Origin: Arsukibacterium sp. UBA5043
GTDB taxonomy: Bacteria; Pseudomonadota; Gammaproteobacteria; Enterobacterales; Alteromonadaceae
Direction of reading: 5' to 3'
DNA length: 64,000 bases
Assembly: GCA_002415085.1 (NCBI GenBank)
Contig: DIBV01000003.1
Span: 62,001-126,000 of the forward strand
Position 1 is the stretch's first letter, and every line of letters starts with the position of its first letter. Made by a program: the position numbers and the translations under genes. The notes below the pieces were generated by a model. It saw only the letters and a program-made list of their open reading frames with translations. It was not told the DNA's origin and made no database searches. This document shows positions 1 through 64,000 of this stretch, piece after piece.

Positions 1-112
1 CAAACCGAAATAGCAATGCCGCTTTTAATGATGCCTGCGCCGGCTGAGCCCGCACCGGCGACACAACGAAAAATAGGGTCGCCCCGATAAGTACCGCCAG
101 CAACCTACGCAT
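1..112 (-). CDS. YfiR-like (DUF4154) periplasmic protein, N-terminal fragment
   Basis: Partial gene that leaves the window at base 1; only 37 codons are visible. Its ATG (110-112) shares one base with the TAA stop of the TonB receptor gene (TAATG), so it is probably translationally coupled. The peptide begins with a signal sequence (MRRLLAVLIGATLFF, cleavage near VRA-QP) followed by LKAALLFRF, which resembles the first helix of YfiR-family proteins. In known systems YfiR is a periplasmic repressor of the membrane diguanylate cyclase YfiN/TpbB, and a YfiN-like cyclase is the first gene of this operon. The family call is inference from a short fragment plus context. Confidence 0.6.
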   Translation of the reverse strand, partial: MRRLLAVLIGATLFFVVSPVRAQPAQASLKAALLFRF

Positions 113-2079
113 TACAGGAAATTCCAGTTAATGGATAATTCAGCGCTGCGTTCGGGTTGTTGCAGCGGCACTCCTGTTGGTAGCGGGGCGTCAACGTATG
201 CTTTGTCGAATACATTTTTCAAACCCAGCACAATATGTAATTTAGGGTTGAGTTGCCAGGACAGCAAAATATCGTGCCGGGCATAGCCGGGCATTTGGCC
301 GCGGGGGCTGGTTCGTGCTGATGTTGCAAACATATGCCAGTTCAGATGCAGATCGTCACGCCAGAGCGGCTGGCTGTACTGTGTTTTAAACAGATGCTCC
401 GGCGAGTTGGTTAAACCCATTTGGTCATTTTTATAACGGGCTCGCTGGGTGCTGGCAGAAAGTTGCAGCGTAGCACCGCTTTGCCAGGTTTTCGTCGCCG
501 TTGTTTCCAGACCGTAGGCTTCGACGGCGCGGTCATTAAAAAACTGCACTATGGCGCTTGCACCATAATTACCGGTGATCAAATTGCGCACCTGAGAATG
601 ATAAACGGTGGCACTGACAGACCAGCTATGCGCAAGCTGAGCTTGCCAGTTCGCCTCCAGCGTGTTGATTAACTCAGACTCAGGCACCGGCAGCTCATTG
701 TATAAATTGCTGTTCTGCTCATATTCATTCGGCGCTCGAAACGCCGTACCATAACTTACTCTGACGCTTTGCTGGTTCGTCAGCTGCCATATCCAACCAA
801 ACTTAGGGCTGAACTCACGAACATTCTGTTCGGTATAGTCGTAGCGGAAACCGCTGATAAATTTATGATTATCAGTAATTTGCCAGCCATGCTGCAGATA
901 CAGCCCAATTCTGTTGTTTTTGCTGCTGACGGCAAGCACCGGAATAATATCATCAATACTGAACTGATAACTCTGATGCTGATCGTGCTGGCCATCAATC
1001 CCAAACAGTAAATGATGCGACGGTTCTGGCGTATAGCTTAAGCGTAAATCGAGGTTGGTCCATCTGCCGGTGACATCAAAGTGGTAGCGGCGTATCTCGC
1101 CGGTTGGAACAATAAAGGGCGTAAAAGTAGTAAGGTCGAAGCCATTGGTTGATAAATGGGTGTAAAGCTCAGCCTGATCGCTCAGGCTGTGGCTATGCTG
1201 CAGCGAAATAAAATAATTGCGGTTTTTTATTTTAAAAATATCGCTTCTGCTTGGGTCTGCCATCAGCGCCCCTGGCTCTTCCCGGGTACGTGACACCCCG
1301 GCCATTTGTAATTGCAGTCGGCGATAGCGGTAACTTGCAGCCAGTTTATGGTTAAGGTCGTTATTCAGCGTTTGTTGGGCAAGCACCGGCTCAGGTGCAT
1401 TGATATCGGCAAAAGCAATATCGTCCTGCTGGCTGCGGCTGAGCGACACCCAGCCCTCATGGCCACTGGCATGGCGAATACCATAGGACAGTGAAAGATC
1501 AAGCTGATCGCGTTGGTTGGCAGCCAGAGCTAACTGACCTCCCTGCAGCTTATTACCTCGTTTCGTTATAACGTTTACCACGCCCAGAAACGCATTATTG
1601 CCATAAAGTGCTGAACCGCTGCCCGGGCTGTATTCCACCCGGTCAATCAGTTGCGGATCAATATAAAAATTATTACCGATCATGCCGGCATCATAAATAT
1701 TATCATTGACTCTGGTGCCATCGACCAGCAGCAGGATCCGCGAATTATAGTCGCCCGGCCGGCCAATGCCGCGTGCGCTCAGATAGCCGTAGCTCGTGTC
1801 AGAGCTGACGTATAACCCCGGGAAAAAACTGAGGATCTCAATCAAATTTCTCAGGTTGAAGCGGCGTATTTCTTCATCAGTTACAATATGGGTGACTTGT
1901 GCCGATTTACCCGCACTCTGGGCATGACGTGCTGAGGTCGACACTTCAATCCGGGCCGGATCGGTTGCGGTTGGCTGTTGCAGTAACTCCTCCAGGCTTG
2001 GTACCTGTTGTGCCTGCAGTTGCATGCTGATCGCTGACAAAACTAAAGCGTTAATCAGCACTATATATCTGGTAACCAT
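112..2079 (-). CDS. TonB-dependent outer-membrane receptor
   Basis: 655-residue receptor with a signal peptide (MVTRYIVLINALVLSAIS..., cleavage after LQAQ), an N-terminal plug domain (RRFNLRNLIEILSFFPGLYV, then RILLLVDGTRVND and NVITKRG), a large beta-barrel and a C-terminal aromatic-ending strand (INWNFL). The ATG at 2077-2079 was chosen because a GGGG-type ribosome-binding site sits just upstream and the signal peptide starts there; the open frame continues 32 codons further without a plausible leader. The gene overlaps the end of the upstream diguanylate cyclase gene by 29 bases and is followed by a YfiR-like gene. The plug resembles that of vitamin B12/catecholate-type receptors, but the ligand cannot be told from the sequence. 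Context suggests a receptor whose function is linked to c-di-GMP signalling. Confidence 0.88.
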   Translation of the reverse strand: MVTRYIVLINALVLSAISMQLQAQQVPSLEELLQQPTATDPARIEVSTSARHAQSAGKSAQVTHIVTDEEIRRFNLRNLIEILSFFPGLYVSSDTSYGYLSARGIGRPGDYNSRILLLVDGTRVNDNIYDAGMIGNNFYIDPQLIDRVEYSPGSGSALYGNNAFLGVVNVITKRGNKLQGGQLALAANQRDQLDLSLSYGIRHASGHEGWVSLSRSQQDDIAFADINAPEPVLAQQTLNNDLNHKLAASYRYRRLQLQMAGVSRTREEPGALMADPSRSDIFKIKNRNYFISLQHSHSLSDQAELYTHLSTNGFDLTTFTPFIVPTGEIRRYHFDVTGRWTNLDLRLSYTPEPSHHLLFGIDGQHDQHQSYQFSIDDIIPVLAVSSKNNRIGLYLQHGWQITDNHKFISGFRYDYTEQNVREFSPKFGWIWQLTNQQSVRVSYGTAFRAPNEYEQNSNLYNELPVPESELINTLEANWQAQLAHSWSVSATVYHSQVRNLITGNYGASAIVQFFNDRAVEAYGLETTATKTWQSGATLQLSASTQRARYKNDQMGLTNSPEHLFKTQYSQPLWRDDLHLNWHMFATSARTSPRGQMPGYARHDILLSWQLNPKLHIVLGLKNVFDKAYVDAPLPTGVPLQQPERSAELSINWNFL

Positions 2080-3334
2080 TTTTCCCCGCCCTTTTTGCCT
2101 TATACATGGCTTCATCGGCCAACTGCAGTAATGTGGCTGCACTGCTACTGTGCTGCGGACACAGTGCGACGCCAATACTTAATGTCACCGGCATCTGTGC
2201 ATTTTTAACCCAGATGGGTTGATTGATCTTTTGTAGTAATCTTTTGCAAACTTGTTCGGTCAGGTTCGGTGTTACCTGTTTGGGCAGCAATAGCGCAAAT
2301 TCGTCTCCCCCCAGCCGGCACAGCGTATCGTCAGCACGAATTGCTGTCTGGATCCTGCGACTGACTTCTATCAGCACCTCATCACCGGCATCATGGCCGT
2401 AATTATCATTGACGAATTTGAAGTTGTCTATATCAATAAACATCAGCGCCGACATCGTATTGCTGTTGCTACTATCCAGTACCATTTGGTTTAACAGCTC
2501 AGTAAAGCTGTGTCGATTCGGCAGCTGGGTCAGGCTGTCTTTCATTGCAAGATGTTCCAGCTCATCACCCCGGGCAGCCTGTTGTTGTAATTTGCTGCTC
2601 AGCTCTGCCTGCCAAATCTCGGCTCGCTTCAGCAATTCATTAAAGCGTTGGGTTAAGCTGCCGATTTCATCATCATTCACTACGGAGGCTCTTAATGAGA
2701 AATTGCGCTCACCAGCCACTTGTTCCGCCAGAGCCGATAATGCAATTAAAGGCGACAGCGCCTTGCGCTGCAGAGAAATCAACAGTCTGGCCGCGAACCA
2801 GTATATGACAGCCATCAACATCGAGATCATTAGCAATCCCCGCAAAAACCAGTTCATTAACTGATGCAGATTCTCGCGGACATACAGCACCCCTTCGATG
2901 TTATCCTGAACCACTACCGGCACGGTCAGGGCAATTTCCAGCCCCTGATATCGGCGCACTGGTTCGACAGATGCCGGCATTTGCTGCCAGTGCAGCGTTG
3001 GCACATCTGCTAAATTAGCGAAGAGTTCACCATCGGCATTGTAAAGCGCCACGCCACTAAGATCGCGGTTTTTGGCAAGCACTTCCAATTCATACTCAGC
3101 GGCAGCGGGGTCGTTAAATACCAGCATGGCCGAAACGTTACTGGCCAGCTGAATAGCGGCCAGTTCTGCGGCACTGCCCTGGCGCTCACGGGCGGTCAGC
3201 CACAGCATTATTGCAATCAGGGCGAAGGTAACAAGCATACTGCCCAGCAAAACAGTCAGGTTTTGCCGGGTCAGTTTCCGTACCAGTGAGTGGCGGGGTT
3301 TAGTCGGGCTCAACAAAGCCTGTTTGCTCTTCAT
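2051..3334 (-). CDS. Membrane diguanylate cyclase, YfiN/TpbB-like (periplasmic sensor, HAMP, GGDEF)
   Basis: 427 residues. TM1 lies at about 27-47, a periplasmic domain at 48-162 (CHASE8-like: SNVSAMLVFNDPAAAEYEL), TM2 at 163-181, HAMP at 182-240 and GGDEF at about 262-427. The active-site motif GGDEF is intact at 342-346, and the product-inhibition I-site RxxD is present (R333-D336), so it should make c-di-GMP and be feedback controlled. It is the first gene of an operon with the TonB receptor and the YfiR-like gene; the receptor start lies inside this gene. In YfiBNR systems the cyclase is held off by periplasmic YfiR. Inference: this operon couples an outer-membrane receptor event to c-di-GMP output. 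No strong ribosome-binding site is visible. Confidence 0.88.
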   Translation of the reverse strand: MKSKQALLSPTKPRHSLVRKLTRQNLTVLLGSMLVTFALIAIMLWLTARERQGSAAELAAIQLASNVSAMLVFNDPAAAEYELEVLAKNRDLSGVALYNADGELFANLADVPTLHWQQMPASVEPVRRYQGLEIALTVPVVVQDNIEGVLYVRENLHQLMNWFLRGLLMISMLMAVIYWFAARLLISLQRKALSPLIALSALAEQVAGERNFSLRASVVNDDEIGSLTQRFNELLKRAEIWQAELSSKLQQQAARGDELEHLAMKDSLTQLPNRHSFTELLNQMVLDSSNSNTMSALMFIDIDNFKFVNDNYGHDAGDEVLIEVSRRIQTAIRADDTLCRLGGDEFALLLPKQVTPNLTEQVCKRLLQKINQPIWVKNAQMPVTLSIGVALCPQHSSSAATLLQLADEAMYKAKRAGKNGYQIYSAD

Positions 3335-3384
3335 TGTGGAATTTATACTACATTAAGTCATATAAAGCAGTATCAGTTCAACTT

Positions 3385-3412
3385 ATTATAGGTGACATCA
3401 GGCGTTTGCAAA
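3385..3412 (-). promoter_or_regulatory. Sigma70-type promoter of the yfiN-like operon
   Basis: On the minus strand a perfect TATAAT (-10, 3385-3390) lies 16 bases downstream of TTTGCA (-35, 3407-3412), about 50 bases before the cyclase start. Seen by eye; transcription start not known. Confidence 0.5.
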
Positions 3413-3431
3413 CACCGATAGTAAATTTACC

Positions 3432-3998
3432 CTAAACATGATGCCGTCCTTCCCGGATCTCTTCCAGCAACTTTTTATTAAATGCCGGCAGGTCATCAGG
3501 GTTACGGCTGGTTACCAGACCATTATCTACCACCACCGCTTCATCTACCCAACTGGCTCCGGCATTTTTTAGATCGGTACTTATACTGCCATAAGAGGTA
3601 ACCTTACGGCCTTTTAATACGCCGGCTTCTGCCAGTAACCAGGGGCCATGGCATATCGCGGCTACCGGTTTATTCGCGCTGTCACTGAAAAAGCCCTGGA
3701 TAAACTTAATGGCACTGACATCCTGGCGTAAGGTGTCGGGGTTAATCAGACCACCTGGTAATACCAAAGCGTCATAATATTCTGCTTTTACGTCATCCAG
3801 GGTTTTATCAACTGTGACTTCGTCGGCCCAGTTTTTACCTGACCAGCCTGTGATCTCGCCACTGCGTTGCGAGACAATATCGACGTCCGCTCCGGCGTTA
3901 AGAAGGGCATTACGGGGTGAGGTTAATTCACTTTGTTCAAAGCCATTGGTCGCTAAAATGGCTACTTTTTTACCTAAAAGGGGTTTTGGTTCGCTCAT
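3432..3998 (-). CDS. DJ-1/PfpI family protein (YhbO-type protease/deglycase-like)
   Basis: 188 residues, the usual length for the PfpI branch of the class I glutamine amidotransferase-like fold. The nucleophile Cys116 sits in the family elbow AAICHGPW followed by LAEAGVLKGRKVTSY, and the Glu needed for the active site is near residues 21-24 (GFEQSEL). Members are stress proteins described as proteases, deglycases or glyoxalase-like enzymes. A strong AGGAG site lies 7 bases before the ATG. The gene stands alone; the helical protein gene downstream on the same strand (4118-4576) is actually upstream in transcription order, so the two may be a stress-related pair. Confidence 0.9.
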   Translation of the reverse strand: MSEPKPLLGKKVAILATNGFEQSELTSPRNALLNAGADVDIVSQRSGEITGWSGKNWADEVTVDKTLDDVKAEYYDALVLPGGLINPDTLRQDVSAIKFIQGFFSDSANKPVAAICHGPWLLAEAGVLKGRKVTSYGSISTDLKNAGASWVDEAVVVDNGLVTSRNPDDLPAFNKKLLEEIREGRHHV

Positions 3999-4117
3999 AA
4001 TCGGTCTCCTTTGACACTAAGCAGCGAGGCTGCAGTTAATCCAACAGTTACAACAATGCTGTAAAACTTCTACTTCGCAGCGGTAAAACTTACCTGTGGT
4101 GTTTTTGAAGCTGGTGT

Positions 4118-4576
4118 TTAGATATCTTCTAACCGGTTTGCGCCTTGCATCATTTGCTGTGCTTGTTGTTTTTGTAAATCGAGAACTTCCGCCAAAAGTT
4201 CTTTAATTTCTGATTTCTGACTGCGGTCGTACAGATTTTCATAAAGCAGAATGATGGTTTGATGCTGTTGCTCAACTTCGGTGATAATGGCATTGGTATC
4301 CATGGTATTAAAAGCATCATCACAAGCAGCTTCTGCCATCAGTGGATGCTTATCAATATGTTCTGTACACCAGGTATTTAAAGCTTTGTCTTCGCCAACC
4401 TCTTTAAAAGCGCGGATCCGGGTTGCCAGATCCATTTCTTTATCTGCAAGGTAGTTCAACAGCATCTGCGGACGTTTGTTTTGTTGCTGCTCAGCGGATT
4501 TGCTAAAACAGTTTGATAAGTGTTGGTAATAGCCAGCTGTCCAGTCGAGTAAACCGCGAATTGAATCCACTTTCAT
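4118..4576 (-). CDS. Hypothetical helical-bundle protein (ferritin-like appearance)
   Basis: 152 residues, no signal peptide, almost wholly alpha-helical with many Gln, Glu and Lys. The pattern (QMLLNYLADKEMDL near 40-50, EVEQQHQTIILLYENLYDR near 105-125, then a Gln-rich last helix) resembles ferritin-like or rubrerythrin-like four-helix bundles, with Glu and His placed one helical turn apart. I cannot assign a function and do not see a complete di-iron motif. GAGGAG lies 6 bases before the ATG, so expression is credible. Neighbours on the same strand are a GNAT acetyltransferase (upstream) and PfpI (downstream). Confidence 0.75.
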   Translation of the reverse strand: MKVDSIRGLLDWTAGYYQHLSNCFSKSAEQQQNKRPQMLLNYLADKEMDLATRIRAFKEVGEDKALNTWCTEHIDKHPLMAEAACDDAFNTMDTNAIITEVEQQHQTIILLYENLYDRSQKSEIKELLAEVLDLQKQQAQQMMQGANRLEDI

Positions 4577-4689
4577 AATTTCTCCTCGTTAAAAAGCCGG
4601 CAATACTGCTGCCAGATGGTTTAATTAAAATGGTAAATGCCAGAACTATGCAAGGATGAGACCAGTGGTCAGCGAAGCGCAACGCTGAA

Positions 4690-5313
4690 CTAGATGGCCG
4701 CGAAGTGAGACAAACGGGAATGCAGGTAATTTCGGCATAAAATTGCTTCGGCATAATCACCGGGAATGTCAGCGGGCTCCTGAGTCGTGTGGTAAATAGC
4801 AAAACCGGCTTTCTGATACGTAGCTAGCGCTGCCGGATGATCAGCCGAACAGGTATGCACCCAGACAGGCATCTTGTTAGCTGTGTTAGGCATGCTACGA
4901 CTAAGCCATTGCTGGGCCAATGCAACGGCTGCTTGTGCCAGTTTAGGCCCCAGACCTTTACCCGTAAAAGCAGGCAGCAAACCAAAAAACTTTAGTTCAA
5001 CGCTAGGGCCCTTTTCCAGATGAACAGTGACAGGGTGATAATTTAGCTCAACAAAGCCGGCGATAGTGCCCGCCTGATACAGCACCCAGGTACGAACGGA
5101 GTCTTTGTTTAAATAATCAAGCCATTGCTGATAATCCCAGCTAAGCCGGCTAAACCAGTGCCAGTGGTTACCAACCGCGGTGAATAAAAACTGGCTAAGT
5201 TCAGGACTGGGAACCGTTGCTTCCATTAACAGGCAGTCTGCCGGCAAGTGTGGCATTGGGAGTGTTGGACCCTGGTAATGCAAATACCATGTGGTAATCA
5301 GCTTATCAGACAT
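4690..5313 (-). CDS. GNAT family N-acetyltransferase
   Basis: 207 residues. The acetyl-CoA binding motif A is seen as FFGLLPAFTGKGLGPKLAQ (about residues 109-127, Q/R-x-x-G-x-G/A type), followed by VWVHTCSADHPAALATYQKAGF, the typical beta5-alpha4 segment with the conserved Tyr and AGF. Substrate unknown. The C-terminal region continues past the usual fold with SRLSHFAAI. No good ribosome-binding site is visible upstream of the ATG. It reads toward the helical protein gene after a gap of 113 bases. Confidence 0.85.
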   Translation of the reverse strand: MSDKLITTWYLHYQGPTLPMPHLPADCLLMEATVPSPELSQFLFTAVGNHWHWFSRLSWDYQQWLDYLNKDSVRTWVLYQAGTIAGFVELNYHPVTVHLEKGPSVELKFFGLLPAFTGKGLGPKLAQAAVALAQQWLSRSMPNTANKMPVWVHTCSADHPAALATYQKAGFAIYHTTQEPADIPGDYAEAILCRNYLHSRLSHFAAI

Positions 5314-5460
5314 AATAATTAATCGCCGTTAGATGAACACTGGCCATGCTAACAAAGCGCAATAAATTGGTAAATGTCATGCAGTCTGATAAAGGGTAGT
5401 ACCGGGTTACAGATTCAGGGTAAGGTGTGAGTTATGCGACAGCTTATTTGGAGTTAGTAA

Positions 5461-6459
5461 ATGAAGGCATTACTGTTTTTGAGTTTGCTCTGCTGTGTAT
5501 ATAGCGTCAATGTGTTTGGCCAGCTACCTGCACAACCGGTTTCTGTGCAGCAGCCAGAGATGTTGCAACTGGTGGCTACCGATGCGCAGCTTGAAATACT
5601 GGCAGAAGGTTTTCGTTGGTCTGAGGGGCCAGTGGTTGAACCAGACACAGGTGATGTATTATTCTCCGATGTGCCGGAAAATAAAGTGTATCGCTGGAAC
5701 ATACAAGACGGGTTAACCGTTTATCTGGCGCCATCAGGCTATACCGGCCTATATCCCGAAGATAACCCTGGCCAGGGGGCCAATGGTCTTATTGTAAACA
5801 ATAAGCAGCAGTTGGTGCTGGCGCAACATGGCGACCGGCGCTTAGCGGTATTAACGGCCATAAAAGACGGCCGGCCACAGTACCAAACGTTGGTAAATCA
5901 TTATCAGGGTAAGTTGCTGAACAGTCCGAATGATCTGGTGCAACACAGTAGCGGGGCCTACTATTTTACCGACCCACCTTACGGCTTAAAAGGCGGCGAC
6001 AACGCCAGTCAGAAATCCCTGACGGCAAATGCCGTTTACCGCTTGGCTGTTGACGGCACATTAACAGCGGAGGTAACACACCTGAGCCGACCAAACGGCC
6101 TGGCATTTTCCCCCGATGAGAAATGGCTTTATGTCGCCAACTCTGAACAGAGCGCCGCCCAGTGGTGGCGCTATGCTGTTGCGCCTGATGGCAGCCTGGG
6201 GCCAGGCAAACTATTTTTTGATGCCACCAGTTACACCAACAGTAGCAGAGGCTTACCCGATGGCTTAAAAGTATTGCCATCAGGCCATTTGCTGGCAACC
6301 GGGCCAGGCGGGGTATGGGTTTTTACTGCAAAGGGTGAACATTTAGGAACTATCAAAACAGGGGTGGCTGCAGCGAATGTTGCTCTGTCACCGGGTAATC
6401 GCTATTTGTATATTACTGCAACTAACTATTTGCTGCGGATTGCCCTGATTGTGGATTGA
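5461..6459 (+). CDS. SMP-30/gluconolactonase/LRE family secreted lactonase
   Basis: 332 residues with a signal peptide (MKALLFLSLLCCVYSVNVFG). The six-bladed propeller family is shown by GFRWSEGPVVEPDTGDVLFS (metal-ligand Glu), NSPNDLVQHSSGAYYFTDPPYG (ligand Asn), RPNGLAFSPDEKWLYVANS and the ligand Asp in RGLPDGLKVLPSGHLLATG. These enzymes hydrolyse sugar lactones or related esters with a divalent metal; here it would act in the periplasm. GGAG sits 6 bases before the ATG. It stands alone, divergent from the GNAT gene. Substrate cannot be read from the sequence. Confidence 0.9.
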   Translation: MKALLFLSLLCCVYSVNVFGQLPAQPVSVQQPEMLQLVATDAQLEILAEGFRWSEGPVVEPDTGDVLFSDVPENKVYRWNIQDGLTVYLAPSGYTGLYPEDNPGQGANGLIVNNKQQLVLAQHGDRRLAVLTAIKDGRPQYQTLVNHYQGKLLNSPNDLVQHSSGAYYFTDPPYGLKGGDNASQKSLTANAVYRLAVDGTLTAEVTHLSRPNGLAFSPDEKWLYVANSEQSAAQWWRYAVAPDGSLGPGKLFFDATSYTNSSRGLPDGLKVLPSGHLLATGPGGVWVFTAKGEHLGTIKTGVAAANVALSPGNRYLYITATNYLLRIALIVD

Positions 6460-6655
6460 TGTAAGGCAAAAGAAAAAGCAAAGCCAGATAAGTCGGTTTT
6501 TGCCACTGCATGTTCAATAATTCATGATCAACTCAGCAAAGCGGCATATCTACTGTGGAATATGCACTAGTATTAACAGAATATGGCAGAAATCATAGGC
6601 GGCAGGCCGTTGCCAATGATGTTGTGATGGCCAGGCGGTTTTTTGTACTAATTTG

Positions 6656-6697
6656 TTGATGTTCATCAAAACCATCAGGCCTTTTAGCCAGTATTAT
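6656..6697 (+). promoter_or_regulatory. FNR-dependent class II promoter of the HiPIP gene
   Basis: A perfect FNR palindrome TTGATGTTCATCAA (6656-6669; consensus TTGATNNNNATCAA) lies 22 bases before TATTAT (6692-6697). A start near 6704 would put the FNR site centre at -41.5, the classic activating position. The HiPIP ATG is at 6727. Confidence 0.8.
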
Positions 6698-6726
6698 ACT
6701 TAATACATAATGCAGGAGAGTGAGTT

Positions 6727-7023
6727 ATGAGCAACTTCAACCGTCGAACCTTTTTTAAAGTGTCTGCAGGTACCGTTATTGGCCTGACTGCAGGTGGCAT
6801 AAGTTTAAGCGCGCTGGCCGCGGAACAACTGAAATTGGATGATCCCTTGGCAGCAGCCATGCGCTATACCCATAAGTCAGAAGTGGCGGGCCAGAAGTGC
6901 AGCAATTGCAATCTGGTCCAGGGTGAAGCTGGTCAGGAATGGCGGCCCTGTGCTATTTTCCCTGGCAAGCTGGTGGCCAGTGAGGGCTGGTGCGCGGCTT
7001 GGGTTAAAAAAATCGCGGCGTAA
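6727..7023 (+). CDS. hip: High-potential iron-sulfur protein (HiPIP), Tat-exported
   Basis: 98 residues. A twin-arginine leader (RRTFFK at 6-11, hydrophobic stretch, ALAA cleavage) shows export of the folded protein. The mature part has the HiPIP cysteine spacing C58-x2-C61-x13-C75-x13-C89 that binds one 4Fe-4S cluster. HiPIPs carry single electrons in the periplasm, from the cytochrome bc1 complex to reaction centres or terminal oxidases/reductases. The gene stands alone with GGAGAG before its ATG, a perfect FNR site upstream and a terminator after it. Inference: it is used under low oxygen, perhaps in nitrate or other anaerobic respiration. Confidence 0.95.
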   Translation: MSNFNRRTFFKVSAGTVIGLTAGGISLSALAAEQLKLDDPLAAAMRYTHKSEVAGQKCSNCNLVQGEAGQEWRPCAIFPGKLVASEGWCAAWVKKIAA

Positions 7024-7040
7024 CCTATGCAATAATAAAA

Positions 7041-7062
7041 AACGGCCGGCGCCGTTTTTTTT
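7041..7062. terminator. Rho-independent terminator between hip and folM
   Basis: Stem AACGGC / GCCGTT with a 4-base loop, preceded by an A-run and followed by eight T, so it can serve both converging genes. Confidence 0.85.
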
Positions 7063-7080
7063 CGTTCAGGATCACGCTGT

Positions 7081-7848
7081 TTAAGGCAGTTTTAAATGTC
7101 TGCCGCCGTCAAGTGGCAGTATCCTGCCGGTGATATAGTTACTGTGTAGTAAATATAAAATAGTCTGCAATACTTCATCTGGCCCCGGTGCTACGGCCAT
7201 TAGTGATTTTGCCAGTGCTTGCTGGCGATAAACGGCATCGTCATTTTCGTTAAACATTACTAATGCTGGTGCGATGGCATTTACTTTAACTTTCGGCGCT
7301 AACTGTCGCGCCAGCGACAATGTCAGATTTTCAAGCGCAGCTTTTGATGCAGCATAAGCCTGATGTTTGCTGCTGCCAACGCTAGCCACAAAATCAGTTA
7401 AGTGAATAATATCGGCGCCGTCGGTACTGGCAAGTAATTTAGGCAGTAAAGCGCGGTTCAGTAAATAGGGCGCCCGGGCGTGAATATGCTGCATCGCATC
7501 AAATACTGCAGCATCTTGTTGTAACTGCGCTGACATTGTTTGGCTATCGCTGGCGTACTGCCGGGGCAAGTCCGCTTGCCAGCTGGACGCATTATGGATA
7601 ATTGCCCGGATGGCCGGGTAATTCTGTAAAGCTGCAATGAAGGTGGCCATACTTTCAAGCTGGTTAAAGTCAGCAGCGATACAATGGGCACCCGCTTGCT
7701 GCAATGCAGCAATACCAGCAGTCATTTTACGGTAACTTACCAGTAACTGATAACCCTGTTGTTGTAATGCAGCGGCACAATGTAAGCCAACCCGCTGGCC
7801 CGCTCCGGTAATAACAATAAGGCCTTTAGCTGAGTGAGATTTTTGCAT
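7081..7848 (-). CDS. folM: Dihydromonapterin reductase FolM (short-chain dehydrogenase)
   Basis: 255 residues, Rossmann fold of the short-chain dehydrogenase class. The NADPH-binding loop reads TGAGQRVG (14-21), with the arginine common in pteridine reductases rather than the usual GxxxGxG; the catalytic YxxxK is YAASKAA, and the end SNYITGRILPLDGGRHLK is typical of FolM. It would reduce dihydromonapterin (and dihydrofolate) to the tetrahydro form in the cytosol. It is usually found near folE or folX, which are not in this window. It could be another pteridine-type SDR, but the ends fit FolM well. Confidence 0.8.
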   Translation of the reverse strand: MQKSHSAKGLIVITGAGQRVGLHCAAALQQQGYQLLVSYRKMTAGIAALQQAGAHCIAADFNQLESMATFIAALQNYPAIRAIIHNASSWQADLPRQYASDSQTMSAQLQQDAAVFDAMQHIHARAPYLLNRALLPKLLASTDGADIIHLTDFVASVGSSKHQAYAASKAALENLTLSLARQLAPKVKVNAIAPALVMFNENDDAVYRQQALAKSLMAVAPGPDEVLQTILYLLHSNYITGRILPLDGGRHLKLP

Positions 7849-7905
7849 AAGTGAGGCTTTGTTATAAGATAAAGCAGACTATACGCAACAGAGGCTGATC
7901 AGGTT

Positions 7906-9810
7906 TTATTTTCTGGTTTCATTCATGATTTCTGCACTGACATAGCCCAGAAAGTCAGATTCAGGCAAAGGCCTGGCCCAGTAAAAACCCTGCCCCTCGT
8001 CACAACCCAGCAAGGCCAGTTGCGCCGCAGTAGCACTGTTTTCAATACCTTCGGCCACCGTTTTCAGGCCCAGGCTCTTACTCATCTGAATAATCGCCCG
8101 TACCAGTGGCTCATCCCGCTCGGATAAGCAGAGTGACAAGATAAAGGATTTATCAATTTTCAGCCTACTGGCATTAAAGCGGCGTAAATAGCCCAGGTTT
8201 GAGTAACCTGTCCCAAAGTCATCGATGGAGAACCGAAGACCTAACTGGTGCAACGCTGCCAGTTGCCGGGCAATATTGTCGCCTTCACCAATCAGCAATG
8301 ACTCGGTTAACTCCATTTCCAAAGCATGTGCCGGTAAGGCGGCAGCACTCAGTGCTTGCTGCACCTGCTGCTCCAGCTTGCCGTCACGAAACTGGACATA
8401 AGATAAATTAACCGCGATGGTAAGGTTGCTGTAGCCTTGCTGATGCCAGCGACTGCAAGCAAGGCAGGCTTGCTGCAATACCCATTCGCCAATTTCAACT
8501 ATTAAACCGCTACTTTCCGCCAGCGGAATAAACTCGTCCGGGGTAATCATGCTGCCATCGGCCTGCGGCCAGCGCAGTAAGGCTTCAGCGCCGATGATTT
8601 GCTGATCACTCAGTCGGATCTTTGGCTGAAAATATAACTGAAATTCGCTGTTTTTTAATGCTTTACGCATCAGTTGCAACATATTGAATTTGTCGATGCT
8701 CGCCTTGTTCAGTGCATCGTGGTAGAACCGATAAATGTTGCGGCCATCAGCTTTGGCCTGAAACATTGCCATATCAGCATGTTTGCAAATTTCGCTGAAT
8801 TCAATGCCATCTTGTGGTGCAACTGCGATACCCACCGAGCCAGAGATTTCTATCATATTTTGCATAATATAAAACGGGGATGTTGTTTGCTGCAGTAAGG
8901 CTTCAGCTGTAGCCGCTAACGCTTCATTGCTACTGAATCCGGGTACCAGCAATAAAAACTCATCGCCACCGAAACGACACAGGATGTCATGCTCTGATAA
9001 TAAATTCTCCAGCCTCCTGGCTAACTGCTGCAGTAACAAATCGCCCGCCGCGTGGCCCAGCGAATCGTTGACCGGTTTAAAGTTGTCTAAATCGAGAAAT
9101 AGCACAGCGAGCTGCTGCGAATTGCTCAGACACTGGCTGTACAGTTGCTGGAAATGTTGCTGGCATGATATGCGGTTGGGTAGCGCGGTGAGGGGGTCAT
9201 GCAGGGCTAAGTGCTCGATATGGGCCTGACTTTGTTTTACCCGGTGATTTTCAGCGTGCAGGCTGGTCATCAGGCGTTGTTGGTCACGGTACAGCAGATA
9301 GACGCTGACACCGGTTACCAGTAAAATTGCCGCCACGAACACAAAGTGTGCCGCACTGATGGTAGGGATAACCGGAGAAACGATGCCGCTAACCGCAAGA
9401 TAGGTAAGTGAGGCGCAAAAAGCCAGCATAAATGCGATCAGGGAAAAAAACAGTCGGCTATTGCCGAGCATAGCAGCAAACACCAGTACGCCCGGGTAGC
9501 CCATTAGCGCCAGGTCTCTGATGCCACCAGAAATAAATGCCAGCGCCGACAACATCAGACACATGGCCCACAGTAATACTACTGTGGCTGCCGTAACATG
9601 GCGTTGATAGGCAAAGATGCCTGCCAATGCCAGCGTAAAACAGCCAGCAACCAGCACCCATTTCGTTGTACCGTCGGCCACAGCCACCGCTAACACTAAG
9701 CTGAACAGGGTCAGACCTATTATTTGTAATAAACGGTTGGTGCGCAGCTTCTGTGACTGATTTGGATAATTAATAGCAGATTTCTGACTATGTTCAGAGT
9801 TATTCGGCAT
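7906..9810 (-). CDS. Membrane GGDEF-EAL protein (c-di-GMP turnover)
   Basis: 634 residues. Five to six membrane segments occupy about 27-175 (a MASE-like membrane sensor), followed by a short coiled linker, a GGDEF domain (about 198-365, motif GGDEF at 281-285) and an EAL domain (about 380-625, EALLRW at 409, then MELTES, DDFGTGYSNL, KIDKSF and VAEGIE). The phosphodiesterase residues appear complete. The I-site arginine is absent (SEHD in place of RxxD), so the cyclase half is either not product-inhibited or acts as a GTP-sensing regulator of the EAL half. The gene is monocistronic with no clear ribosome-binding site. Confidence 0.9.
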   Translation of the reverse strand: MPNNSEHSQKSAINYPNQSQKLRTNRLLQIIGLTLFSLVLAVAVADGTTKWVLVAGCFTLALAGIFAYQRHVTAATVVLLWAMCLMLSALAFISGGIRDLALMGYPGVLVFAAMLGNSRLFFSLIAFMLAFCASLTYLAVSGIVSPVIPTISAAHFVFVAAILLVTGVSVYLLYRDQQRLMTSLHAENHRVKQSQAHIEHLALHDPLTALPNRISCQQHFQQLYSQCLSNSQQLAVLFLDLDNFKPVNDSLGHAAGDLLLQQLARRLENLLSEHDILCRFGGDEFLLLVPGFSSNEALAATAEALLQQTTSPFYIMQNMIEISGSVGIAVAPQDGIEFSEICKHADMAMFQAKADGRNIYRFYHDALNKASIDKFNMLQLMRKALKNSEFQLYFQPKIRLSDQQIIGAEALLRWPQADGSMITPDEFIPLAESSGLIVEIGEWVLQQACLACSRWHQQGYSNLTIAVNLSYVQFRDGKLEQQVQQALSAAALPAHALEMELTESLLIGEGDNIARQLAALHQLGLRFSIDDFGTGYSNLGYLRRFNASRLKIDKSFILSLCLSERDEPLVRAIIQMSKSLGLKTVAEGIENSATAAQLALLGCDEGQGFYWARPLPESDFLGYVSAEIMNETRK

Positions 9811-9937
9811 TCAAGTCGATACTACATTTTTATCGGGTTTCTTTACTGTAGCCGCATTTTTTATGATGCGCGAATTACCGGGAGTATTTATTACGGCTGT
9901 GACTAATGACGTGATACTAACTGGCTGCCGGAGTGCC

Positions 9938-11185
9938 TTACTTAGATGGCGGGTTGTTTTTATTATTGTCAGCAGTAGCTGTTTCGCCGATGGCAGGCAG
10001 CATTGCCGAAATAAATACGGTCAGTACCAGCATCGCTGTTGAGACCCACAAACAGCTGGCAAGCCCGGCAGTCTGATAAAGCCAACCTGACAGCACAGTA
10101 CCCAGTAGCCGGCCCATGGCATTGGCCATATAGTAAAAGCCAACATCCATGGAAACACCATCACTTCTGGCATAACTGACAATTAAATAGCTGTGCACAG
10201 CCGAGTTAATAGCAAACACCACGCCAAACAGCATTAACCCTGCTGACAATGCCAGTTCAATTTGCCAGTTGGCGCTAAGTGCCAGGGCAATCAGTCCGGG
10301 AATAACACACAGTACCAGGGCCCATAATGTGACTGTTTTACCATCCGGGAGAGTGTTTTTACCCAGCAGCAGCGGGGCGATACTTTGCACAGCGCCATAG
10401 CCAATAACCCACAATGCCAGAAAACCACCTACGGTCCAGTGGTCCCAGCCAAGGGTGCTGGCTAAAAAAAGTGGCAGGGCGATAACAAACCAGACATCGC
10501 GGGCACCGAATAACAGCATCCGGGCCGCCGATAAAATATTAATGGCCCGGCTTTTCGATAGCATTTCACTGAATTTAGGCCGGGCAGTGCTTTTTCCCAG
10601 ATCTTGTTTTAATTTGATTAAACTTAAAGTCCAGACCAGTACCAAAGCCCCGGCCATAGCCAGAATGGCCAGCTGGAAGCCAATTAAACTGAGCAACAGG
10701 CCGCCGATAAAAAAACCCAGGCCCTTTAACGCATTTTTGGAACCGGTCAGTAGCGCCACCCATTTAAACAGCGTGCCCTGCGCCTCAGTGGCCACCAGCA
10801 TTTTGATGCTGCTTTTAGCGCTCATTTTGTTTAAGTCTTTGGCAATACCTGACAATGCCTGCGCGGCCATGACCCAGGGCACCACTAAGTAGGCTGCAGG
10901 GAGTAACAGCATCGACAGCGCGACAATTTGCAAAAACAAGCCAATATTCATGGTGTTATTTAAACCAATTCGCGCCCCCAGCCAGCCACCGACCAGGTTG
11001 GTGATAACACCGAAAATTTCATAGAACAAAAACAGCATGGCAATGCTCAGGCCACTGTAGCCCAGGCTGTAAAAGTGCAGCACCACCAGCATTCGCAGTG
11101 CACCGTCGGTCAGGGTGAATGCCCAGTAATTAGCCGTTACCAGTAAATACTGGCGTACCGCGGGGGAGAGTGCTGCCAGACTCAT
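9938..11185 (-). CDS. arsJ: ArsJ, organoarsenical (1-arseno-3-phosphoglycerate) efflux MFS transporter
   Basis: 415 residues with about 12 membrane helices of the major facilitator type. The N-terminal part (ANYWAFTLTDGALRMLVVLH, LFYEIFGVITNLVGGWLGAR and GIAKDLNKMSAKSSIK) is the ArsJ pattern. Its ATG lies 2 bases after the stop of a GAPDH gene, and an arsR gene starts the operon. In the known pathway GAPDH adds arsenate to glyceraldehyde-3-phosphate to give unstable 1-arseno-3-phosphoglycerate, ArsJ exports it, and it breaks down outside to arsenate. No arsC, arsB or acr3 is in the window, so this route may carry arsenate resistance alone or with genes elsewhere. Confidence 0.93.
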   Translation of the reverse strand: MSLAALSPAVRQYLLVTANYWAFTLTDGALRMLVVLHFYSLGYSGLSIAMLFLFYEIFGVITNLVGGWLGARIGLNNTMNIGLFLQIVALSMLLLPAAYLVVPWVMAAQALSGIAKDLNKMSAKSSIKMLVATEAQGTLFKWVALLTGSKNALKGLGFFIGGLLLSLIGFQLAILAMAGALVLVWTLSLIKLKQDLGKSTARPKFSEMLSKSRAINILSAARMLLFGARDVWFVIALPLFLASTLGWDHWTVGGFLALWVIGYGAVQSIAPLLLGKNTLPDGKTVTLWALVLCVIPGLIALALSANWQIELALSAGLMLFGVVFAINSAVHSYLIVSYARSDGVSMDVGFYYMANAMGRLLGTVLSGWLYQTAGLASCLWVSTAMLVLTVFISAMLPAIGETATADNNKNNPPSK

Positions 11186-11187
11186 GT

Positions 11188-12198
11188 TCAGGCCTGATCC
11201 TGCAAACCGACCATTTTTGCCAGCTCGACCGTACGGTTAGCGTAGCCCCATTCATTGTCGTACCAAGCATATATCTTTACCTGGGTACCATTAATCACCA
11301 TGGTGCTCAGGGCATCGATAATGCTGGAGCGTGGGTCGGTTTTGTAATCAACCGACACCAGCGGCCGGGTTTCAAAACCGAGAATGTCTTTCAGTTCACC
11401 TTCTGCTGCCGCTTTGAACATTGCATTTACTTCTTCGGCAGTGGTCTCGCGTTCCACTTCAAATACGCAGTCGGTGAGCGAGGCGTTGGTCAGCGGTACC
11501 CGCACCGCATGGCCGTTTAAACGGCCTTTTAATTCCGGAAAAATTTCAACAATAGCCGTGGCTGAGCCGGTCGTCGTCGGGATTAAACTGCTGCCACAGG
11601 CCCTGGCGCGGCGTAAATCCTTATGCGGGGTGTCCATAATGCTCTGGGTATTGGTTAAGTCATGAATGGTGGTAATTGAACCATGCTTAATACCCAGTTG
11701 TTCATGGATAACTTTGACCACCGGCGCCAGGCAGTTAGTGGTGCAGCTGGCCGCAGTGACTATCTGATGTTTAGTTTTGTCATACAACTGATGATTAACG
11801 CCCATGACCACATTTAACGCACCGGCTTCTTTTACCGGAGCACTGACCACTACCCGCTTTACGCCTTGCGCTAAATAATCCTGCAGTGCGGCAACGGTTT
11901 TCATTTTACCAGAGGCTTCAATAACCAAGTCGCAGCCTGACCAGTCGGTATCGCTGATGGTTTTATTATGACTAACAGCAATGGTTTTACCGTTGATCAC
12001 AATGTTACTGCCCTCAGCGCTGGCATTATGGCGCCAGATACCATGCACCGAATCAAAATTCAGCAAATGGGCATGGGTAGCCGCATCAGCGGCCGGATCG
12101 TTAATCTGCACAAACTCCAGTTCAGGCCAGTCAAAGGCTGCGCGCAGTGCCAGGCGGCCAATCCGGCCAAAACCGTTGATACCTACTTTTATGCTCAT
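11188..12198 (-). CDS. ars-operon glyceraldehyde-3-phosphate dehydrogenase (arsenate-modifying)
   Basis: 336 residues. [10 protein letters not shown] (7-16) binds NAD; the catalytic Cys152 is in [10 protein letters not shown]; the C-terminus has [11 protein letters not shown]. The ATG at 12198 is the start: AAGGA lies about 8 bases before it and it gives the standard GAPDH N-terminus, while the open frame extends 59 more codons upstream across the end of arsR without GAPDH character. The position between arsR and arsJ marks it as the dedicated arsenate-processing GAPDH rather than the glycolytic one. Expression should follow arsenic through ArsR. Confidence 0.93.
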
Positions 12199-12217
12199 GT
12201 CAGTTTCCTTGTTATTG

Positions 12218-12562
12218 TCAGCAGCAACTCTGTGAAGCAGGGCGCTCTGATACCAGGGTAAGTTGTTGCCGGCAGGGGGCAAGATAGGCCGCATTTGCCA
12301 GCAGTGTTTGTTGTAACACCTTCTGGGCCCAGGCGGGCAGCTCAGGGTGCAGCGAATAAAACACCCACTGGCCACTGCGCCGATCCGCCAGGATATTGGC
12401 TTTTCGCAGCTGAGCTAAATGGCGGGAGATTTTTGGCTGACTCAGCTGAAGGGCAGTCATCAGCTCACAAACACACAGCTCTTGCTGCGCGGTGATTAAC
12501 AGCAGGCTTTTTAACCGGGTATCATCGGCCAGGGCTTTGTAAAATACTAGGGGGGTGAGCAT
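12218..12562 (-). CDS. arsR: ArsR, arsenic-responsive repressor (ArsR/SmtB family)
   Basis: 114 residues, winged helix. The metalloid site is ELCVCEL (Cys30 and Cys32) at the DNA-binding helix, as in classic E. coli-type ArsR; the recognition helix is [17 protein letters not shown]. Two more cysteines end the protein (SCC). Binding of arsenite would release it from the operator just upstream. First gene of the arsR-GAPDH-arsJ operon, 19 bases before the GAPDH start. Confidence 0.93.
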
Positions 12563-12586
12563 AGGGCTGCGGTACCGGATGGCTTA

Positions 12587-12623
12587 ATATGCGAATAATC
12601 ATATATGCATTTTTCCATATGTC
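12587..12623 (-). promoter_or_regulatory. Probable ArsR operator/promoter
   Basis: The AT-rich stretch between arsR and the PhoU-like gene contains AATCATATATGC followed by a T-run and CCATATGTC. It resembles the E. coli ArsR box (AATCATATGCG, T-run, GGTTATGTG). It lies 25-60 bases upstream of the arsR ATG, on the opposite side from the divergent gene. Confidence 0.6.
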
Positions 12624-12723
12624 AAGCTGCAAGGCTGCACATGGCAGCTTATTAAGCTGCACTTTACCGTTGGCAGTGGCAGCGTTAAGATGCGGCCACT
12701 ACCCTATTGCCTTAGGAACCACT

Positions 12724-13458
12724 ATGCAAAATGACAGCCCGTCAGAATCAGCCAGCAACCACACTGAGCCAGATAGCGGCCAGGCAGGCTTCAGTGCTGA
12801 AATGGCCCAGGCAAGGCAGCGGTTGCAAGCGGTCAGTAGCCTGGCCCTGCAACAGTTTGAACAGGCATTGAGCGCTTACCAGAGCAATAATCAGCGTCAG
12901 GCACAGCAGGTGCTGAGCCAGTTGCAACGTGCTCATGATTTTGAAGTGGCAATGGATGATCATTGTCTTGATATGTTAAATCATACCGCCAGCGATCGTG
13001 AATTAAGATTGGTGCTGGCGTTGTTAAAAGCGATCAGTGATATCGAGCAGATTTGCAACCAGAATGTGCAGATAGCCCAGCAGGTGCTGCTGAACTCAAC
13101 ATGCCCGCCGTCGCCACAGCAGCTGGCTGCTATTGATACTCTTGCCACGCCGGTGGGCACGATGCTGGGGCTGGCCCTGGCGGCACTGCAGCAATCCAGT
13201 ACAGCAAAGGCGGAGCAGGCGCTTGATATGGCTGCAACGGTGAATCAATGTTATGGCGCGATTTTACGGCGCAATCTGGCTGAAAATAGTCAGCAACCGG
13301 ATCAGCTTGATGCGGTTTTAGGGGCGAACTGGGTGGCCAGAGCCCTGGAACGGATCGCCGAGCACAGCGTTAACCTGGCCAGGCAGGCCATATATATGGC
13401 CAGAGTCAGCAGGGGGCAGTCAGCCCGGATTGAATTACAGCCACGACGCCCCCGATAA
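12724..13458 (+). CDS. PhoU-domain protein
   Basis: 244 residues, all helical, no signal peptide. The end ANWVARALERIAEHSVNLAR is the PhoU signature (compare [14 protein letters not shown] in the canonical phoU of this window), and a weaker copy is near 105-125 (LVLALLKAISDIEQICNQ). PhoU proteins tie Pst transport to PhoR and control phosphate flux. The ATG at 12724 follows AGGA; a longer frame reaching back to 12589 runs through the ArsR operator and was rejected. It precedes a small lipoprotein and pst system 1, which has no phoU of its own at its 3' end, so this may be the partner of system 1. Confidence 0.75.
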   Translation: MQNDSPSESASNHTEPDSGQAGFSAEMAQARQRLQAVSSLALQQFEQALSAYQSNNQRQAQQVLSQLQRAHDFEVAMDDHCLDMLNHTASDRELRLVLALLKAISDIEQICNQNVQIAQQVLLNSTCPPSPQQLAAIDTLATPVGTMLGLALAALQQSSTAKAEQALDMAATVNQCYGAILRRNLAENSQQPDQLDAVLGANWVARALERIAEHSVNLARQAIYMARVSRGQSARIELQPRRPR

Positions 13459-13505
13459 TGTCTGCTGCGGCCCAAAAATTGACATTTAACAAAACGTTAA
13501 ACAAC

Positions 13506-13524
13506 ATGACGTAATTATGACGAA
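13506..13524 (-). promoter_or_regulatory. Pho-box-like direct repeat, minus orientation (weak)
   Basis: On the minus strand two GTCAT cores (CGTCATAATT, ACGTCATG) are 11 bases apart, the PhoB spacing. No minus-strand gene is close downstream, so a role is uncertain; it could act on the lipoprotein gene at 13681. Confidence 0.3.
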
Positions 13525-13680
13525 TTGAACATTGCTGCCATCATAATAAATGTATGTGAAACAATGGTTTATTGTTATTTTAAAAATATCATCAACCTTC
13601 ACTAAACTGTAATAAAAATATGCTAGACAGCCGGTGCTGTGCTGACTATAGTCTGGATAAGACGTAGCAGGAGTACAGTG

Positions 13681-13902
13681 ATGAAAATGAATAAAAAGCA
13701 CCTGGTGACAGTATTAGCAGCGGTAGCACTTGTTGGTTTATCTGGTTGTTCCAGCATGAGCGAACAGCAATACACTTATGTAGTAGACAATGACCGGCTG
13801 ACAGAAACCAACAGTCTAACCCGTACCTCAAAACATACCGGCCATGTGGTGTGGTTAAACCCGCCAACCAAAAGAGTTGCGGTTAAGAAAAAACAGGATT
13901 AA
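13681..13902 (+). CDS. Small lipoprotein
   Basis: 73 residues. A lysine-start signal peptide (MKMNKKHLVTVLAAVALVGL) ends in the lipobox LSGC, giving a mature protein of about 50 residues with a basic C-terminus (TKRVAVKKKQD). AGGAG lies 8 bases before the ATG at 13681; the frame opens earlier at 13639 but has no signal there. A terminator follows. The middle segment YVVDNDRLTETNSL and HTGHVVWLNPPTKRV does not identify a family to me. Location just before pstS1 hints at an envelope role in phosphate stress, but this is only context. Confidence 0.8.
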   Translation: MKMNKKHLVTVLAAVALVGLSGCSSMSEQQYTYVVDNDRLTETNSLTRTSKHTGHVVWLNPPTKRVAVKKKQD

Positions 13903-13985
13903 ACCGAGTTGCACCGCGGTAGCAGAATTATACTGCGGTAAATAGTTAATCTGGCCAGGTTGACCATAATGCTTCAGTTTTATTC

Positions 13986-14014
13986 AAAACCCGCTTTCGA
14001 GCGGGTTTTTTTAT
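13986..14014 (+). terminator. Rho-independent terminator before pstS1
   Basis: AAACCCGCT / AGCGGGTTT stem with TTCG tetraloop and a run of T; ends the small-lipoprotein transcript. Confidence 0.9.
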
Positions 14015-14046
14015 GGCCGTAAAGTGGCTGAACAGGATGGGGAGGG

Positions 14047-14080
14047 CTGTCATATTACTGCAATAAAAGTATCGCATACT
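14047..14080 (+). promoter_or_regulatory. Pho box and -10 of pstS1
   Basis: CTGTCATATTACTGCAATAA (14047-14066) gives two 7-mers (CTGTCAT, CTGCAAT) separated by 4 bases, the PhoB pattern. CATACT at 14075-14080 is a reasonable -10, and the pstS1 ATG is at 14120. Confidence 0.8.
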
Positions 14081-14119
14081 GTGCAGTATCAAATGCATCT
14101 CATACTGAGGATCGATCAA

Positions 14120-15148
14120 ATGAAAATGAATAAGCTTACTAAACTGATTGTTGCTTCTGCCGTCAGCCTGGCGTTTGCTGGGCAAGCTCAGGCAAATCGT
14201 GACACTGTGCAGGTGGCTGGCTCGTCTACTGTGCTGCCGTTTGCTTCTATCGCTGCTGAAGAATTTGGCAATAATTTTGCGCAGTTCCGCACTCCTGTAG
14301 TCGGTTCCGGTGGCTCTTCAGGTGGTTTACGTCAATTTTGTCAGGGTGTTGGCACCAACACCATTGATATTGCTAACTCTTCACGGGCTATTCGTCCGGC
14401 TGAAGTAGAAGCGTGTAATGCCAATGGCGTTAACAACATTATCGAAGTGAAAATTGGTTACGATGGTATCGTGTTCGCGTCACGGATTGATGCAGGCATC
14501 TTTAAATTAAAGCCAGAACACGTGTTTCTGGCCCAGGCTGCTCAGGTGCCGCAAAACGGCAAAATGGTTGCCAACCCTTACACTAACTGGCAGCAAATTG
14601 ATAAGTCTTTACCAGATCAGGCCATTTTGCTAGCTATTCCGGGTTCAAACCATGGTACCCGTGAAGTTTACGAAGAAAAAGTTATTCTGGATGGCTGTAA
14701 AACGTTTGCAGAAGTGCAGGCACTGCCAAAAGCGGAGCAAAACAATTTTTGTTTAGCGATGCGTACCGATGGCAGCGTAGTGGAAATTGCCGGTGACTAT
14801 ACTGAGACATTGGCCCGGCTGCAGGCACAGAAGAATGCCCTGGGCGTGTTTGGTTTAAGCTTTTATGAAGCAAACCGTGACCGGATAAAGGTAGCAACAG
14901 TAAGCGGTGTTGAACCGACCGTAAACAATATCATCGCTGGCACGTACCCGGTTTCACGTCCGCTGTTTTTCTACGTAAAAGGCGAGCATATCGGCGTTAT
15001 TCCGGGCTTGAAAGAATTCGCTGAATACTTCGTCTCTGATGCGGCTTCAGGCTTTGGTAGTCCGCTGGAAATGGCAGGCTTAATTCCACTTGATGATGAC
15101 GAGCGCGCCACCATTATTGCTAACATTCGCGCTAAAAAGTCGCTATAA
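14120..15148 (+). CDS. pstS: Phosphate ABC transporter, periplasmic binding protein PstS (system 1)
   Basis: 342 residues with a signal peptide (MNKLTKLIVASAVSLAFAGQAQA). The phosphate-binding loops are VAGSSTVLPF (first loop) and GSGGSSGGLRQFCQG (second), with GSNHGTREVYEEKV as the third. It captures phosphate in the periplasm for PstCAB. The start at 14120 (or 14126) is set by the leader; the frame opens earlier at 14024 over the Pho box. A terminator follows the gene and a second Pho box precedes pstC, so pstS1 can be made in excess. Of the two PstS proteins here this is the larger and the one with a clear PhoB site. Confidence 0.93.
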   Translation: MKMNKLTKLIVASAVSLAFAGQAQANRDTVQVAGSSTVLPFASIAAEEFGNNFAQFRTPVVGSGGSSGGLRQFCQGVGTNTIDIANSSRAIRPAEVEACNANGVNNIIEVKIGYDGIVFASRIDAGIFKLKPEHVFLAQAAQVPQNGKMVANPYTNWQQIDKSLPDQAILLAIPGSNHGTREVYEEKVILDGCKTFAEVQALPKAEQNNFCLAMRTDGSVVEIAGDYTETLARLQAQKNALGVFGLSFYEANRDRIKVATVSGVEPTVNNIIAGTYPVSRPLFFYVKGEHIGVIPGLKEFAEYFVSDAASGFGSPLEMAGLIPLDDDERATIIANIRAKKSL

Positions 15149-15172
15149 CTGTTTTAGTAAGCTAAAAGAAGC

Positions 15173-15197
15173 AAGAGGACCATGCGGTCCTCTTTTT
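15173..15197 (+). terminator. Terminator between pstS1 and pstC1
   Basis: AAGAGGACC / GGTCCTCTT stem, loop ATGC, then T-run. It uncouples pstS1 from pstCAB expression. Confidence 0.85.
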
Positions 15198-15220
15198 CTA
15201 TTTCAGTAATATGACAGTGG

Positions 15221-15241
15221 CTGTAATAAAACTGCAATATA
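15221..15241 (+). promoter_or_regulatory. Second Pho box, before pstC1
   Basis: CTGTAATAAAACTGCAATAT: 7-mers CTGTAAT and CTGCAAT with an AAAA spacer, 80 bases before the pstC start. The second 7-mer equals that of the pstS1 box. Confidence 0.75.
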
Positions 15242-15318
15242 GGCGCGTTAAGCTGGCGCGGCTTATTTAAGAAGTATTTATCCCTGTGGGATAATCCGGA
15301 TTGGCGAATGGAGCAACC

Positions 15319-16716
15319 ATGAGTAATTTTTCGTTAATTGTACTGCTGCTGGCATTGATGGCTATAGGCTATCAGCTTGGCATGGTGCGCAGTCGCAAGG
15401 TTGCGATAGTTAACCCGCAGCAAAAAATGCACTCCAGACCGCATCATTACGGCATGATGGTCGGCTTGTGGGCCGTTATCCCGGCGTTTTTCATTCTGGT
15501 ACTGTGGACACTTTTGTCCCCTGGGGTGATAAACGGTATGGTGGCCGCCCAGTTGCCTGCAGAAGCGTTAGCCGCAGAAGGGTTAACTGCCGATGTGATT
15601 ATGCGCCGGATCAGCAATCTTGCTACTAATTTTGGTGTGGTGGCAGAGGCTGAGCAGTGGGAGCTGGCCGCTGCTGCGTATATGCAACAATTACAAACGA
15701 GTAGTGCGTTACTGTTAACGGGTCTGATGGCAGCGATAGCCGCAGCGGGTTTGTTTTTCAGTTTTAAACTCATTCAGCCTCATTTGCGGGCGCGCCATCA
15801 GATCGAACGCACCGTTAAAGCCGTGCTTATAATCTGCTCCACTGTTGCCATTTTAACCACTATCGGCATTGTGCTATCAATGGTGGGTGAAACCATCAAG
15901 TTCTTCAGTTTTATACCGCCAGCAGATTTTTTCCTTGGCACTACCTGGAACCCACGCTTTTCGACGACAGGCGTCGCTGAAGGTTCACTGACCGGAAGTC
16001 AGGGAAGTTTTGGCTTGCTGCCGTTGCTTTCAGGTACGATGATGATTGCGGGTATCGCGTTGCTGGTCGCAATTCCCCTTGGTTTAATGGTGGCGATTTA
16101 CCTGGCAGAATATGCACCGGCCAGCTTTCGCGCGACGGCGAAACCCATTATTGAAGTGCTTGCTGGTATTCCCACTATTGTTTACGGCTTCTTCGCACTG
16201 GTAACGGTGGGGCCATTTTTAGCCGATTTTGGCGCCAGTATTGGCCTGACTATCCGGGCGACGTCTGCACTGACAGCCGGTGTGGTAATGGGCATTATGA
16301 TTGTACCTTTTATCTCATCGCTCTCTGATGACATTATTACTCAGGTGCCTAAGGCGCTTCGGGATGCATCGCTTGGCCTGGGGGCGACGAAATCGGAAAC
16401 CATTCGCAAAGTGGTGCTTCCTGCTGCGCTGCCAGGCATAGTGGGGGCGGTGCTGCTTGCTGCCAGTCGGGCTATTGGTGAAACCATGATTGTGGTGCTG
16501 GCGGCGGGTAACAGCCCGACATTAACCGCCAATCCGTTTGAAGCCGTGTCAACGATAACGGTATCGATTGTTAACCAGTTAACCGGTGACAATGACTTTG
16601 CCAGTCCTCAGACCCTGGTCGCTTTTGCATTGGGATTAACCCTGTTTGTCATTACCTTGCTGCTGAATGTTGTAGCGCTGGTTGTTGTGCGTAAATATCG
16701 GGAACAATACGAGTAA
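15319..16716 (+). CDS. pstC: Phosphate ABC transporter permease PstC (system 1)
   Basis: 465 residues, longer than the roughly 300-residue E. coli PstC because of an N-terminal extension with extra membrane helices (about 1-25, 45-65, 130-155 and 175-205) and a periplasmic loop. The permease core has GLMVAIYLAEYAP, IIEVLAGIPTIVYGFFAL, the coupling helix DASLGLGATKSETIRKVVLP and GAVLLAASRAIGETMIVVLA. GGAG lies 6 bases before the ATG at 15319; an in-frame TTG at 15301 is less likely. It forms the membrane channel with PstA, whose gene begins 4 bases after this stop. Confidence 0.92.
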   Translation: MSNFSLIVLLLALMAIGYQLGMVRSRKVAIVNPQQKMHSRPHHYGMMVGLWAVIPAFFILVLWTLLSPGVINGMVAAQLPAEALAAEGLTADVIMRRISNLATNFGVVAEAEQWELAAAAYMQQLQTSSALLLTGLMAAIAAAGLFFSFKLIQPHLRARHQIERTVKAVLIICSTVAILTTIGIVLSMVGETIKFFSFIPPADFFLGTTWNPRFSTTGVAEGSLTGSQGSFGLLPLLSGTMMIAGIALLVAIPLGLMVAIYLAEYAPASFRATAKPIIEVLAGIPTIVYGFFALVTVGPFLADFGASIGLTIRATSALTAGVVMGIMIVPFISSLSDDIITQVPKALRDASLGLGATKSETIRKVVLPAALPGIVGAVLLAASRAIGETMIVVLAAGNSPTLTANPFEAVSTITVSIVNQLTGDNDFASPQTLVAFALGLTLFVITLLLNVVALVVVRKYREQYE

Positions 16717-16719
16717 CTT

Positions 16720-18111
16720 ATGACTGATAACAAACTGAGCTCCACCGACCAAGATGTCGCTGTTGAACCGGTGTTACTGAGTAAAACCCAGCAACAGGTG
16801 GCGGCGTCACTGGCTCGGCGGCACCGTCAGGAAAAGCTGTTTAAAGGCGCTGGGCTGGGGGCTGTCATTATTAGCCTGATCCTGGTCGCTATTTTGTTTG
16901 TTAATATTTTTGCCAAAGGTGTGCCCGCATTCTGGCAGGCGCATATTACGCTTGATATTTATTTCGACCCTGCCGTCATTAGTGTCAGCGAAAAACCAGT
17001 GCAAGGTGGCGATGAAACAGATAATGAATTTCGGCAGCGTTTTATTGAATGGCAAACTGAAGTCGGTATGGTTAACTTTAACCGCTTAATTCTGGAAGGC
17101 TTGTATCAGGTGTTGCCGGAAGCTAAATCACGTGAGTATCGTCGTGACGCAGCGCGGATAGTGACCTCAGGTGAGCGCTACGCCGTGCGCGATATGGTAA
17201 TAGAAAACCCCGATATCATCGGCCAGACCAAAACGGTGCATTTGCTAACTGACGCAAATATAGACGTCTGGTTAAAAGGCAACATTGATCGCAGTCTGCC
17301 TGACTCGCAGCAGCAGCTAAGCCCGAAGGTGCGGCAATGGGTTGAAATGCTGTCAGCGCAGGGCGTTATTGAAAATCGCTTCAGTTTTGCCTTGTTTATG
17401 AATCCCGACTCCCGCAGTTCGCCCGCATCTGCCGGCCTGGCGGGTGCCTTCGTCGGTTCGCTATATATGATGCTGGTAGTGATTTTTCTGGCTGTGCCAA
17501 TGGGCGTAGCAGCCGCGATTTATCTGGAAGAGTTTGCGCCAAAAAACAAGCTTACTGACTTAGTCGAAGTTAATATTAATAACCTGGCGGCGGTACCGTC
17601 TATCGTGTTCGGTTTATTGGGCGCATCGGTCTTTATTGGTTGGTTCAAACTGCCGATGTCGGCACCGATAGTTGGCGGCCTGGTATTGAGCTTAATGACC
17701 TTACCTACTGTAATAATCGCGACTCGCTCGACCCTTAAAGCCATACCACCGTCAATCCGCCAGGCGGCACTGGGGTTGGGGGCGTCTAAAATGCAGGCAG
17801 TTTTTCATCATGTGTTGCCACTGGCTATCCCGGGCATTCTAACCGGCGCCATCATAGGCGTGGCACAGGCTTTAGGTGAAACAGCACCATTATTACTTAT
17901 TGGCATGAAGTCTTTTGTCGCACAAATACCGGCCGGCCCGTTCGAGCAGTCGACAGCGTTACCAGTACAAATATATTTGTGGCAGGGCAATGAGCTTCGT
18001 AACTTTTTTGAAGCCCGTACTTCCGCTGCTATTATCGTATTGCTGGCGTTAATGTTGACATTAAACGGGCTGGCCATCTGGCTGCGTAAAAAATATGAAA
18101 AACGCTGGTAG
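16720..18111 (+). CDS. pstA: Phosphate ABC transporter permease PstA (system 1), DUF3333-type N-terminus
   Basis: 463 residues. After a cytosolic start and TM1 (about 46-66) there is a periplasmic insertion of about 170 residues (about 70-240: FRQRFIEWQTEVG... to ENRFSFALFMNPDS), as in PstA proteins with an added DUF3333 domain. The permease core follows: GVAAAIYLEEFAP, VNINNLAAVPSIVFGLLGAS, the coupling helix AALGLGASKMQAVFHHVLP and GVAQALGETAPLLLIG. It pairs with PstC and PstB. The insertion might contact PstS or PhoR; that is not known from the sequence. Confidence 0.92.
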   Translation: MTDNKLSSTDQDVAVEPVLLSKTQQQVAASLARRHRQEKLFKGAGLGAVIISLILVAILFVNIFAKGVPAFWQAHITLDIYFDPAVISVSEKPVQGGDETDNEFRQRFIEWQTEVGMVNFNRLILEGLYQVLPEAKSREYRRDAARIVTSGERYAVRDMVIENPDIIGQTKTVHLLTDANIDVWLKGNIDRSLPDSQQQLSPKVRQWVEMLSAQGVIENRFSFALFMNPDSRSSPASAGLAGAFVGSLYMMLVVIFLAVPMGVAAAIYLEEFAPKNKLTDLVEVNINNLAAVPSIVFGLLGASVFIGWFKLPMSAPIVGGLVLSLMTLPTVIIATRSTLKAIPPSIRQAALGLGASKMQAVFHHVLPLAIPGILTGAIIGVAQALGETAPLLLIGMKSFVAQIPAGPFEQSTALPVQIYLWQGNELRNFFEARTSAAIIVLLALMLTLNGLAIWLRKKYEKRW

Positions 18112-18179
18112 GTCTGACGCGCAGCGCAGCCAACTCGAGCAAATTAACTGAATAAGTGGTAACTACGGCGGATTTAGCG

Positions 18180-18965
18180 ATGACAGCAATTGAGACAAAC
18201 AGCATTGGCAAGGTAAAAATGACAGCGCGTGATGTCAGAGTTTTTTACGGCGACAATGAAGCTATCCATGGTGTTGATCTGGATGTAATAGAAAACGAAG
18301 TTATTGCCTTTATCGGCCCTTCAGGTTGCGGCAAGTCAACGTTTTTACGTTGTCTGAACCGGATGAATGACACCATTGATATTTGCCGGGTAACCGGCAG
18401 TATTAAAATGGATGGTCGGGATATTTATGACCCGTCGCTGGATGTGGTGCAATTGCGGGCGCAAGTAGGAATGGTATTTCAAAAGCCAAACCCGTTTCCA
18501 AAATCGATTTATGAGAATATTGCTTACGGTCCGCGCCTGCACGGCCTGGCCAGCCGTAAATCAGAACTGGACGATGTGGTCGAGTCCAGTTTACGCCGCG
18601 CCGGCTTATGGAATGAAGTGAAAGATCGGCTGGATCAGCCTGGCACCGGCTTATCCGGTGGCCAGCAACAACGGTTATGTATTGCCCGCAGTATTGCCGT
18701 CAGCCCCGATGTTATTTTGATGGATGAGCCGTGTTCAGCACTGGACCCTATCGCGACTTCGATTATCGAAGAGCTGATTGACGAGTTAAAACAAAACTTT
18801 ACTATTGTAATAGTTACCCACAATATGCAGCAGGCCGCGCGGGTGTCAGACCGTACTGCCTTTTTTCACCTCGGTGACTTAATTGAAATTGGTGCCACCA
18901 ACGAAGTCTTTACCAACCCTATTAATAAGCGAACTGAAGATTATATTACCGGGCGCTACGGTTGA
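18180..18965 (+). CDS. pstB: Phosphate ABC transporter ATPase PstB (system 1)
   Basis: 261 residues from the ATG at 18180 (a GTG at 18156 would add 8 residues). Walker A is GPSGCGKST, the signature [16 protein letters not shown], Walker [14 protein letters not shown] and the switch His is in [13 protein letters not shown]; the end [10 protein letters not shown] is typical of PstB. It powers phosphate import with PstCA. It is closely similar to PstB of system 2. A hairpin follows and no phoU is attached on the 3' side. Confidence 0.95.
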
Positions 18966-18992
18966 GATCGTTGCGATGTCAAAAGCGCTAAA

Positions 18993-19020
18993 AAAGGGAG
19001 CATTCGCTCCCTTTCTGTTA
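18993..19020 (+). terminator. Terminator after pst system 1
   Basis: AAAGGGAGC / GCTCCCTTT stem with an ATTC loop and a modest T-rich tail. Confidence 0.75.
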
Positions 19021-19097
19021 TTTTATTATAGACTTGGCTATCTGACTAAACTGATTAATACTTCCTATAGTGATGGTAGTAGCATGCTGTGTATAGA

Positions 19098-19172
19098 CAG
19101 TCATAAAAACATCATTTTAGCGTCATAAAAATGCCACGCTGTCATTAAAGTGTCATTAAGCTGAAATATACT
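19098..19172 (+). promoter_or_regulatory. Array of PhoB-type half-sites before the porin gene
   Basis: Units at 19098, 19109 and 19120 (CAGTCATAAAA, ACATCATTTTA, GCGTCATAAAA) are exactly 11 bases apart; a second set at 19139, 19150 and 19161 (CTGTCATTAAA, GTGTCATTAAG, CTGAAATATAC) has the same step. The second set runs into TATACT (19167-19172), a good -10. Start codon at 19220. Confidence 0.85.
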
Positions 19173-19219
19173 CTCTCGGTAAACATTAGTTACATCTTTA
19201 ACCTTCAAAAGGAATAGTA

Positions 19220-20329
19220 ATGAACTCAATGAGCAAAATCACTGTTGCGATACTTTCGGCCTCAATTGCCGGAAACGTTCTGGCGGCAGATATTGAAGTA
19301 GAACCACGAGGTCGCCTGCACCTCGATGCTGGGTTTGTCAATGATGACCAAACAGAATTTGGTAATGGCGTTAATGTTCGTCGGGGCCGCATGGGATTAC
19401 AAGGTAATTTCTCATCAGATTGGCGCTTTGTCATCGAATATGATTTTGCTGAAGGTGGTGACGCGAGTGCTACCGATGTAAACCTGCGGACAAAATTCGC
19501 CGGTGGTTCATTGACTATAGGCCACCAACGGTTGCCGTTTAGCCTTAATACCCTGACGAGTTCAAACTCTATGACTTTTATGGAGCGGGCAAGTGGTTCA
19601 ACAGTGATTACGCCTGACCGTAAGTTAGGCGTTCGTTTTGATAAAACCTTTGGTGATATTACTTCAGGCTCGATGGCTTTTGGCAGAACCATGAATACTG
19701 AAAGCGATGCTGGAAAGGACGACAGCATGGGCCTGGCGCAACGTCTGGTTTATCACCCCAAAATCGATAATATTCAGTACCACTTTGGTGCGGCAGTGGT
19801 GTATCAGGATTTAGGCGACTATAACAGCTTGCGTTTTCGGGACCGCCCTGAGTTAAGAATTGATCCGGCCATTCGTCTTATCGACACCGGAACGCTCAAT
19901 AACGTTGATAATCTGATCACTACCGGACTGGAGTTTGCAGCAATTAATGGCGCGTGGTCATTTGAAGCTGAAGCATTATCAGTGAATACATCCTCTGCAG
20001 TGCAGGATCTTAGCTTTAGCGGATACCACATGCAGGCAAGTTATGTGATAACTGGAGAATCGCGTTCATACAAAAACGGCTCATTCAGTGGTATTAAACC
20101 AAGCTCAGCAAAAGGCGCAATTGAAGTTGCCGCCAGATACTCTGTTACTGACCTTAATGACGGTGTTGTTATGGGTGGCGAGCAGAAAAATCTGACCGTT
20201 GGCGTTAACTATTACTTAAGTAGTAATATTCGTTTTATGAGTAATATTGTGTATACTGATGTTGATACAGCTTCAGGTATCAATGAGGAGCCTATAGGTT
20301 TTGGAGTTAGGGCTCAATATCACTTTTAA
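19220..20329 (+). CDS. Phosphate-selective porin, OprP/OprO family
   Basis: 369 residues with a signal peptide (cleavage after NVLA) and a beta-barrel ending in Phe (RAQYHF). The OprP-type start is visible: RGRLHLDAGFVND, then NVRRGRMGLQGNFSSDWRF and LTIGHQRLPFSLNTLTSSNSMTFMERA, as in phosphate/pyrophosphate-inducible anion porins. These trimers pass phosphate through an arginine-lined pore in the outer membrane. AAGGA lies 7 bases before the ATG. Strong PhoB array upstream, terminator downstream. The role fits: it feeds PstS in the periplasm under phosphate limitation. Confidence 0.9.
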   Translation: MNSMSKITVAILSASIAGNVLAADIEVEPRGRLHLDAGFVNDDQTEFGNGVNVRRGRMGLQGNFSSDWRFVIEYDFAEGGDASATDVNLRTKFAGGSLTIGHQRLPFSLNTLTSSNSMTFMERASGSTVITPDRKLGVRFDKTFGDITSGSMAFGRTMNTESDAGKDDSMGLAQRLVYHPKIDNIQYHFGAAVVYQDLGDYNSLRFRDRPELRIDPAIRLIDTGTLNNVDNLITTGLEFAAINGAWSFEAEALSVNTSSAVQDLSFSGYHMQASYVITGESRSYKNGSFSGIKPSSAKGAIEVAARYSVTDLNDGVVMGGEQKNLTVGVNYYLSSNIRFMSNIVYTDVDTASGINEEPIGFGVRAQYHF

Positions 20330-20345
20330 AACATTAACTATTCAG

Positions 20346-20373
20346 AAAAACCCGGTTTAAACCGGGTTTTTTT
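20346..20373 (+). terminator. Terminator after the porin gene
   Basis: Near-perfect palindrome AAAACCCGGTTTAAACCGGG followed by a T-run. Confidence 0.9.
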
Positions 20374-20440
20374 CATCTTTAATCATTTACCTGACGTATA
20401 ACTTCCAACAATAAAAAAGTTTATCCGGAGTATAAGCTCG

Positions 20441-22033
20441 ATGTACCGAAACCGTTTACTACTTTCTTTTGGCTTACTGGTTATGTTTTGTATTGTTCAG
20501 GCCGTTGCTGCTTTCTGGACCTCTGGTATTGCCGCTTATCATGTTGAACGCGGCAGAGTATCAAACCAGATGTTGGCAGAGTTTATTGCCCTGGGTGCGG
20601 ATAAACAGCGTTTGAAGGTTTGGCTGGCACAATACTTACTTACTAATGATGCTCCACTGGCCGAGCGTGACCGATTGATGGCACAAATGGAGCTAATTCT
20701 CAGCAACTTACAAACGCTATTGGTTAATGACCAACAATTGTCAGATAGCGAGCAGGATCATCAGGAAGTTAACAAGCAGGTCAGGGCACTCTCTATTCTT
20801 GAAACTAACATTTTTGCGTTAAAACGAAGTTTATTGGATAAAGAGTCGATTACCCTAAGTGAAGCAGAGATATGGCGATTACTGATCCAAACTTTTGATA
20901 AATTAGAGGGGCTGGATTTAAAAAGCCTTATTGCCGAAGCGATAGAACTGCAGCGGCAACGGGCATCTAAAGCAGAGTCAGCGGCGGTTGACGCGCTGTC
21001 AAAAGTAAGAACTATTGTACTGTCGCTGGCCGTATTTGGCAGCCTAACCGCAGTTTTGCTCGCGGTGCTTTTGTTAAGGGCGCTGTATTCACCGATTACT
21101 CGTTTACTTGAGGGTACCTCGGCTGTAGCGTCAGGTAATTTTACTCACCGGATAGCCGAGTTGGATGACAAAGAATTCAGAAATGTTGCGACAAGTTTTA
21201 ACACTATGTCTGCAGCACTGGAACAAGCAAGGCAAGCAGAGCTGCGGCATACCCTTGAAGTAGAGCAGGAAGTGTCGTCCCGCACCGCACAGCTTAAGCA
21301 TGCATTGGAGCAGTTAAAGCATGCTGAGGCGCAACAAAAGCAATTTTTTGCTGACGTGAGTCATGAATTGCGTACGCCGGCAACCGCAATTCGTGGTGAG
21401 GCAGAAATAGGACTCAGAGGTAAAGAGAAATCAGCAGAAGAATATAAAGAGACGCTAAGGCGTATTCTCGATGCTGGCGCCGCACTATCGGGCAGAATTG
21501 ATGATTTGCTCATGTTAATTCGTGGCGAGAATAGTATGGCGCTGCTCGATGTAAAGTCAGTGCCGCTGGTTGAGGTTGCGACTCAGCTGGTTGGTCAAGT
21601 CCGCAGAGAGTCGAAAGTTCAGGGTAGGGAATTACGTCTGCATTTTGACGATGCAATAGAAATGTCAGACCATAGCATTCAAGCAGACGTTGGAAAATTA
21701 TTACAAGCGTGGCAAATTCTGTTTGACAATGCGTTGCGGTACTCGCCTGCTAACTCCGCGTTAGATATGGTTGTATGCATCAAAGATAATCAATTTGAAT
21801 GTAGTATTACAGATTATGGTATTGGCATAGCGGATTATGAGCTTGGTAACGTATTCGACCGGTATTATCGGGCAGATAATGCCAGAAAACTCCGGCCTGA
21901 TGGCTTGGGAATTGGCCTTTCGCTGGTAAAGTATCTGATAGAGCAGCACAAGGGACTGATTCAATTAGAAAGCCGTTTGCATCAAGGTACTACTGTCAGC
22001 ATTAAAATCAGCATCGAGGGCATGTCCACATGA
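20441..22033 (+). CDS. Sensor histidine kinase of an orphan two-component system
   Basis: 530 residues. TM1 (about 5-30), a helical periplasmic sensor of about 160 residues (31-190, many Leu and Gln, four-helix-bundle look), TM2 (192-213), HAMP (214-266), a coiled-coil and HisKA with FFADVSHELRTPATAIRGEA (His308), then the HATPase domain (DNALRYSP, DYGIGIAD, LGIGLSLVKYLIEQH). The stop overlaps the response regulator start (ATGA). The sensor resembles nitrate/MCP-type four-helix bundles; ligand unknown. It lies after the Pho-controlled porin but is separated by a terminator and I see no convincing Pho box before it. Confidence 0.9.
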   Translation: MYRNRLLLSFGLLVMFCIVQAVAAFWTSGIAAYHVERGRVSNQMLAEFIALGADKQRLKVWLAQYLLTNDAPLAERDRLMAQMELILSNLQTLLVNDQQLSDSEQDHQEVNKQVRALSILETNIFALKRSLLDKESITLSEAEIWRLLIQTFDKLEGLDLKSLIAEAIELQRQRASKAESAAVDALSKVRTIVLSLAVFGSLTAVLLAVLLLRALYSPITRLLEGTSAVASGNFTHRIAELDDKEFRNVATSFNTMSAALEQARQAELRHTLEVEQEVSSRTAQLKHALEQLKHAEAQQKQFFADVSHELRTPATAIRGEAEIGLRGKEKSAEEYKETLRRILDAGAALSGRIDDLLMLIRGENSMALLDVKSVPLVEVATQLVGQVRRESKVQGRELRLHFDDAIEMSDHSIQADVGKLLQAWQILFDNALRYSPANSALDMVVCIKDNQFECSITDYGIGIADYELGNVFDRYYRADNARKLRPDGLGIGLSLVKYLIEQHKGLIQLESRLHQGTTVSIKISIEGMST

Positions 22034-22725
22034 GTATTGTCATTATTGAAGATGATGTCCGGGTTGCGAGCTTTCTTGAACGAGGCTTGAAAAGTGAAGG
22101 GTTTCTGGTTCAAACCTGTGCTGATGGCAAGGGTGCTATTGACCTGGTACTGCAAGTTCAACCCGCGGTAATTATTTTGGATAGAATGCTACCCAATATT
22201 GATGGTATAGAACTCTGTAGTCGGATGCGAGCCAGAGGAATAAAAGCCAAAATTCTGATTTTATCAGCGCTGAATGAAGTGCAGGACCGAGTGTTGGGGC
22301 TAAACAGTGGTGCGGACGATTACCTGGGTAAGCCATTTGCATTTGAAGAGTTGCTGGCAAGAATTCACGTATTGTCTAAAAGAGATCAATTCGCGCAAGT
22401 TGATAATATTGTTCATTTTGGTGAGCTGGCATATGACAAATCCGCGTTGCAGGTTAGCCGGTCAGGCAAGATCATCAAGTTAACAGCAAAAGAGTTGCAG
22501 ATGCTGGATTTTTTAATGTCTCAACCTGGGAAGGTGTTTAGCCGTGAGCGTATTCTCGCTAACGTATGGGGAATGAATACTGATCCTTTAACCAACGTAG
22601 TCGATGTTTATGTCAGGCGCCTGCGTAGAAAAATTGATGAAGACTACACGAAAAAGTACATCCACACATATAGGGGGCATGGTTACAGTCTGAATGATGT
22701 TGCTCCGGATGCTGCAATCCAATAG
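22030..22725 (+). CDS. OmpR/PhoB-family response regulator
   Basis: 231 residues. Receiver domain with acidic pocket EDD (7-9), phospho-acceptor Asp51 in IILDRMLP and Lys101 in LGKPF; C-terminal winged helix with LTAKELQMLDFLMSQPGKVFS and VVDVYVRRLRRKID. It overlaps the kinase gene by 4 bases, so the two are one transcript. Likely targets, by proximity, are the NTF2-like and OmpW genes just downstream and possibly the porin, but this is inference. Confidence 0.92.
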   Translation: MSIVIIEDDVRVASFLERGLKSEGFLVQTCADGKGAIDLVLQVQPAVIILDRMLPNIDGIELCSRMRARGIKAKILILSALNEVQDRVLGLNSGADDYLGKPFAFEELLARIHVLSKRDQFAQVDNIVHFGELAYDKSALQVSRSGKIIKLTAKELQMLDFLMSQPGKVFSRERILANVWGMNTDPLTNVVDVYVRRLRRKIDEDYTKKYIHTYRGHGYSLNDVAPDAAIQ

Positions 22726-22726
22726 T

Positions 22727-22765
22727 GCAGCGTTGCTGCACACTATTGTCATGTTCTGTTAATGA
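22727..22765 (+). promoter_or_regulatory. Hairpin plus Pho-box-like repeat before the NTF2-like gene
   Basis: GTGCAGC GTT GCTGCAC (22727-22743) follows the regulator stop but lacks a T-run. Directly after it TTGTCATGTTCTGTTAATGA (22746-22765) resembles a degenerate Pho box (TTGTCAT, CTGTTAA, 11 bases apart). Confidence 0.4.
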
Positions 22766-22857
22766 TAAGGCATGGCGTTCGTTAATCTTATTGTAAAGAA
22801 GAATGCCGCACCACAGAGTAATAATGACCTCGCTGATTAAATAACGTAGAGGTTTAT

Positions 22858-23418
22858 ATGAAATTCACTTTAACAAAACTATCACTGTGCGCCGCTGCTG
22901 TTTTAATGTCTTCCCTGGTTCACGCCGAAAAGATTGTCAACAACAATATTACTCTTGACGAAGTTAAGGCTGCCCAGCAAGCTTGGGGTAATGCATTGAT
23001 TAATATCAGCAATGCCCACGAGGCGGGTGGAGTAAAGGCGGCTAAATCTGTGGCTAAAAAAGTGTTGGACAATGCATACGGCTACAACTTAGGCGCGGTA
23101 TTATTCAAGCCCACCCTGGCAAATGGCGAGCAGACATTCCGGACAACTTATGACGGTGCGTTATCTTACTTTGTAGCTGACGACAAAAACTTTGCTCAGG
23201 ATTCAGGTTTCGCTTTAAAAGGATGGAAGGAATATGCCTTTAACAATGCTGCAGTCTATATCAATGGCGACGTGGCCCTGACCATGGGCCATGTTCATGT
23301 TACTGACCGATCAGGCAATAAAACCACAGTAGATAAAACCTGGGGCTTTAAAAAAGCCGCTGATGGTTCGTTGCGAATAGTTCTCCATCACTCGTCACTG
23401 CCATACTCGGCAAACTGA
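22858..23418 (+). CDS. Secreted NTF2-like / SnoaL-like protein
   Basis: 186 residues with a signal peptide (MKFTLTKLSLCAAAVLMSSLVHA). The mature protein has a helical first part (LDEVKAAQQAWGNALINISNAHE) and a beta-rich second part ending AALTMGHVHV-like ... TWGFKKAADGSLRIVLHHSS, which fits the cone-shaped NTF2/SnoaL/DUF4440 fold where a small ligand or substrate binds. I see no catalytic motif that fixes a function. AGAGG lies 5 bases before the ATG and a strong terminator follows. Placed between the two-component system and ompW. Confidence 0.75.
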   Translation: MKFTLTKLSLCAAAVLMSSLVHAEKIVNNNITLDEVKAAQQAWGNALINISNAHEAGGVKAAKSVAKKVLDNAYGYNLGAVLFKPTLANGEQTFRTTYDGALSYFVADDKNFAQDSGFALKGWKEYAFNNAAVYINGDVALTMGHVHVTDRSGNKTTVDKTWGFKKAADGSLRIVLHHSSLPYSAN

Positions 23419-23425
23419 CCTGTCC

Positions 23426-23457
23426 CCCCCTTTTTTTGATGAAAAGGGGGTTTTTTT
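23426..23457 (+). terminator. Terminator after the NTF2-like gene
   Basis: CCCCCTTTT / AAAAGGGGG stem with a 7-base loop and seven T. Confidence 0.9.
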
Positions 23458-23477
23458 AATTTATCTGAGAAAGAATT

Positions 23478-24179
23478 ATGAATAAAAGCACTAAAACGTT
23501 GATTGCCTTTGTTGTTGGCTTTTCTGTTTTTAACGCTCAGGCACAGTGGTCAGTAAACGTTGGCCCAATTACGGTGGCTCCAGATGCCAGTAGCAGTAAC
23601 CTTAATGTGGTTGAGCAAGTGGCAGCACTGCCTGTAGGTTCTACCTCAGTCACGGTAAATGATAACACTCAGCTTGGCATTACAGTTGATTATGCTTTTA
23701 ATCGATACTGGTCAGCCAGCGTGGTTGCGGCCACCCCATTTTCGCACAATATCCATGTTGCGGGTTCAGCGATAGATGGTCTGGAAATTGGTAATACAAA
23801 ACACTTACCCCCTACAGTATTTGCCCGTTTTTATCCGCTAACCTCAACTACTGATTTTATGCCCTTTATCGGTGTCGGCATTAATTATACTCATTTCTTT
23901 CAGGAGTCTATTTCTGCTGATTTACGCCAGGCGCTGACTGATCTTGGCGTTGCAAATGCACAAGACAATTTATCTCTGAATTTGGAAGGCAGCCTGGGTT
24001 TAGCTTATCAGGCCGGCTTTGACTGGCGGATAAACCAGCAATGGGGAGTACATCTTATGCTTAGCATGATCGATATCGAAACTGATGCAGAAGTGAGATT
24101 AAATAATGCAGCGATACAGCAAGTTAGAGTTAAAATTGACCCTTTAGTCAGTATGTTTGGCGTTAAATATTATTTTTAA
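23478..24179 (+). CDS. ompW: OmpW family outer-membrane protein
   Basis: 233 residues, signal peptide (cleavage after AQA), eight-stranded barrel. Family marks are the early WSVNVGPITVAPDAS, DNTQLGITVDYAFNRYWS, HLPPTVFARFYPL, PFIGVGINYTHFF and the last strand KIDPLVSMFGVKYYF ending in Phe. OmpW proteins make a narrow hydrophobic channel and often respond to redox, iron or salt stress. The gene follows the NTF2-like gene by 59 bases with a terminator between; another terminator follows. Confidence 0.92.
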   Translation: MNKSTKTLIAFVVGFSVFNAQAQWSVNVGPITVAPDASSSNLNVVEQVAALPVGSTSVTVNDNTQLGITVDYAFNRYWSASVVAATPFSHNIHVAGSAIDGLEIGNTKHLPPTVFARFYPLTSTTDFMPFIGVGINYTHFFQESISADLRQALTDLGVANAQDNLSLNLEGSLGLAYQAGFDWRINQQWGVHLMLSMIDIETDAEVRLNNAAIQQVRVKIDPLVSMFGVKYYF

Positions 24180-24187
24180 AAGCAACA

Positions 24188-24218
24188 AAAAAGCCACCGT
24201 AGTTATACGGTGGCTTTT
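24188..24218. terminator. Bidirectional terminator between ompW and the TonB receptor gene
   Basis: AAAAGCCACCGTA / TACGGTGGCTTTT, 13-bp perfect stem with GTTA loop, A-run and T-run on the two sides; serves the converging genes. Confidence 0.9.
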
Positions 24219-24231
24219 AACGTTCAAATTG

Positions 24232-26892
24232 CTAGTATTTATAAGAGAAGCTTAAACTGTAGCTCTGGCCTTCAGTGCGCTGCTGCAGAATTTCACCCTG
24301 CTGCAAAATTTCCACTTCTTCATCCAGTAAGTTTTTCAAGCCCAGTTTTACGGTCATATTCTCCAGCGGCGTGAAACCATAGGTGAAATCCAGTGAATTA
24401 AAAGGCTGCTCAAAGGCATCGTCTTTGTCGTTAACCCCAGCAAAGGCTATCCGCTTACCGAATACGTTATAGGTAAGGGTGGCATTATGCTGGTTATTGT
24501 CAGAGTCAAAGCCCAGTTGCAGGTTAGCAACATACTTGGAATGGCCGCTTAAGCCCCGCGTCAGGTTGGTTAAATCCGCACCCGGAAACGGTTGAATGCT
24601 GATTTCAGATTCACTGACCGTCAGGTTGCCGGCGACAAAAAAGTTATTGGCAAATTTACCGAATTCGCCGCTAAACATATCCAGTTGCTGTAAAAACTCA
24701 GCTTCCGCACCATACACCTTACCACTTTGGGCGTTACGGAATGACATCAGCAAGTTGCCATCAGAGCCCGATAGTTCGATAGCTTCAATCGGGTTTTCCA
24801 GGTCCTTATAAAACAAACCAAAGCTGTAGTTGCTGCTGTCGTAGTACCATTCTAAGCGGGCATCAAAACTGCCGATGTCGGTGCTCTTCAGGCCGGCAAA
24901 ACCGGTTACTTTAAAGTCGGTTAACGGGTCAACGTACAATACCGGTGTTACTTCCCGTAAATCGGGGCGTACCAAAGTTTTGCTGTAGCCAAAGCGGGCC
25001 TGCAGGTCATCATTGACAAACCAGGTTAATGACAATGCCGGGTAAAAGCCATCTTCCAGTAACACAGAGTCAGTAACGGTACCACTGACAGTGCCATCGG
25101 CAGTAAGTGGCAATGAAATCTGTTTAAAATCTTCATAGCGCACGCCAATGTTTAACCGGAACATGTAATCGTAGTTAATTTCCAGGGCCCCATAGCCGGC
25201 ATCAATCATTTGCGCAGCCAGATAGTCATCGGCCTGGGTAGTAACGTTAGAAATTTTAAAGCCGTTCGCCGGGTTTAAAATATTGCTGTCAGAGAAGATT
25301 TCCGAGAAGCTGCCTGACAGTTGCTCAAGGCTATAGCCTACGGTATCAAAGTTAAAGCGGTCGGTCTGGGCATTACGGCTACGCTCAAAGTAACTGTAAC
25401 CACCGCTGAAGGTCATTTCTGCTTTACCGAATGTTAGCGGTAGCATCACATTCCAGCTCAGGTTTTCAGTGTTATCTTTCATATCACTGAAACTGTAATT
25501 GACTGCATTCTGATTGCGGCGCAGAAATGAAAATACCGAACCATCGTCCTGGGTTTCGTTCAGGTATCGATATTCCACTTCACCGGGCGCATTGCGGCGT
25601 GCTTTGGCATCGGTGTATTGCCAGTCCAGCGCTAAATCCATTAAGTATGGGAAGTTATGCTTGCCCCGCAACTGATTACTCAGCATGGTACGCTCTTCAT
25701 ACAGAATGCTGGTATCGGTATTAGAACGGTTAGTCTCGTTAATGGTTTCGATACTGTCGCCGTTTTTAATCTTAATTTCGTCTTTGGTGTCGCTAAGATA
25801 GATGGTTGAGGTTTCCAGCCGGTGATCAACCCCCAGCTCTAAACCGAAATTCAGCATTCCCGACAGTTTCATCTGATGTTCAGTACCTTTAATATCGTCG
25901 TACCGATTCAGCGGCACCAGATTACTGCCTGATACTGAGTAATAGCGCTCGCGCTCGTCAATGTTTTGAGTGGAACGGTCGTAGCTAAGGCCGGTCATTA
26001 CTCCGAATACCACATTTTTGGCCAGATCAAAGCGGGTGCCAAAAGAAGCGCTGGCATCAAAGTCAGGCTTTACCGTGGTGCGGCTGATATCAATATCGCG
26101 ATTAAAGGCGGTACCCAGCTCTCGCACTATGGTTTCTGCCTGGGCCAGCGTGGTGGCATTAATGCCGCCTAAGGCTTCAGCGATGTTAACCGGCGTCAGA
26201 ACACCATATTGTTGCTGGGCAAAAGCCAGTGCCGGCGAAATACTGCGCTGACCATCGTCTTTACCGCGCCAGTCATCACCACCACCGACATAGTCAAAGC
26301 CATCATCGCTGTTCAGGCTGTTATAGCCGGCGCCGACTGAGACATTAAAACTGGTTTGCAGTGGAATAGCAGTGGTGCGGATATTAACATTACCACCACC
26401 AAAAGCTGCCGGCAGCTCCGGTGAATAGGCTTTCTGCACCACCAGGCTTTCAATAATACCGGCCGGAAACATGTCCAGCGGAATAACGTTGCGGGTTGGG
26501 TCCGGGCTTGGCACCATGGCGCCATTTAATAAGGTACTGGAATAACGCTCACCTAAACCACGCACATAAATAAATTTATCTTTTACCAGGGTTAAGCCGG
26601 TAACCCTGCGCAGGGCGGCTGCAGCATTGCTGTCGCCGGCGCGGGAAATTTGCTCCATACCGAGTACTTCTGCTACATAGGCTTGCTCACGACGTTCTGC
26701 AGCAGCAGAGGCAGCAGAGCTCATCAGGCGGCCGGAGACAGAAATACGTTCGACATCTTCCTGCCCGGCTTGAGTGGGTTCTGGCGTTTCTTGTGCAATG
26801 GTATTTAACGACATCATCGCAGTGGTCGTGCCTAAGGCCAGCAAAACGCTGCGACCAACACGGCTGAAACTAAATTTTTGAATGCTGCTCAT
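24232..26892 (-). CDS. TonB-dependent receptor paired with the duplicated lipoprotein
   Basis: 886 residues. Signal peptide (cleavage near NTIAQE), TonB box region EDVERISVSG (about 46-55), plug with NAAAALRRVTGLTLVKDKFI, then YVRGLGERYSSTLLNGA and SPDPTRNVIPLDMFP, and a long barrel ending FSYKY. The YVRGLG/DPTR plug belongs to a large class of receptors common in Alteromonas-like bacteria, where the ligand is usually a polymer fragment or organic nutrient. On the minus strand it follows the 895-residue lipoprotein gene; a strong hairpin lies between them. Inference: the lipoprotein hands ligand to this receptor. Ligand unknown. Confidence 0.9.
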   Translation of the reverse strand: MSSIQKFSFSRVGRSVLLALGTTTAMMSLNTIAQETPEPTQAGQEDVERISVSGRLMSSAASAAAERREQAYVAEVLGMEQISRAGDSNAAAALRRVTGLTLVKDKFIYVRGLGERYSSTLLNGAMVPSPDPTRNVIPLDMFPAGIIESLVVQKAYSPELPAAFGGGNVNIRTTAIPLQTSFNVSVGAGYNSLNSDDGFDYVGGGDDWRGKDDGQRSISPALAFAQQQYGVLTPVNIAEALGGINATTLAQAETIVRELGTAFNRDIDISRTTVKPDFDASASFGTRFDLAKNVVFGVMTGLSYDRSTQNIDERERYYSVSGSNLVPLNRYDDIKGTEHQMKLSGMLNFGLELGVDHRLETSTIYLSDTKDEIKIKNGDSIETINETNRSNTDTSILYEERTMLSNQLRGKHNFPYLMDLALDWQYTDAKARRNAPGEVEYRYLNETQDDGSVFSFLRRNQNAVNYSFSDMKDNTENLSWNVMLPLTFGKAEMTFSGGYSYFERSRNAQTDRFNFDTVGYSLEQLSGSFSEIFSDSNILNPANGFKISNVTTQADDYLAAQMIDAGYGALEINYDYMFRLNIGVRYEDFKQISLPLTADGTVSGTVTDSVLLEDGFYPALSLTWFVNDDLQARFGYSKTLVRPDLREVTPVLYVDPLTDFKVTGFAGLKSTDIGSFDARLEWYYDSSNYSFGLFYKDLENPIEAIELSGSDGNLLMSFRNAQSGKVYGAEAEFLQQLDMFSGEFGKFANNFFVAGNLTVSESEISIQPFPGADLTNLTRGLSGHSKYVANLQLGFDSDNNQHNATLTYNVFGKRIAFAGVNDKDDAFEQPFNSLDFTYGFTPLENMTVKLGLKNLLDEEVEILQQGEILQQRTEGQSYSLSFSYKY

Positions 26893-26951
26893 CTGAACGT
26901 TGTCCTATCAGCTTAAAACGGTTACTAGTCTTGGTATATCGAATGTCTGAA

Positions 26952-26987
26952 TAAGAAAAGGCACTGCCGGGTTGCCCCGGCAGTGCC
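26952..26987 (-). terminator. Terminator/attenuator between lipoprotein and receptor genes
   Basis: On the minus strand GGCACTGCCGGG / CCCGGCAGTGCC (12 bp, loop of 4) is followed by TTTTCTTATT. It would reduce read-through from the lipoprotein gene into the receptor gene. Confidence 0.8.
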
Positions 26988-26994
26988 GATTTGC

Positions 26995-29530
26995 TTAGTC
27001 TTCCAAGCCAACTGTCCAGCCAGCTGTCCAGTCATTGCCGGCTTCAACTGCACCGATAAAATCAACGGCTTCGAAGAAGCTGTCAACGGCAGACATATCT
27101 TTCGGGGCGGTGGCATCGATGGTAAAGATTCCGTCTAATACCGCAGCCTGATTAGCTGCCACACTATTGCCTTGCTGAGCCAGGAACCACTGTTCAGTGG
27201 TGGTACCGTTGCCCAGGTCGCCTTTGAATGGCTCGGCACAGGCAATGACCGAGTGGGTCATGGTTAATGAACCGGCTGCTGCCAGGGCTTTGGTTTCGTT
27301 TGAATCAAATTCCAGACATTCGCCCATGGTCTCTGGTCCGGTGATAACAAAGTTAGCCAGCTGTGCGTTAGTACCAGCGCGCAGTAATACGCCTTCTGAA
27401 TCGTCGTCACCGTCAAAGCTGTTACCGATAATGGTCAGGTTAGCAACAGTAGGATTGGATACCGGCGTGGCAGTGAAGTTGCCAGACTGGTTATCGGCTT
27501 CAATGCCGCGGTTAGCCTTGGCGCCATCGGCAGCGTGTTTTACCAGCACGAATTGCAGTTTGCCGTTCCAGCCATCTGCCCAGTCTACTGAGTCGTCGCC
27601 GTTAGCAGTTAACACCACGTTTTTACAGCTGACGCTACCGCCGAACATTTCGATACCATCATCCACGTTCTGGTGTACCTGGATATTGGAACATTTTGTG
27701 CCTGAACCGACGCCAGCAAAGGTGATGCCGTTCAGTTCGTTATCCGGGATAACTTCAAAACCAGCATGCTTAACCACCACATAATTTAAGGTACCGCTGT
27801 TATCAGTGGCATTGGCACCACCGTAGGGGCCGGCTTCGCCTTCTGCCTGAATTTCGCAGCTGGCTAAATCTGCCTGATTACATTTGTTGCTCGGCGCGTT
27901 ACCCAGTAGTACTAAGCCACCCCACTGACCGGCAGCGGTTGGCGAGCCGATAATGTCCTGCACTGAGGTCATGACGATAGGGTTGGCGGCGGTGCCGTTA
28001 GCTTCAATTTTTGAGCCCCGGGTAACCACCAGGAAGTCGGCACCTGATTTACCGTAAATCCGCACACCGGGTTCAACAGTCAGGGTGGCGGCAGTAGTTT
28101 TGTCCACACCAATCCGTACCCGGCCACTTAATACATAGTCAGCGCCGGCCGCCAGGGTCACGTTGGCTGTAATGTCACCGGTTAACTGACAGTTTAAGCG
28201 ACCTGATAAGCTGTTAACTTCGCTGGTGCCGGCAGGGCAGGCGGCTAAGTCATCTTCCGGGTGCAGCCCGACCGTCCAGCCTACTGTCCAGTCTTCTTCA
28301 CCGTCAAAGGCGCCAATGTAATCAACATTGTCAAACCAGCTGTCAACGTTGTTTGCGACGTTGTAGCCGTTACCCAGGGCCGGTGAATTCGGCGCAGGGA
28401 TATAGCCACCTAATAAGGCGTCACCAATAATGTTGCCGGGCTGAGCACGGAACCAGGCGTTGGCATCCAGCGTGACGTTACCGGCGTCATCTGTCGAGTT
28501 TTTGGTCGGCTCTGCACAATCCAGAATTGAGTTGCGGAAGATAATTTCGCCATTGCCAGTGTTGGTTACTGACTCAGCAGAGTTAACTTCAAAACATTCA
28601 CCCATGCCCGCCGGGCCGGTGACAATAAAGTTGTATAGCTCACCGGCCGTACCGGCGCGCAGTAACACGCCTTCTGAGTCATCTTCACCATCGAAGTTAT
28701 TGCCGATGATGGTCATGTTGGCAATCCGTGGCTTCGATACCGGTTCAGCGGTAAAGTTACCGGACTGGTTGTCGGCTTCAATACCGCGGTTAGCTTTGGT
28801 ATCGTTCGGGTTATGACGTACTAAAACGTGCTGCATCCGGCCACTCCAGCCATCTGCCCAATCTAAAGAGTCATCGCGGTTGCCGGTTAGCACGACGTAT
28901 TTGGCGTCTACGGTACCGCCGAAAAACTCTACACCGTCATCCAGGTTGTTATGTACCTGAATATATTCAACCTCAGTACCACGGCCGACGCCAGCAAAGG
29001 TAATACCGTTTAGTTCGTTGTCCGGGATAACCTCGAAACCGGCATAGCGTACCTGCACGTATTTAAGAGCGCCGCTGTCATCTTCCGGATCGGCACCGCC
29101 GTATGGGCCGGCTTCACCTTCTGCCTGAATTTCACAACTGGCCAGTGCAGCCTGGTCGCATTTGTTGCTTGGTGCGTTACCCAGTAATACCAGGCCGCCC
29201 CATTCTGCTGATGACTCGTTATCTGATAAGCCCAGCATGTCGTTAACGGAGGTCATAACAATGGGCGCGTCGACTGTACCTACTGCCTGGATTTTCGAGC
29301 CGCGGGCTACTACCAGATAATCGGCACCGCTTTTACCGAAAACAAAGGTGCCAGGTTCAATAGTCAGGGTGGCACTGTCAGCGTTATCGTTACCGACAGT
29401 AACTTTGCCGCTTAGTGACCATGCAATATCATTGCTCAGGCGGGTGTCGCTGGTAATGGTGCCGCTGATTTCACACACTGGCAAATTAACACCGGCCAGG
29501 CTATCGCCTTCGGTGGCAAATGCCGGACAG
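26995..29530 (-). repeat. Internal tandem duplication within the lipoprotein gene
   Basis: The two gene halves, about 28260-29530 and 26995-28245, are recognisably duplicates at DNA level (for instance GGGCCGGCTTCGCCTTCTGC and GGGCCGGCTTCACCTTCTGC at about 27828 and 29107). The copies differ mostly at third codon positions and in a few loops. Confidence 0.85.
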
Positions 29531-29682
29531 TCTGATACCACTGGTGGCGGGTTACCGCCACCGCCGCCATTGCCGCCGCCGTTATCATTGACACCAGTAT
29601 TAACGACTAAATCGCCGCCGCAGCCAGCCAGTATTAACGCTGACGCGATTGCGCTTAGTTTTAACAGTTTGCGTAATGCCAT
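26995..29682 (-). CDS. Large lipoprotein of two tandem beta-helix-like modules
   Basis: 895 residues. Signal peptide with lipobox LAGC, then a Gly-rich linker (GGGNGGGGGNPPP), then two copies of one module of about 420 residues. Each copy has EPG...GKSGAD, a V-ARGSKI segment, MTSV, WGGLVLLGNAPSNKC, QAEGEAGPYGG, AGFEVIPDNELNGITFAGVG, DDGVE/DDGIEMFGG, DWADGW, ANRGIEADNQSGNF and DSEGVLLRAGT. The repeating short beta strands with Asp/Asn-Gly turns look like a right-handed parallel beta-helix. The ATG at 29682 is preferred to that at 29688 because GGAG is then 8 bases away instead of 2. Function not known; the DD/DS-rich loops suggest metal or phosphate-ester ligands. Confidence 0.85.
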   Translation of the reverse strand: MALRKLLKLSAIASALILAGCGGDLVVNTGVNDNGGGNGGGGGNPPPVVSDCPAFATEGDSLAGVNLPVCEISGTITSDTRLSNDIAWSLSGKVTVGNDNADSATLTIEPGTFVFGKSGADYLVVARGSKIQAVGTVDAPIVMTSVNDMLGLSDNESSAEWGGLVLLGNAPSNKCDQAALASCEIQAEGEAGPYGGADPEDDSGALKYVQVRYAGFEVIPDNELNGITFAGVGRGTEVEYIQVHNNLDDGVEFFGGTVDAKYVVLTGNRDDSLDWADGWSGRMQHVLVRHNPNDTKANRGIEADNQSGNFTAEPVSKPRIANMTIIGNNFDGEDDSEGVLLRAGTAGELYNFIVTGPAGMGECFEVNSAESVTNTGNGEIIFRNSILDCAEPTKNSTDDAGNVTLDANAWFRAQPGNIIGDALLGGYIPAPNSPALGNGYNVANNVDSWFDNVDYIGAFDGEEDWTVGWTVGLHPEDDLAACPAGTSEVNSLSGRLNCQLTGDITANVTLAAGADYVLSGRVRIGVDKTTAATLTVEPGVRIYGKSGADFLVVTRGSKIEANGTAANPIVMTSVQDIIGSPTAAGQWGGLVLLGNAPSNKCNQADLASCEIQAEGEAGPYGGANATDNSGTLNYVVVKHAGFEVIPDNELNGITFAGVGSGTKCSNIQVHQNVDDGIEMFGGSVSCKNVVLTANGDDSVDWADGWNGKLQFVLVKHAADGAKANRGIEADNQSGNFTATPVSNPTVANLTIIGNSFDGDDDSEGVLLRAGTNAQLANFVITGPETMGECLEFDSNETKALAAAGSLTMTHSVIACAEPFKGDLGNGTTTEQWFLAQQGNSVAANQAAVLDGIFTIDATAPKDMSAVDSFFEAVDFIGAVEAGNDWTAGWTVGLED

Positions 29683-29688
29683 TACCAT

Positions 29689-30050
29689 CTCTCCGTTGAG
29701 TTGTTATCGGTGTTGCCAATTAAGTTGCAGGCACCCTACAGCAGCTGAATGACGCTTTTATTACATAAATGCGACGCCTGGGTTACAGTGGCAGCAACGT
29801 GTGGCGGTCTCTGGTGTGGCATCAGGTTTGTCAAAAAAAATTCATTTTACTGTCATGTAATGGTGAGCAGCCTAAGGTTTTAATATTGTGACAATTGTTA
29901 TTTAGTTGTGTTTTTGGCTGACGGTTTCCGGGTTAGCTAAGATTAACCTCGTGTTTTCATAAAAATGTCATAAACTGCAGTAATACTAGGTAGCAGAGAC
30001 AGTTAGAACCGTCCGGTAGTGTTGCCGGCTAACAGAATGTGGTGAACCCT
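29689..30050. promoter_or_regulatory. Divergent control region of the lipoprotein gene and phoBR, with Pho boxes
   Basis: This 362-base gap has two sets of PhoB-type units in plus orientation. Set 1: units at 29828, 29839 and 29850 (TTGTCAAAAAA, AATTCATTTTA, CTGTCATGTAA), 11 bases apart. Set 2: TTTTCATAAAA (29954) and ATGTCATAAAC (29965), followed by TAATACT as a possible -10. Set 2 fits phoB autoregulation. Set 1 is about mid-gap and may serve either gene. No ORF is seen here. Confidence 0.75.
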
Positions 30051-30737
30051 ATGGCAAGAAAGATCCTGGTGGTGGAAGATGAAGCCCCGATCCGCGATAT
30101 GTTATGTTTTGTACTGGAACAAAATGGTTATCAGGCTATCACTGCTGAAGATTTCCCCAGTGCGGTCAATCAGCTGATTGAACCCTATCCGGATTTAGTC
30201 TTGCTGGACTGGATGATCCCGGGTGGCAGCGGTATTCAGTTTGCCAAGAAAATGAAGCAGCATGATCTGACCCGTAATATCCCGATTATTATGATCACCG
30301 CCCGCGGTGAAGAAGAAGACAAAGTACGCGGCCTGGAAGTTGGCGCCGATGACTATGTGACCAAGCCGTTTTCACCGAAAGAGCTGATGGCCCGGATAAA
30401 AGCGGTGATCCGCCGGGTATCGCCAACCAGCCTGGATGAAGTGATTGAAGTGCAGGGCCTGAAACTGGACCCGGTAGCACACCGGGTGATGGCAGAGCAG
30501 GAGCCGCTGGATATGGGGCCGACCGAGTTTCGGTTACTGCATTTCTTTATGACGCATCAGGAGCGGGTATACAGCCGTGAGCAGTTGCTGGACCATGTCT
30601 GGGGTACCAATGTTTACGTGGAAGACCGCACGGTCGATGTGCATATTCGGCGCTTGCGTAAAGCGATTTCTATCGCAGGGCATGATAAGCTGGTGCAAAC
30701 TGTGCGGGGCTCAGGCTATCGCTTTTCTGCTAAGTAG
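30051..30737 (+). CDS. phoB: Phosphate regulon response regulator PhoB
   Basis: 228 residues from ATG 30051 (an in-frame GTG lies at 30039). N-terminus [18 protein letters not shown] is PhoB-like; phospho-acceptor Asp53 in [10 protein letters not shown], Lys in [10 protein letters not shown]; winged helix with [31 protein letters not shown] and [14 protein letters not shown]. It activates genes with Pho boxes when phosphorylated by PhoR. The phoR gene follows after 5 bases. Pho boxes upstream indicate self-activation. Confidence 0.96.
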
Positions 30738-30742
30738 GTTTT

Positions 30743-32086
30743 ATGCGGCCACAGCTTTCTAAAGGGAAGATTTTCGCGAAAGTCTTCCTTTTTTATTCCC
30801 TGGCGGGGCTAGTGGGCTGGCCTTTCGGCCAGAGCATGTTGTTTATGCTACTGCTGAGCTTTTATTTGCTGGGATCTAATTATAACCATTTGTTTTTAAT
30901 CACTAAATGGTTGTGGCACGATCGTAAACTGACCCCGCCGGAAGGCAAAGGCTTCTGGCAACAAATTTTCGATGGCATTTACTATCAGCAACGGCGCGAA
31001 CGCAGAAAACGCAAAGAGCTACGTACCCTGGTACGGCGCTTCCGGGATGGTGCAGAAGCCTTACCCGAGGCGGTAGTAGTGCTGACCAGTGACTGGACCA
31101 TTGTCTGGTGTAATAAGCTGGCTCAGATGCTGGTCGGGCTGCGCTGGCCCAGTGACGAAGGCCAGCGGATTGATAACCTGGTGCGTAATCCTGAATTTCA
31201 GAGTTTCTTAAAGCAGAAGCAGTTTCAGCAGCCACTGGAAATCAGTGCCAGCGGCAATAACACCCTGGTGCTGGAATGTAAAATGATGCCCTATGGCAGC
31301 GAGCAGTACCTGCTGATTATCCGCGACATTACCCAGTTAAAGCAGCTGGAACAAATTCGCAAAGACTTTGTTGCCAACGTCTCGCATGAACTTCGCACAC
31401 CGTTAACCGTGCTGCAGGGCTATCTGGAAGTAATAGACGCTGAGCGGTTACCTGATCCTGCCATGTGGCAAAAAGCGCATACCGTGATGCTGGAGCAAAC
31501 CCGGCGGATGGACGGTTTGGTGCAGCAACTGCTGACCTTGTCGCGAATTGAAGCCTCTGCCCGGGTTCAGTTTGACGATGAGGTGGATGTGCCGGCTATG
31601 CTGGCGACTCTGGAGCAGGAAGCCGAGGCACTGAACCATGAAAAGCAGCACAATATCAGCTTTAATATTGAAGCGGATTTAAAAGTGACCGGCGTTACCG
31701 AAGAGCTGCGTAGCGCTTTTAATAACCTGGTAACCAATGCTATCAAATATACCCCGGCCGGTGGCGACATCACGGTCAGCTGGCAGCGCCAGCATCAACG
31801 AGCAGTATTTGCGGTAAATGATACCGGGGAGGGCATCGCACCGCATCATGTTAAACGTTTAACCGAGCGGTTTTACCGGGTGGATCAGGCCCGGGCACGC
31901 AACACCGGCGGCACCGGCCTTGGCCTGGCCATTGTTAAACATGTGTTGTCGCGCCATAACAGCCAACTGATGATTTTCAGCGAACCTGGGCGGGGCAGTA
32001 GCTTCTCTTTTACTATACCGGCCGAACTGGTACTCGGTAACAACAAAACTGCTCCGCTGAAAAAAGCCAAATTTAAGGTGAAATAA
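30743..32086 (+). CDS. phoR: Phosphate regulon sensor kinase PhoR
   Basis: 447 residues. Two N-terminal membrane helices (about 10-28 and 31-47) with almost no periplasmic part, a basic linker (RRERRKRKELR), a PAS domain (about 100-200), HisKA with FVANVSHELRTPLTVLQGYL (His215) and a HATPase domain (NAIKYTPAGG, DTGEGIAPHH, GTGLGLAIVKHVLSRH). The lack of a periplasmic domain is typical for PhoR, which senses phosphate through PstSCAB and PhoU. Convergent with the hypothetical gene 7 bases downstream. Confidence 0.96.
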   Translation: MRPQLSKGKIFAKVFLFYSLAGLVGWPFGQSMLFMLLLSFYLLGSNYNHLFLITKWLWHDRKLTPPEGKGFWQQIFDGIYYQQRRERRKRKELRTLVRRFRDGAEALPEAVVVLTSDWTIVWCNKLAQMLVGLRWPSDEGQRIDNLVRNPEFQSFLKQKQFQQPLEISASGNNTLVLECKMMPYGSEQYLLIIRDITQLKQLEQIRKDFVANVSHELRTPLTVLQGYLEVIDAERLPDPAMWQKAHTVMLEQTRRMDGLVQQLLTLSRIEASARVQFDDEVDVPAMLATLEQEAEALNHEKQHNISFNIEADLKVTGVTEELRSAFNNLVTNAIKYTPAGGDITVSWQRQHQRAVFAVNDTGEGIAPHHVKRLTERFYRVDQARARNTGGTGLGLAIVKHVLSRHNSQLMIFSEPGRGSSFSFTIPAELVLGNNKTAPLKKAKFKVK

Positions 32087-32093
32087 TCCGGCA

Positions 32094-32951
32094 CTAGCGG
32101 CGCAACGGCTTTGCTTCAGGCCAGCAACGCGCAAGCGCTTGTTCGGCCGCTTTACCGAGCACATCCTGCTCCAGCCCCTCGGCTCGGCCCAGAAAGGTTT
32201 GTGCCAGTTCCCGATCGGCCATCAGGGTTGCAACCAGCTCGGTCGCATCGGCAATTGTCGTGGCATTTTCAACATAGCGGACATGGTGGCGGCTATCTGC
32301 CAGCAAATCATCTGACTCGTCACACCATTTGGTAAAAACCAGTTTGGCCAGCTCGCGCGAGCGGGCCTGCGGACCGCCAAATACAATAAAAAAGCTATCT
32401 GAAGTGGGGATATCATAGTTGCTGGTCAGCCTGGTTAACTGACGATGCAATTGTTTAACCTCATCTTCAGCACTGAGCGCAAGTAACCTGGCAAATACCG
32501 GCTCCAGCGTTTTGGCAAAGTGCTGGATCTGCAAGTGGCTAACGGTGCTGTGCTTTGTAACATCGTCAACAAGCTGGCGAATGTGGGCGGCAATAATGCT
32601 GGCCAGCTCAGGCGCCGCCTCACTTTTTAGTTGTGGTAACCAGTCTTTTAACAATGAGACAGCCTGCTCTGGCGGCGAGTGCAGTAACGTGTAATAGGCT
32701 GCCAGAGTGCTATGGGCTAACGCTTTGCACTGATGATAAGTCTCACCATTTACCGGTAGCTCCTGAATGTCATCACCGCAGCTGGCCACCAGCCGGCTAT
32801 CCATCCGGATAATCAGTAATACTTCACCCCGGCTTATCTTATCTTTGAAATCCTGTTTGCGCCTGGCATAACATTGATGAAAATGCTGGTTAATGGTACC
32901 GAGCGGCGAGCTAACCGGTTCAGCGCTGGTATCTTGCATCGGGGCGCTCAA
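32094..32951 (-). CDS. Hypothetical protein coupled to an SDR gene
   Basis: 285 residues, no signal or membrane segments, mostly helical. A TTG start at 32951 overlaps the TGA stop of the upstream SDR gene (TTGA), and the SDR 3' end carries GGTGGAG as a possible ribosome-binding site; an ATG at 32939 would remove 4 residues. I cannot assign a family. Features seen: KDKISRGEVLLIIRMDSRLVA near 36-56, a long helical middle (about 80-175), then SDSFFIVFGGPQARSRELAKLVF and an Ala-rich end with WPEAKPLRR. The tight coupling suggests a shared stress function with the SDR. Confidence 0.7.
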   Translation of the reverse strand: MSAPMQDTSAEPVSSPLGTINQHFHQCYARRKQDFKDKISRGEVLLIIRMDSRLVASCGDDIQELPVNGETYHQCKALAHSTLAAYYTLLHSPPEQAVSLLKDWLPQLKSEAAPELASIIAAHIRQLVDDVTKHSTVSHLQIQHFAKTLEPVFARLLALSAEDEVKQLHRQLTRLTSNYDIPTSDSFFIVFGGPQARSRELAKLVFTKWCDESDDLLADSRHHVRYVENATTIADATELVATLMADRELAQTFLGRAEGLEQDVLGKAAEQALARCWPEAKPLRR

Positions 32952-33850
32952 GGTAAATGTTCTCCACCGGTCACCCCAATTACTTCGGCAGTCAGATAAC
33001 TGGATTCCTGCGAGGCCAGAAAAACATAAGCCGGCGCCAGCTCAGCCGGCTGGCCGGGGCGGCCCATTGGCACATGTTTGCCAAAATTTTTCAGCTTTTC
33101 CGGCGGCTGACCACCACTTTGCTGCAGCGGCGTCCAGATGGGCCCCGGTGCTACCCCATTAACTCTGATGCCTTTGTCGATCAGCATTTTGGCTAATGCT
33201 TTAGTAAAACTGGTAATGGCGCCCTTGGTAGAGGCGTAATCCAGCAAACCTGCTGATGGCTGATAAGACTGAATAGAGGTGGTATTAATAATGCTGGCGC
33301 CGGCTGGCATATGCGGCACAGCGGCTTTCGTTATCCAGAACATGGCAAACACATTGGTGGTAAAGGTTTGCTGAAATTGCTCGCTGCTTAAATCTGCCAG
33401 CTCTGCCTCAAACTGCTGCTTCCCGGCGTTATTGACCAGAATATCAATGCTGCCAAGCTTGCTGATTGTCTCGGCCACCAGCTTTTTACAAAAGGCTTCA
33501 TCGGCAATATCGCCGGGTACCGCATATGCATTTACCCCGGCTTTTTGCAGCAGTTTTAACGTGGTTTCGCCATCAGTCTGTTCGTCTGGCAGATAATTAA
33601 TTACCACATCTGCGCCTTCGCGGGCGAAGGCAATAGCCACCGCCCGACCAATACCGGAATCACCACCGGTAATCAGCGCCTTGCGACCCAGTAGCCGGCC
33701 ACTGCCCTGATAGCTGTCTTCACCATGGTCTGCCGTCGGGCTCAGTTTAGCGTCAAGTCCCGGGTCGGGCTGTGAAGGGTCATGCTCAGTGTTACCGGTA
33801 GTATATTGTTTGCGGGGATCCTGCATTGAGAATTGATTTTTGGTGGTCAT
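32948..33850 (-). CDS. Short-chain dehydrogenase, YghA/YdaD general-stress type
   Basis: 300 residues with a 50-residue N-terminal extension (QDPRKQYTTGNTEHDPSQPDPG...) typical of the YghA/GSP39 group. Rossmann loop TGGDSGIGRAVA (about 61-72), NNAG (142-145), catalytic Ser in NTTSIQSYQP and Tyr-Lys in LLDYASTKGA, end LTAEVIGVTGGEH. These NAD(P)-dependent enzymes reduce aldehydes or ketones, often in general stress. Strong AGGAGGT before the ATG. Downstream hypothetical gene is overlapped. Confidence 0.92.
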   Translation of the reverse strand: MTTKNQFSMQDPRKQYTTGNTEHDPSQPDPGLDAKLSPTADHGEDSYQGSGRLLGRKALITGGDSGIGRAVAIAFAREGADVVINYLPDEQTDGETTLKLLQKAGVNAYAVPGDIADEAFCKKLVAETISKLGSIDILVNNAGKQQFEAELADLSSEQFQQTFTTNVFAMFWITKAAVPHMPAGASIINTTSIQSYQPSAGLLDYASTKGAITSFTKALAKMLIDKGIRVNGVAPGPIWTPLQQSGGQPPEKLKNFGKHVPMGRPGQPAELAPAYVFLASQESSYLTAEVIGVTGGEHLP

Positions 33851-34103
33851 TCAGCACCTCCTGCCAGTAGCGAAAACAAGTAAGCGTGTAAGCTTGTTGC
33901 AGGTTTTATGCCTGTAATAAAGATAAAGAAAAAAATAAAACAGATCAGGAAGATAGCTAAAAATCGTAAGCGCAATACCGGTATAGCAAGCCGCACAGCT
34001 GAGCCTGCTACTGAAGATATTACCGTCGCCAGACGTAAAATTTGCAGCGCCAGCCTGAGGGTTATGAATTATGAGGTATGAGCTCCCGGCTCTGGGTTAA
34101 GGG

Positions 34104-34745
34104 TTAGCTGCTGCTTAGCTGTGCTTTGCGAAAACAGCCGTTATGATGATCATTGACCATGCCGCAGGCCTGCATATGGGCATAAATAATGGTTGAGCCG
34201 ACAAACTTAAAACCGCGTTTTTTTAAATCTTTGCTAAACGCATCGGATTCCGGGCTGGTGGCGCGAAAATCTGCGGCACTGCTAATACTGTTTTGCTGTG
34301 GTTTGCCATTAACAAAGCGCCACTGATAAGCGCTGAAACTGTCAAACTCGGCCTGTATTTCCAGAAAGCGGGCAGCATTATTAATAGCGGCCGCTATTTT
34401 TAAGCGGTTACGGATAATCCCCGGATTTTGCAGCAATTCAGCGGCTTTAGCCTCATCGAAGGCGGCCACTTTAACCGGGTCAAAGTTGGCAAAAGCAGCC
34501 CGGTAATGATCACGTTTTTTTAATACCGTATACCAGCTAAGCCCGGCCTGTGCTGCTTCCAGGGTTAAAAACTCAAACAGCTTTGTATCGTCATATACCG
34601 GCACGCCCCACTCAGTGTCATGGTAGGCAACGTAATCGGGTTTAGTTAAATCAACCCAGCTGCAACGACAGGGCTCTGTGGTCGTTGATTCAGTGTTCAC
34701 TGATTCTATGATCATCGATTCTCTGTTCATTGGCTCGGGGCTCAT
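34104..34745 (-). CDS. tag: DNA-3-methyladenine glycosylase I (Tag) with repeat-made N-terminal tail
   Basis: 213 residues, about 25 longer than E. coli Tag. The enzyme starts at CSWVDLTKPDYVAYHDTEWG (about 28-47), with FEFLTLEAAQAGLSWYTVLKKR (catalytic Glu and helix region), NPGIIRNRLKI and the Zn-site end HMQACGMVNDHHNGC. It removes 3-methyladenine from DNA. The first 25 residues are five copies of a five-residue unit (MSPEP, MNRES, MIIES, VNTES, TTTEP) encoded by a 15-bp tandem repeat. The ATG overlaps the amidohydrolase stop (ATGA); Met6 and Met11 are alternative starts. Confidence 0.9.
   Translation of the reverse strand: MSPEPMNRESMIIESVNTESTTTEPCRCSWVDLTKPDYVAYHDTEWGVPVYDDTKLFEFLTLEAAQAGLSWYTVLKKRDHYRAAFANFDPVKVAAFDEAKAAELLQNPGIIRNRLKIAAAINNAARFLEIQAEFDSFSAYQWRFVNGKPQQNSISSAADFRATSPESDAFSKDLKKRGFKFVGSTIIYAHMQACGMVNDHHNGCFRKAQLSSS
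34671..34745 (-). repeat. 15-bp tandem repeat, five copies, at the start of tag
   Basis: Plus-strand units of the type CATTGATTCTNTGTT recur every 15 bases (for example CACTGATTCTATGAT, CATCGATTCTCTGTT). They add five-residue blocks to the Tag N-terminus; three of them start with ATG. Confidence 0.8.
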
Positions 34746-36061
34746 TTAGGCTTTGCTGCTGTTTTCTGTGGTGGCGCGGCCAGATAATCCAGCGCCAGGC
34801 CGGTTAATGCCCGTACTCCGGTTATCAGCGCATCTTCGTTAACGTCAAACATTGGCGAATGATTCGGTGGCACCTCGCTTAGTGGCGTGTTATCCGGCGA
34901 GATACCTAAAAAGAAAAATACCCCCGGGATCTGCTGCTGATAAAACGAAAAATCTTCGGCCCCGGTGATCGGTTTTATCGACGCAACGCCGTTATCTGCC
35001 GCCGCCCATTGTAAACTTGGCATCGCCCAGTTGGTCAGGGCCGGATCGTTCCAGGTTACCGCCGCAAAGTTATGGACATGAAAATCGGCTGCGGCGCCGC
35101 TGGCTTTGGCAATGTGTTCGCTGGTGTGAGCCATCCGGGCGATTAGGTCTTCGCGCATCCCGCTGTCAAAGGTACGGATGGTGCCTTCTAATTTCACCTC
35201 ATCCGGAATAATATTCCAGCGGATCCCGCCGTGTACCTGACCAAATGACACCACCGCCGGTGCCTTAGTTACATCAATTTGCCGGGCCGGGATCAGGTTA
35301 ATAGCGTTAATCAGCTGGCCGGTGACATTTATCGGATCGATGCCACGCCATGGGCTGGAGCCATGCACTTGTTTGCCTTTAACGGTTATCTGAAAGCTGT
35401 CGGCCGCGGCCATTATGCCTTCGGTTTTAACCTGCAGCTGGCCCGGTTCGCCCGGCCAGACATGCAGCCCGAAAATAGCGCTTGGGGCAGGATTGGCAAA
35501 CAGCCCCTCGGCCAGCATCATCTTGGCGCCGCCTTCTTCACCGGCTGGCGGGCCTTCTTCCGCCGGCTGAAAGATAAACATGATAGTGCCGGCAATATCG
35601 GCTTGCTGTTTGCTCAGCACTTCTGCGGTACCCATTAGTATTGCAACATGGGCATCATGACCACAGGCATGCATAACGCCGGTTTGCTGGCCGTTAAATT
35701 CGCTGGTTACCTTAGAAGCAAACGGCAAACCGGTTTGCTCGGTTACCGGCAGGGCATCCATATCGGCCCGCAGCGCCACTACCGGGCCGGGCTTTGCCCC
35801 TTTTAAAATACCGACCACACCGGTGTGGGCAATACCGGTGCGTACTTCAAGGCCCAGTTTTTCTAAATGGGCTGCGACCTTAGCGGCCGTTTGAAACTCG
35901 CGGTTTGACAGTTCCGGGTGCTGGTGAATATCGCGCCGCCAGGCAATAACCTTTGGCATCACGTTCTGAATGTTTTTTGCAAGCTCAGGCCGCTCTTCAG
36001 CAATAACCAGTGGCGTGAATAAAAAAGGTAAAACAGACAGGCTTAGCAGTGACAGACGCAT
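34742..36061 (-). CDS. Secreted M20-family amidohydrolase
   Basis: 439 residues with a signal peptide (MRLSLLSLSVLPFLFTPLVIA). Metal-binding motifs of the M20D branch: RRDIHQHPELSNREFQTA, LRADMDALPV, MHACGHDAHVAIL and FQPAEEGPPAGEEGGAKMM; GAEDFSFYQQQIPGVFFFLG near the end. This group cleaves N-acyl amino acids or amino-acid conjugates; here in the periplasm. The substrate is not readable. The gene precedes tag with a 4-base overlap, probably chance operon membership. Confidence 0.9.
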   Translation of the reverse strand: MRLSLLSLSVLPFLFTPLVIAEERPELAKNIQNVMPKVIAWRRDIHQHPELSNREFQTAAKVAAHLEKLGLEVRTGIAHTGVVGILKGAKPGPVVALRADMDALPVTEQTGLPFASKVTSEFNGQQTGVMHACGHDAHVAILMGTAEVLSKQQADIAGTIMFIFQPAEEGPPAGEEGGAKMMLAEGLFANPAPSAIFGLHVWPGEPGQLQVKTEGIMAAADSFQITVKGKQVHGSSPWRGIDPINVTGQLINAINLIPARQIDVTKAPAVVSFGQVHGGIRWNIIPDEVKLEGTIRTFDSGMREDLIARMAHTSEHIAKASGAAADFHVHNFAAVTWNDPALTNWAMPSLQWAAADNGVASIKPITGAEDFSFYQQQIPGVFFFLGISPDNTPLSEVPPNHSPMFDVNEDALITGVRALTGLALDYLAAPPQKTAAKPK

Positions 36062-36147
36062 AGCAATTCCGGATAGTGACTATTAAGTATTCCTACCTTA
36101 AGCGCTCTGGCTAAAAAAGCCAAGCCATATGCTGCAGTTCCAAGCTG

Positions 36148-36203
36148 GCTGTTATAGCCATGCTGTTACAACGAGGCTGTTATAACCAGGCTGTTACAAC
36201 CAG
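36148..36203. repeat. 14-bp tandem repeat, four copies, at the 3' end of corA
   Basis: Units GCTGTTATAGCCAT, GCTGTTACAACGAG, GCTGTTATAACCAG and GCTGTTACAACCAG follow one another from 36148; the last unit covers the corA stop codon. Explains the gap content between corA and the amidohydrolase gene. Confidence 0.85.
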
Positions 36204-37150
36204 CCTTTGCGTTTAAAAAACCAGTAGGGGGCAAAACCGGAAAGCAGCATCAGCCCCAACGCCCACGGGTAGCCTAGCAGCCATTCCAATTCCGGCATAT
36301 GGCTGAAGTTCATACCATAGGCACTGGCCACCAGCGTTGGGGGTAAAAACACTACCGCAGCAATGGAAAAGGTTTTAATGATTTGATTCTGGCGGATATT
36401 GATAAAACCCTGGGTTGAGTCCATCAGAAAGTTAATTTTATCGAATAAAAAGGTGGTGTGGGACATCAGGGTTTCGACGTCACGCATAATTTCCCGCAGG
36501 GTTTCTTCGTGCGCGGGCCGGCCTTTCAGATTGCGCAGCAAAAAAGAGATGTCGCGCTGGGTATCCATTAAGCACAGCCGGATTTTACCGTTGCTGTCTT
36601 CCAGTCGCGCCATTTTGCTAATCGCCTGATAAAGCTCTGAATCTTTTTCTTCCAGTACCAGATGACTGACGTCTTCCAGCTGCCGGTGCAAATCTTCTAC
36701 CGTATCAGCATGGTTTTCCACTTTCTGCTCAAGAATAGTGACCAGCAGCCCGGCCGGATCAGAGCACGTTACCTGACCACGCCGTGCCCGCAACCGTAAT
36801 AACCGAAAGTCGGCAATTTCATCTTCCCGAATGGTGATAAGCCGCTCGTCCTGCAAAATGCAGGCAACGGTTACCGTGGTATGCCGTCCTTCCTGGGGCG
36901 CAAGAAACAGTGAATGGACATGAATGCCGGCCTGATCCACAAAGCAGCGGGCTGAGGCTTCAATTTCCTCGACATCATCTGATTCAGGCAGCTCGACACT
37001 GAGCAGGGTACTTAGCAGCTCACGCTCGGGCTCAGTCGGCTCATGGGCGTCTATCCAGTGAGCGGTGCGCATCAGCTCAATATCATCAGTGGCCCCGGCC
37101 ACCGGAATTTCCCGGATAATACTTTGATCAATCGTAAATAAGCGGATCAT
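36194..37150 (-). CDS. corA: CorA-type magnesium/divalent cation transporter
   Basis: 318 residues, the usual CorA length. Large cytosolic N-terminal domain, long helix, then two C-terminal membrane helices; the selectivity motif is seen as ASAYGMNF (GMN) before the loop MPELEW, and the tail is basic (FKRKGWL). It forms a pentameric Mg2+ channel in the inner membrane. GGGAGG lies before the ATG. The stop codon falls in the last unit of a 14-bp tandem repeat. Confidence 0.95.
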   Translation of the reverse strand: MIRLFTIDQSIIREIPVAGATDDIELMRTAHWIDAHEPTEPERELLSTLLSVELPESDDVEEIEASARCFVDQAGIHVHSLFLAPQEGRHTTVTVACILQDERLITIREDEIADFRLLRLRARRGQVTCSDPAGLLVTILEQKVENHADTVEDLHRQLEDVSHLVLEEKDSELYQAISKMARLEDSNGKIRLCLMDTQRDISFLLRNLKGRPAHEETLREIMRDVETLMSHTTFLFDKINFLMDSTQGFINIRQNQIIKTFSIAAVVFLPPTLVASAYGMNFSHMPELEWLLGYPWALGLMLLSGFAPYWFFKRKGWL

Positions 37151-37230
37151 AGCGCCTCCCTTAATAAGCTATGCTAAGCCTGCAGTCTACCAAAAGCGCC
37201 AATATTGATTAAATGCGATAGCCATCATTG

Positions 37231-38673
37231 CTAGGTCCCGGGGCCGCATTCCAGGCAGGGGTTAACCTCAGCACTGGATTTTTGTAGATTACGCTGCAAA
37301 TCTTTCAGCGCGGTACGCAGCCCCTCTTCGATAACCGGGTGATAAAAAGGCATCGCCAGCATCGAAGAAACTGTCATCTGTTGTTGTGCTGCCCAGGCCA
37401 GCAGATGGCCTATATGCTCAGCCGCCGGACCCAACATTTCGGCGCCGCTAAACACGCCGCTGTCACGGCTGGCGTATACTTTCAGTATGCCCTGATTTTT
37501 TGCAATAACCTTACTGCGGCCCTGATCTTCAAAAGAACAGCAACCTTCTGCATAGTTGTGCCGTTCAGCCGCTGTCATCTGGCAGGGCACAGTGCCGACG
37601 CGGGTAATTTGCGGGCTGCTGAATACCACTGAAAACGGCACATAGCGCTTTGCAGTTTTAAGCTCTGGATAACGTCCTGCGTTAGCTCCGGCAATTCTGC
37701 CTTCAGCGGCTGCTTCATGCAGCAGCGGGCTTTGCTGATTGGCATCACCGGCCAGGAACACCGGTTTATCGCCACATTGTAATGTTGAAGGATCGGTCAG
37801 CGGCACGCCTTTGTCATTTAAGGTCAGGCCACTGTTAGGCAAGTCAAGGCTTTGAAGGTTAGGTGAGCGACCGGTGGCCAGTAAAACATAGTCAAACAGC
37901 CCGGTTACCGGCCCGTTGTTACGATGCGTAAAACTGATGGTCACACCGTCAGTCACAGCTGAAATATCAGTGACGTCGGCATCGGTGTCTAAATAAAATT
38001 CTTTGCTAAAACATTGCCTGGCATAGTCGCGAATGTCTTGATCAGCAATGCCGGCCAACGCATCGCTGCGGCCAAACATATACACGTCAACACCCAGCCG
38101 GCTTAACGCCTGGCCCAGTTCCAGTCCGACCGCACCGGCACCAAATACGGCTATATTCTTTGGCAAGACGGCCAATTCGAACAGAGTGTCAGTGGTGAGC
38201 AGCCGCTCGCCCAGGCCTTGAAACATCTCAGGAATATAAGGGCTTGAGCCGGTAGCAATAACAATACGCTTTGCGGTTATTTCTGTTGTTGCGCCAACCG
38301 CCAGCAAACCCGGCGAGAGAAAACGGGCAGGGCCCTTTAGTTTGTGGTCATCAGGAATATCTTCCATTGACTTAAGTACTGAATCGACAAAGTTATCTCT
38401 TTCCTTACGAACCCGTTGCAGCACCTGCTGGCTATCAATAACAACATCATTAATCTGAATACCAAATAGCTCACTATGTGCAGCGTCGTGGGCACGCTCT
38501 GCGGCGGCAATCAATAATTTGCTGGGCATACAACCCACCCGGGCACAGGTGGTGCCATAGCTGCTGCCTTCAATCAGTACCAGCTTGTCGGTGTGCTTGC
38601 GCGCTGCATTATAAGCGGTTAGCCCGGCCGTGCCGGCACCAATGATGGCAACGTCTACCTGTTTTCTATCCAT
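37231..38673 (-). CDS. FAD-dependent pyridine nucleotide-disulfide oxidoreductase (dihydrolipoyl dehydrogenase-like)
   Basis: 480 residues. FAD motif IIGAGTAGLTAY (10-21), redox disulfide Cys43/Cys48 in TTCARVGCMPSK (standard lipoamide dehydrogenases have CLNxGC), NAD motif FGAGAVGLELGQALSR, ATGRSPN, and the base pair His-Glu in YHPVIEEGL. The protein should reduce a disulfide with NAD(P)H in the cytosol. It ends in an unusual CLECGPGT tail with a CxxC pair. No pyruvate or oxoglutarate dehydrogenase genes are near, so it is probably not the E3 of those complexes. Confidence 0.88.
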   Translation of the reverse strand: MDRKQVDVAIIGAGTAGLTAYNAARKHTDKLVLIEGSSYGTTCARVGCMPSKLLIAAAERAHDAAHSELFGIQINDVVIDSQQVLQRVRKERDNFVDSVLKSMEDIPDDHKLKGPARFLSPGLLAVGATTEITAKRIVIATGSSPYIPEMFQGLGERLLTTDTLFELAVLPKNIAVFGAGAVGLELGQALSRLGVDVYMFGRSDALAGIADQDIRDYARQCFSKEFYLDTDADVTDISAVTDGVTISFTHRNNGPVTGLFDYVLLATGRSPNLQSLDLPNSGLTLNDKGVPLTDPSTLQCGDKPVFLAGDANQQSPLLHEAAAEGRIAGANAGRYPELKTAKRYVPFSVVFSSPQITRVGTVPCQMTAAERHNYAEGCCSFEDQGRSKVIAKNQGILKVYASRDSGVFSGAEMLGPAAEHIGHLLAWAAQQQMTVSSMLAMPFYHPVIEEGLRTALKDLQRNLQKSSAEVNPCLECGPGT

Positions 38674-38953
38674 AAATCGGTCCTGATACTGTCAGCAGTT
38701 CTGTTTTGCCGTCAGCTAAAAGCAAGTATAAGTATATCTGTGCTTTCGCCGCGGGATCAGAGTGTTAGTTACTGACAGCATAGCAGAAGCAGTCGAGGAC
38801 ACAGTAATAGCGATGCACCTGCAAAAATTTCAGCCATGCCCTGTAAGCAGGTAGACACCCGCTACAGCCTTAATTCATAGAAGGCTGGTTAAAGTTTGAC
38901 CTGTATCTCTGACGGGTGCTGTGCTAGGCTTTACTCTGGCAACAGGAGGTACG

Positions 38954-39856
38954 ATGAGTAAGCAGTTAGCGCCAGCATCGTCGGCATTGGTGGTGGAAGG
39001 GGGCGCCATGCGGGGCATTTTTGCGGCAGGCGTGCTGGATGCTTTTATGGAGCAGCAGTATCAGCCGTTTCAGTTTGCTATTGGCGTTTCTGCCGGCTCC
39101 ACTAATTTAATTGGCTATTTGGCCGGCAATCATGGCCGCAGCCGGCAAATTTTACTGGACCATGCCCGTCGCACCGATTTTTTAAACTGGCGCCGTTACC
39201 TGAAGGGCGGCCATTTCTGCGATGTCAGCTGGTTATGGCATGCCTCTTTTGACGAAGTCCCGCTGAATGTTGCTCACTATCTGCGTCAGCAGGTACCGCT
39301 TTATGCCGTCACTACCAGTGTGAATACCGGCCTGGCCCACTATTTTGAGGTGACCGCAGACAACATGCATCAGTTGTTTCCGGCATCGTGCGCGATACCG
39401 CTGATGTACCGTGATTTTCCACAAATTAACGGTGAGCAGATGACTGATGGTGGTTTGGCTGATGCCATTCCGGTATTAAAGGCTTATGCCATGGGCGCGC
39501 GCGACATTACCGTGGTTTTGTCACAGCCTGAGGGGTATCGCAAACGCACCAGCCGCTTGCCGGTATTAATGAAACCGTTTTTTAAACAGTACCCCCAGAT
39601 GTTCAGCGCTGTGCTAAGCAGAACAGCGCGTTATAATCAGGCATTGAATTTTATTGCCAGCCCACCGGCAGATTGCAAAGTGAATGTGGTGGCGCCGCCT
39701 GCTGATTTTGCCGTAGGCCGTTTTTGTCAGAACCCGCAACTGCTGGAAGCCGGCTATCAGGCCGGCCGGCGCAGCGGTTTGCAGCAGGTATCGGGTATCT
39801 CGGAAGCCACAAATAACCTGGAAGCCATGCCGTTATCAAAGATAGCCACCGGCTAA
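38954..39856 (+). CDS. Patatin-like phospholipase (YjjU-like)
   Basis: 300 residues from the ATG at 38954, with AGGAGGT 4 bases before it (the frame opens at 38921). Patatin elements: oxyanion loop EGGAMRGIFAAGV, nucleophile serine in GVSAGSTN and the dyad Asp in TDGGLADAIPV. It is a cytosolic or membrane-associated lipid acyl hydrolase; no signal peptide. Convergent with ppx. Confidence 0.9.
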   Translation: MSKQLAPASSALVVEGGAMRGIFAAGVLDAFMEQQYQPFQFAIGVSAGSTNLIGYLAGNHGRSRQILLDHARRTDFLNWRRYLKGGHFCDVSWLWHASFDEVPLNVAHYLRQQVPLYAVTTSVNTGLAHYFEVTADNMHQLFPASCAIPLMYRDFPQINGEQMTDGGLADAIPVLKAYAMGARDITVVLSQPEGYRKRTSRLPVLMKPFFKQYPQMFSAVLSRTARYNQALNFIASPPADCKVNVVAPPADFAVGRFCQNPQLLEAGYQAGRRSGLQQVSGISEATNNLEAMPLSKIATG

Positions 39857-39901
39857 AGTGGCGATTCGTTGGTCAGGCGCTGACAACTAGACAGTCTGTT
39901 A

Positions 39902-41434
39902 TTAATAAACAATTGTTTCTGGCAGGCCCGGGCAATCCAGCCTGAACGCAATTTTCTTCAGGGCTTTTTGTTCCAGCTGCAAATCAGCAGATAACACACT
40001 TTGCTGGGTCAGCCATTCTGGCGGCAATAGCAGTTGTAGCTGCTGGGCACTGGCACTGGCAGTGAATTGCGGGATAAAATCATCGCGTCGTTTCTGATTT
40101 AGCAACACTGCCAGTCGTAATAACACCAATAAATTTATAACCTGAGGCAACTGATACAAACTGAAAATAGGCAGCTCATCTGCCCGGATTTTACGGCGAT
40201 GAAAGCGCACCAGACAGGCCAGTAACTGCTGTTGCTCCTGGTTAAAGCCCGGCAGGTTGGCATTTTGCAAAATATAAGCCGAATGTTTCTGAATACCTGA
40301 CGAGTTAATATGCAGACCAATTTCATATACTCTGCAAGCAAAACTGAGCAGCAGGCCATCGTCGTCAGTCAGCTGCCAGGCCGTTTGCACCTGGTTAAAT
40401 AAAGCCTGAGCGGTGTGTTGTACCCGTTGTGTCTGGGCATCATCAACGGTATACCGGCGCATCATACTGCTGATGGTGTGCTCGCGAATATCATGATGTT
40501 GCAGGCGCTCGCTCATTTCATACAACACGCCTTCTCTGAGCGCGGCATCGACATACACCATCTCATCAATTTGTAGCATGTTAAATGCACCAATTAGAAT
40601 CGCCAGTCCAGGACAAAGCAGCAGTTTGCGATCATCTGTTAAGCCTGCCAGTTCCAGTTCGCTGGCATTGTCGTACTGCAGCACGTGCCGTTTTAAGGCG
40701 GTTAAATCATTCAGCCGCAGACTGGTGCTGTTCCAGCCAAGACCCGCAATCACGTCTTTAATGGTTTTTACGGTACCTGAAGTGCCAACCGCTTGCTGCC
40801 AGCCGGCCGTACGAAAACTACTGACAATGGGCTCCAGTTCCTGCTCGGCTTGTAAAATAGCCCGCTCAAAGCGGCGCGAGCTGATCTTGCCCTGGCTGAA
40901 ATGGCTTTGGCCATAGCTAACGCAGCCCATATTACGGCTGCTTAATCGTAATGGCTGCAGGCCTTCGCCAATAGCAAATTCAGTACTGCCACCGCCAATA
41001 TCAATCACCAGCCGCTTGTTACTGAAATGCTCGAAATGGGCCACGCCCTGATAAATAAAACGGGCTTCTTCCTGACCGGAGATGACTTCTATCGGAAACG
41101 GGAATACCACCTTTGCCCGACGCAAAAAGGTGGCTGAGTTACGGGCCCGGCGCAGGGTGTAAGTGGCTATTACCCGCACTGCATTGGGAGCAAAAGGCTG
41201 CAGGGTATCGGCAAACTGGGCCAGTACCTGTAAACCCCGTTCAATAGCTTCCTCGCTAAGCACCAGCTCATCATTCAGGCCTTCAGCCAACTGCACTTTT
41301 TGCTTTTCCCGATGCAATAACTGCAATGAGCCATCAATTACCCTGGCAATAACCATATGAAAACTATTGGAGCCAAGATCAACGGCTGCCATGTAATCAG
41401 CGTCAGAGGACGCTATTTTTTCAGAATCTGTCAA
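39902..41434 (-). CDS. ppx: Exopolyphosphatase Ppx
   Basis: 510 residues, ASKHA fold. DLGSNSFHMVIAR (phosphate 1), DIGGGSTEFAIGE (phosphate 2) and the SGTVKTI segment are intact; the C-terminal HD-like helical part with YEIGLHINSSGIQKHSAY fits Ppx rather than the shorter GppA forms. It removes phosphate from the end of polyphosphate. It overlaps ppk by 4 bases (ATGA), so polyphosphate synthesis and breakdown are co-transcribed. Confidence 0.94.
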   Translation of the reverse strand: MTDSEKIASSDADYMAAVDLGSNSFHMVIARVIDGSLQLLHREKQKVQLAEGLNDELVLSEEAIERGLQVLAQFADTLQPFAPNAVRVIATYTLRRARNSATFLRRAKVVFPFPIEVISGQEEARFIYQGVAHFEHFSNKRLVIDIGGGSTEFAIGEGLQPLRLSSRNMGCVSYGQSHFSQGKISSRRFERAILQAEQELEPIVSSFRTAGWQQAVGTSGTVKTIKDVIAGLGWNSTSLRLNDLTALKRHVLQYDNASELELAGLTDDRKLLLCPGLAILIGAFNMLQIDEMVYVDAALREGVLYEMSERLQHHDIREHTISSMMRRYTVDDAQTQRVQHTAQALFNQVQTAWQLTDDDGLLLSFACRVYEIGLHINSSGIQKHSAYILQNANLPGFNQEQQQLLACLVRFHRRKIRADELPIFSLYQLPQVINLLVLLRLAVLLNQKRRDDFIPQFTASASAQQLQLLLPPEWLTQQSVLSADLQLEQKALKKIAFRLDCPGLPETIVY

Positions 41435-43566
41435 TTGTCTGTATCAACCTGTATCGCCTGTTGTCGCGCCAGAAAATAATAAATCTCCTGTTGAGAACGC
41501 AGATTGCGTTTATTGCCACGCTTAACATAAGCATTTGAATGTTTGCCGTCAATAATACGCGCCTTAACGTTATCCCGCCACTGGATATCCAGGGTACTGA
41601 TAATTTGTTGCTTGATCCGGCTATCATATACCGGCACGCCTACCTCGACCCGCTGGTCGATATTGCGGGTCATCCAGTCCGCAGAGGAGATATATAATGC
41701 ATTGTCGCCACCATTGTGAAACAAATATACCCGGGCGTGCTCCAGATAACGATCAAGCACGCTGATAATTTTAATATTCTGGCTTTTACCCGCCAGCCCT
41801 GGCATTAACGAGCACATGCCGCGGATAATCATCCGGATTTTAACCCCGGCCTGGCTGGCTTTGTACAATAGCTGGACAATTTCTTCGTCGACCAGATTGT
41901 TCACTTTTAAAAAGATTTCGGCTTTACGGCCGCTGGTAGCAAAATCAATTTCACGCTGAATTAAACTCAATAGCCGCGGCCGGCTCCAGGTAGGGGAGAC
42001 AATTAAGTGCTGAAAATTAAAAGGCCGGTAGGAGTACTGAATAAACTCAAATACCTGATCAATTTCAGCAGTAATTTCACTATGGCAGGTAAACAGGCTC
42101 ATGTCGGTATAGATACGGGCGGTTTTTTCATTAAAATTCCCGGTGCCAATATGACCGTAGCGAACGGCTTTGCCTTTTTCCTGCCGGGTTATTAAACACA
42201 GTTTTGAGTGGATTTTTAACGTGGTTTGGCCAAAAATAACTTCAATACCCGAATCCGTCATTCTTCGTGCCCAGTTGATGTTATTTTCTTCATCAAAACG
42301 GGCTTTAAGCTCGACCACAACCGTTACTTTTTTGCCGTTGCGCACCGCATCCAGCAGCGAATGGATAACCCGTGAGTGTTTGGCTACCCGGTACATAGTC
42401 ATTTTAATATGGCTGACTTTCGGATCAAACGATGCCTGGCGCACCCACTCGGTAAAATAACTGAAATTATGGTAGGGGTAATACAGCAGAATATCGGTGG
42501 CCCGGATGGCATCGAAACTGGTTGGGTAGTGCTCAAAATCCGGGCTTGGCAGTGGCTCCATGGCCGGAAACTCCATACTCTGATGGCCCAGGTTCGGAAA
42601 ACCGATAAAGTCCTTAAAATTGCGATAACGACTGCCGGCAATCAGGGCATCAGTAGAGCTGGTGCCCAATTGCCGGGTCAGCACTTTAAGCATTTGTTCC
42701 GGCATGGCGGCATCGTAAACCAGTCGGGTTGGTTCAGACTTTAAGCGCTGCCGGATGCCTTTTGACATTTTATCAATCAGACTTTGATCCAGGGTATCGC
42801 TGATATTGTACTCGGCATCGCGGGTCAGTTTGAGCGAAAAGGTACATATCGTATCGAATTGAAAAAAACCATTAAATAAATCACTGGCACAATGATTAAT
42901 AATGTCGTCCAGCAACAATATCTGACGGCGGTAATGGCCATTCTTTTTACGGGTATTTAACTGCAGCGGCAGCTCAATAAAACGCGATACTTCCGCAGTA
43001 GGCACTTCAATAATTGCGTAGTCAGGTTTGCCGCTGCCGGTCATTTCCACCATCAGATAGGTGGTGTTATCTTCCAGAATTTTACTCAGCGAACTGTCGG
43101 TACTGGATAATATAATGGGTGAAATATGCCGTTTTACTTCACTGCGGAAAAAGGCTTTTACCCAGCTTGACTGCGCTTCAGTCAGCTTACTGTCATCAAT
43201 CAATTCGATATTGTGCTTACGCAGCTCCAGCTGAATATCCAGATATATTTTATTAAATTGCTTGGCGAGCTCTTTAACCTGCAGCTGTATTTGCTGCAGC
43301 AGGGTTTCCGCATCTTCATGCTCCCAGGTCTGATACTTTTTCAGCAGAATGCGCCGTTTAACATCGGCGACCCGCACCCGGAAAAATTCATCCAGATTAT
43401 TGGAGTAAATACCTAAAAACCGTAAGCGCTCAATCGGCGGGTTGCGGGTGTCTGCCGCTTCTTGCAGCACCCGGCCATTGAAGGCCAGCCAACTTAATTC
43501 GCGAGGAAATAACGGGTAGTCGGGGTGAGCCCCGCTGTTCTGGGATGGTGATGCTGGCTGATCCAT
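41431..43566 (-). CDS. ppk1: Polyphosphate kinase 1
   Basis: 711 residues. N-terminal domain starts FPRELSWLAFNGRVLQEA; the phospho-acceptor His lies in LKIHSKLCLI, and the second conserved His in LEHARVYLFHNG; ISSADWMTRNIDQRVEVGVP is a family hallmark. It polymerises phosphate from ATP into polyphosphate at the membrane or in granules. AGGAG lies 7 bases before the ATG. A Pho box lies upstream on the minus strand. First gene of a ppk-ppx operon. Confidence 0.96.
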   Translation of the reverse strand: MDQPASPSQNSGAHPDYPLFPRELSWLAFNGRVLQEAADTRNPPIERLRFLGIYSNNLDEFFRVRVADVKRRILLKKYQTWEHEDAETLLQQIQLQVKELAKQFNKIYLDIQLELRKHNIELIDDSKLTEAQSSWVKAFFRSEVKRHISPIILSSTDSSLSKILEDNTTYLMVEMTGSGKPDYAIIEVPTAEVSRFIELPLQLNTRKKNGHYRRQILLLDDIINHCASDLFNGFFQFDTICTFSLKLTRDAEYNISDTLDQSLIDKMSKGIRQRLKSEPTRLVYDAAMPEQMLKVLTRQLGTSSTDALIAGSRYRNFKDFIGFPNLGHQSMEFPAMEPLPSPDFEHYPTSFDAIRATDILLYYPYHNFSYFTEWVRQASFDPKVSHIKMTMYRVAKHSRVIHSLLDAVRNGKKVTVVVELKARFDEENNINWARRMTDSGIEVIFGQTTLKIHSKLCLITRQEKGKAVRYGHIGTGNFNEKTARIYTDMSLFTCHSEITAEIDQVFEFIQYSYRPFNFQHLIVSPTWSRPRLLSLIQREIDFATSGRKAEIFLKVNNLVDEEIVQLLYKASQAGVKIRMIIRGMCSLMPGLAGKSQNIKIISVLDRYLEHARVYLFHNGGDNALYISSADWMTRNIDQRVEVGVPVYDSRIKQQIISTLDIQWRDNVKARIIDGKHSNAYVKRGNKRNLRSQQEIYYFLARQQAIQVDTDN

Positions 43567-43609
43567 GTTGATTGCTCCTGCTTACTGCCTGCAAAGCACA
43601 CTATGGCAT

Positions 43610-43631
43610 TTTTGTGACAGAATGATGAAAC
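43610..43631 (-). promoter_or_regulatory. Pho box of ppk
   Basis: Minus strand GTTTCAT-CATT-CTGTCAC-AAAA: 7-mers 11 bases apart, the second matching the PhoB consensus fully; CATAGT about 5 bases further is a possible -10. The first 7-mer lies in one arm of the large inverted repeat. Confidence 0.75.
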
Positions 43632-43670
43632 GCGACTGCCAGCTAGCCGCTGGCAGTCGCGTTTCATCAT
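43622..43670. repeat. 22-bp perfect inverted repeat between GcvR-like gene and ppk
   Basis: Arms ATGATGAAACGCGACTGCCA(GC) and its exact complement with a 5-base centre TAGCC. It could end the GcvR-like transcript but no T-run follows on either side. One arm overlaps the ppk Pho box. Confidence 0.9.
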
Positions 43671-43704
43671 AACTGGGGATCACCATAGGTAAGGTAACGG
43701 GGGG

Positions 43705-44214
43705 TTAGTCTACTGAGGTTTCCACATCTACCACAATATCAGCAGCAATAGCTTCCAGAGCCTTAATGACCTCATCACGGCTCAGGCCTGCTGGCAACTG
43801 CACTGTGGCTTCAGCATGAAACAGCGGTACCCCCCAGTTTGGCGCACTTTGTCTGTTACTGGAAAACTGAATAATATTCGTACCCTTATGCTTAATCACC
43901 GACGATAATTCACGGACGATTCCGGCGCGATCATTGCCGGTAATAACAAAGCGCAATTGTTGTTGTTTGTTCAGCTCGCTCTGCTCACCTTGCTGCACTT
44001 TGATATCTAAATCGCTAATCTTGCTCAGCGCGGTGACTAAAGCTCCCAGATCAGGTTCTGCCACTTCTATTTGCACTATGCCGGCAAAATAACCTGCCAG
44101 ATGGCTTAAGTTGCTGGCCATCCAGTTGCCATTTTGGTCATTTATTACCCTGGCTAACTGTTCTACTAACCCTGCTTTATCTTTACCAATAACGGTAAGG
44201 ACTAACTGCTTCAT
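43705..44214 (-). CDS. GcvR-like double ACT-domain regulator
   Basis: 169 residues from ATG 44214 (AAGGG 8 bases before it; a GTG at 44235 gives 7 more). Two ACT domains: LVLTVIGKDKAGLVEQLARVIND (about 4-26) and RFVITGNDRAGIVRELSSVIKHKG (about 87-110). This layout is that of GcvR, which represses the glycine cleavage operon through GcvA, and of related amino-acid sensing proteins. No gcv genes are near. It may sense amino acids or nucleotides; the partner is unknown. Confidence 0.82.
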   Translation of the reverse strand: MKQLVLTVIGKDKAGLVEQLARVINDQNGNWMASNLSHLAGYFAGIVQIEVAEPDLGALVTALSKISDLDIKVQQGEQSELNKQQQLRFVITGNDRAGIVRELSSVIKHKGTNIIQFSSNRQSAPNWGVPLFHAEATVQLPAGLSRDEVIKALEAIAADIVVDVETSVD

Positions 44215-44418
44215 ATTGACATCCCTTACTATCACTAAAGGTTAAACCGCCGGTGAGCGGTCAGCTATTACATAATATACGTGAAAAAGTGTTTTAGAGT
44301 GTAGACCCAACTTTATGATTTTAAAACGCTAGTTAACTATTTATTTTTGGTTTGCTGTCTTGTCATGCGCAGCTGTTATAAGATAGGGCCAGCAAGTCTG
44401 AAAGTACGGGTATAAAAG

Positions 44419-45384
44419 ATGGTGCTAACCAAATGGCACACAGCATTGCCAGGGCTGATCCTGATATCGTTTTTAGGGGGGGGCTGGGTGTCAGCCGTTG
44501 CAGCCAAAACCGACAGCACTCTGTCCAGTGTTGGTTCTGATACCCTGCAGCAAGTCATGCAATTGTGGGCAGACGAATACCGACGTCGCCACCCTAACGT
44601 GAATTTTCAAATCCAAAGTATTGGTTCATCCACCGCCCCCGTTGCGCTGATTGAAGGCACTGCGCAGCTTGGGCCCATGAGCCGGGCGATGCGCCAGACG
44701 GAATTGCAGCAGTTTGCACAGCGGTTTGGTTATCTGCCAACGGCCGTGCCGGTAGCTATTGATCTGCTGGCGGTTTATGTTCATCCCGATAATCCGCTGG
44801 ATCAGTTAAGCCTGTCTCAGCTGGACGCCATATTCTCAATAAACCGGCGCTGCGGTGCCCCAACCGATCTTCAGCGATGGGGGCAGTTGGGGCTGACCGG
44901 GCCCTGGCAGCAGCGTTTTATCTCGCTGTACAGTCGCAATGCCGTGTCGGGAACCTATGGTTACTTTAAGCAACATGTATTGTGTAATGGCGATATCAAA
45001 GCCCGGACTAATCAGCTGGCCGGTTCGTCTGCCATGCTCAGGGCTATCAGCCAGTCGCAAGGTGGTATCGGCTATTCTGGTATTGGCTATGCAACCGACG
45101 ATGTCAAGGTACTGGCGCTGGCGGTAGACGATGGTCCGGCGTTTGCGCCAACGGCTGCTAATGCATTAAGCGGGGATTATCCGCTGGCCCGGCAGCTTTA
45201 TATTTATGTCAATCGGACACCTGGCCGGGCGCTGACGGCGAACCAATCCGCTTTTTTTGATCTGGTATTATCGGAGGCGGGTCAGCAAATCGTGCTGCAG
45301 GACGGCTTTTTGCCGTTACCCGCAGCGGTGATTGCGCGCTGGCGGCAAACGCTCGGTCTGCCAGCATTGTCGGAGCAACCATGA
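44419..45384 (+). CDS. pstS: Phosphate ABC transporter, substrate-binding protein PstS (system 2)
   Basis: 321 residues, signal peptide (MVLTKWHTALPGLILISFLG..., cleavage near AVAA). Binding loops: SSVGSDTLQQVM, QSIGSSTAPVALIEG and SRNAVSGTYGYFKQHVL; PMSRAM in place of the usual SR motif. It differs clearly from PstS1 and is closer to the PstS that heads long pstSCAB-phoU operons. The stop overlaps pstC2 (ATGA). No convincing Pho box was found before it. Confidence 0.9.
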   Translation: MVLTKWHTALPGLILISFLGGGWVSAVAAKTDSTLSSVGSDTLQQVMQLWADEYRRRHPNVNFQIQSIGSSTAPVALIEGTAQLGPMSRAMRQTELQQFAQRFGYLPTAVPVAIDLLAVYVHPDNPLDQLSLSQLDAIFSINRRCGAPTDLQRWGQLGLTGPWQQRFISLYSRNAVSGTYGYFKQHVLCNGDIKARTNQLAGSSAMLRAISQSQGGIGYSGIGYATDDVKVLALAVDDGPAFAPTAANALSGDYPLARQLYIYVNRTPGRALTANQSAFFDLVLSEAGQQIVLQDGFLPLPAAVIARWRQTLGLPALSEQP

Positions 45385-47177
45385 CACCGCTGCCGCTTGC
45401 TGCACACAAGGCAACACGTCAGCTGCAACGTCGCCGGCGCTGGTATAATCGTTTGTTGCAGGCAGTCATTGGTCTGTCAGGTATCAGCGTGGTAATAATG
45501 CTGGCGGCTTTGTTTATCTATCTGGTTAGCGAAGTTGTGCCATTATTCCGTAGCGTTACCGGCACTGCGCTGCCGCCAGTGGCTGCGGTGTTTTCAGCAC
45601 CATCTCCGTTAGAACAAAACCAGCTATCTGGCTGGCCGGGCACCCCGGCGTTTAATGCTGTTTCTGGCAGCGGCAACTATCAGTTACTGGCAACCGCAGA
45701 CGGCCATGCCTGCTTACATTCTACCAAGCATGCTGCAGACTGTTTACAGCAATGGCAATTGACCCAAACTGCTGACACACTGACCAGTTTAAGCTGGCTG
45801 ACTGCTGATCAGGCTGTGCTGGCCGGGTATCAGAGTGGTCGCTTGCAACAATGGTATTTAGTGGCTGAAAATAGCAAGGCCGCACATTTACAGTTGGTAA
45901 GAGAACTGCCCGGCCAACAGGCTGCGATACTGCACATTGCTCCGGAACACAACCGGCGCGGCTTTGCTACTCTGGCGGCAGATGGACAACTGGCAGTTTA
46001 TTACTCGAGTATTGCCCGACCATTGTGGCAGCAGACTACGGCGATTACTGACGCTACCGGCCTGGTATTTTCAGCCAACAACCAGCAACTGAGTATTCAC
46101 ACTGACCAAACCCGCTACCCCTTTGCTCTGGATAACCCTCATCCGGAGGTTAACTGGCAAACGTTATGGCACAGTGTCTGGTACGAAGGGTTTGCCAGGC
46201 CTGATTTTGTCTGGCAAACCTCATCAGCTGCAGATAACTATCAACCGAAGTTTTCCTTGGTCCCTCTCACCACCGGTACCCTGAAAGCGGCTTTTTATGC
46301 CATGGTGTTTGCAGCGCCGCTGGCGATTATGGCCGCCATTTATAGCGCCTGCTTTCTGCCTGCAGGGCCGCGCAGACGAATAAAAGGCCTGATTGAGTTG
46401 ATGGCGGCGTTTCCAACGGTAATTCTCGGTTTTATTGCCGCAGTATGGCTGGCGCCGGCTATTGAAGGGCATTTGCTGGCGTTACTACTGTGGGTAATAT
46501 TTTTGCCACTGAGTATTTTGGTATTTGCTGCACTGTGGCCGAAGGTGCCGCTGCAACTTAGGTTGCGTTGGAGTGACGGTTGGGAAATCCCGCTGCTGAT
46601 GCTATGGCTGGCGCTGATTAGCGCTCTGATATTTGTCGGAGCAAGTCAGTTAGACCGCAGCCTTTTTGATGGCGGCTTGCGCGTCTATCTTGATCAGCAG
46701 GGCTTTTTTTATGAGCAGCGCAACGCGCTGGTAATCGGTATTGCGATGGGCTTTGCGGTCGTTCCCGGTATTTTCGCGATTGCAGATGACGTGCTGTATC
46801 AGGTACCGCGACAATTAACCCGTGGTGCACTGGCCTTAGGCGCTACACCTTGGCAGACTGTGCTGCGAATTAGCTTGCCGCTTGCTGCGCCAGGCCTGAT
46901 TGCTGCCACGCTGGTAGGGGTTGGCCGGGCCCTTGGTGAAACCATGATAATTCTGATGGCGACCGGCAACAGCCCGATAACTAATTTTAATGTGTTTGAA
47001 GGTCTACGCAGTTTAACAGCCACGCTGGCTATCGAATTACCTGAAGCAACCGTCGGCAGCAGTCATTTTCGGGTATTGTTTGTTGCCGCTCTGGTGTTAT
47101 TACTGTTTACCTTTGTTGCCAATACCGCGGCTGAAGTGATCCGGCAACGCTTACGTAAAAAGTATCAGAGGTTATGA
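45381..47177 (+). CDS. pstC: PstC (system 2) with a large periplasmic propeller-like insertion
   Basis: 598 residues, about twice the E. coli PstC. After TM1 (about 28-52) there is an extracytoplasmic domain (about 60-290) with short repeated beta strands (GNYQLLATADGHACL, TSLSWLTADQAVLAGY, GFATLAADGQLAVYY), which looks like a WD40/quinoprotein-type propeller. The permease core follows (YSACFLPAGPRRRIKGLIE, MAAFPTVILGFIAAVW, ALALGATPWQTVLRISLP, GVGRALGETMIILMATG). It pairs with PstA2. Propeller-carrying PstC proteins occur in related marine gammaproteobacteria, to my knowledge; the domain role is not established. Confidence 0.88.
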   Translation: MTPLPLAAHKATRQLQRRRRWYNRLLQAVIGLSGISVVIMLAALFIYLVSEVVPLFRSVTGTALPPVAAVFSAPSPLEQNQLSGWPGTPAFNAVSGSGNYQLLATADGHACLHSTKHAADCLQQWQLTQTADTLTSLSWLTADQAVLAGYQSGRLQQWYLVAENSKAAHLQLVRELPGQQAAILHIAPEHNRRGFATLAADGQLAVYYSSIARPLWQQTTAITDATGLVFSANNQQLSIHTDQTRYPFALDNPHPEVNWQTLWHSVWYEGFARPDFVWQTSSAADNYQPKFSLVPLTTGTLKAAFYAMVFAAPLAIMAAIYSACFLPAGPRRRIKGLIELMAAFPTVILGFIAAVWLAPAIEGHLLALLLWVIFLPLSILVFAALWPKVPLQLRLRWSDGWEIPLLMLWLALISALIFVGASQLDRSLFDGGLRVYLDQQGFFYEQRNALVIGIAMGFAVVPGIFAIADDVLYQVPRQLTRGALALGATPWQTVLRISLPLAAPGLIAATLVGVGRALGETMIILMATGNSPITNFNVFEGLRSLTATLAIELPEATVGSSHFRVLFVAALVLLLFTFVANTAAEVIRQRLRKKYQRL

Positions 47178-48169
47178 CCGTGCTGCGAAATTGGTTTGCT
47201 CAGGGTACCCCATGGATTTGGTTAAATGCAGGTGCAGTGGCATTGAGTTTGTTACTGGTCGGTGGTTTACTGGTATTTATTGTCATGCAGAGTGTTGGTG
47301 TGTTCTGGCCAGCAGACATGTCAGGCCATCTTGGCAGTAAGTTACTACAATACCTACAGAACTGGTGGCAGTTTCTCAGTGGCGATTCAAGCGAGGGAGG
47401 CATTTTTCCTGCCATTCTCGGCACCGTGCTGATGGTAATGCTGATGTCGGTGCTGGTAACGCCACTGGGCGTGCTGGCGGCAGTTTATCTGCACGAATAC
47501 GCCAAAGAAGGGCCACTATTAAAAGTGATTCGGGTTGCCGTGCATAATCTGGCCGGGGTGCCGTCTATTATATTTGGCGTATTCGGCCTGGGGTTCTTTG
47601 TTTACTTTCTGGGCGGCAGCATCGACAGTCTGTTTTATCCAGACCAATTGCCTACGCCGACTTTTGGAACCCCGGGGTTGCTATGGGTGTCGTTGACGTT
47701 GGCATTGCTCACCTTACCGGTGGTTATTGTGGCAACTGAGCAGGGGCTGGCCGGTATCCCTAAAAATTTGCGCCTGGGTTGCTTTGCACTTGGTGCCACG
47801 AAAGCAGAAGTAATCTGGAAGATCGTGCTACCTCAGGCCTCTCCGGCGATGGTTACCGCTCTGATGCTGGCGATAGCGCGTGCCGCTGGCGAAGTGGCGC
47901 CGTTAGTGTTTGTCGGCGTGGTAAAGTCTGCACCGGCGCTGCCGATCAGTTCTGAGTTCCCATATTTGCAGCTGCAACAAAAAATAACCAGCCTGAGTAT
48001 GCATATTTACGACGCCGGGTTACAAAGCCCGGACGCACAGCGAGCTGAGCCGCTGGTGTTTGCCTCAGCAATGGTGCTTATAACATTGATATTTATACTG
48101 AATTTGCTGGCTTACCGGCTGCGTAAGCGGTTAAATTCGCGCTATCGCAATCGGACGGTTAATGAGTAA
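47174..48169 (+). CDS. pstA: Phosphate ABC transporter permease PstA (system 2)
   Basis: 331 residues, shorter than PstA1 because the DUF3333-type insertion is lacking. Membrane core: GVLAAVYLHEYAKEGPLLK, VAVHNLAGVPSIIFGVFGLG, CFALGATKAEVIWKIVLP and AIARAAGEVAPLVFVG. The ATG overlaps the pstC2 stop by 4 bases, and pstB2 follows after 28 bases. Confidence 0.92.
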   Translation: MTVLRNWFAQGTPWIWLNAGAVALSLLLVGGLLVFIVMQSVGVFWPADMSGHLGSKLLQYLQNWWQFLSGDSSEGGIFPAILGTVLMVMLMSVLVTPLGVLAAVYLHEYAKEGPLLKVIRVAVHNLAGVPSIIFGVFGLGFFVYFLGGSIDSLFYPDQLPTPTFGTPGLLWVSLTLALLTLPVVIVATEQGLAGIPKNLRLGCFALGATKAEVIWKIVLPQASPAMVTALMLAIARAAGEVAPLVFVGVVKSAPALPISSEFPYLQLQQKITSLSMHIYDAGLQSPDAQRAEPLVFASAMVLITLIFILNLLAYRLRKRLNSRYRNRTVNE

Positions 48170-48197
48170 TAAAACTGTAACATTAGCAGGGTAAGAT

Positions 48198-48965
48198 ATG
48201 AATGTAGAGGTTGCAGCAAAACTTGAAGTGCAGGATTTATCGCTGAAATTTGCTGATAAGATGGTATTGCAGCGCATCAACATGCGTATTCCACAGCATA
48301 AGATTACCGCGTTTATTGGCCCCTCTGGCTGTGGTAAATCAAGTTTGCTGCGAAGTTTTAACCGGATGAACGAATTACTGGACGATACCCAGACCACCGG
48401 CAGCGTGTTGCTGGATGGCCAGAATATTTATCAGTCGGCGGTCGAGGTGGCGGAGCTGCGGCGCAGAGTCGGCATTGTTTTTCAAAAACCTAACCCTTTC
48501 CCGCACAGTGTGTATGAAAATGTGGCCTTTGGTCTGCGTTTGCAGGGCATTAAGCAAGCCAGACAATTAGACGAGCTAGTGGAATCTGCTTTACGTAAAG
48601 CAGCGTTGTGGGACGAAGTACGTGACCGGTTGCATGATAGCGCGGTTAACTTATCGGGTGGCCAGCAGCAGCGACTGGTTATCGCCAGGGCTATCGCGAT
48701 CGAGCCCGAAGTATTGCTGCTCGATGAACCAGCGTCGGCATTAGATCCGATTTCAACCCTAAAGATTGAAGAACTGATGTACGATTTAAAACAGCACTAT
48801 ACTCTGGTAATCGTAACGCACAACATGCAACAAGCTGCCCGGGTGTCAGATTACACCGCCTTTTTAAATATGGGGCAGCTGATAGAATTTGATGAGACAA
48901 ATAAGATGTTTACTGATCCCAGCCAGCGCGCCACCGAAGATTATATTACCGGACGGTTTGGTTAA
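48198..48965 (+). CDS. pstB: Phosphate ABC transporter ATPase PstB (system 2)
   Basis: 255 residues. Walker [10 protein letters not shown], signature [16 protein letters not shown], Walker [14 protein letters not shown] and [15 protein letters not shown]; same [12 protein letters not shown] end as PstB1. It energises PstC2/PstA2. AGGG lies before the ATG. phoU follows 44 bases later. Confidence 0.95.
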
Positions 48966-49009
48966 CGGATTCAGCAAACAGCACATTTAACAGCAGCAAG
49001 GGTCAGGCA

Positions 49010-49720
49010 ATGGATAAGTTAAATTTATCAAAGCATATCTCTAGTCAGTTTAATGAAGAGATAGAGCAGGTTCGTAACCATGTAATGGCGATGGGCGGCT
49101 TAATTGAAAGACAGCTGTTTGATGCACTGGAAGCAATAGCCAACAGCGATAGCGAGCTGGCGCAACAAGTGATTCAGAACGACTTAAAGGTCAATGACTG
49201 GGAGTTGCAAATCGATCAGGAATGTACCCGGATTATTGCTAAGCGCCAGCCGGCTGCCAGCGATTTACGGTTAATTATGGCAATATTAAAAACGATCGCT
49301 GATCTGGAGCGGATCGGCGATGAAACCCGGCGCATAGCCAAGGTTGCATTAGAATCGTTTAACAGTGCCCAGCAAGACCTGCTGGTTAATCTGGATAATC
49401 TGGGCCGGCATGTCGGCCAGATGTTACATGACGTGTTGGACGCGTTTGCCAGAATGGATGTCGAAGCGGCGTTAACGGTGCACAAAGAAGATAAAAAAGT
49501 TGACCGTGAATATGAGTCTATCACCCGCCAGTTGATGACCTATATGATCGAAGACCCCCGCTCAATACCGAAAATTATGAATGTGTTGTGGTCGGCCCGT
49601 TCGCTGGAGCGGATTGGTGACAGGTGTAAAAATTTGTCTGAATACATTATTTTCTTTGTAAAGGGTAAAGTGGTCAGACACAGCTCAGAAGAAATGCTAG
49701 AGAAAGAAGCCCGCAGCTAA
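49010..49720 (+). CDS. phoU: PhoU, phosphate signalling regulator
   Basis: 236 residues, the canonical length, two three-helix halves. N-terminus [25 protein letters not shown], first metal-binding motif [14 protein letters not shown] and second [20 protein letters not shown] are intact. It links PstSCAB to PhoR and limits phosphate uptake and polyphosphate. It closes the second pst operon; a terminator follows. Confidence 0.96.
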
Positions 49721-49750
49721 CTTTATCAAAACAGACTCGCTTTTTTAAAT

Positions 49751-49785
49751 CGCCTCATCCAGACTTCTGGCTGAGGCGTTTCTGT
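49751..49785 (+). terminator. Terminator after phoU
   Basis: CGCCTCA / TGAGGCG outer stem with CCAG / CTGG inner stem, then a T-rich tail. Confidence 0.75.
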
Positions 49786-49876
49786 TTTATCTGCTAATAT
49801 TTCATTTTTATTGCGGTTTGATTGCAGTTACAATGCGCGCCGACCTTATTCACCCTGAATATTATGAGGCCACACT

Positions 49877-50554
49877 ATGCCAGGTAATACATTTTTATCC
49901 GTGTTTGCTAAATCACCGATAAAACCTATCGAAGAACATATTCGCAAGGTACACGAAGCCAGTGAGCTACTGTTACCGTTTTTTGCTGCGGTGTATCAGA
50001 AAGATTGGCTTCAAGCGGCAGAGGTGCGAAAAGGCATCGTTACCCTGGAAAAAGATGCCGACCGCATGAAGCGGGACATCCGGATTAACTTGCCCCGCGG
50101 CTTATTTTTGCCGGTAGACCGGACTGATATTCTGGAATTAGTGGCGCAGCAAGACAAAATCGCTAATAAAACCAAAGATATCTCTGGCCGGGTACTGGGC
50201 CGCGAGCTGGAGATTCCTGAGGCCATTCAAACCGACTTTCATGCGTATATCCAGCGCTGTATTGATGCCACGGCGATGGCCTCTGAGGCCATCAACGAGC
50301 TGGATGAGTTGCTGGAAACGGGTTTCCGTGGTCGTGAGGTTGATCTCGTGATCAAGATGGTAGAAAAGCTGGATGCGATTGAACATGACACTGACGAAAT
50401 GCAGATTAAGCTGCGCAAGGCGGTTCGGATTGCCGAAGCCGATTTGAACCCGGTAGACGTGATGTTTTTATACCGGACCATTGAGTGGATTGGCGATTTG
50501 GCCGACATTGCCCAGAAAGTGGGTTCCCGCTTAGAAATAATGCTCGCCCGTTAA
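49877..50554 (+). CDS. DUF47/TIGR00153-type PhoU-like protein, Pit accessory
   Basis: 225 residues, helical. Family features: FAKSPIKPIEEHIRKVHEASELLLPFF at the start, KDADRMKRDIRINLPRGLFLPVDRTDILELVAQQDKIANKTKDI in the middle and RTIEWIGDLADIAQKVGSRLEIMLAR at the end. These proteins are PhoU relatives encoded next to Pit transporters and are thought to gate them. 18 bases separate it from pit. Confidence 0.93.
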   Translation: MPGNTFLSVFAKSPIKPIEEHIRKVHEASELLLPFFAAVYQKDWLQAAEVRKGIVTLEKDADRMKRDIRINLPRGLFLPVDRTDILELVAQQDKIANKTKDISGRVLGRELEIPEAIQTDFHAYIQRCIDATAMASEAINELDELLETGFRGREVDLVIKMVEKLDAIEHDTDEMQIKLRKAVRIAEADLNPVDVMFLYRTIEWIGDLADIAQKVGSRLEIMLAR

Positions 50555-50572
50555 TTAACAAAGGTATTACTG

Positions 50573-51841
50573 ATGGATATTATTCAATCATACGGCCTCA
50601 TTCTGATTATTCTGGCTGCAGTTTTTGGTTTTTTGATGGCTTATGGTGTTGGTGCTAACGACGTTGCCAACGCGATGGGAACCTCGGTTGGTTCTAAAGC
50701 GCTTACCATTAAGCAGGCTATTTTTATTGCAGCTATTTTTGAATTTGCCGGAGCGTATCTCGCCGGTGGCTCGGTTACGTCGACCATCCGGGGGGGCATT
50801 ACCGACGCGGCATTTTTTGTCGATGCACCTGAGCTGATGGTATACGGCATGATAGCCGCCTTACTGGCTGCAGCTACCTGGTTAATTGCCGCATCCTATT
50901 TTGGCTGGCCGGTATCAACCACGCATTCTATTGTCGGCGCTATTATTGGTTTCGCTGCTGTTGGCGTGGGTTTTGATGCGGTGCACTGGGATAAGGTGGG
51001 TGGCATAGTTGGTAGCTGGGTAGTCACGCCTATCCTGGCAGGTATTCTGGCCTATATGTTTTTTATGAGTGCCCAAAAGCTGATTTTCGATACCGATCAA
51101 CCCATTGTTAATGCCAAGAAGTATGTCCCGTTCTATATGGCATTTGCTGCATTTGTTATGGCGCTGGTAACGGTGCAAAAAGGCTTAAAGCATATTGGTC
51201 TGGATATCAGTACTGCCAATGGTTACTTAATGGCACTGGTACTGGGGGTGATCGTCGGCCTCATTGGTAAAGTGGCTATCAGCCGGATTAAAATTGACCC
51301 GGCTGCAGATAAAAAAATGCAATTTAATAATGTTGAGCGCATTTTCAGTGTATTAATGATCACCACCGCTTGCTGTATGGCGTTTGCGCATGGCTCAAAC
51401 GATGTTGCCAATGCCATAGGCCCGCTGGCAGCAGTAGTCAGCGTGGTCAGCTCTGGTGGCGAAATCGCCAGCAAAGCCGCCCTGGCCTGGTGGATCCTGC
51501 CTCTGGGGGGGGTTGGTATTGTGATTGGTCTGGCTACGCTGGGCGCCAGAGTAATTAAAACCGTCGGCACCGCTATTACCCATTTAACCCCAAGCCGTGG
51601 TTTTGCTGCAGAATTGTCGGCGGCGTCAACGGTGGTTATCGCGTCGGGTGCCGGTTTACCAATATCAACTACTCAGACCCTGGTAGGGGCGGTATTAGGT
51701 GTGGGGTTAGCCCGCGGTATTGCTGCACTTAACTTAGGCGTGGTACGTAATATCTTTATTTCCTGGGTAATCACCCTGCCGGTTGGTGCTGGCCTGGCGA
51801 TTATCTTTTTCTATATCCTGCAGTTCTTGTTTACGCTGTAG
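50573..51841 (+). CDS. pit: Low-affinity inorganic phosphate transporter, Pit family
   Basis: 422 residues with about 10-11 membrane helices and the two PD001131-type signatures of the family: GVGANDVANAMGTSVGSKAL and AHGSNDVANAIGPLAAV. It moves metal-phosphate with protons at the inner membrane; Pit also carries arsenate, which explains the value of the ars genes in this window. AAAGGT precedes the ATG. A bidirectional terminator follows. Confidence 0.95.
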   Translation: MDIIQSYGLILIILAAVFGFLMAYGVGANDVANAMGTSVGSKALTIKQAIFIAAIFEFAGAYLAGGSVTSTIRGGITDAAFFVDAPELMVYGMIAALLAAATWLIAASYFGWPVSTTHSIVGAIIGFAAVGVGFDAVHWDKVGGIVGSWVVTPILAGILAYMFFMSAQKLIFDTDQPIVNAKKYVPFYMAFAAFVMALVTVQKGLKHIGLDISTANGYLMALVLGVIVGLIGKVAISRIKIDPAADKKMQFNNVERIFSVLMITTACCMAFAHGSNDVANAIGPLAAVVSVVSSGGEIASKAALAWWILPLGGVGIVIGLATLGARVIKTVGTAITHLTPSRGFAAELSAASTVVIASGAGLPISTTQTLVGAVLGVGLARGIAALNLGVVRNIFISWVITLPVGAGLAIIFFYILQFLFTL

Positions 51842-51857
51842 TCGTTTTGAAATAACA

Positions 51858-51884
51858 AAAAGGGGCTGAAATTCAGCCCCTTTT
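51858..51884. terminator. Bidirectional terminator between pit and the protease gene
   Basis: AAAAGGGGCTG / CAGCCCCTTTT stem with an AAATT centre and flanking A/T-runs. Confidence 0.85.
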
Positions 51885-51920
51885 CTATTGGCTGCGACCC
51901 GTCCTGAATAGACTAATGGG

Positions 51921-54194
51921 TTACGGCTGGTATGCACTGATCAGGGTTAAATCTCTGACGGTGCGAAAGCCATAAACTGACATATGCCAGACACCAGCTT
52001 CAGGATTGCTGATAACACAGGTTTCCTCGTTGCCATTGCGGTTTGGCCGGCAATCATAGCTTCCTGCACCAGGTGTGCTGCCATACTTCAGATAAAGATC
52101 AGCATCGCCGCGGCCACCGGTAATGGTTACGCTAAGCTCAGCCATGCCTGCCGGCACATCCAGCGTATAGTGCTGCCAGCTGCGACGGCCGACATTGATA
52201 TTGGTGATGGTTTCACCACCGGCATCAGGTAAATCCGGATCGCCAGGCTCATCTTCGGCGATAAAGCTACCCGTCAGGCTAACGCCGGTGAAAGTGGTGT
52301 AACCCATTACCTTAACGAAGTATGTCCCCTCCTGGGCCGGATCGATAAGACAACTCTCGTCGTTACCAGCAAGATAGGGCCGGCAGTCGAAGTCGCTTGC
52401 GGTGGGTTCAGCGCCAAATTTAACATACAGATCAGCGTCACCAGTGCCACCATTCATGGTAAATGCCAAATCAGTTGCCATGGCGGGCACGTCCAGCGAG
52501 AACAATAACGCCTCGCCACCAGCGCCCGCGAGATCCGCTACAGTTTCGCCATTTTCCAGGGCTGTTGCCTCTGGTGGCGTAGGCTCGTCCGGGCCATCGC
52601 CCGAACCGGCACAGCCGAACTCGGCCAGATAATCTACGGCGTCTTTAGCTTGCACCAAACCAAAACCATAAGACGTGTCACGTCCTGCGGCTCCTAAATC
52701 ATCAGCGCTGGCAGCCAGCGCAGCGCGAATTTCTGCATTACTACACGTGGGGAAATGGCTCCAGACCAATGCGGCTACACCGGCAACATGAGGTGATGCC
52801 ATCGAAGTACCGCTCATCAGGCCATAATTACTGGCGCCCGATGTCAGATTAGCCATGCTGCCAAGTTGAGTCATCAGCATCTGGCCATCTTCCTGTGAAA
52901 TACTCACCGCTGGAATCGTCGCGCTTGTCCCTTCAACAGTACCGCTGAAATTGCCCGCTTCATTGTTATAAATAATGGCAGCCAGACCTCCACCCGCCTG
53001 ACATGATTCCACTTTTTGCGAAAAGGCGACTTCACCCCGGGAAATTAAACAGACTTTATCGGCAACGTCGGTACAGGCGTCAATTGCCAGGCCACAGTCA
53101 GCGAATTCTGCATTGACCGAACCGCCGGCAGAACCAGACATCGGGTTTGCAGCGTAAAATACGCTATTTACACTAAGTTGTCCTTCCAGTGCCGTACCTT
53201 CAGGGTAGGTAGAGCGCACATCTACACCCGGGCCGGCCAATTCTACCTGAGCGTTGCGCTGAGAAAAGCCTGCCAGGGTTTTTGTGTTATCTACGGCAGC
53301 AACCGAGACCACAGAGTCATAGGATGCCGGATAAGATAACGCGGTATTGCCATCGTTACCTGCCGCGGCGATTAATAATAAACCAGCGTCAAAAGCTGCC
53401 TGCATGGCGTTGTTTTCAGTAGCGTTAGGACCACCGCCGCCAAGGCTCATGTTAACCACGGTGGCACCCGCGTCAGCACAGGCATTTACAGCACTGGCCA
53501 GGGTGGAAGAATAACCCCAGCCAGCGGCATTAAATACTTTAATAATGTGCATGTTAAGCTGGCCATTGGGCATAACACCCACAACTCCGGTATCGTTATT
53601 CAGGGCACCGATAGTGCCGGCGACATGAGTACCGTGCGGGCCACCGGCATCAAACCAGTTGCCGGTGCCAACATCATTGGTGCCGTTAATGTTGCCAGAT
53701 GCAAAGTCTTCATGTGGTAAATCGAGACCTGAGTCAATTACACAAACAGTCTGATTACTGGCGAATTCATCGCTTACTAAATCAGCCTGCACCATCGGAT
53801 AGCCGTAAGGTATTTGTTGCATCATCGGATAACGACGTTGATCAACTTCAATCCGTTCAATGGCAGGATCGGCTTTAATTAAGTTAACCATGCCGGGACG
53901 CAGCTCTACTGCAATAGCACCTTGTTCTGCCAATAAATGATGTATTTTGGCACCCTGGCGTTTTAATTTACTGCTGTTGTCGTTAAGCCGGGCCAGAATG
54001 ACATCTTTGGCGCGTTTGTGATGGCTTAAAACATAGTCGTGTTGCTTGTTCAGTCCTAAGCTGCTGTCCTTATATTTGATGATGTAACGATTGTCTTCAG
54101 CAGTGCTGTTATCAGTGGTTGCCAGAGCGCTATTTACTGCCAGTGCCAATAGGCTGCAGCTGGCGATGGCCAGTGGTTTGGTCAATTTGGACAT
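51921..54194 (-). CDS. Secreted subtilisin-like serine protease (S8) with PA and two PPC domains
   Basis: 757 residues. Signal peptide (cleavage near ALAT), propeptide of the I9 type (about 27-125: RYIIKYKDSS...), catalytic domain with Asp154 (CVIDSGLD), His187 (GPHGTHVAG) and Ser464 (SGTSMASPHVAG), and a PA insertion before the Ser (about 335-450). After a Pro/Glu-rich linker two pre-peptidase C-terminal domains follow (about 545-645 and 665-757), each with GGTGDADLYVKFG or GGRGDADLYLKYG and DCRPY/DCRPN. The PPC domains are usually removed during secretion. Extracellular protein breakdown is the likely role. AGGAGGG precedes the ATG. Confidence 0.94.
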   Translation of the reverse strand: MSKLTKPLAIASCSLLALAVNSALATTDNSTAEDNRYIIKYKDSSLGLNKQHDYVLSHHKRAKDVILARLNDNSSKLKRQGAKIHHLLAEQGAIAVELRPGMVNLIKADPAIERIEVDQRRYPMMQQIPYGYPMVQADLVSDEFASNQTVCVIDSGLDLPHEDFASGNINGTNDVGTGNWFDAGGPHGTHVAGTIGALNNDTGVVGVMPNGQLNMHIIKVFNAAGWGYSSTLASAVNACADAGATVVNMSLGGGGPNATENNAMQAAFDAGLLLIAAAGNDGNTALSYPASYDSVVSVAAVDNTKTLAGFSQRNAQVELAGPGVDVRSTYPEGTALEGQLSVNSVFYAANPMSGSAGGSVNAEFADCGLAIDACTDVADKVCLISRGEVAFSQKVESCQAGGGLAAIIYNNEAGNFSGTVEGTSATIPAVSISQEDGQMLMTQLGSMANLTSGASNYGLMSGTSMASPHVAGVAALVWSHFPTCSNAEIRAALAASADDLGAAGRDTSYGFGLVQAKDAVDYLAEFGCAGSGDGPDEPTPPEATALENGETVADLAGAGGEALLFSLDVPAMATDLAFTMNGGTGDADLYVKFGAEPTASDFDCRPYLAGNDESCLIDPAQEGTYFVKVMGYTTFTGVSLTGSFIAEDEPGDPDLPDAGGETITNINVGRRSWQHYTLDVPAGMAELSVTITGGRGDADLYLKYGSTPGAGSYDCRPNRNGNEETCVISNPEAGVWHMSVYGFRTVRDLTLISAYQP

Positions 54195-54594
54195 ATTTCA
54201 CCCTCCTGAGGTGATTTTTTATAATAGATCGTTCCTTCAAACGGGCTGCGGACTGCCCAACTCGCAACCAGAGGTCAAGGTATGTAACACTCGTTTGTAT
54301 CTAAATGGATAATATTCCAGGGTACTGCTGTGACACGGTTACAGATACATACAATGATAATCTCAAGCTATAACAAATAAGCAATTGTTTCAATTTGTAA
54401 TTTACAATAAATACAAATTATAAATGTAAGTGACTGAAATATTGCTTATTAAAAAATATAAAACCCTTTAAACCTGGTGCTTTTAACGAAAAGGTTTAAA
54501 TATGTTAATATTTGCTGCGCTCGACCTTAAGCCGGCAATACTTTATATTGATTTGTATAATCGAACAGACTTAGTATTTTAATCGGAATAGGCA
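54195..54594. promoter_or_regulatory. AT-rich intergenic control region between the protease and oxyR
   Basis: 400 bases without an ORF. The stretch 54350-54570 is strongly AT-rich and carries an imperfect inverted repeat AATTTGTA (54392-54399) / TACAAATT (54412-54419). Promoters of both divergent genes must lie here; I could not fix them. Confidence 0.5.
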
Positions 54595-55503
54595 ATGAAA
54601 CGACTTCCCAGTGTAAAACAGCTGCAATATTTGCTGGCACTACACGAACATCAACACTTTGGCCGGGCTGCTGAGGCGTGTTTCGTCGGACAGTCCACGC
54701 TTAGCGCTGCCATCGCTAACCTGGAAGAGACCATGCAAACCCAATTGCTGGAACGGGATCACAAAACCTTTATTTTTACCTCGTTAGGTGAGGATGTGGT
54801 GCGCCAGGCCAGACACATTATTGAGCAGTGCGAAGAGCTGACTGAATTCGCGAAGTCGCAGGGTAAACCGATGGCCGGGCCATTCCGGCTTGGCTGTATT
54901 CCAACCATAGCGCCCTTTGTGCTCAGTGAAGTGATGAGTTTGTGTCGTGAGCGCTATCCCGACTTACAATTGCTGCTGCGCGAAGATACCTCAGACAATT
55001 CGCTGCATGCATTAGCCGAGGGACGTTTAGATATGGTTTTGCTAGCACTGCCTTATGAAACGGGGGCGTTTCATACCGAAGTACTGGCACAGGATGGCTT
55101 TAAGCTGGTACTGCATAAAGACTGGCTCGGCCGTGGTTTTAATCAGGATATCAGTCAATGGCCTGACGAAAGTATTTTTTTACTGGAGCGGGAGCATTGT
55201 CTGACCGGCCATGCGGTCAAAGCCTGCGAGCTGGAAGACAGCCGTAAAGTAAACCCGTTTTTTGCCACCAGCCTGCACACTCTAACCCAGATGGTGAACA
55301 ACAAACTGGGTGTCACTTTTATTCCGCAAATGGCCATTAACAGCGGTCTGCTGGACAGCACTGAACTCATCACCCAACCGCCAACCAGCGGCAATGCGTA
55401 CCGGGATATTGGTGTCGCCTGGCGGCCGACCTCCAGTAAGGCCCGCAGTTATCGCTTAATGACCAGCCTGATCAGCGAAGTACTGGCGCAAAAATGCCAG
55501 TAA
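54595..55503 (+). CDS. oxyR: Hydrogen peroxide sensor OxyR (LysR family)
   Basis: 302 residues. LysR winged helix at 1-60 (SVKQLQYLLALHEHQHFGRAA), then the regulatory domain. The redox pair is Cys202 in REHCLTGHA and Cys211 nine residues later, the same spacing as C199-C208 of E. coli OxyR. Peroxide makes a disulfide and turns on katG/ahpC-type genes, none of which are in the window. It precedes queA by 80 bases on the same strand. Confidence 0.93.
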   Translation: MKRLPSVKQLQYLLALHEHQHFGRAAEACFVGQSTLSAAIANLEETMQTQLLERDHKTFIFTSLGEDVVRQARHIIEQCEELTEFAKSQGKPMAGPFRLGCIPTIAPFVLSEVMSLCRERYPDLQLLLREDTSDNSLHALAEGRLDMVLLALPYETGAFHTEVLAQDGFKLVLHKDWLGRGFNQDISQWPDESIFLLEREHCLTGHAVKACELEDSRKVNPFFATSLHTLTQMVNNKLGVTFIPQMAINSGLLDSTELITQPPTSGNAYRDIGVAWRPTSSKARSYRLMTSLISEVLAQKCQ

Positions 55504-55583
55504 ATCTAAGCGGGCTTCTGCTAGAATAGCGGCTGTTTTTTTACAGCCGTGCCTCTGGTCGGTAAAGCCAAGGAAATTTTTGT

Positions 55584-56609
55584 ATGCAAGTTAAAGACTT
55601 CTCATTCGAGTTGCCTGAGCAACTTATTGCCCGTTTTCCCAAAGCCGAACGCTCGAGCAGCCGCCTGTTGGCGATGGACAAGCAAAGCGGAGCATTAAGC
55701 CACCATATTTTTAAAGAGCTAACTGACTTTTTGCAGCCCGGCGACTTACTGGTGTTTAACAACACCAAAGTGATACCGGCCCGGCTGTTTGGTCAGAAAG
55801 CCTCAGGCGGCAAAGTTGAGGTATTGGTTGAGCGAATGCTGGATGACAAGCGTTTTTTAGCGCATGTCCGGGCCAGCAAGGCGCCTAAACCCGGCACGGT
55901 GTTGCTGCTGGAAAACGCTGCTGAAGTGCGGATGAATCAGCGCCATGACGAGCTGTTTGAACTGGAAGTGCTTAGCGACGAGCCGGTTTTAGTGATGCTG
56001 GAGCGGTTAGGCCATATGCCACTGCCGCCCTATATCGACCGACCTGACACCGAAGAAGATAAAGCGCGTTATCAAACGGTTTATAACGAAAAGCCTGGTG
56101 CCGTTGCCGCACCGACTGCCGGCCTGCATTTTGACCAGCCGTTACTGGATAAGCTGCAAGCTAAAGGCGTGGAGTTTGCTTATGTAACCTTGCATGTTGG
56201 CGCTGGCACGTTTCAGCCGGTGCGGGTCGACAATGTGCTGGAGCACAAGATGCACGCAGAATATATCGAGGTACCAGAGCAGGTAGTAGATGCGGTGGCC
56301 CGCTGTAAAGCCCGTGGCAACAAAGTAGTAGCGGTAGGCACCACCTCGGTACGTTCACTCGAATCTGCGGCCATGCAGGGGGAGGGTGAGCTGATTAGCT
56401 ACTATGGTGATACCCAGATATTTATCTACCCCGGCTATGACTTTAAAGTGATTGATGCCCTAATCACCAACTTTCACCTGCCAGAATCGACGTTGATTAT
56501 GCTGGTATCAGCATTCAGCAGTCGCGAAAACGTGATAAATGCCTATGATACGGCGATTCGTGAACAATATCGTTTTTACTCTTATGGTGATGCAATGTTT
56601 ATTGGCTAA
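55584..56609 (+). CDS. queA: S-adenosylmethionine:tRNA ribosyltransferase-isomerase QueA
   Basis: 341 residues. Starts [19 protein letters not shown] and contains [43 protein letters not shown] and [19 protein letters not shown], all typical. It makes epoxyqueuosine in the anticodon of tRNA using the ribose of AdoMet. The partner gene tgt follows after a 213-base gap with a structured element, so the usual queA-tgt pair has its own tgt promoter here. AAGGAAA precedes the ATG. Confidence 0.96.
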
Positions 56610-56625
56610 CTTCTAAGTAAGATCA

Positions 56626-56729
56626 GGTAGTAAGGAAATTCCTGTTTCGCCGCCTTCGACAGCACATCCCTTTGCTGTCTCAGCCTCCGCGGCATCCATG
56701 CCGCTGCTACACAGGAACACCTTACTACC
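56626..56729. repeat. Cloverleaf-like inverted-repeat element between queA and tgt
   Basis: Outer arms GGTAGTAAGG (56626-56635) and CCTTACTACC (56720-56729), continued inward by TTCCTGT (56639-56645) and ACAGGAA (56711-56717). Inside are two hairpins: GACAGCA / TGCTGTC (56658-56679) and GCGGCAT / ATGCCGC (56689-56704). No T-run follows; it is neither a simple terminator nor a known riboswitch to me. Confidence 0.75.
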
Positions 56730-56746
56730 TTCTTGCAGGTTCCTGC

Positions 56747-57986
<1,240 letters not shown>

Positions 57987-58028
57987 GAATTAAAACTTCA
58001 CTATTTTATTAATTTTAAGGGGAAAACC

Positions 58029-58367
58029 ATGAGTTTATTTATTAGCAATGCTTATGCTGACAGCGCCGCAGCGGCACCACAAGGTGGTGGCTGGGATTTG
58101 ATTATTATGTTGCTGGCCTTTGGCCTGATTTTTTATTTTTTAATTTACCGGCCACAAGCAAAACGGGTTAAAGAGCACCGCAACCTGATGTCAGCTCTTG
58201 GCAAAGGTGATGAAGTGTTAACCCAGGGTGGTATCGTTGGCAAAATCAGTAAAATTGCGGATGACAAAGATTTCGTCACGGTTGCGTTAAATGACAGCAC
58301 TGAAGTTACCGTACAGAAATCAGCGATTAGTGCCGTGTTACCAAAAGGCACGTTAAAGTCGCTGTAA
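58029..58367 (+). CDS. yajC: YajC, Sec translocon auxiliary subunit
   Basis: 112 residues, one membrane helix (about 23-40: WDLIIMLLAFGLIFYFLIY) followed by RPQAKRVKEHRNLMSALGKGDEVLTQGGI, the YajC hallmark. Part of the SecDF-YajC complex in the inner membrane. AAGGGG precedes the ATG; secD begins 30 bases after the stop. Confidence 0.96.
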   Translation: MSLFISNAYADSAAAAPQGGGWDLIIMLLAFGLIFYFLIYRPQAKRVKEHRNLMSALGKGDEVLTQGGIVGKISKIADDKDFVTVALNDSTEVTVQKSAISAVLPKGTLKSL

Positions 58368-58397
58368 GCGGCAAAGCGAATAAAAAAGGATCATCTT

Positions 58398-60251
58398 GTG
58401 TTAAACAAAAATCCTCTCTGGCGGTATTTGGTGGTGTTAGGTTTGTTGCTTGCAGCATTTCTATATGCCTTGCCCAATGTGTACCCAGAAGATCCGGCAT
58501 TAAATATTAATGCCAGCCGTGGCGGTGTAGTCAGTGAGACCACTCGTGCTGCACTTGAACAGGCATTTACTGCTGCTAACATTTCAGCGAAAGCGGTCAC
58601 GCTAACTGAAGGCCAGATCCTGGCCCGTTTCAGCAGTGCTGAAGACCAGCTGCGGGCCCGCGAAGTGGCGGAGCGCCAGTTAGGGGGCAGTTATATCACG
58701 GCCTTGAATATGGTACCTACCACGCCGGCGTGGTTGCGTGCTATTGGCGCCAGCCCAATGAAACTGGGACTGGACTTACGCGGTGGTGTGCACTTTTTGA
58801 TGGCGGTTGATATGAAAGCCGCCATTGATAAAAATATTAACGATATGGTGCAGGCGTTTCGCGCTGACTTGCGCGAAGAACGGGTTCGGTACCGGGCTGT
58901 ACAAGCGGATCTAGAGCGTGGCCAGGTGCAAATTTTACTGCGTAGTGCAGAAGACTTAGCCGCAGCACGCAGCGCCCTTGGTAAAACCGATCAGGAACTT
59001 ATTTTCAGTGAAGGCGATACCGAGCATAGCCTGATAGTCAGTTTAAGTGAAAACCGGGTACGGGAAATTCGTGAATATGCACTAGAGCAGAACATCACTA
59101 TTATCCGTAACCGGGTAAATGAAATTGGTGTCGCTGAACCCTTGGTGCAGCGCCAGGGGGCGGATCGGATTATTGTTCAGCTGCCAGGAGTACAAGACCC
59201 GGCGCAGGCTAAAGAAATTCTGGGTGCGACCGCTACCCTGGAATTCCGCCTGGTTGATAACGACTCTGATTTGGGCGCCGCCTTAGACGGCCGTTTGCCA
59301 GCAGGTTCCAGCCTGTATCGCGACCGTAACGGCCAGCCTTACCTACTGGAAAACCGCACAATGTTAACCGGTGATCATATTACCGGGGCGACCTCGGGCT
59401 ACGATGAATACTCGCGGCCGCAAGTGAGTATTTCACTGGATGCACAGGGCGGCAATTTACTGTCTAATGCCACCCGCAGCACCATTGGCCGCCAGATGGC
59501 TACGGTATTTATTGAATATAAGCCAGGTGAAGAGCGCAATGAAGATGGTACCCCGGTGCTGGTGAAGTACGAAGAGGTCATCAACGCCGCGACAATTCAG
59601 GCCCGTTTAGGCCGTAGTTTCCGGATCACGGGTATTGATAACCCGGCCGAAGCGCAGAATCTGGCATTGCTGCTGCGCGCAGGTGCGTTAATTGCGCCAA
59701 CCCAAATCATTGAAGAGCGGACGATAGGCCCAAGCCTTGGTAAGGAAAATATTGATTTAGGTATGACCGCGATTATGTGGGGTATGGTGGTAGTACTGAT
59801 CTTTATGGTGTTGTATTACAAAGCGTTTGGTTTAGTTGCCAACGTAGCGCTGCTGGCTAACCTAATCCTGATTACCGGTTTTATGTCAATGATCCCGGGG
59901 GCTACGCTGACCCTGCCGGGTATGGCGGGTATCGTGTTAACAGTGGGGATGGCGGTGGATGCTAACGTTCTTATCTTTGAGCGGATCCGGGAGGAACTGG
60001 CTGAAGGACGCAGTGTACAACAAGCCATTCATCACGGTTATGACCGCGCTTTTGCCACCATTGCCGACTCCAACATTACCACGCTGTTGGTGGCCTTGAT
60101 TTTGTTTGGCATCGGTACCGGTCCGGTTAAAGGCTTCGCCATTACGCTGGCGATCGGTATTCTGACTTCGATCTTCACTTCAGTAGTCGGTACCCGGTTA
60201 CTGGTTAATTTATTCTGGGGTGGCCGCCGCGTGCAGTCACTGCCAATGTAA
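58398..60251 (+). CDS. secD: Protein translocase subunit SecD
   Basis: 617 residues, GTG start with AAGGA before it. TM1 near 8-25; [16 protein letters not shown] begins the periplasmic P1 region; [26 protein letters not shown]; five more membrane helices at about 450-610 with [18 protein letters not shown]. With SecF it uses the proton gradient to help pull proteins out of the Sec channel. secF starts 9 bases after the stop. Confidence 0.96.
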
Positions 60252-60260
60252 GGAGGCGGT

Positions 60261-61208
60261 GTGAGAATATTTCGCTTTACGGAACCGCTGAATTTTATGC
60301 GGTTAAAGATACCAGCTCTGATCTTATCGGGTTTGCTGGTTATTGCTTCACTAGCCACTATTACTGTCAAAGGTATGAACTGGGGCCTGGACTTTACCGG
60401 GGGCACCGTTATTGAGGTAGGTTATAGCGGTGGTGCCGATTTATCTCAGGTGCGTCAGGTATTGGCCGACAGCGGTTACCCCGATGCCGTGGTGCAGTAT
60501 TTTGGTTCCAGCGAAGATGTGGCGATAAGAATATCGCCGCGTGAAGGTGTGGACCAGTCTACTATCTCAAATCAGGTGCTTAGTGCACTGACGGTGACAT
60601 CCAGCGAGCCGATTGAAATGCGTCGGGTGGAGTTTGTTGGCCCAAGCGTCGGGGATGAGCTAAAAGAGCAGGGCGGCTTAGCCATGCTGGCAGCGCTAAT
60701 TGGTATTTTGTTGTACGTAACCATGCGCTTTGAATGGCGCTTGTCAGTAGGTGCGGTGCTGTCACTGGGCCACGACGTGATCATTACCCTGGGGTTGTTC
60801 TCGTTGCTGCAGCTGGAGTTTGACTTAACGGTACTGGCCGCAATTCTGGCACTGATTGGTTATTCGATAAACGATACCATCGTGGTATTCGATCGGATCC
60901 GGGAGAGCTTTCGCAAGTTACGCGATTCAACGGTACATGAAACCATCAACGATGCCGTCACCTCTACCTTAAATCGGACTGTGGTAACGTCATTAACCAC
61001 GATCATCGTGTTAATTGTGTTGTTCACTATGGGGGGGGCGCTGATCCATAACTTTGCAACGGCGCTGTTGTTCGGTATTGCTATTGGTACCTATTCTTCG
61101 GTATTTGTGGCCAGTGCGCTGGCGGTACAACTTGGCATTAGCCGCGAAGATATGTTGCCACCTCCACCACCTGAAAAAGAAGGTGAAGGTACGGAACCAT
61201 TGCTGTAA
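60261..61208 (+). CDS. secF: Protein translocase subunit SecF
   Basis: 315 residues, GTG start directly after AGGAGGC. Six membrane helices; NWGLDFTGGTVIEVGY after TM1; GYSINDTIVVFDRIRE and TTIIVLIVLFTMGG later. The C-terminus is a short acidic-proline tail (PPPPEKEGEGTEPLL). Terminator follows, closing the operon. Confidence 0.96.
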   Translation: MRIFRFTEPLNFMRLKIPALILSGLLVIASLATITVKGMNWGLDFTGGTVIEVGYSGGADLSQVRQVLADSGYPDAVVQYFGSSEDVAIRISPREGVDQSTISNQVLSALTVTSSEPIEMRRVEFVGPSVGDELKEQGGLAMLAALIGILLYVTMRFEWRLSVGAVLSLGHDVIITLGLFSLLQLEFDLTVLAAILALIGYSINDTIVVFDRIRESFRKLRDSTVHETINDAVTSTLNRTVVTSLTTIIVLIVLFTMGGALIHNFATALLFGIAIGTYSSVFVASALAVQLGISREDMLPPPPPEKEGEGTEPLL

Positions 61209-61226
61209 AACAGCTGTTTATGTGTT

Positions 61227-61258
61227 AAAAATGCCAGTCTGTGACTGGCATTTTTTTT
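61227..61258 (+). terminator. Terminator after secF
   Basis: AAAATGCCAGTC / GACTGGCATTTT stem with TGT loop and eight T. Confidence 0.92.
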
Positions 61259-61271
61259 AGGTGAGGTTTCT

Positions 61272-61643
61272 ATGACGACGCAACATGCCCCGGGTTTTAT
61301 TGCCCTGGTTAATCAGGCGAAGGCTGAAATAAACGAAATAACCATTGCTGAACTACAACAACATAACCAGCCTTATGTATTACTGGATATTCGCGAGGAT
61401 CATGAATGGGTTAAAGGCCATTTACCGGAAGCGATGCATTTAGGCAAAGGGATTATTGAACGCGATATTGAACAGATGGTGCAGGACAAAAAACAAAAAA
61501 TTGTGTTGTATTGTGGCGGTGGTTATCGCTCAGCGCTCGCGGCGCAAACTCTGCAGCAGATGGGGTATCAGCAGGTATTGAGTCTGGCAGGTGGCTACAG
61601 AGAGTGGAAGGAGCAGGGACTGGCAGTAGAAGTGCCGGCTTAG
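61272..61643 (+). CDS. Rhodanese-domain protein
   Basis: 123 residues, a single rhodanese domain. VLLDIREDHEWVKGHLPEAMHLGKG is the CDC25/rhodanese entry, and the active-site loop is YCGGGYRSALAA with the catalytic Cys near residue 79. It could transfer sulfane sulfur; the partner is not known. GAGG precedes the ATG. Convergent with suhB. Confidence 0.92.
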   Translation: MTTQHAPGFIALVNQAKAEINEITIAELQQHNQPYVLLDIREDHEWVKGHLPEAMHLGKGIIERDIEQMVQDKKQKIVLYCGGGYRSALAAQTLQQMGYQQVLSLAGGYREWKEQGLAVEVPA

Positions 61644-61675
61644 GCCTGAGCGCTAAGCCGGAACGGGTAAGCGGT

Positions 61676-62479
61676 TTATTTAGCCAGAGTTTCTGACAGA
61701 TGTGGCCGCATGCCTTTAACCATCGCTTGCAACACTTTCGGACTGGCCGCAACGGTATTGCCGGTTTTCATATGGTTGGAACCGCCAACAAAGTCGCAGA
61801 CCATACCACCGGCTTCGCGCACGATCAGCTCACCTGCGGCGATATCCCATGGCTTTAAGCCAATTTCAAAGAAGCCATCGAACCGGCCCGCGGCAACGTA
61901 AGCTAAGTCCAGTGCTGCTGAACCCGTGCGGCGCATATCGGCACAGTCGGCAAAAAAGCTATTGAAAATTTTGCTGTAGCTGTCCAGGTGATGTTTGGCT
62001 TTAAACGGAAAGCCAGTGGCTAAAATCGCGCCCGTCATATCTGGCAGCGCAGTGACCCGGATCCGGGTGCCGTTAAGTTGAGCGCCACGGCCACGTGAGG
62101 CAGTAAATAACTCGCCGCGCAGGGGATCAAAAATGACCGCCTGATCTAATTTACCGTTGTGTTTTAAGGCGATCGATACCGCAAAATGCGGAATGCCTTT
62201 GATGAAGTTACTGGTGCCATCAAGCGGATCAATGATCCACTGGAATTCGCTATCACTATTGCCGTAATCGCCATGCTCTTCACCCACGATACCGTGCGTT
62301 GGGAAGGACTTTTTCAAGATTGCCACGATAGCCTGCTCGGCCTCTTTATCGACATTGGTGACAAAGTCGTTGCTGCCTTTTTGCAGCTTTTGCACCATGT
62401 CTAACTGACCACAGGCACGGGCGATAATATTACCTGCACTACGGGCAGCACGAATGGCGATGTTTAACATCGGATGCAT
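61676..62479 (-). CDS. suhB: Inositol-1-monophosphatase SuhB
   Basis: 267 residues. Metal-site motifs GIVGEEHGDYG, WIIDPLDGTSNFIKGIPHFAVSIAL (DPLDGT) and KPWDIAAGELIVREAGG are intact. It hydrolyses inositol phosphate and, in E. coli, also binds RNA polymerase/NusA for rRNA antitermination. It stands alone; the divergent TraT-like gene is about 250 bases away. Confidence 0.95.
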   Translation of the reverse strand: MHPMLNIAIRAARSAGNIIARACGQLDMVQKLQKGSNDFVTNVDKEAEQAIVAILKKSFPTHGIVGEEHGDYGNSDSEFQWIIDPLDGTSNFIKGIPHFAVSIALKHNGKLDQAVIFDPLRGELFTASRGRGAQLNGTRIRVTALPDMTGAILATGFPFKAKHHLDSYSKIFNSFFADCADMRRTGSAALDLAYVAAGRFDGFFEIGLKPWDIAAGELIVREAGGMVCDFVGGSNHMKTGNTVAASPKVLQAMVKGMRPHLSETLAK

Positions 62480-62728
62480 AGCGATTACCTTATTTTATAA
62501 AGAGCGTTATAAAAGCTGTATAAAGAACAAACAAAAGAGCGGCGCGTATTGTAGCGGCTACAGCTAAAAAGTAAAGATAATTGACGGCAAAAAAGCCGAG
62601 GGCGTCTTACATATTCAGTTACATTGTTTTACGCTTGTTTATTAACGCTATACTAACGATTCAGATAATATTCAGTTTAATTCTGCACAATGCTTCAAAA
62701 GCATTAGCTCCTAATTTATGAGGTTTCT

Positions 62729-63457
62729 ATGAATATTATTAAGCTTGCGCTGACAGCGGCGGTATTGTTTAGCCTGGCAGGCTGCGGCGCTTTGCATACA
62801 TCGGTAGCCAAACGCAATCTTGATGTTCAGACCAAGATGTCCTCCAGCATTTTTCTTGATCCGGTTGAACCTGGCCAACGCACCATTTTTGTCGATGTCA
62901 GAAATACTTCAGATAAACCAGAGTTTGATATTAAACCCCAGGTTGTTGCCAATTTGCGCGCCAGAGGTTACCAGGTAATCGATAGCCCGGGGCAGGCCCA
63001 TTATTGGTTGCAGGCTAATGTGTTGCAGGTAGGGCGAACTAATGGCCGGGATGCGAACCGGGCCTTTGCGGCGGGCCCTGGTATGGCTGGCGGCGCGGTG
63101 ACCGGTTATGCCATTCACCGGGCAACAGGCGGCTCTGGCGCTGCCGGTTTAGGTGCGGCGGTAGCGGGTGCTGCTGCCGGTACCATTGTTGATGCGCTGG
63201 TGGAAGATGTGTACTACACCGCGATAACTGACATACAGGTAATGGAGCGGTTTGCTGGCAGCGTCAGCGAGCGTTCAGACCATCAGCTATTGCAGGGCGA
63301 TAGTGGCAGCACCAGCTCAAGCTATCAGCGGCAGACTGATATGCGTAAATATCAGAGCCGGGTAATGAGCTATGCTAACCAGGCCAATTTGAAGTGGCCA
63401 GAGGCAGCACCACAGCTTACTGATGGCGTGGCCCGTTCACTGGCAGGCTTGTTCTAA
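62729..63457 (+). CDS. TraT-like complement-resistance lipoprotein (copy 1)
   Basis: 242 residues. Lipoprotein signal with lipobox LAGC at residue 19; mature start GALHTSVAKRNLDVQTKMSSSIFLDPVEP is the TraT pattern, followed by a Gly/Ala-rich segment (about 112-150) and VEDVYYTAITDIQVMER. TraT family outer-membrane proteins, first known from F-type plasmids, act in surface exclusion and serum resistance; chromosomal copies are widespread. GAGG precedes the ATG. A related gene begins the base after its stop. Confidence 0.93.
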   Translation: MNIIKLALTAAVLFSLAGCGALHTSVAKRNLDVQTKMSSSIFLDPVEPGQRTIFVDVRNTSDKPEFDIKPQVVANLRARGYQVIDSPGQAHYWLQANVLQVGRTNGRDANRAFAAGPGMAGGAVTGYAIHRATGGSGAAGLGAAVAGAAAGTIVDALVEDVYYTAITDIQVMERFAGSVSERSDHQLLQGDSGSTSSSYQRQTDMRKYQSRVMSYANQANLKWPEAAPQLTDGVARSLAGLF

Positions 63458-64000
63458 ATGCGTTTGCTGCTGTGCCTGCTGCTGCTTTTGCCATTAACCG
63501 GCTGTATGGCGCTGCATACGTCAGTGGCCAAGGGCAAGCTTGATGTTCAAACCCGGATGAGTGAAACCATTTATCTGGATCCGGTTGAACCTGAGCTTCG
63601 CACTATTTTTATCGATATCCGCCAGACCGCGGCCGAATATCAGCTGCCGCTGGCCGACGATGTACGTGAACTGCTGCTCAGCCGTGGCTACCAATTGGTA
63701 AACTCGCCGCGGCAAGCGCAGTATTGGTTGCAGGTTAATGTTCGTACCGTGTTAAAAGAGCGACCAGAAGTGGTGCTGGCCAGTGGCGAATACAATATGA
63801 GCCCGGAGCAAATTCATCAGCTGTTGTACCCTGGGATAGCATTACCCACCGCTGAATCTGAGCAGATCGCTTCGTCGCGCCGCGCCAGCAATGTTGCGCT
63901 CTATGCCGATGCCAGCTATGGCGCAGATATTGACGGTAAAGATATTGCCAGAGCGCTGGTAGTCTTGGCGGCCTGGGCGGGGGCCGAATATGTAGGCAAT
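63458..64000 (+). CDS. TraT-like lipoprotein (copy 2), 3' end beyond the window
   Basis: The ATG at 63458 directly follows the copy 1 stop (no spacer), and 181 codons are open to the end of the window. Signal peptide MRLLLCLLLLLPL ends in the lipobox LTGC; the mature part MALHTSVAKGKLDVQTRMSE repeats the start of copy 1 and includes ALLVPVEP-like YLDPVEPELRTIFIDIR. After about residue 100 it diverges: the Gly/Ala-rich membrane segment is replaced by a stretch with EYNMSPEQIHQLLYPG. It is a diverged tandem duplicate, likely expressed from the same transcript. Confidence 0.85.
   Translation, partial: MRLLLCLLLLLPLTGCMALHTSVAKGKLDVQTRMSETIYLDPVEPELRTIFIDIRQTAAEYQLPLADDVRELLLSRGYQLVNSPRQAQYWLQVNVRTVLKERPEVVLASGEYNMSPEQIHQLLYPGIALPTAESEQIASSRRASNVALYADASYGADIDGKDIARALVVLAAWAGAEYVGN

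Follow-up and report, generated by a model that had tools for sequence, protein, structure and literature searches.

The route by which organic or complexed phosphorus passes the outer membrane is, to our knowledge, poorly understood. Among the described systems that bear on this question are surface lipoproteins encoded beside TonB-dependent receptors. One of these, ElpS of Caulobacter, was described in 2010 as a surface-exposed lipoprotein made under phosphate starvation, with the gene order CC0170-CC0171-gsp. In the available part of that report (PMC2996285), deletion of elpS left the alkaline phosphatase activity of the supernatant unchanged, and the receptor gene is stated to be expressed in rich and poor media alike (data not shown there). 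Relatives in Flavobacterium followed in 2020. According to the accessible text (PMC8115612), Flavobacterium johnsoniae has the lipoproteins FI, FII and FIII along with low-phosphate receptors, and Fjoh_0545/0546 lie beside phoBR ('PUSIV'); FII and its receptor beside phoBR form a pair induced at low phosphate. That paper gives the Flavobacterium lipoproteins 31-36% identity with the Caulobacter protein, over 50-54% coverage.

A pair of this type lies in the window, the whole 64,000-nucleotide stretch of Arsukibacterium sp. UBA5043 DNA analysed here. Both genes are on the minus strand, with the lipoprotein upstream and the receptor downstream. The lipoprotein open reading frame (26995-29688) encodes 897 residues counted from the first ATG, but the second ATG, at 29682, has a better-spaced GGAGAG and is preferred; the resulting ElpS-type surface lipoprotein (26995..29682) has 895 residues. 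Its signal peptide (29623..29688), as read from the translation, ends in LILAGC-GG, a lipobox (LAGC) followed by GG. Two modules of about 420 residues, delimited with a module HMM and numbered from 29688, follow: module 1 (residues 51-478; 28255..29538) and module 2 (residues 481-897; 26998..28248), which are 57% identical to each other over 434 columns (E 2.5e-166). The receptor (24232..26892, 886 residues) was assigned from its reading frame, domains and homology as TonB-dependent and of the CC0171 type, with a Plug domain (PF07715) that carries the motif YVRGLGERY and a barrel (PF00593). A preliminary description of this DNA had reported a TonB receptor and a duplicated 895-residue lipoprotein on one strand, and both are present as described. 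It had also placed them between pst system 1 and phoBR. The coordinates agree (pst system 1 at 14024-18965; phoB/phoR at 30039-32086), with the qualification that a PF07396 porin, a two-component system, a small protein and OmpW intervene on the pst side. On the other side, on the plus strand, are phoB (30039..30737; TIGR02154 above cut-off) and phoR (30743..32086; PF11808 and PRK11006 above cut-off). No TonB motor genes adjoin the pair in the window. The one DUF3450 match in the genome is on another contig, and its cluster lacks a strong PhoB-type box; GspD (above cut-off, with gspE and gspN matches) is likewise encoded on another contig, away from the pair.

Both lipoprotein modules can be aligned over the full length of ElpS from Caulobacter vibrioides T5M6, a comparison strain other than the published one (38% identity for module 1 and 40% for module 2; E values of 4e-81 and 1e-73). 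The receptor is 32% identical, over a 907-column alignment (E 1e-114), to the receptor encoded beside elpS, and the elpS-receptor-secretin order at the Caulobacter locus compared agrees with the published one. In other words, the window pair is, as judged by homology, of the ElpS/CC0171 type, a phosphate-starvation family that is known but little understood. This overturns the earlier label of an "undescribed" pair, since both modules and the receptor have published homologues in Caulobacter (PMC2996285).

We take module number to be variation within the ElpS family, not a defining feature. Single-module lipoproteins occur at two loci of the window's genus. In a tree of 45 modules from 27 proteins, including six of the genus's 19 doubled ones, the modules 1 of the genus (support 100/99) and its modules 2 (98/99) group separately, so that duplication within the genus is not favoured. 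The two single-module proteins fall in the module-1 group and therefore look like losses of module 2. The doubled proteins of Indioceanicola and the triple ones of Alteromonas and Pseudoalteromonas form groups of their own, which suggests that module number probably changed several times; support for the deeper forks of this tree is weak, and flags were raised on several long branches.

Signs of phosphate control of the pair come from conserved PhoB-type boxes. The strongest in the intergenic region, the PhoB box of phoB (TTTTCATAAAAATGTCAT; 29954..29971, plus strand), scores 17.6, ranks third best among 127,966 window positions and is found, with small changes, at the same place in all 21 genus loci. 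A middle PhoB-type element (AATTCATTTTACTGTCAT; 29839..29856, plus strand) scores 6.5 and belongs to an aligned block that recurs, with changes, at 19 of the 21. The putative box upstream of the lipoprotein (ATGTAATAAAAGCGTCAT; 29749..29766, minus strand) scores 6.3, which is within the range of shuffled sequences (95% point 7.9; shuffles for the box and hairpin tests keep base composition only) and not significant alone. The only support for it is its conserved place, where scores run from 3.3 to 18.1 in 21 of 21 genus loci. The matrix also produces false positives: its second-best hit in the window falls within the receptor gene (25476). The PhoB-type repeats noted earlier in the divergent region are thus borne out as one strong box and two weaker, positionally conserved ones. 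Outside the close genus set, boxes scoring at least 12 precede the lipoprotein gene at 18 of 21 loci (12 other loci were left out, and the tests treat related loci as independent) versus 30 of 216 control genes, a strict control set because it includes phosphate genes of the same loci. Of these 21 loci, 13 have no phoBR alongside, and 11 of the 13 carry a PhoB-type box. No E. coli-type box was found at the three alphaproteobacterial loci scanned, including that of Caulobacter (best scores 3.6 to 7.1). Between the two genes of the window lies a terminator-like hairpin (26950..26987, minus strand) with a perfect 12-bp stem, a GCAA loop and a T-rich tail. The survey of such hairpins covered 45 of 50 receptor-bearing loci (those with a gap of 25 bp or more); 19 of 21 genus loci have one, with differing stem sequences, and the elpS-receptor gap of Caulobacter has none.

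We propose that this is a phosphorus-scavenging pair, in which the lipoprotein probably captures a phosphorus compound and hands it over to the receptor for TonB-driven import. The window lipoprotein matches nothing in Pfam, NCBIfam or PDB chains and therefore has no SusD domain, and the SusD family was absent from a profile search of 48 family members (the window protein and 47 aligned relatives); the searches made found no Pfam or NCBIfam family and no related solved structure for ElpS. A SusD-like or BtuG-like lipoprotein was rejected by sequence on these searches, in line with the preliminary description, which had called the protein unlike SusD. That description had also called the modules beta-helix-like. 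This was not confirmed: the best autocorrelation of hydrophobic periodicity was 0.12 (shuffle mean 0.13), profile searches with the family recovered no fold, and the beta-helix family PF13229 matched one of the 48 members, at E 0.82. The family does conserve two motifs, DDGxE and DDxxD, whose 22-residue separation would fit one helix rung but does not prove it, and carboxylates are conserved in nearly all of the 42 modules compared.

These conserved Asp and Glu residues could instead be catalytic. The lipoprotein would then be an enzyme, whether a surface phosphodiesterase, a phosphatase or a polymer-cleaving hydrolase or lyase, and the receptor would import its product. The two motifs are compatible with this, Flavobacterium relatives have been modelled on polygalacturonase (PMC8115612, available text), and phosphatase activity is reported to rise on elpS overexpression. 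However, in the same available part of the Caulobacter study, both refolded and immunoprecipitated ElpS lacked alkaline phosphatase activity (PMC2996285), which favours a binding role, and no enzyme family in Pfam or NCBIfam matches the window protein. Relatives gave isolated matches only: across the 48, 15 NCBIfam families were matched, 11 of them in one member each (the best of these an S-layer family, at 8.2e-6), and the SslE metalloprotease was matched in four (best E 1.7e-4), all of which we set aside as low-complexity or signal-peptide matches. We consider an enzymatic role unlikely.

Co-occurrence across genomes, a check suggested in the preliminary description, is all-or-none: both genes are present in 28 of 60 genomes and neither in the other 32. 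Within the window's genus, the pair is absent from 9 of 31 genomes. A YVRGL-type receptor gene lies directly downstream of the lipoprotein gene at 50 of the 55 ElpS loci examined, which came from named records, out of 80 retrieved. Neighbourhoods were surveyed at 20 loci from 19 of 51 matched genomes (all 17 remaining gammaproteobacterial ones and two others with doubled proteins; class and order names were read from kinship labels and named relatives), plus ten loci already in the set. Only 5 of the 18 loci in the phylum sample have phoBR next to the pair, where "not beside" means not within the stretch of DNA examined at that locus. DUF3450-ExbB-ExbB-ExbD-TonB genes adjoin the pair at 6 of the 18 (one truncated at the stretch end), at four further loci and on an Alteromonas plasmid.

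This neighbourhood bears on a proposal of the Caulobacter authors, set out in the part of their report available to us, in which ElpS acts as the activator of an unknown phosphatase and is released by a type II-secreted protease (PMC2996285). Extended to the window, the lipoprotein would activate or anchor secreted phosphatases, with the receptor mainly acting in sensing or serving an unrelated ligand. T2SS genes do adjoin the pair in Indioceanicola, in Sphingomonas and at two further loci, but in the window's genus and several relatives the neighbours are phoBR, pstS or TonB motor genes instead, and such a role does not predict tight lipoprotein-receptor pairing; we regard it as quite improbable. 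PhoX, a calcium- and iron-dependent enzyme, is encoded in the same genome as the window pair. Import of a metal or metal complex for phosphate-regulated enzymes such as PhoX, in place of a phosphorus compound, would suit the acidic, carboxylate-rich lipoprotein and the 2OG-Fe(II) oxygenase gene found upstream at five loci, but it is very improbable given the recurrence of phoBR and pstS as neighbours and the reported indifference of ElpS to added iron and of elpS to iron depletion (PMC2996285, available part).

Returning to phosphorus scavenging, we envisage that phosphate starvation would lead PhoB to switch on the lipoprotein, as the conserved boxes suggest, and that the protein would be carried to the outer membrane and exposed at the surface, by analogy with Caulobacter ElpS. 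Its modules may bind a phosphorus-containing compound, probably via a cation held on the conserved carboxylates. Given these carboxylates and the very acidic character of the protein (pI 4.07), a free phosphate polyanion seems less likely to be bound directly than through a bridging cation. The compound would then pass to the receptor encoded downstream, which would move it across the outer membrane with TonB-ExbB-ExbD energy; we infer this energy source from the receptor family and from the motor genes that adjoin the pair in certain relatives. The last steps would fall to periplasmic phosphatases and the Pst system. The hairpin would yield more lipoprotein than receptor, and module doubling would raise binding capacity or reach. 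Weighing against this reading are, in Caulobacter, the unchanged phosphatase activity after elpS deletion, the expression of the receptor gene in both kinds of medium and the missing hairpin and E. coli-type box, as well as the low score of the window's lipoprotein box, the many loci of the phylum sample with no phoBR beside the pair and the genus members that lack the pair. As for the receptor, a search of solved structures with its profile hit no chains but those of the colicin I receptor; the matches lie in the plug (best E 2.1e-7) and give no hint of a ligand. What stands of the preliminary reading is a co-occurring, non-SusD receptor-lipoprotein pair with signs of phosphate control; the label "undescribed" does not stand.

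More broadly, and tentatively, ElpS-type pairs, which occur in groups as far apart as Bacteroidota and Gammaproteobacteria, may be phosphorus-dedicated outer-membrane importers of two components, forming a second class that is independent of SusD. In each, one to three copies of a cation-dependent binding module would cap the cognate receptor, and some relatives of the genus would hold the pair in one cluster with phoBR, pstS and their own TonB motor. With PhoB-type boxes linked to it in many relatives, a receptor as its partner, a TonB motor nearby at some loci and a short list of conserved residues, the ElpS-type lipoprotein now has a function open to direct testing.

Looking across the known systems, the window pair shares with SusC/SusD and PusC/PusD the arrangement of a receptor with a surface lipoprotein, but the window lipoprotein and its 47 aligned relatives match no SusD family. 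In BtuB/BtuG, as far as the available account goes, the receptor likewise works with a non-SusD surface lipoprotein; the window family differs in matching no solved chain by sequence. The Flavobacterium FII pair has a receptor and surface lipoprotein beside phoBR, as in the window, with low-phosphate induction there; the tie runs through the identity stated in the available text of PMC8115612, on which the comparison rests in place of Flavobacterium sequence. Other Bacteroidota family proteins, from Parabacteroides, Aureibacter and Hymenobacter, have one module each, the receptor gene coming first in the former two and the lipoprotein gene in Hymenobacter. With Caulobacter ElpS/CC0171 the window shares full-length homology of each module and of the receptor, the lipobox, a lipoprotein gene followed by a receptor gene on the same strand, and the phosphate link. 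It differs in having two modules where Caulobacter has one (about 50 kDa), phoBR in place of adjoining T2SS genes, and a hairpin and E. coli-type PhoB boxes not found at the Caulobacter locus. Among the open-access papers listed by the literature searches, we recognised none on the doubled form or on the phoBR-pair-TonB cluster. Already known, then, are the ElpS-type lipoprotein-receptor pair and the Flavobacterium low-phosphate pair beside phoBR; added here are the doubled form, the co-occurrence, the linkage to phoBR and TonB motor genes, the PhoB-type boxes, the hairpin and the conserved carboxylates.

The lipoprotein gene (26995-29682, minus strand; 895 residues) and the TonB-dependent receptor gene downstream of it (24232-26892, minus strand; 886 residues) are separated by 102 bp and diverge from phoB and phoR (30039-32086). 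The preliminary description of a YVRGLG-type receptor and a lipoprotein made of two copies of one module is upheld. The receptor has Plug and barrel domains and the motif YVRGLGERY, and the lipoprotein, whose LAGC lipobox is followed by GG, contains modules at residues 51-478 and 481-897 that are 57% identical. No match to the lipoprotein was found in Pfam, NCBIfam or among PDB chains. The window as a whole forms a large phosphate island. Besides a first pst system at 14024-18965 and a PF07396 porin, its wider region carries ppx-ppk and a further pst-phoU set, both lying within 39902-49720; ppx-ppk has PhoB-type boxes (43603, 43614). A small protein encoded at 22858-23418, between a two-component system and OmpW, scored 229.7 bits against the NCBIfam metal-independent carbonic anhydrase model, below its cut-off of 350.

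The two genes travel together. A survey of 60 genomes covered the window's own, 30 congeners and 29 others; the lipoprotein (E <= 0.001) occurred in 28 of them and the receptor (E <= 1e-100) in the identical 28. Within the genus, 22 of 31 genomes have both genes and nine have neither. The pair diverges from phoB in the window and 20 congeners; in a further congener (G028), the pair next to phoB is more distantly related (35-41%), which suggests replacement. At that locus (L086) a TonB motor cluster also adjoins phoB. In 8/9 congeners lacking the pair (L272-L280) a Porin_4-type porin gene (336-345 aa) precedes phoB, and thus the pair resembles a cassette that has been acquired or lost at a single site. 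One of these loci, L279, has a transposase gene between the porin gene and phoB.

In 50 of the 55 named-record loci examined, a YVRGL-type receptor lies directly downstream, and three of the other five stop at a contig end. A phylum search with a Sphingomonas relative as query (398 evenly drawn genomes, E <= 1e-15) placed the family in 51 genomes. Among 20 loci from 19 of these, the receptor is directly downstream in 16 and upstream in two; of the remaining two, one shows just a weak upstream match and the other no adjacent receptor. Three longer lipoprotein relatives (L087, L088, L089) had no receptor match within the 14-16 kb fetched.

Module number varies. One module is present in Caulobacter, Sphingomonas and each of the three Bacteroidota members analysed; two are found in 19/21 genus loci, in six first-set loci of other relatives, in Pseudoalteromonas Bsw20308 and in Indioceanicola; and three in Alteromonas macleodii pBGP9 and in Pseudoalteromonas shioyasakiensis. 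Some close relatives are single-module, such as L258 (533 aa). The single module of congeners L078 and L079 groups with module 1 (support 100/99), which makes loss of module 2 probable in these two.

In the phylum-sample loci of the window's class, phoBR is beside the pair in 5/18 and a DUF3450-ExbB-ExbB-ExbD-TonB motor set in 6/18 (one of the six truncated after ExbD by the end of the stretch fetched). L083, L085 and L086 combine phoBR with the motor set; L084 has the motor set. Plasmid pBGP9 of A. macleodii carries the row phoB-phoR-pstS-2OG oxygenase-lipoprotein-receptor-DUF3450-ExbB-ExbB-ExbD-TonB-TPR. Type II secretion (T2SS) genes follow the pair in the alphaproteobacteria Indioceanicola and Sphingomonas, and likewise in two more distant phylum-sample loci. 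The window genome encodes a GspD, a PhoX and, away from the pair, a DUF3450 cluster with ExbB, ExbD and TonB matches. In five loci (L083, L255, L260, L261, L125) the lipoprotein gene is immediately preceded by a gene for a 2OG-Fe(II) oxygenase.

The PhoB-type repeats noted earlier in the divergent region are conserved in position: aligning 21 genus loci revealed three elements, kept with some changes, namely a box before phoB (21/21), a middle element (19/21) and a box at 29749 oriented with the lipoprotein gene (21/21). Scores came from a matrix of nine E. coli boxes. The phoB box (17.6) is third best among 127,966 window positions, and other top positions are near pst1, the PF07396 porin and ppk; the second best (25476) falls inside the receptor gene, so the matrix yields false positives. 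The window's lipoprotein box scores only 6.3, a value that shuffles can reach, and the corresponding place in other genus loci scores 3.3 to 18.1. Outside the genus, 18 of 21 loci of relatives have a best score of at least 12 in the 250 bp preceding the lipoprotein gene, against 30 of 216 other genes in the same loci (Fisher p 1.4e-11); where the pair is not beside phoBR the count is 11/13 (p 1e-7). A scan of three alphaproteobacterial loci revealed no such E. coli-type box.

In 19/21 genus loci a hairpin with a T-rich tail, its stem varying in sequence, separates the lipoprotein and receptor genes; hairpins of this kind also occur in 15/27 other loci and in 22/45 loci from the named-genome scan (shuffle expectations 0.9, 1.5 and 1.0, respectively); none was found in the gap of the Caulobacter locus L181. 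Where present, the hairpin predicts higher output of lipoprotein than of receptor.

In an alignment of window module 2 with 47 relatives (module-2 numbering), E136, E171, D196, D197, E200, D218, D219, D222 and E250 are invariant. Across 42 modules spanning Gammaproteobacteria, Alphaproteobacteria and Bacteroidota, D197, D218, D219, D222, N270 and N299 are present in all, and E136, D196 and E200 in 40, the exceptions being L087 and L088, near which no receptor was found; E250 is replaced by D in one module and E171 differs in three. L087 and L088, without D196 and E200, keep the second acidic motif. Both window modules have the complete acidic set and on that basis are probably functional. With a pI of 4.07, the mature lipoprotein is very acidic.

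We read the conserved acidic set as a putative cation-dependent binding site. The main rival is that it forms a catalytic site; we prefer binding because the Caulobacter homologue ElpS, refolded or immunoprecipitated, had no alkaline phosphatase activity. The pair would probably be induced by PhoB and the lipoprotein displayed on the cell surface, where, we infer, its modules would bind a phosphorus compound via a cation and the receptor would import it with TonB energy. In the literature searched, we did not find the doubled or tripled forms, the clusters with phoBR or TonB motor genes, the box statistics, the hairpin or the conserved residue set.

The family itself, the lipoprotein-receptor pairing and the phosphate link are already published. 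Scanning named genomes yielded the Caulobacter vibrioides T5M6 locus (L181). There, a YVRGLG receptor gene comes after the lipoprotein gene, and next to it is a gene for a secretin with a GspD-type N0 domain; this matches the order reported for CC0170 (elpS), CC0171 and gsp (PMC2996285). Strain T5M6 differs from the published one, so this lipoprotein is identified as CC0170 by species name, homology and gene order. Its ElpS matches window module 2 at 40% identity (E 4e-81) and module 1 at 38% (E 1e-73), and the receptors share 32% over 907 columns (E 1e-114). The Caulobacter paper describes ElpS as a surface-exposed protein produced under phosphate starvation and released with the aid of the type II system; homologues were noted in Shewanella and Bacteroides, as was the co-occurrence of elpS and cc0171 homologues in genomes (PMC2996285). 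According to a 2024 study, the Caulobacter PhoB regulon includes the T2SS, the Pst system and various TonB receptors (PMC11208175). The Flavobacterium johnsoniae lipoproteins FI-FIII are described as related to the Caulobacter lipoprotein, and one of them, Fjoh_0546, adjoins a receptor and phoBR and is strongly induced at low phosphate (PMC8115612). Given the homology to ElpS and CC0171 and these Caulobacter and Flavobacterium reports, the pair is not, as the preliminary description had proposed, undescribed.
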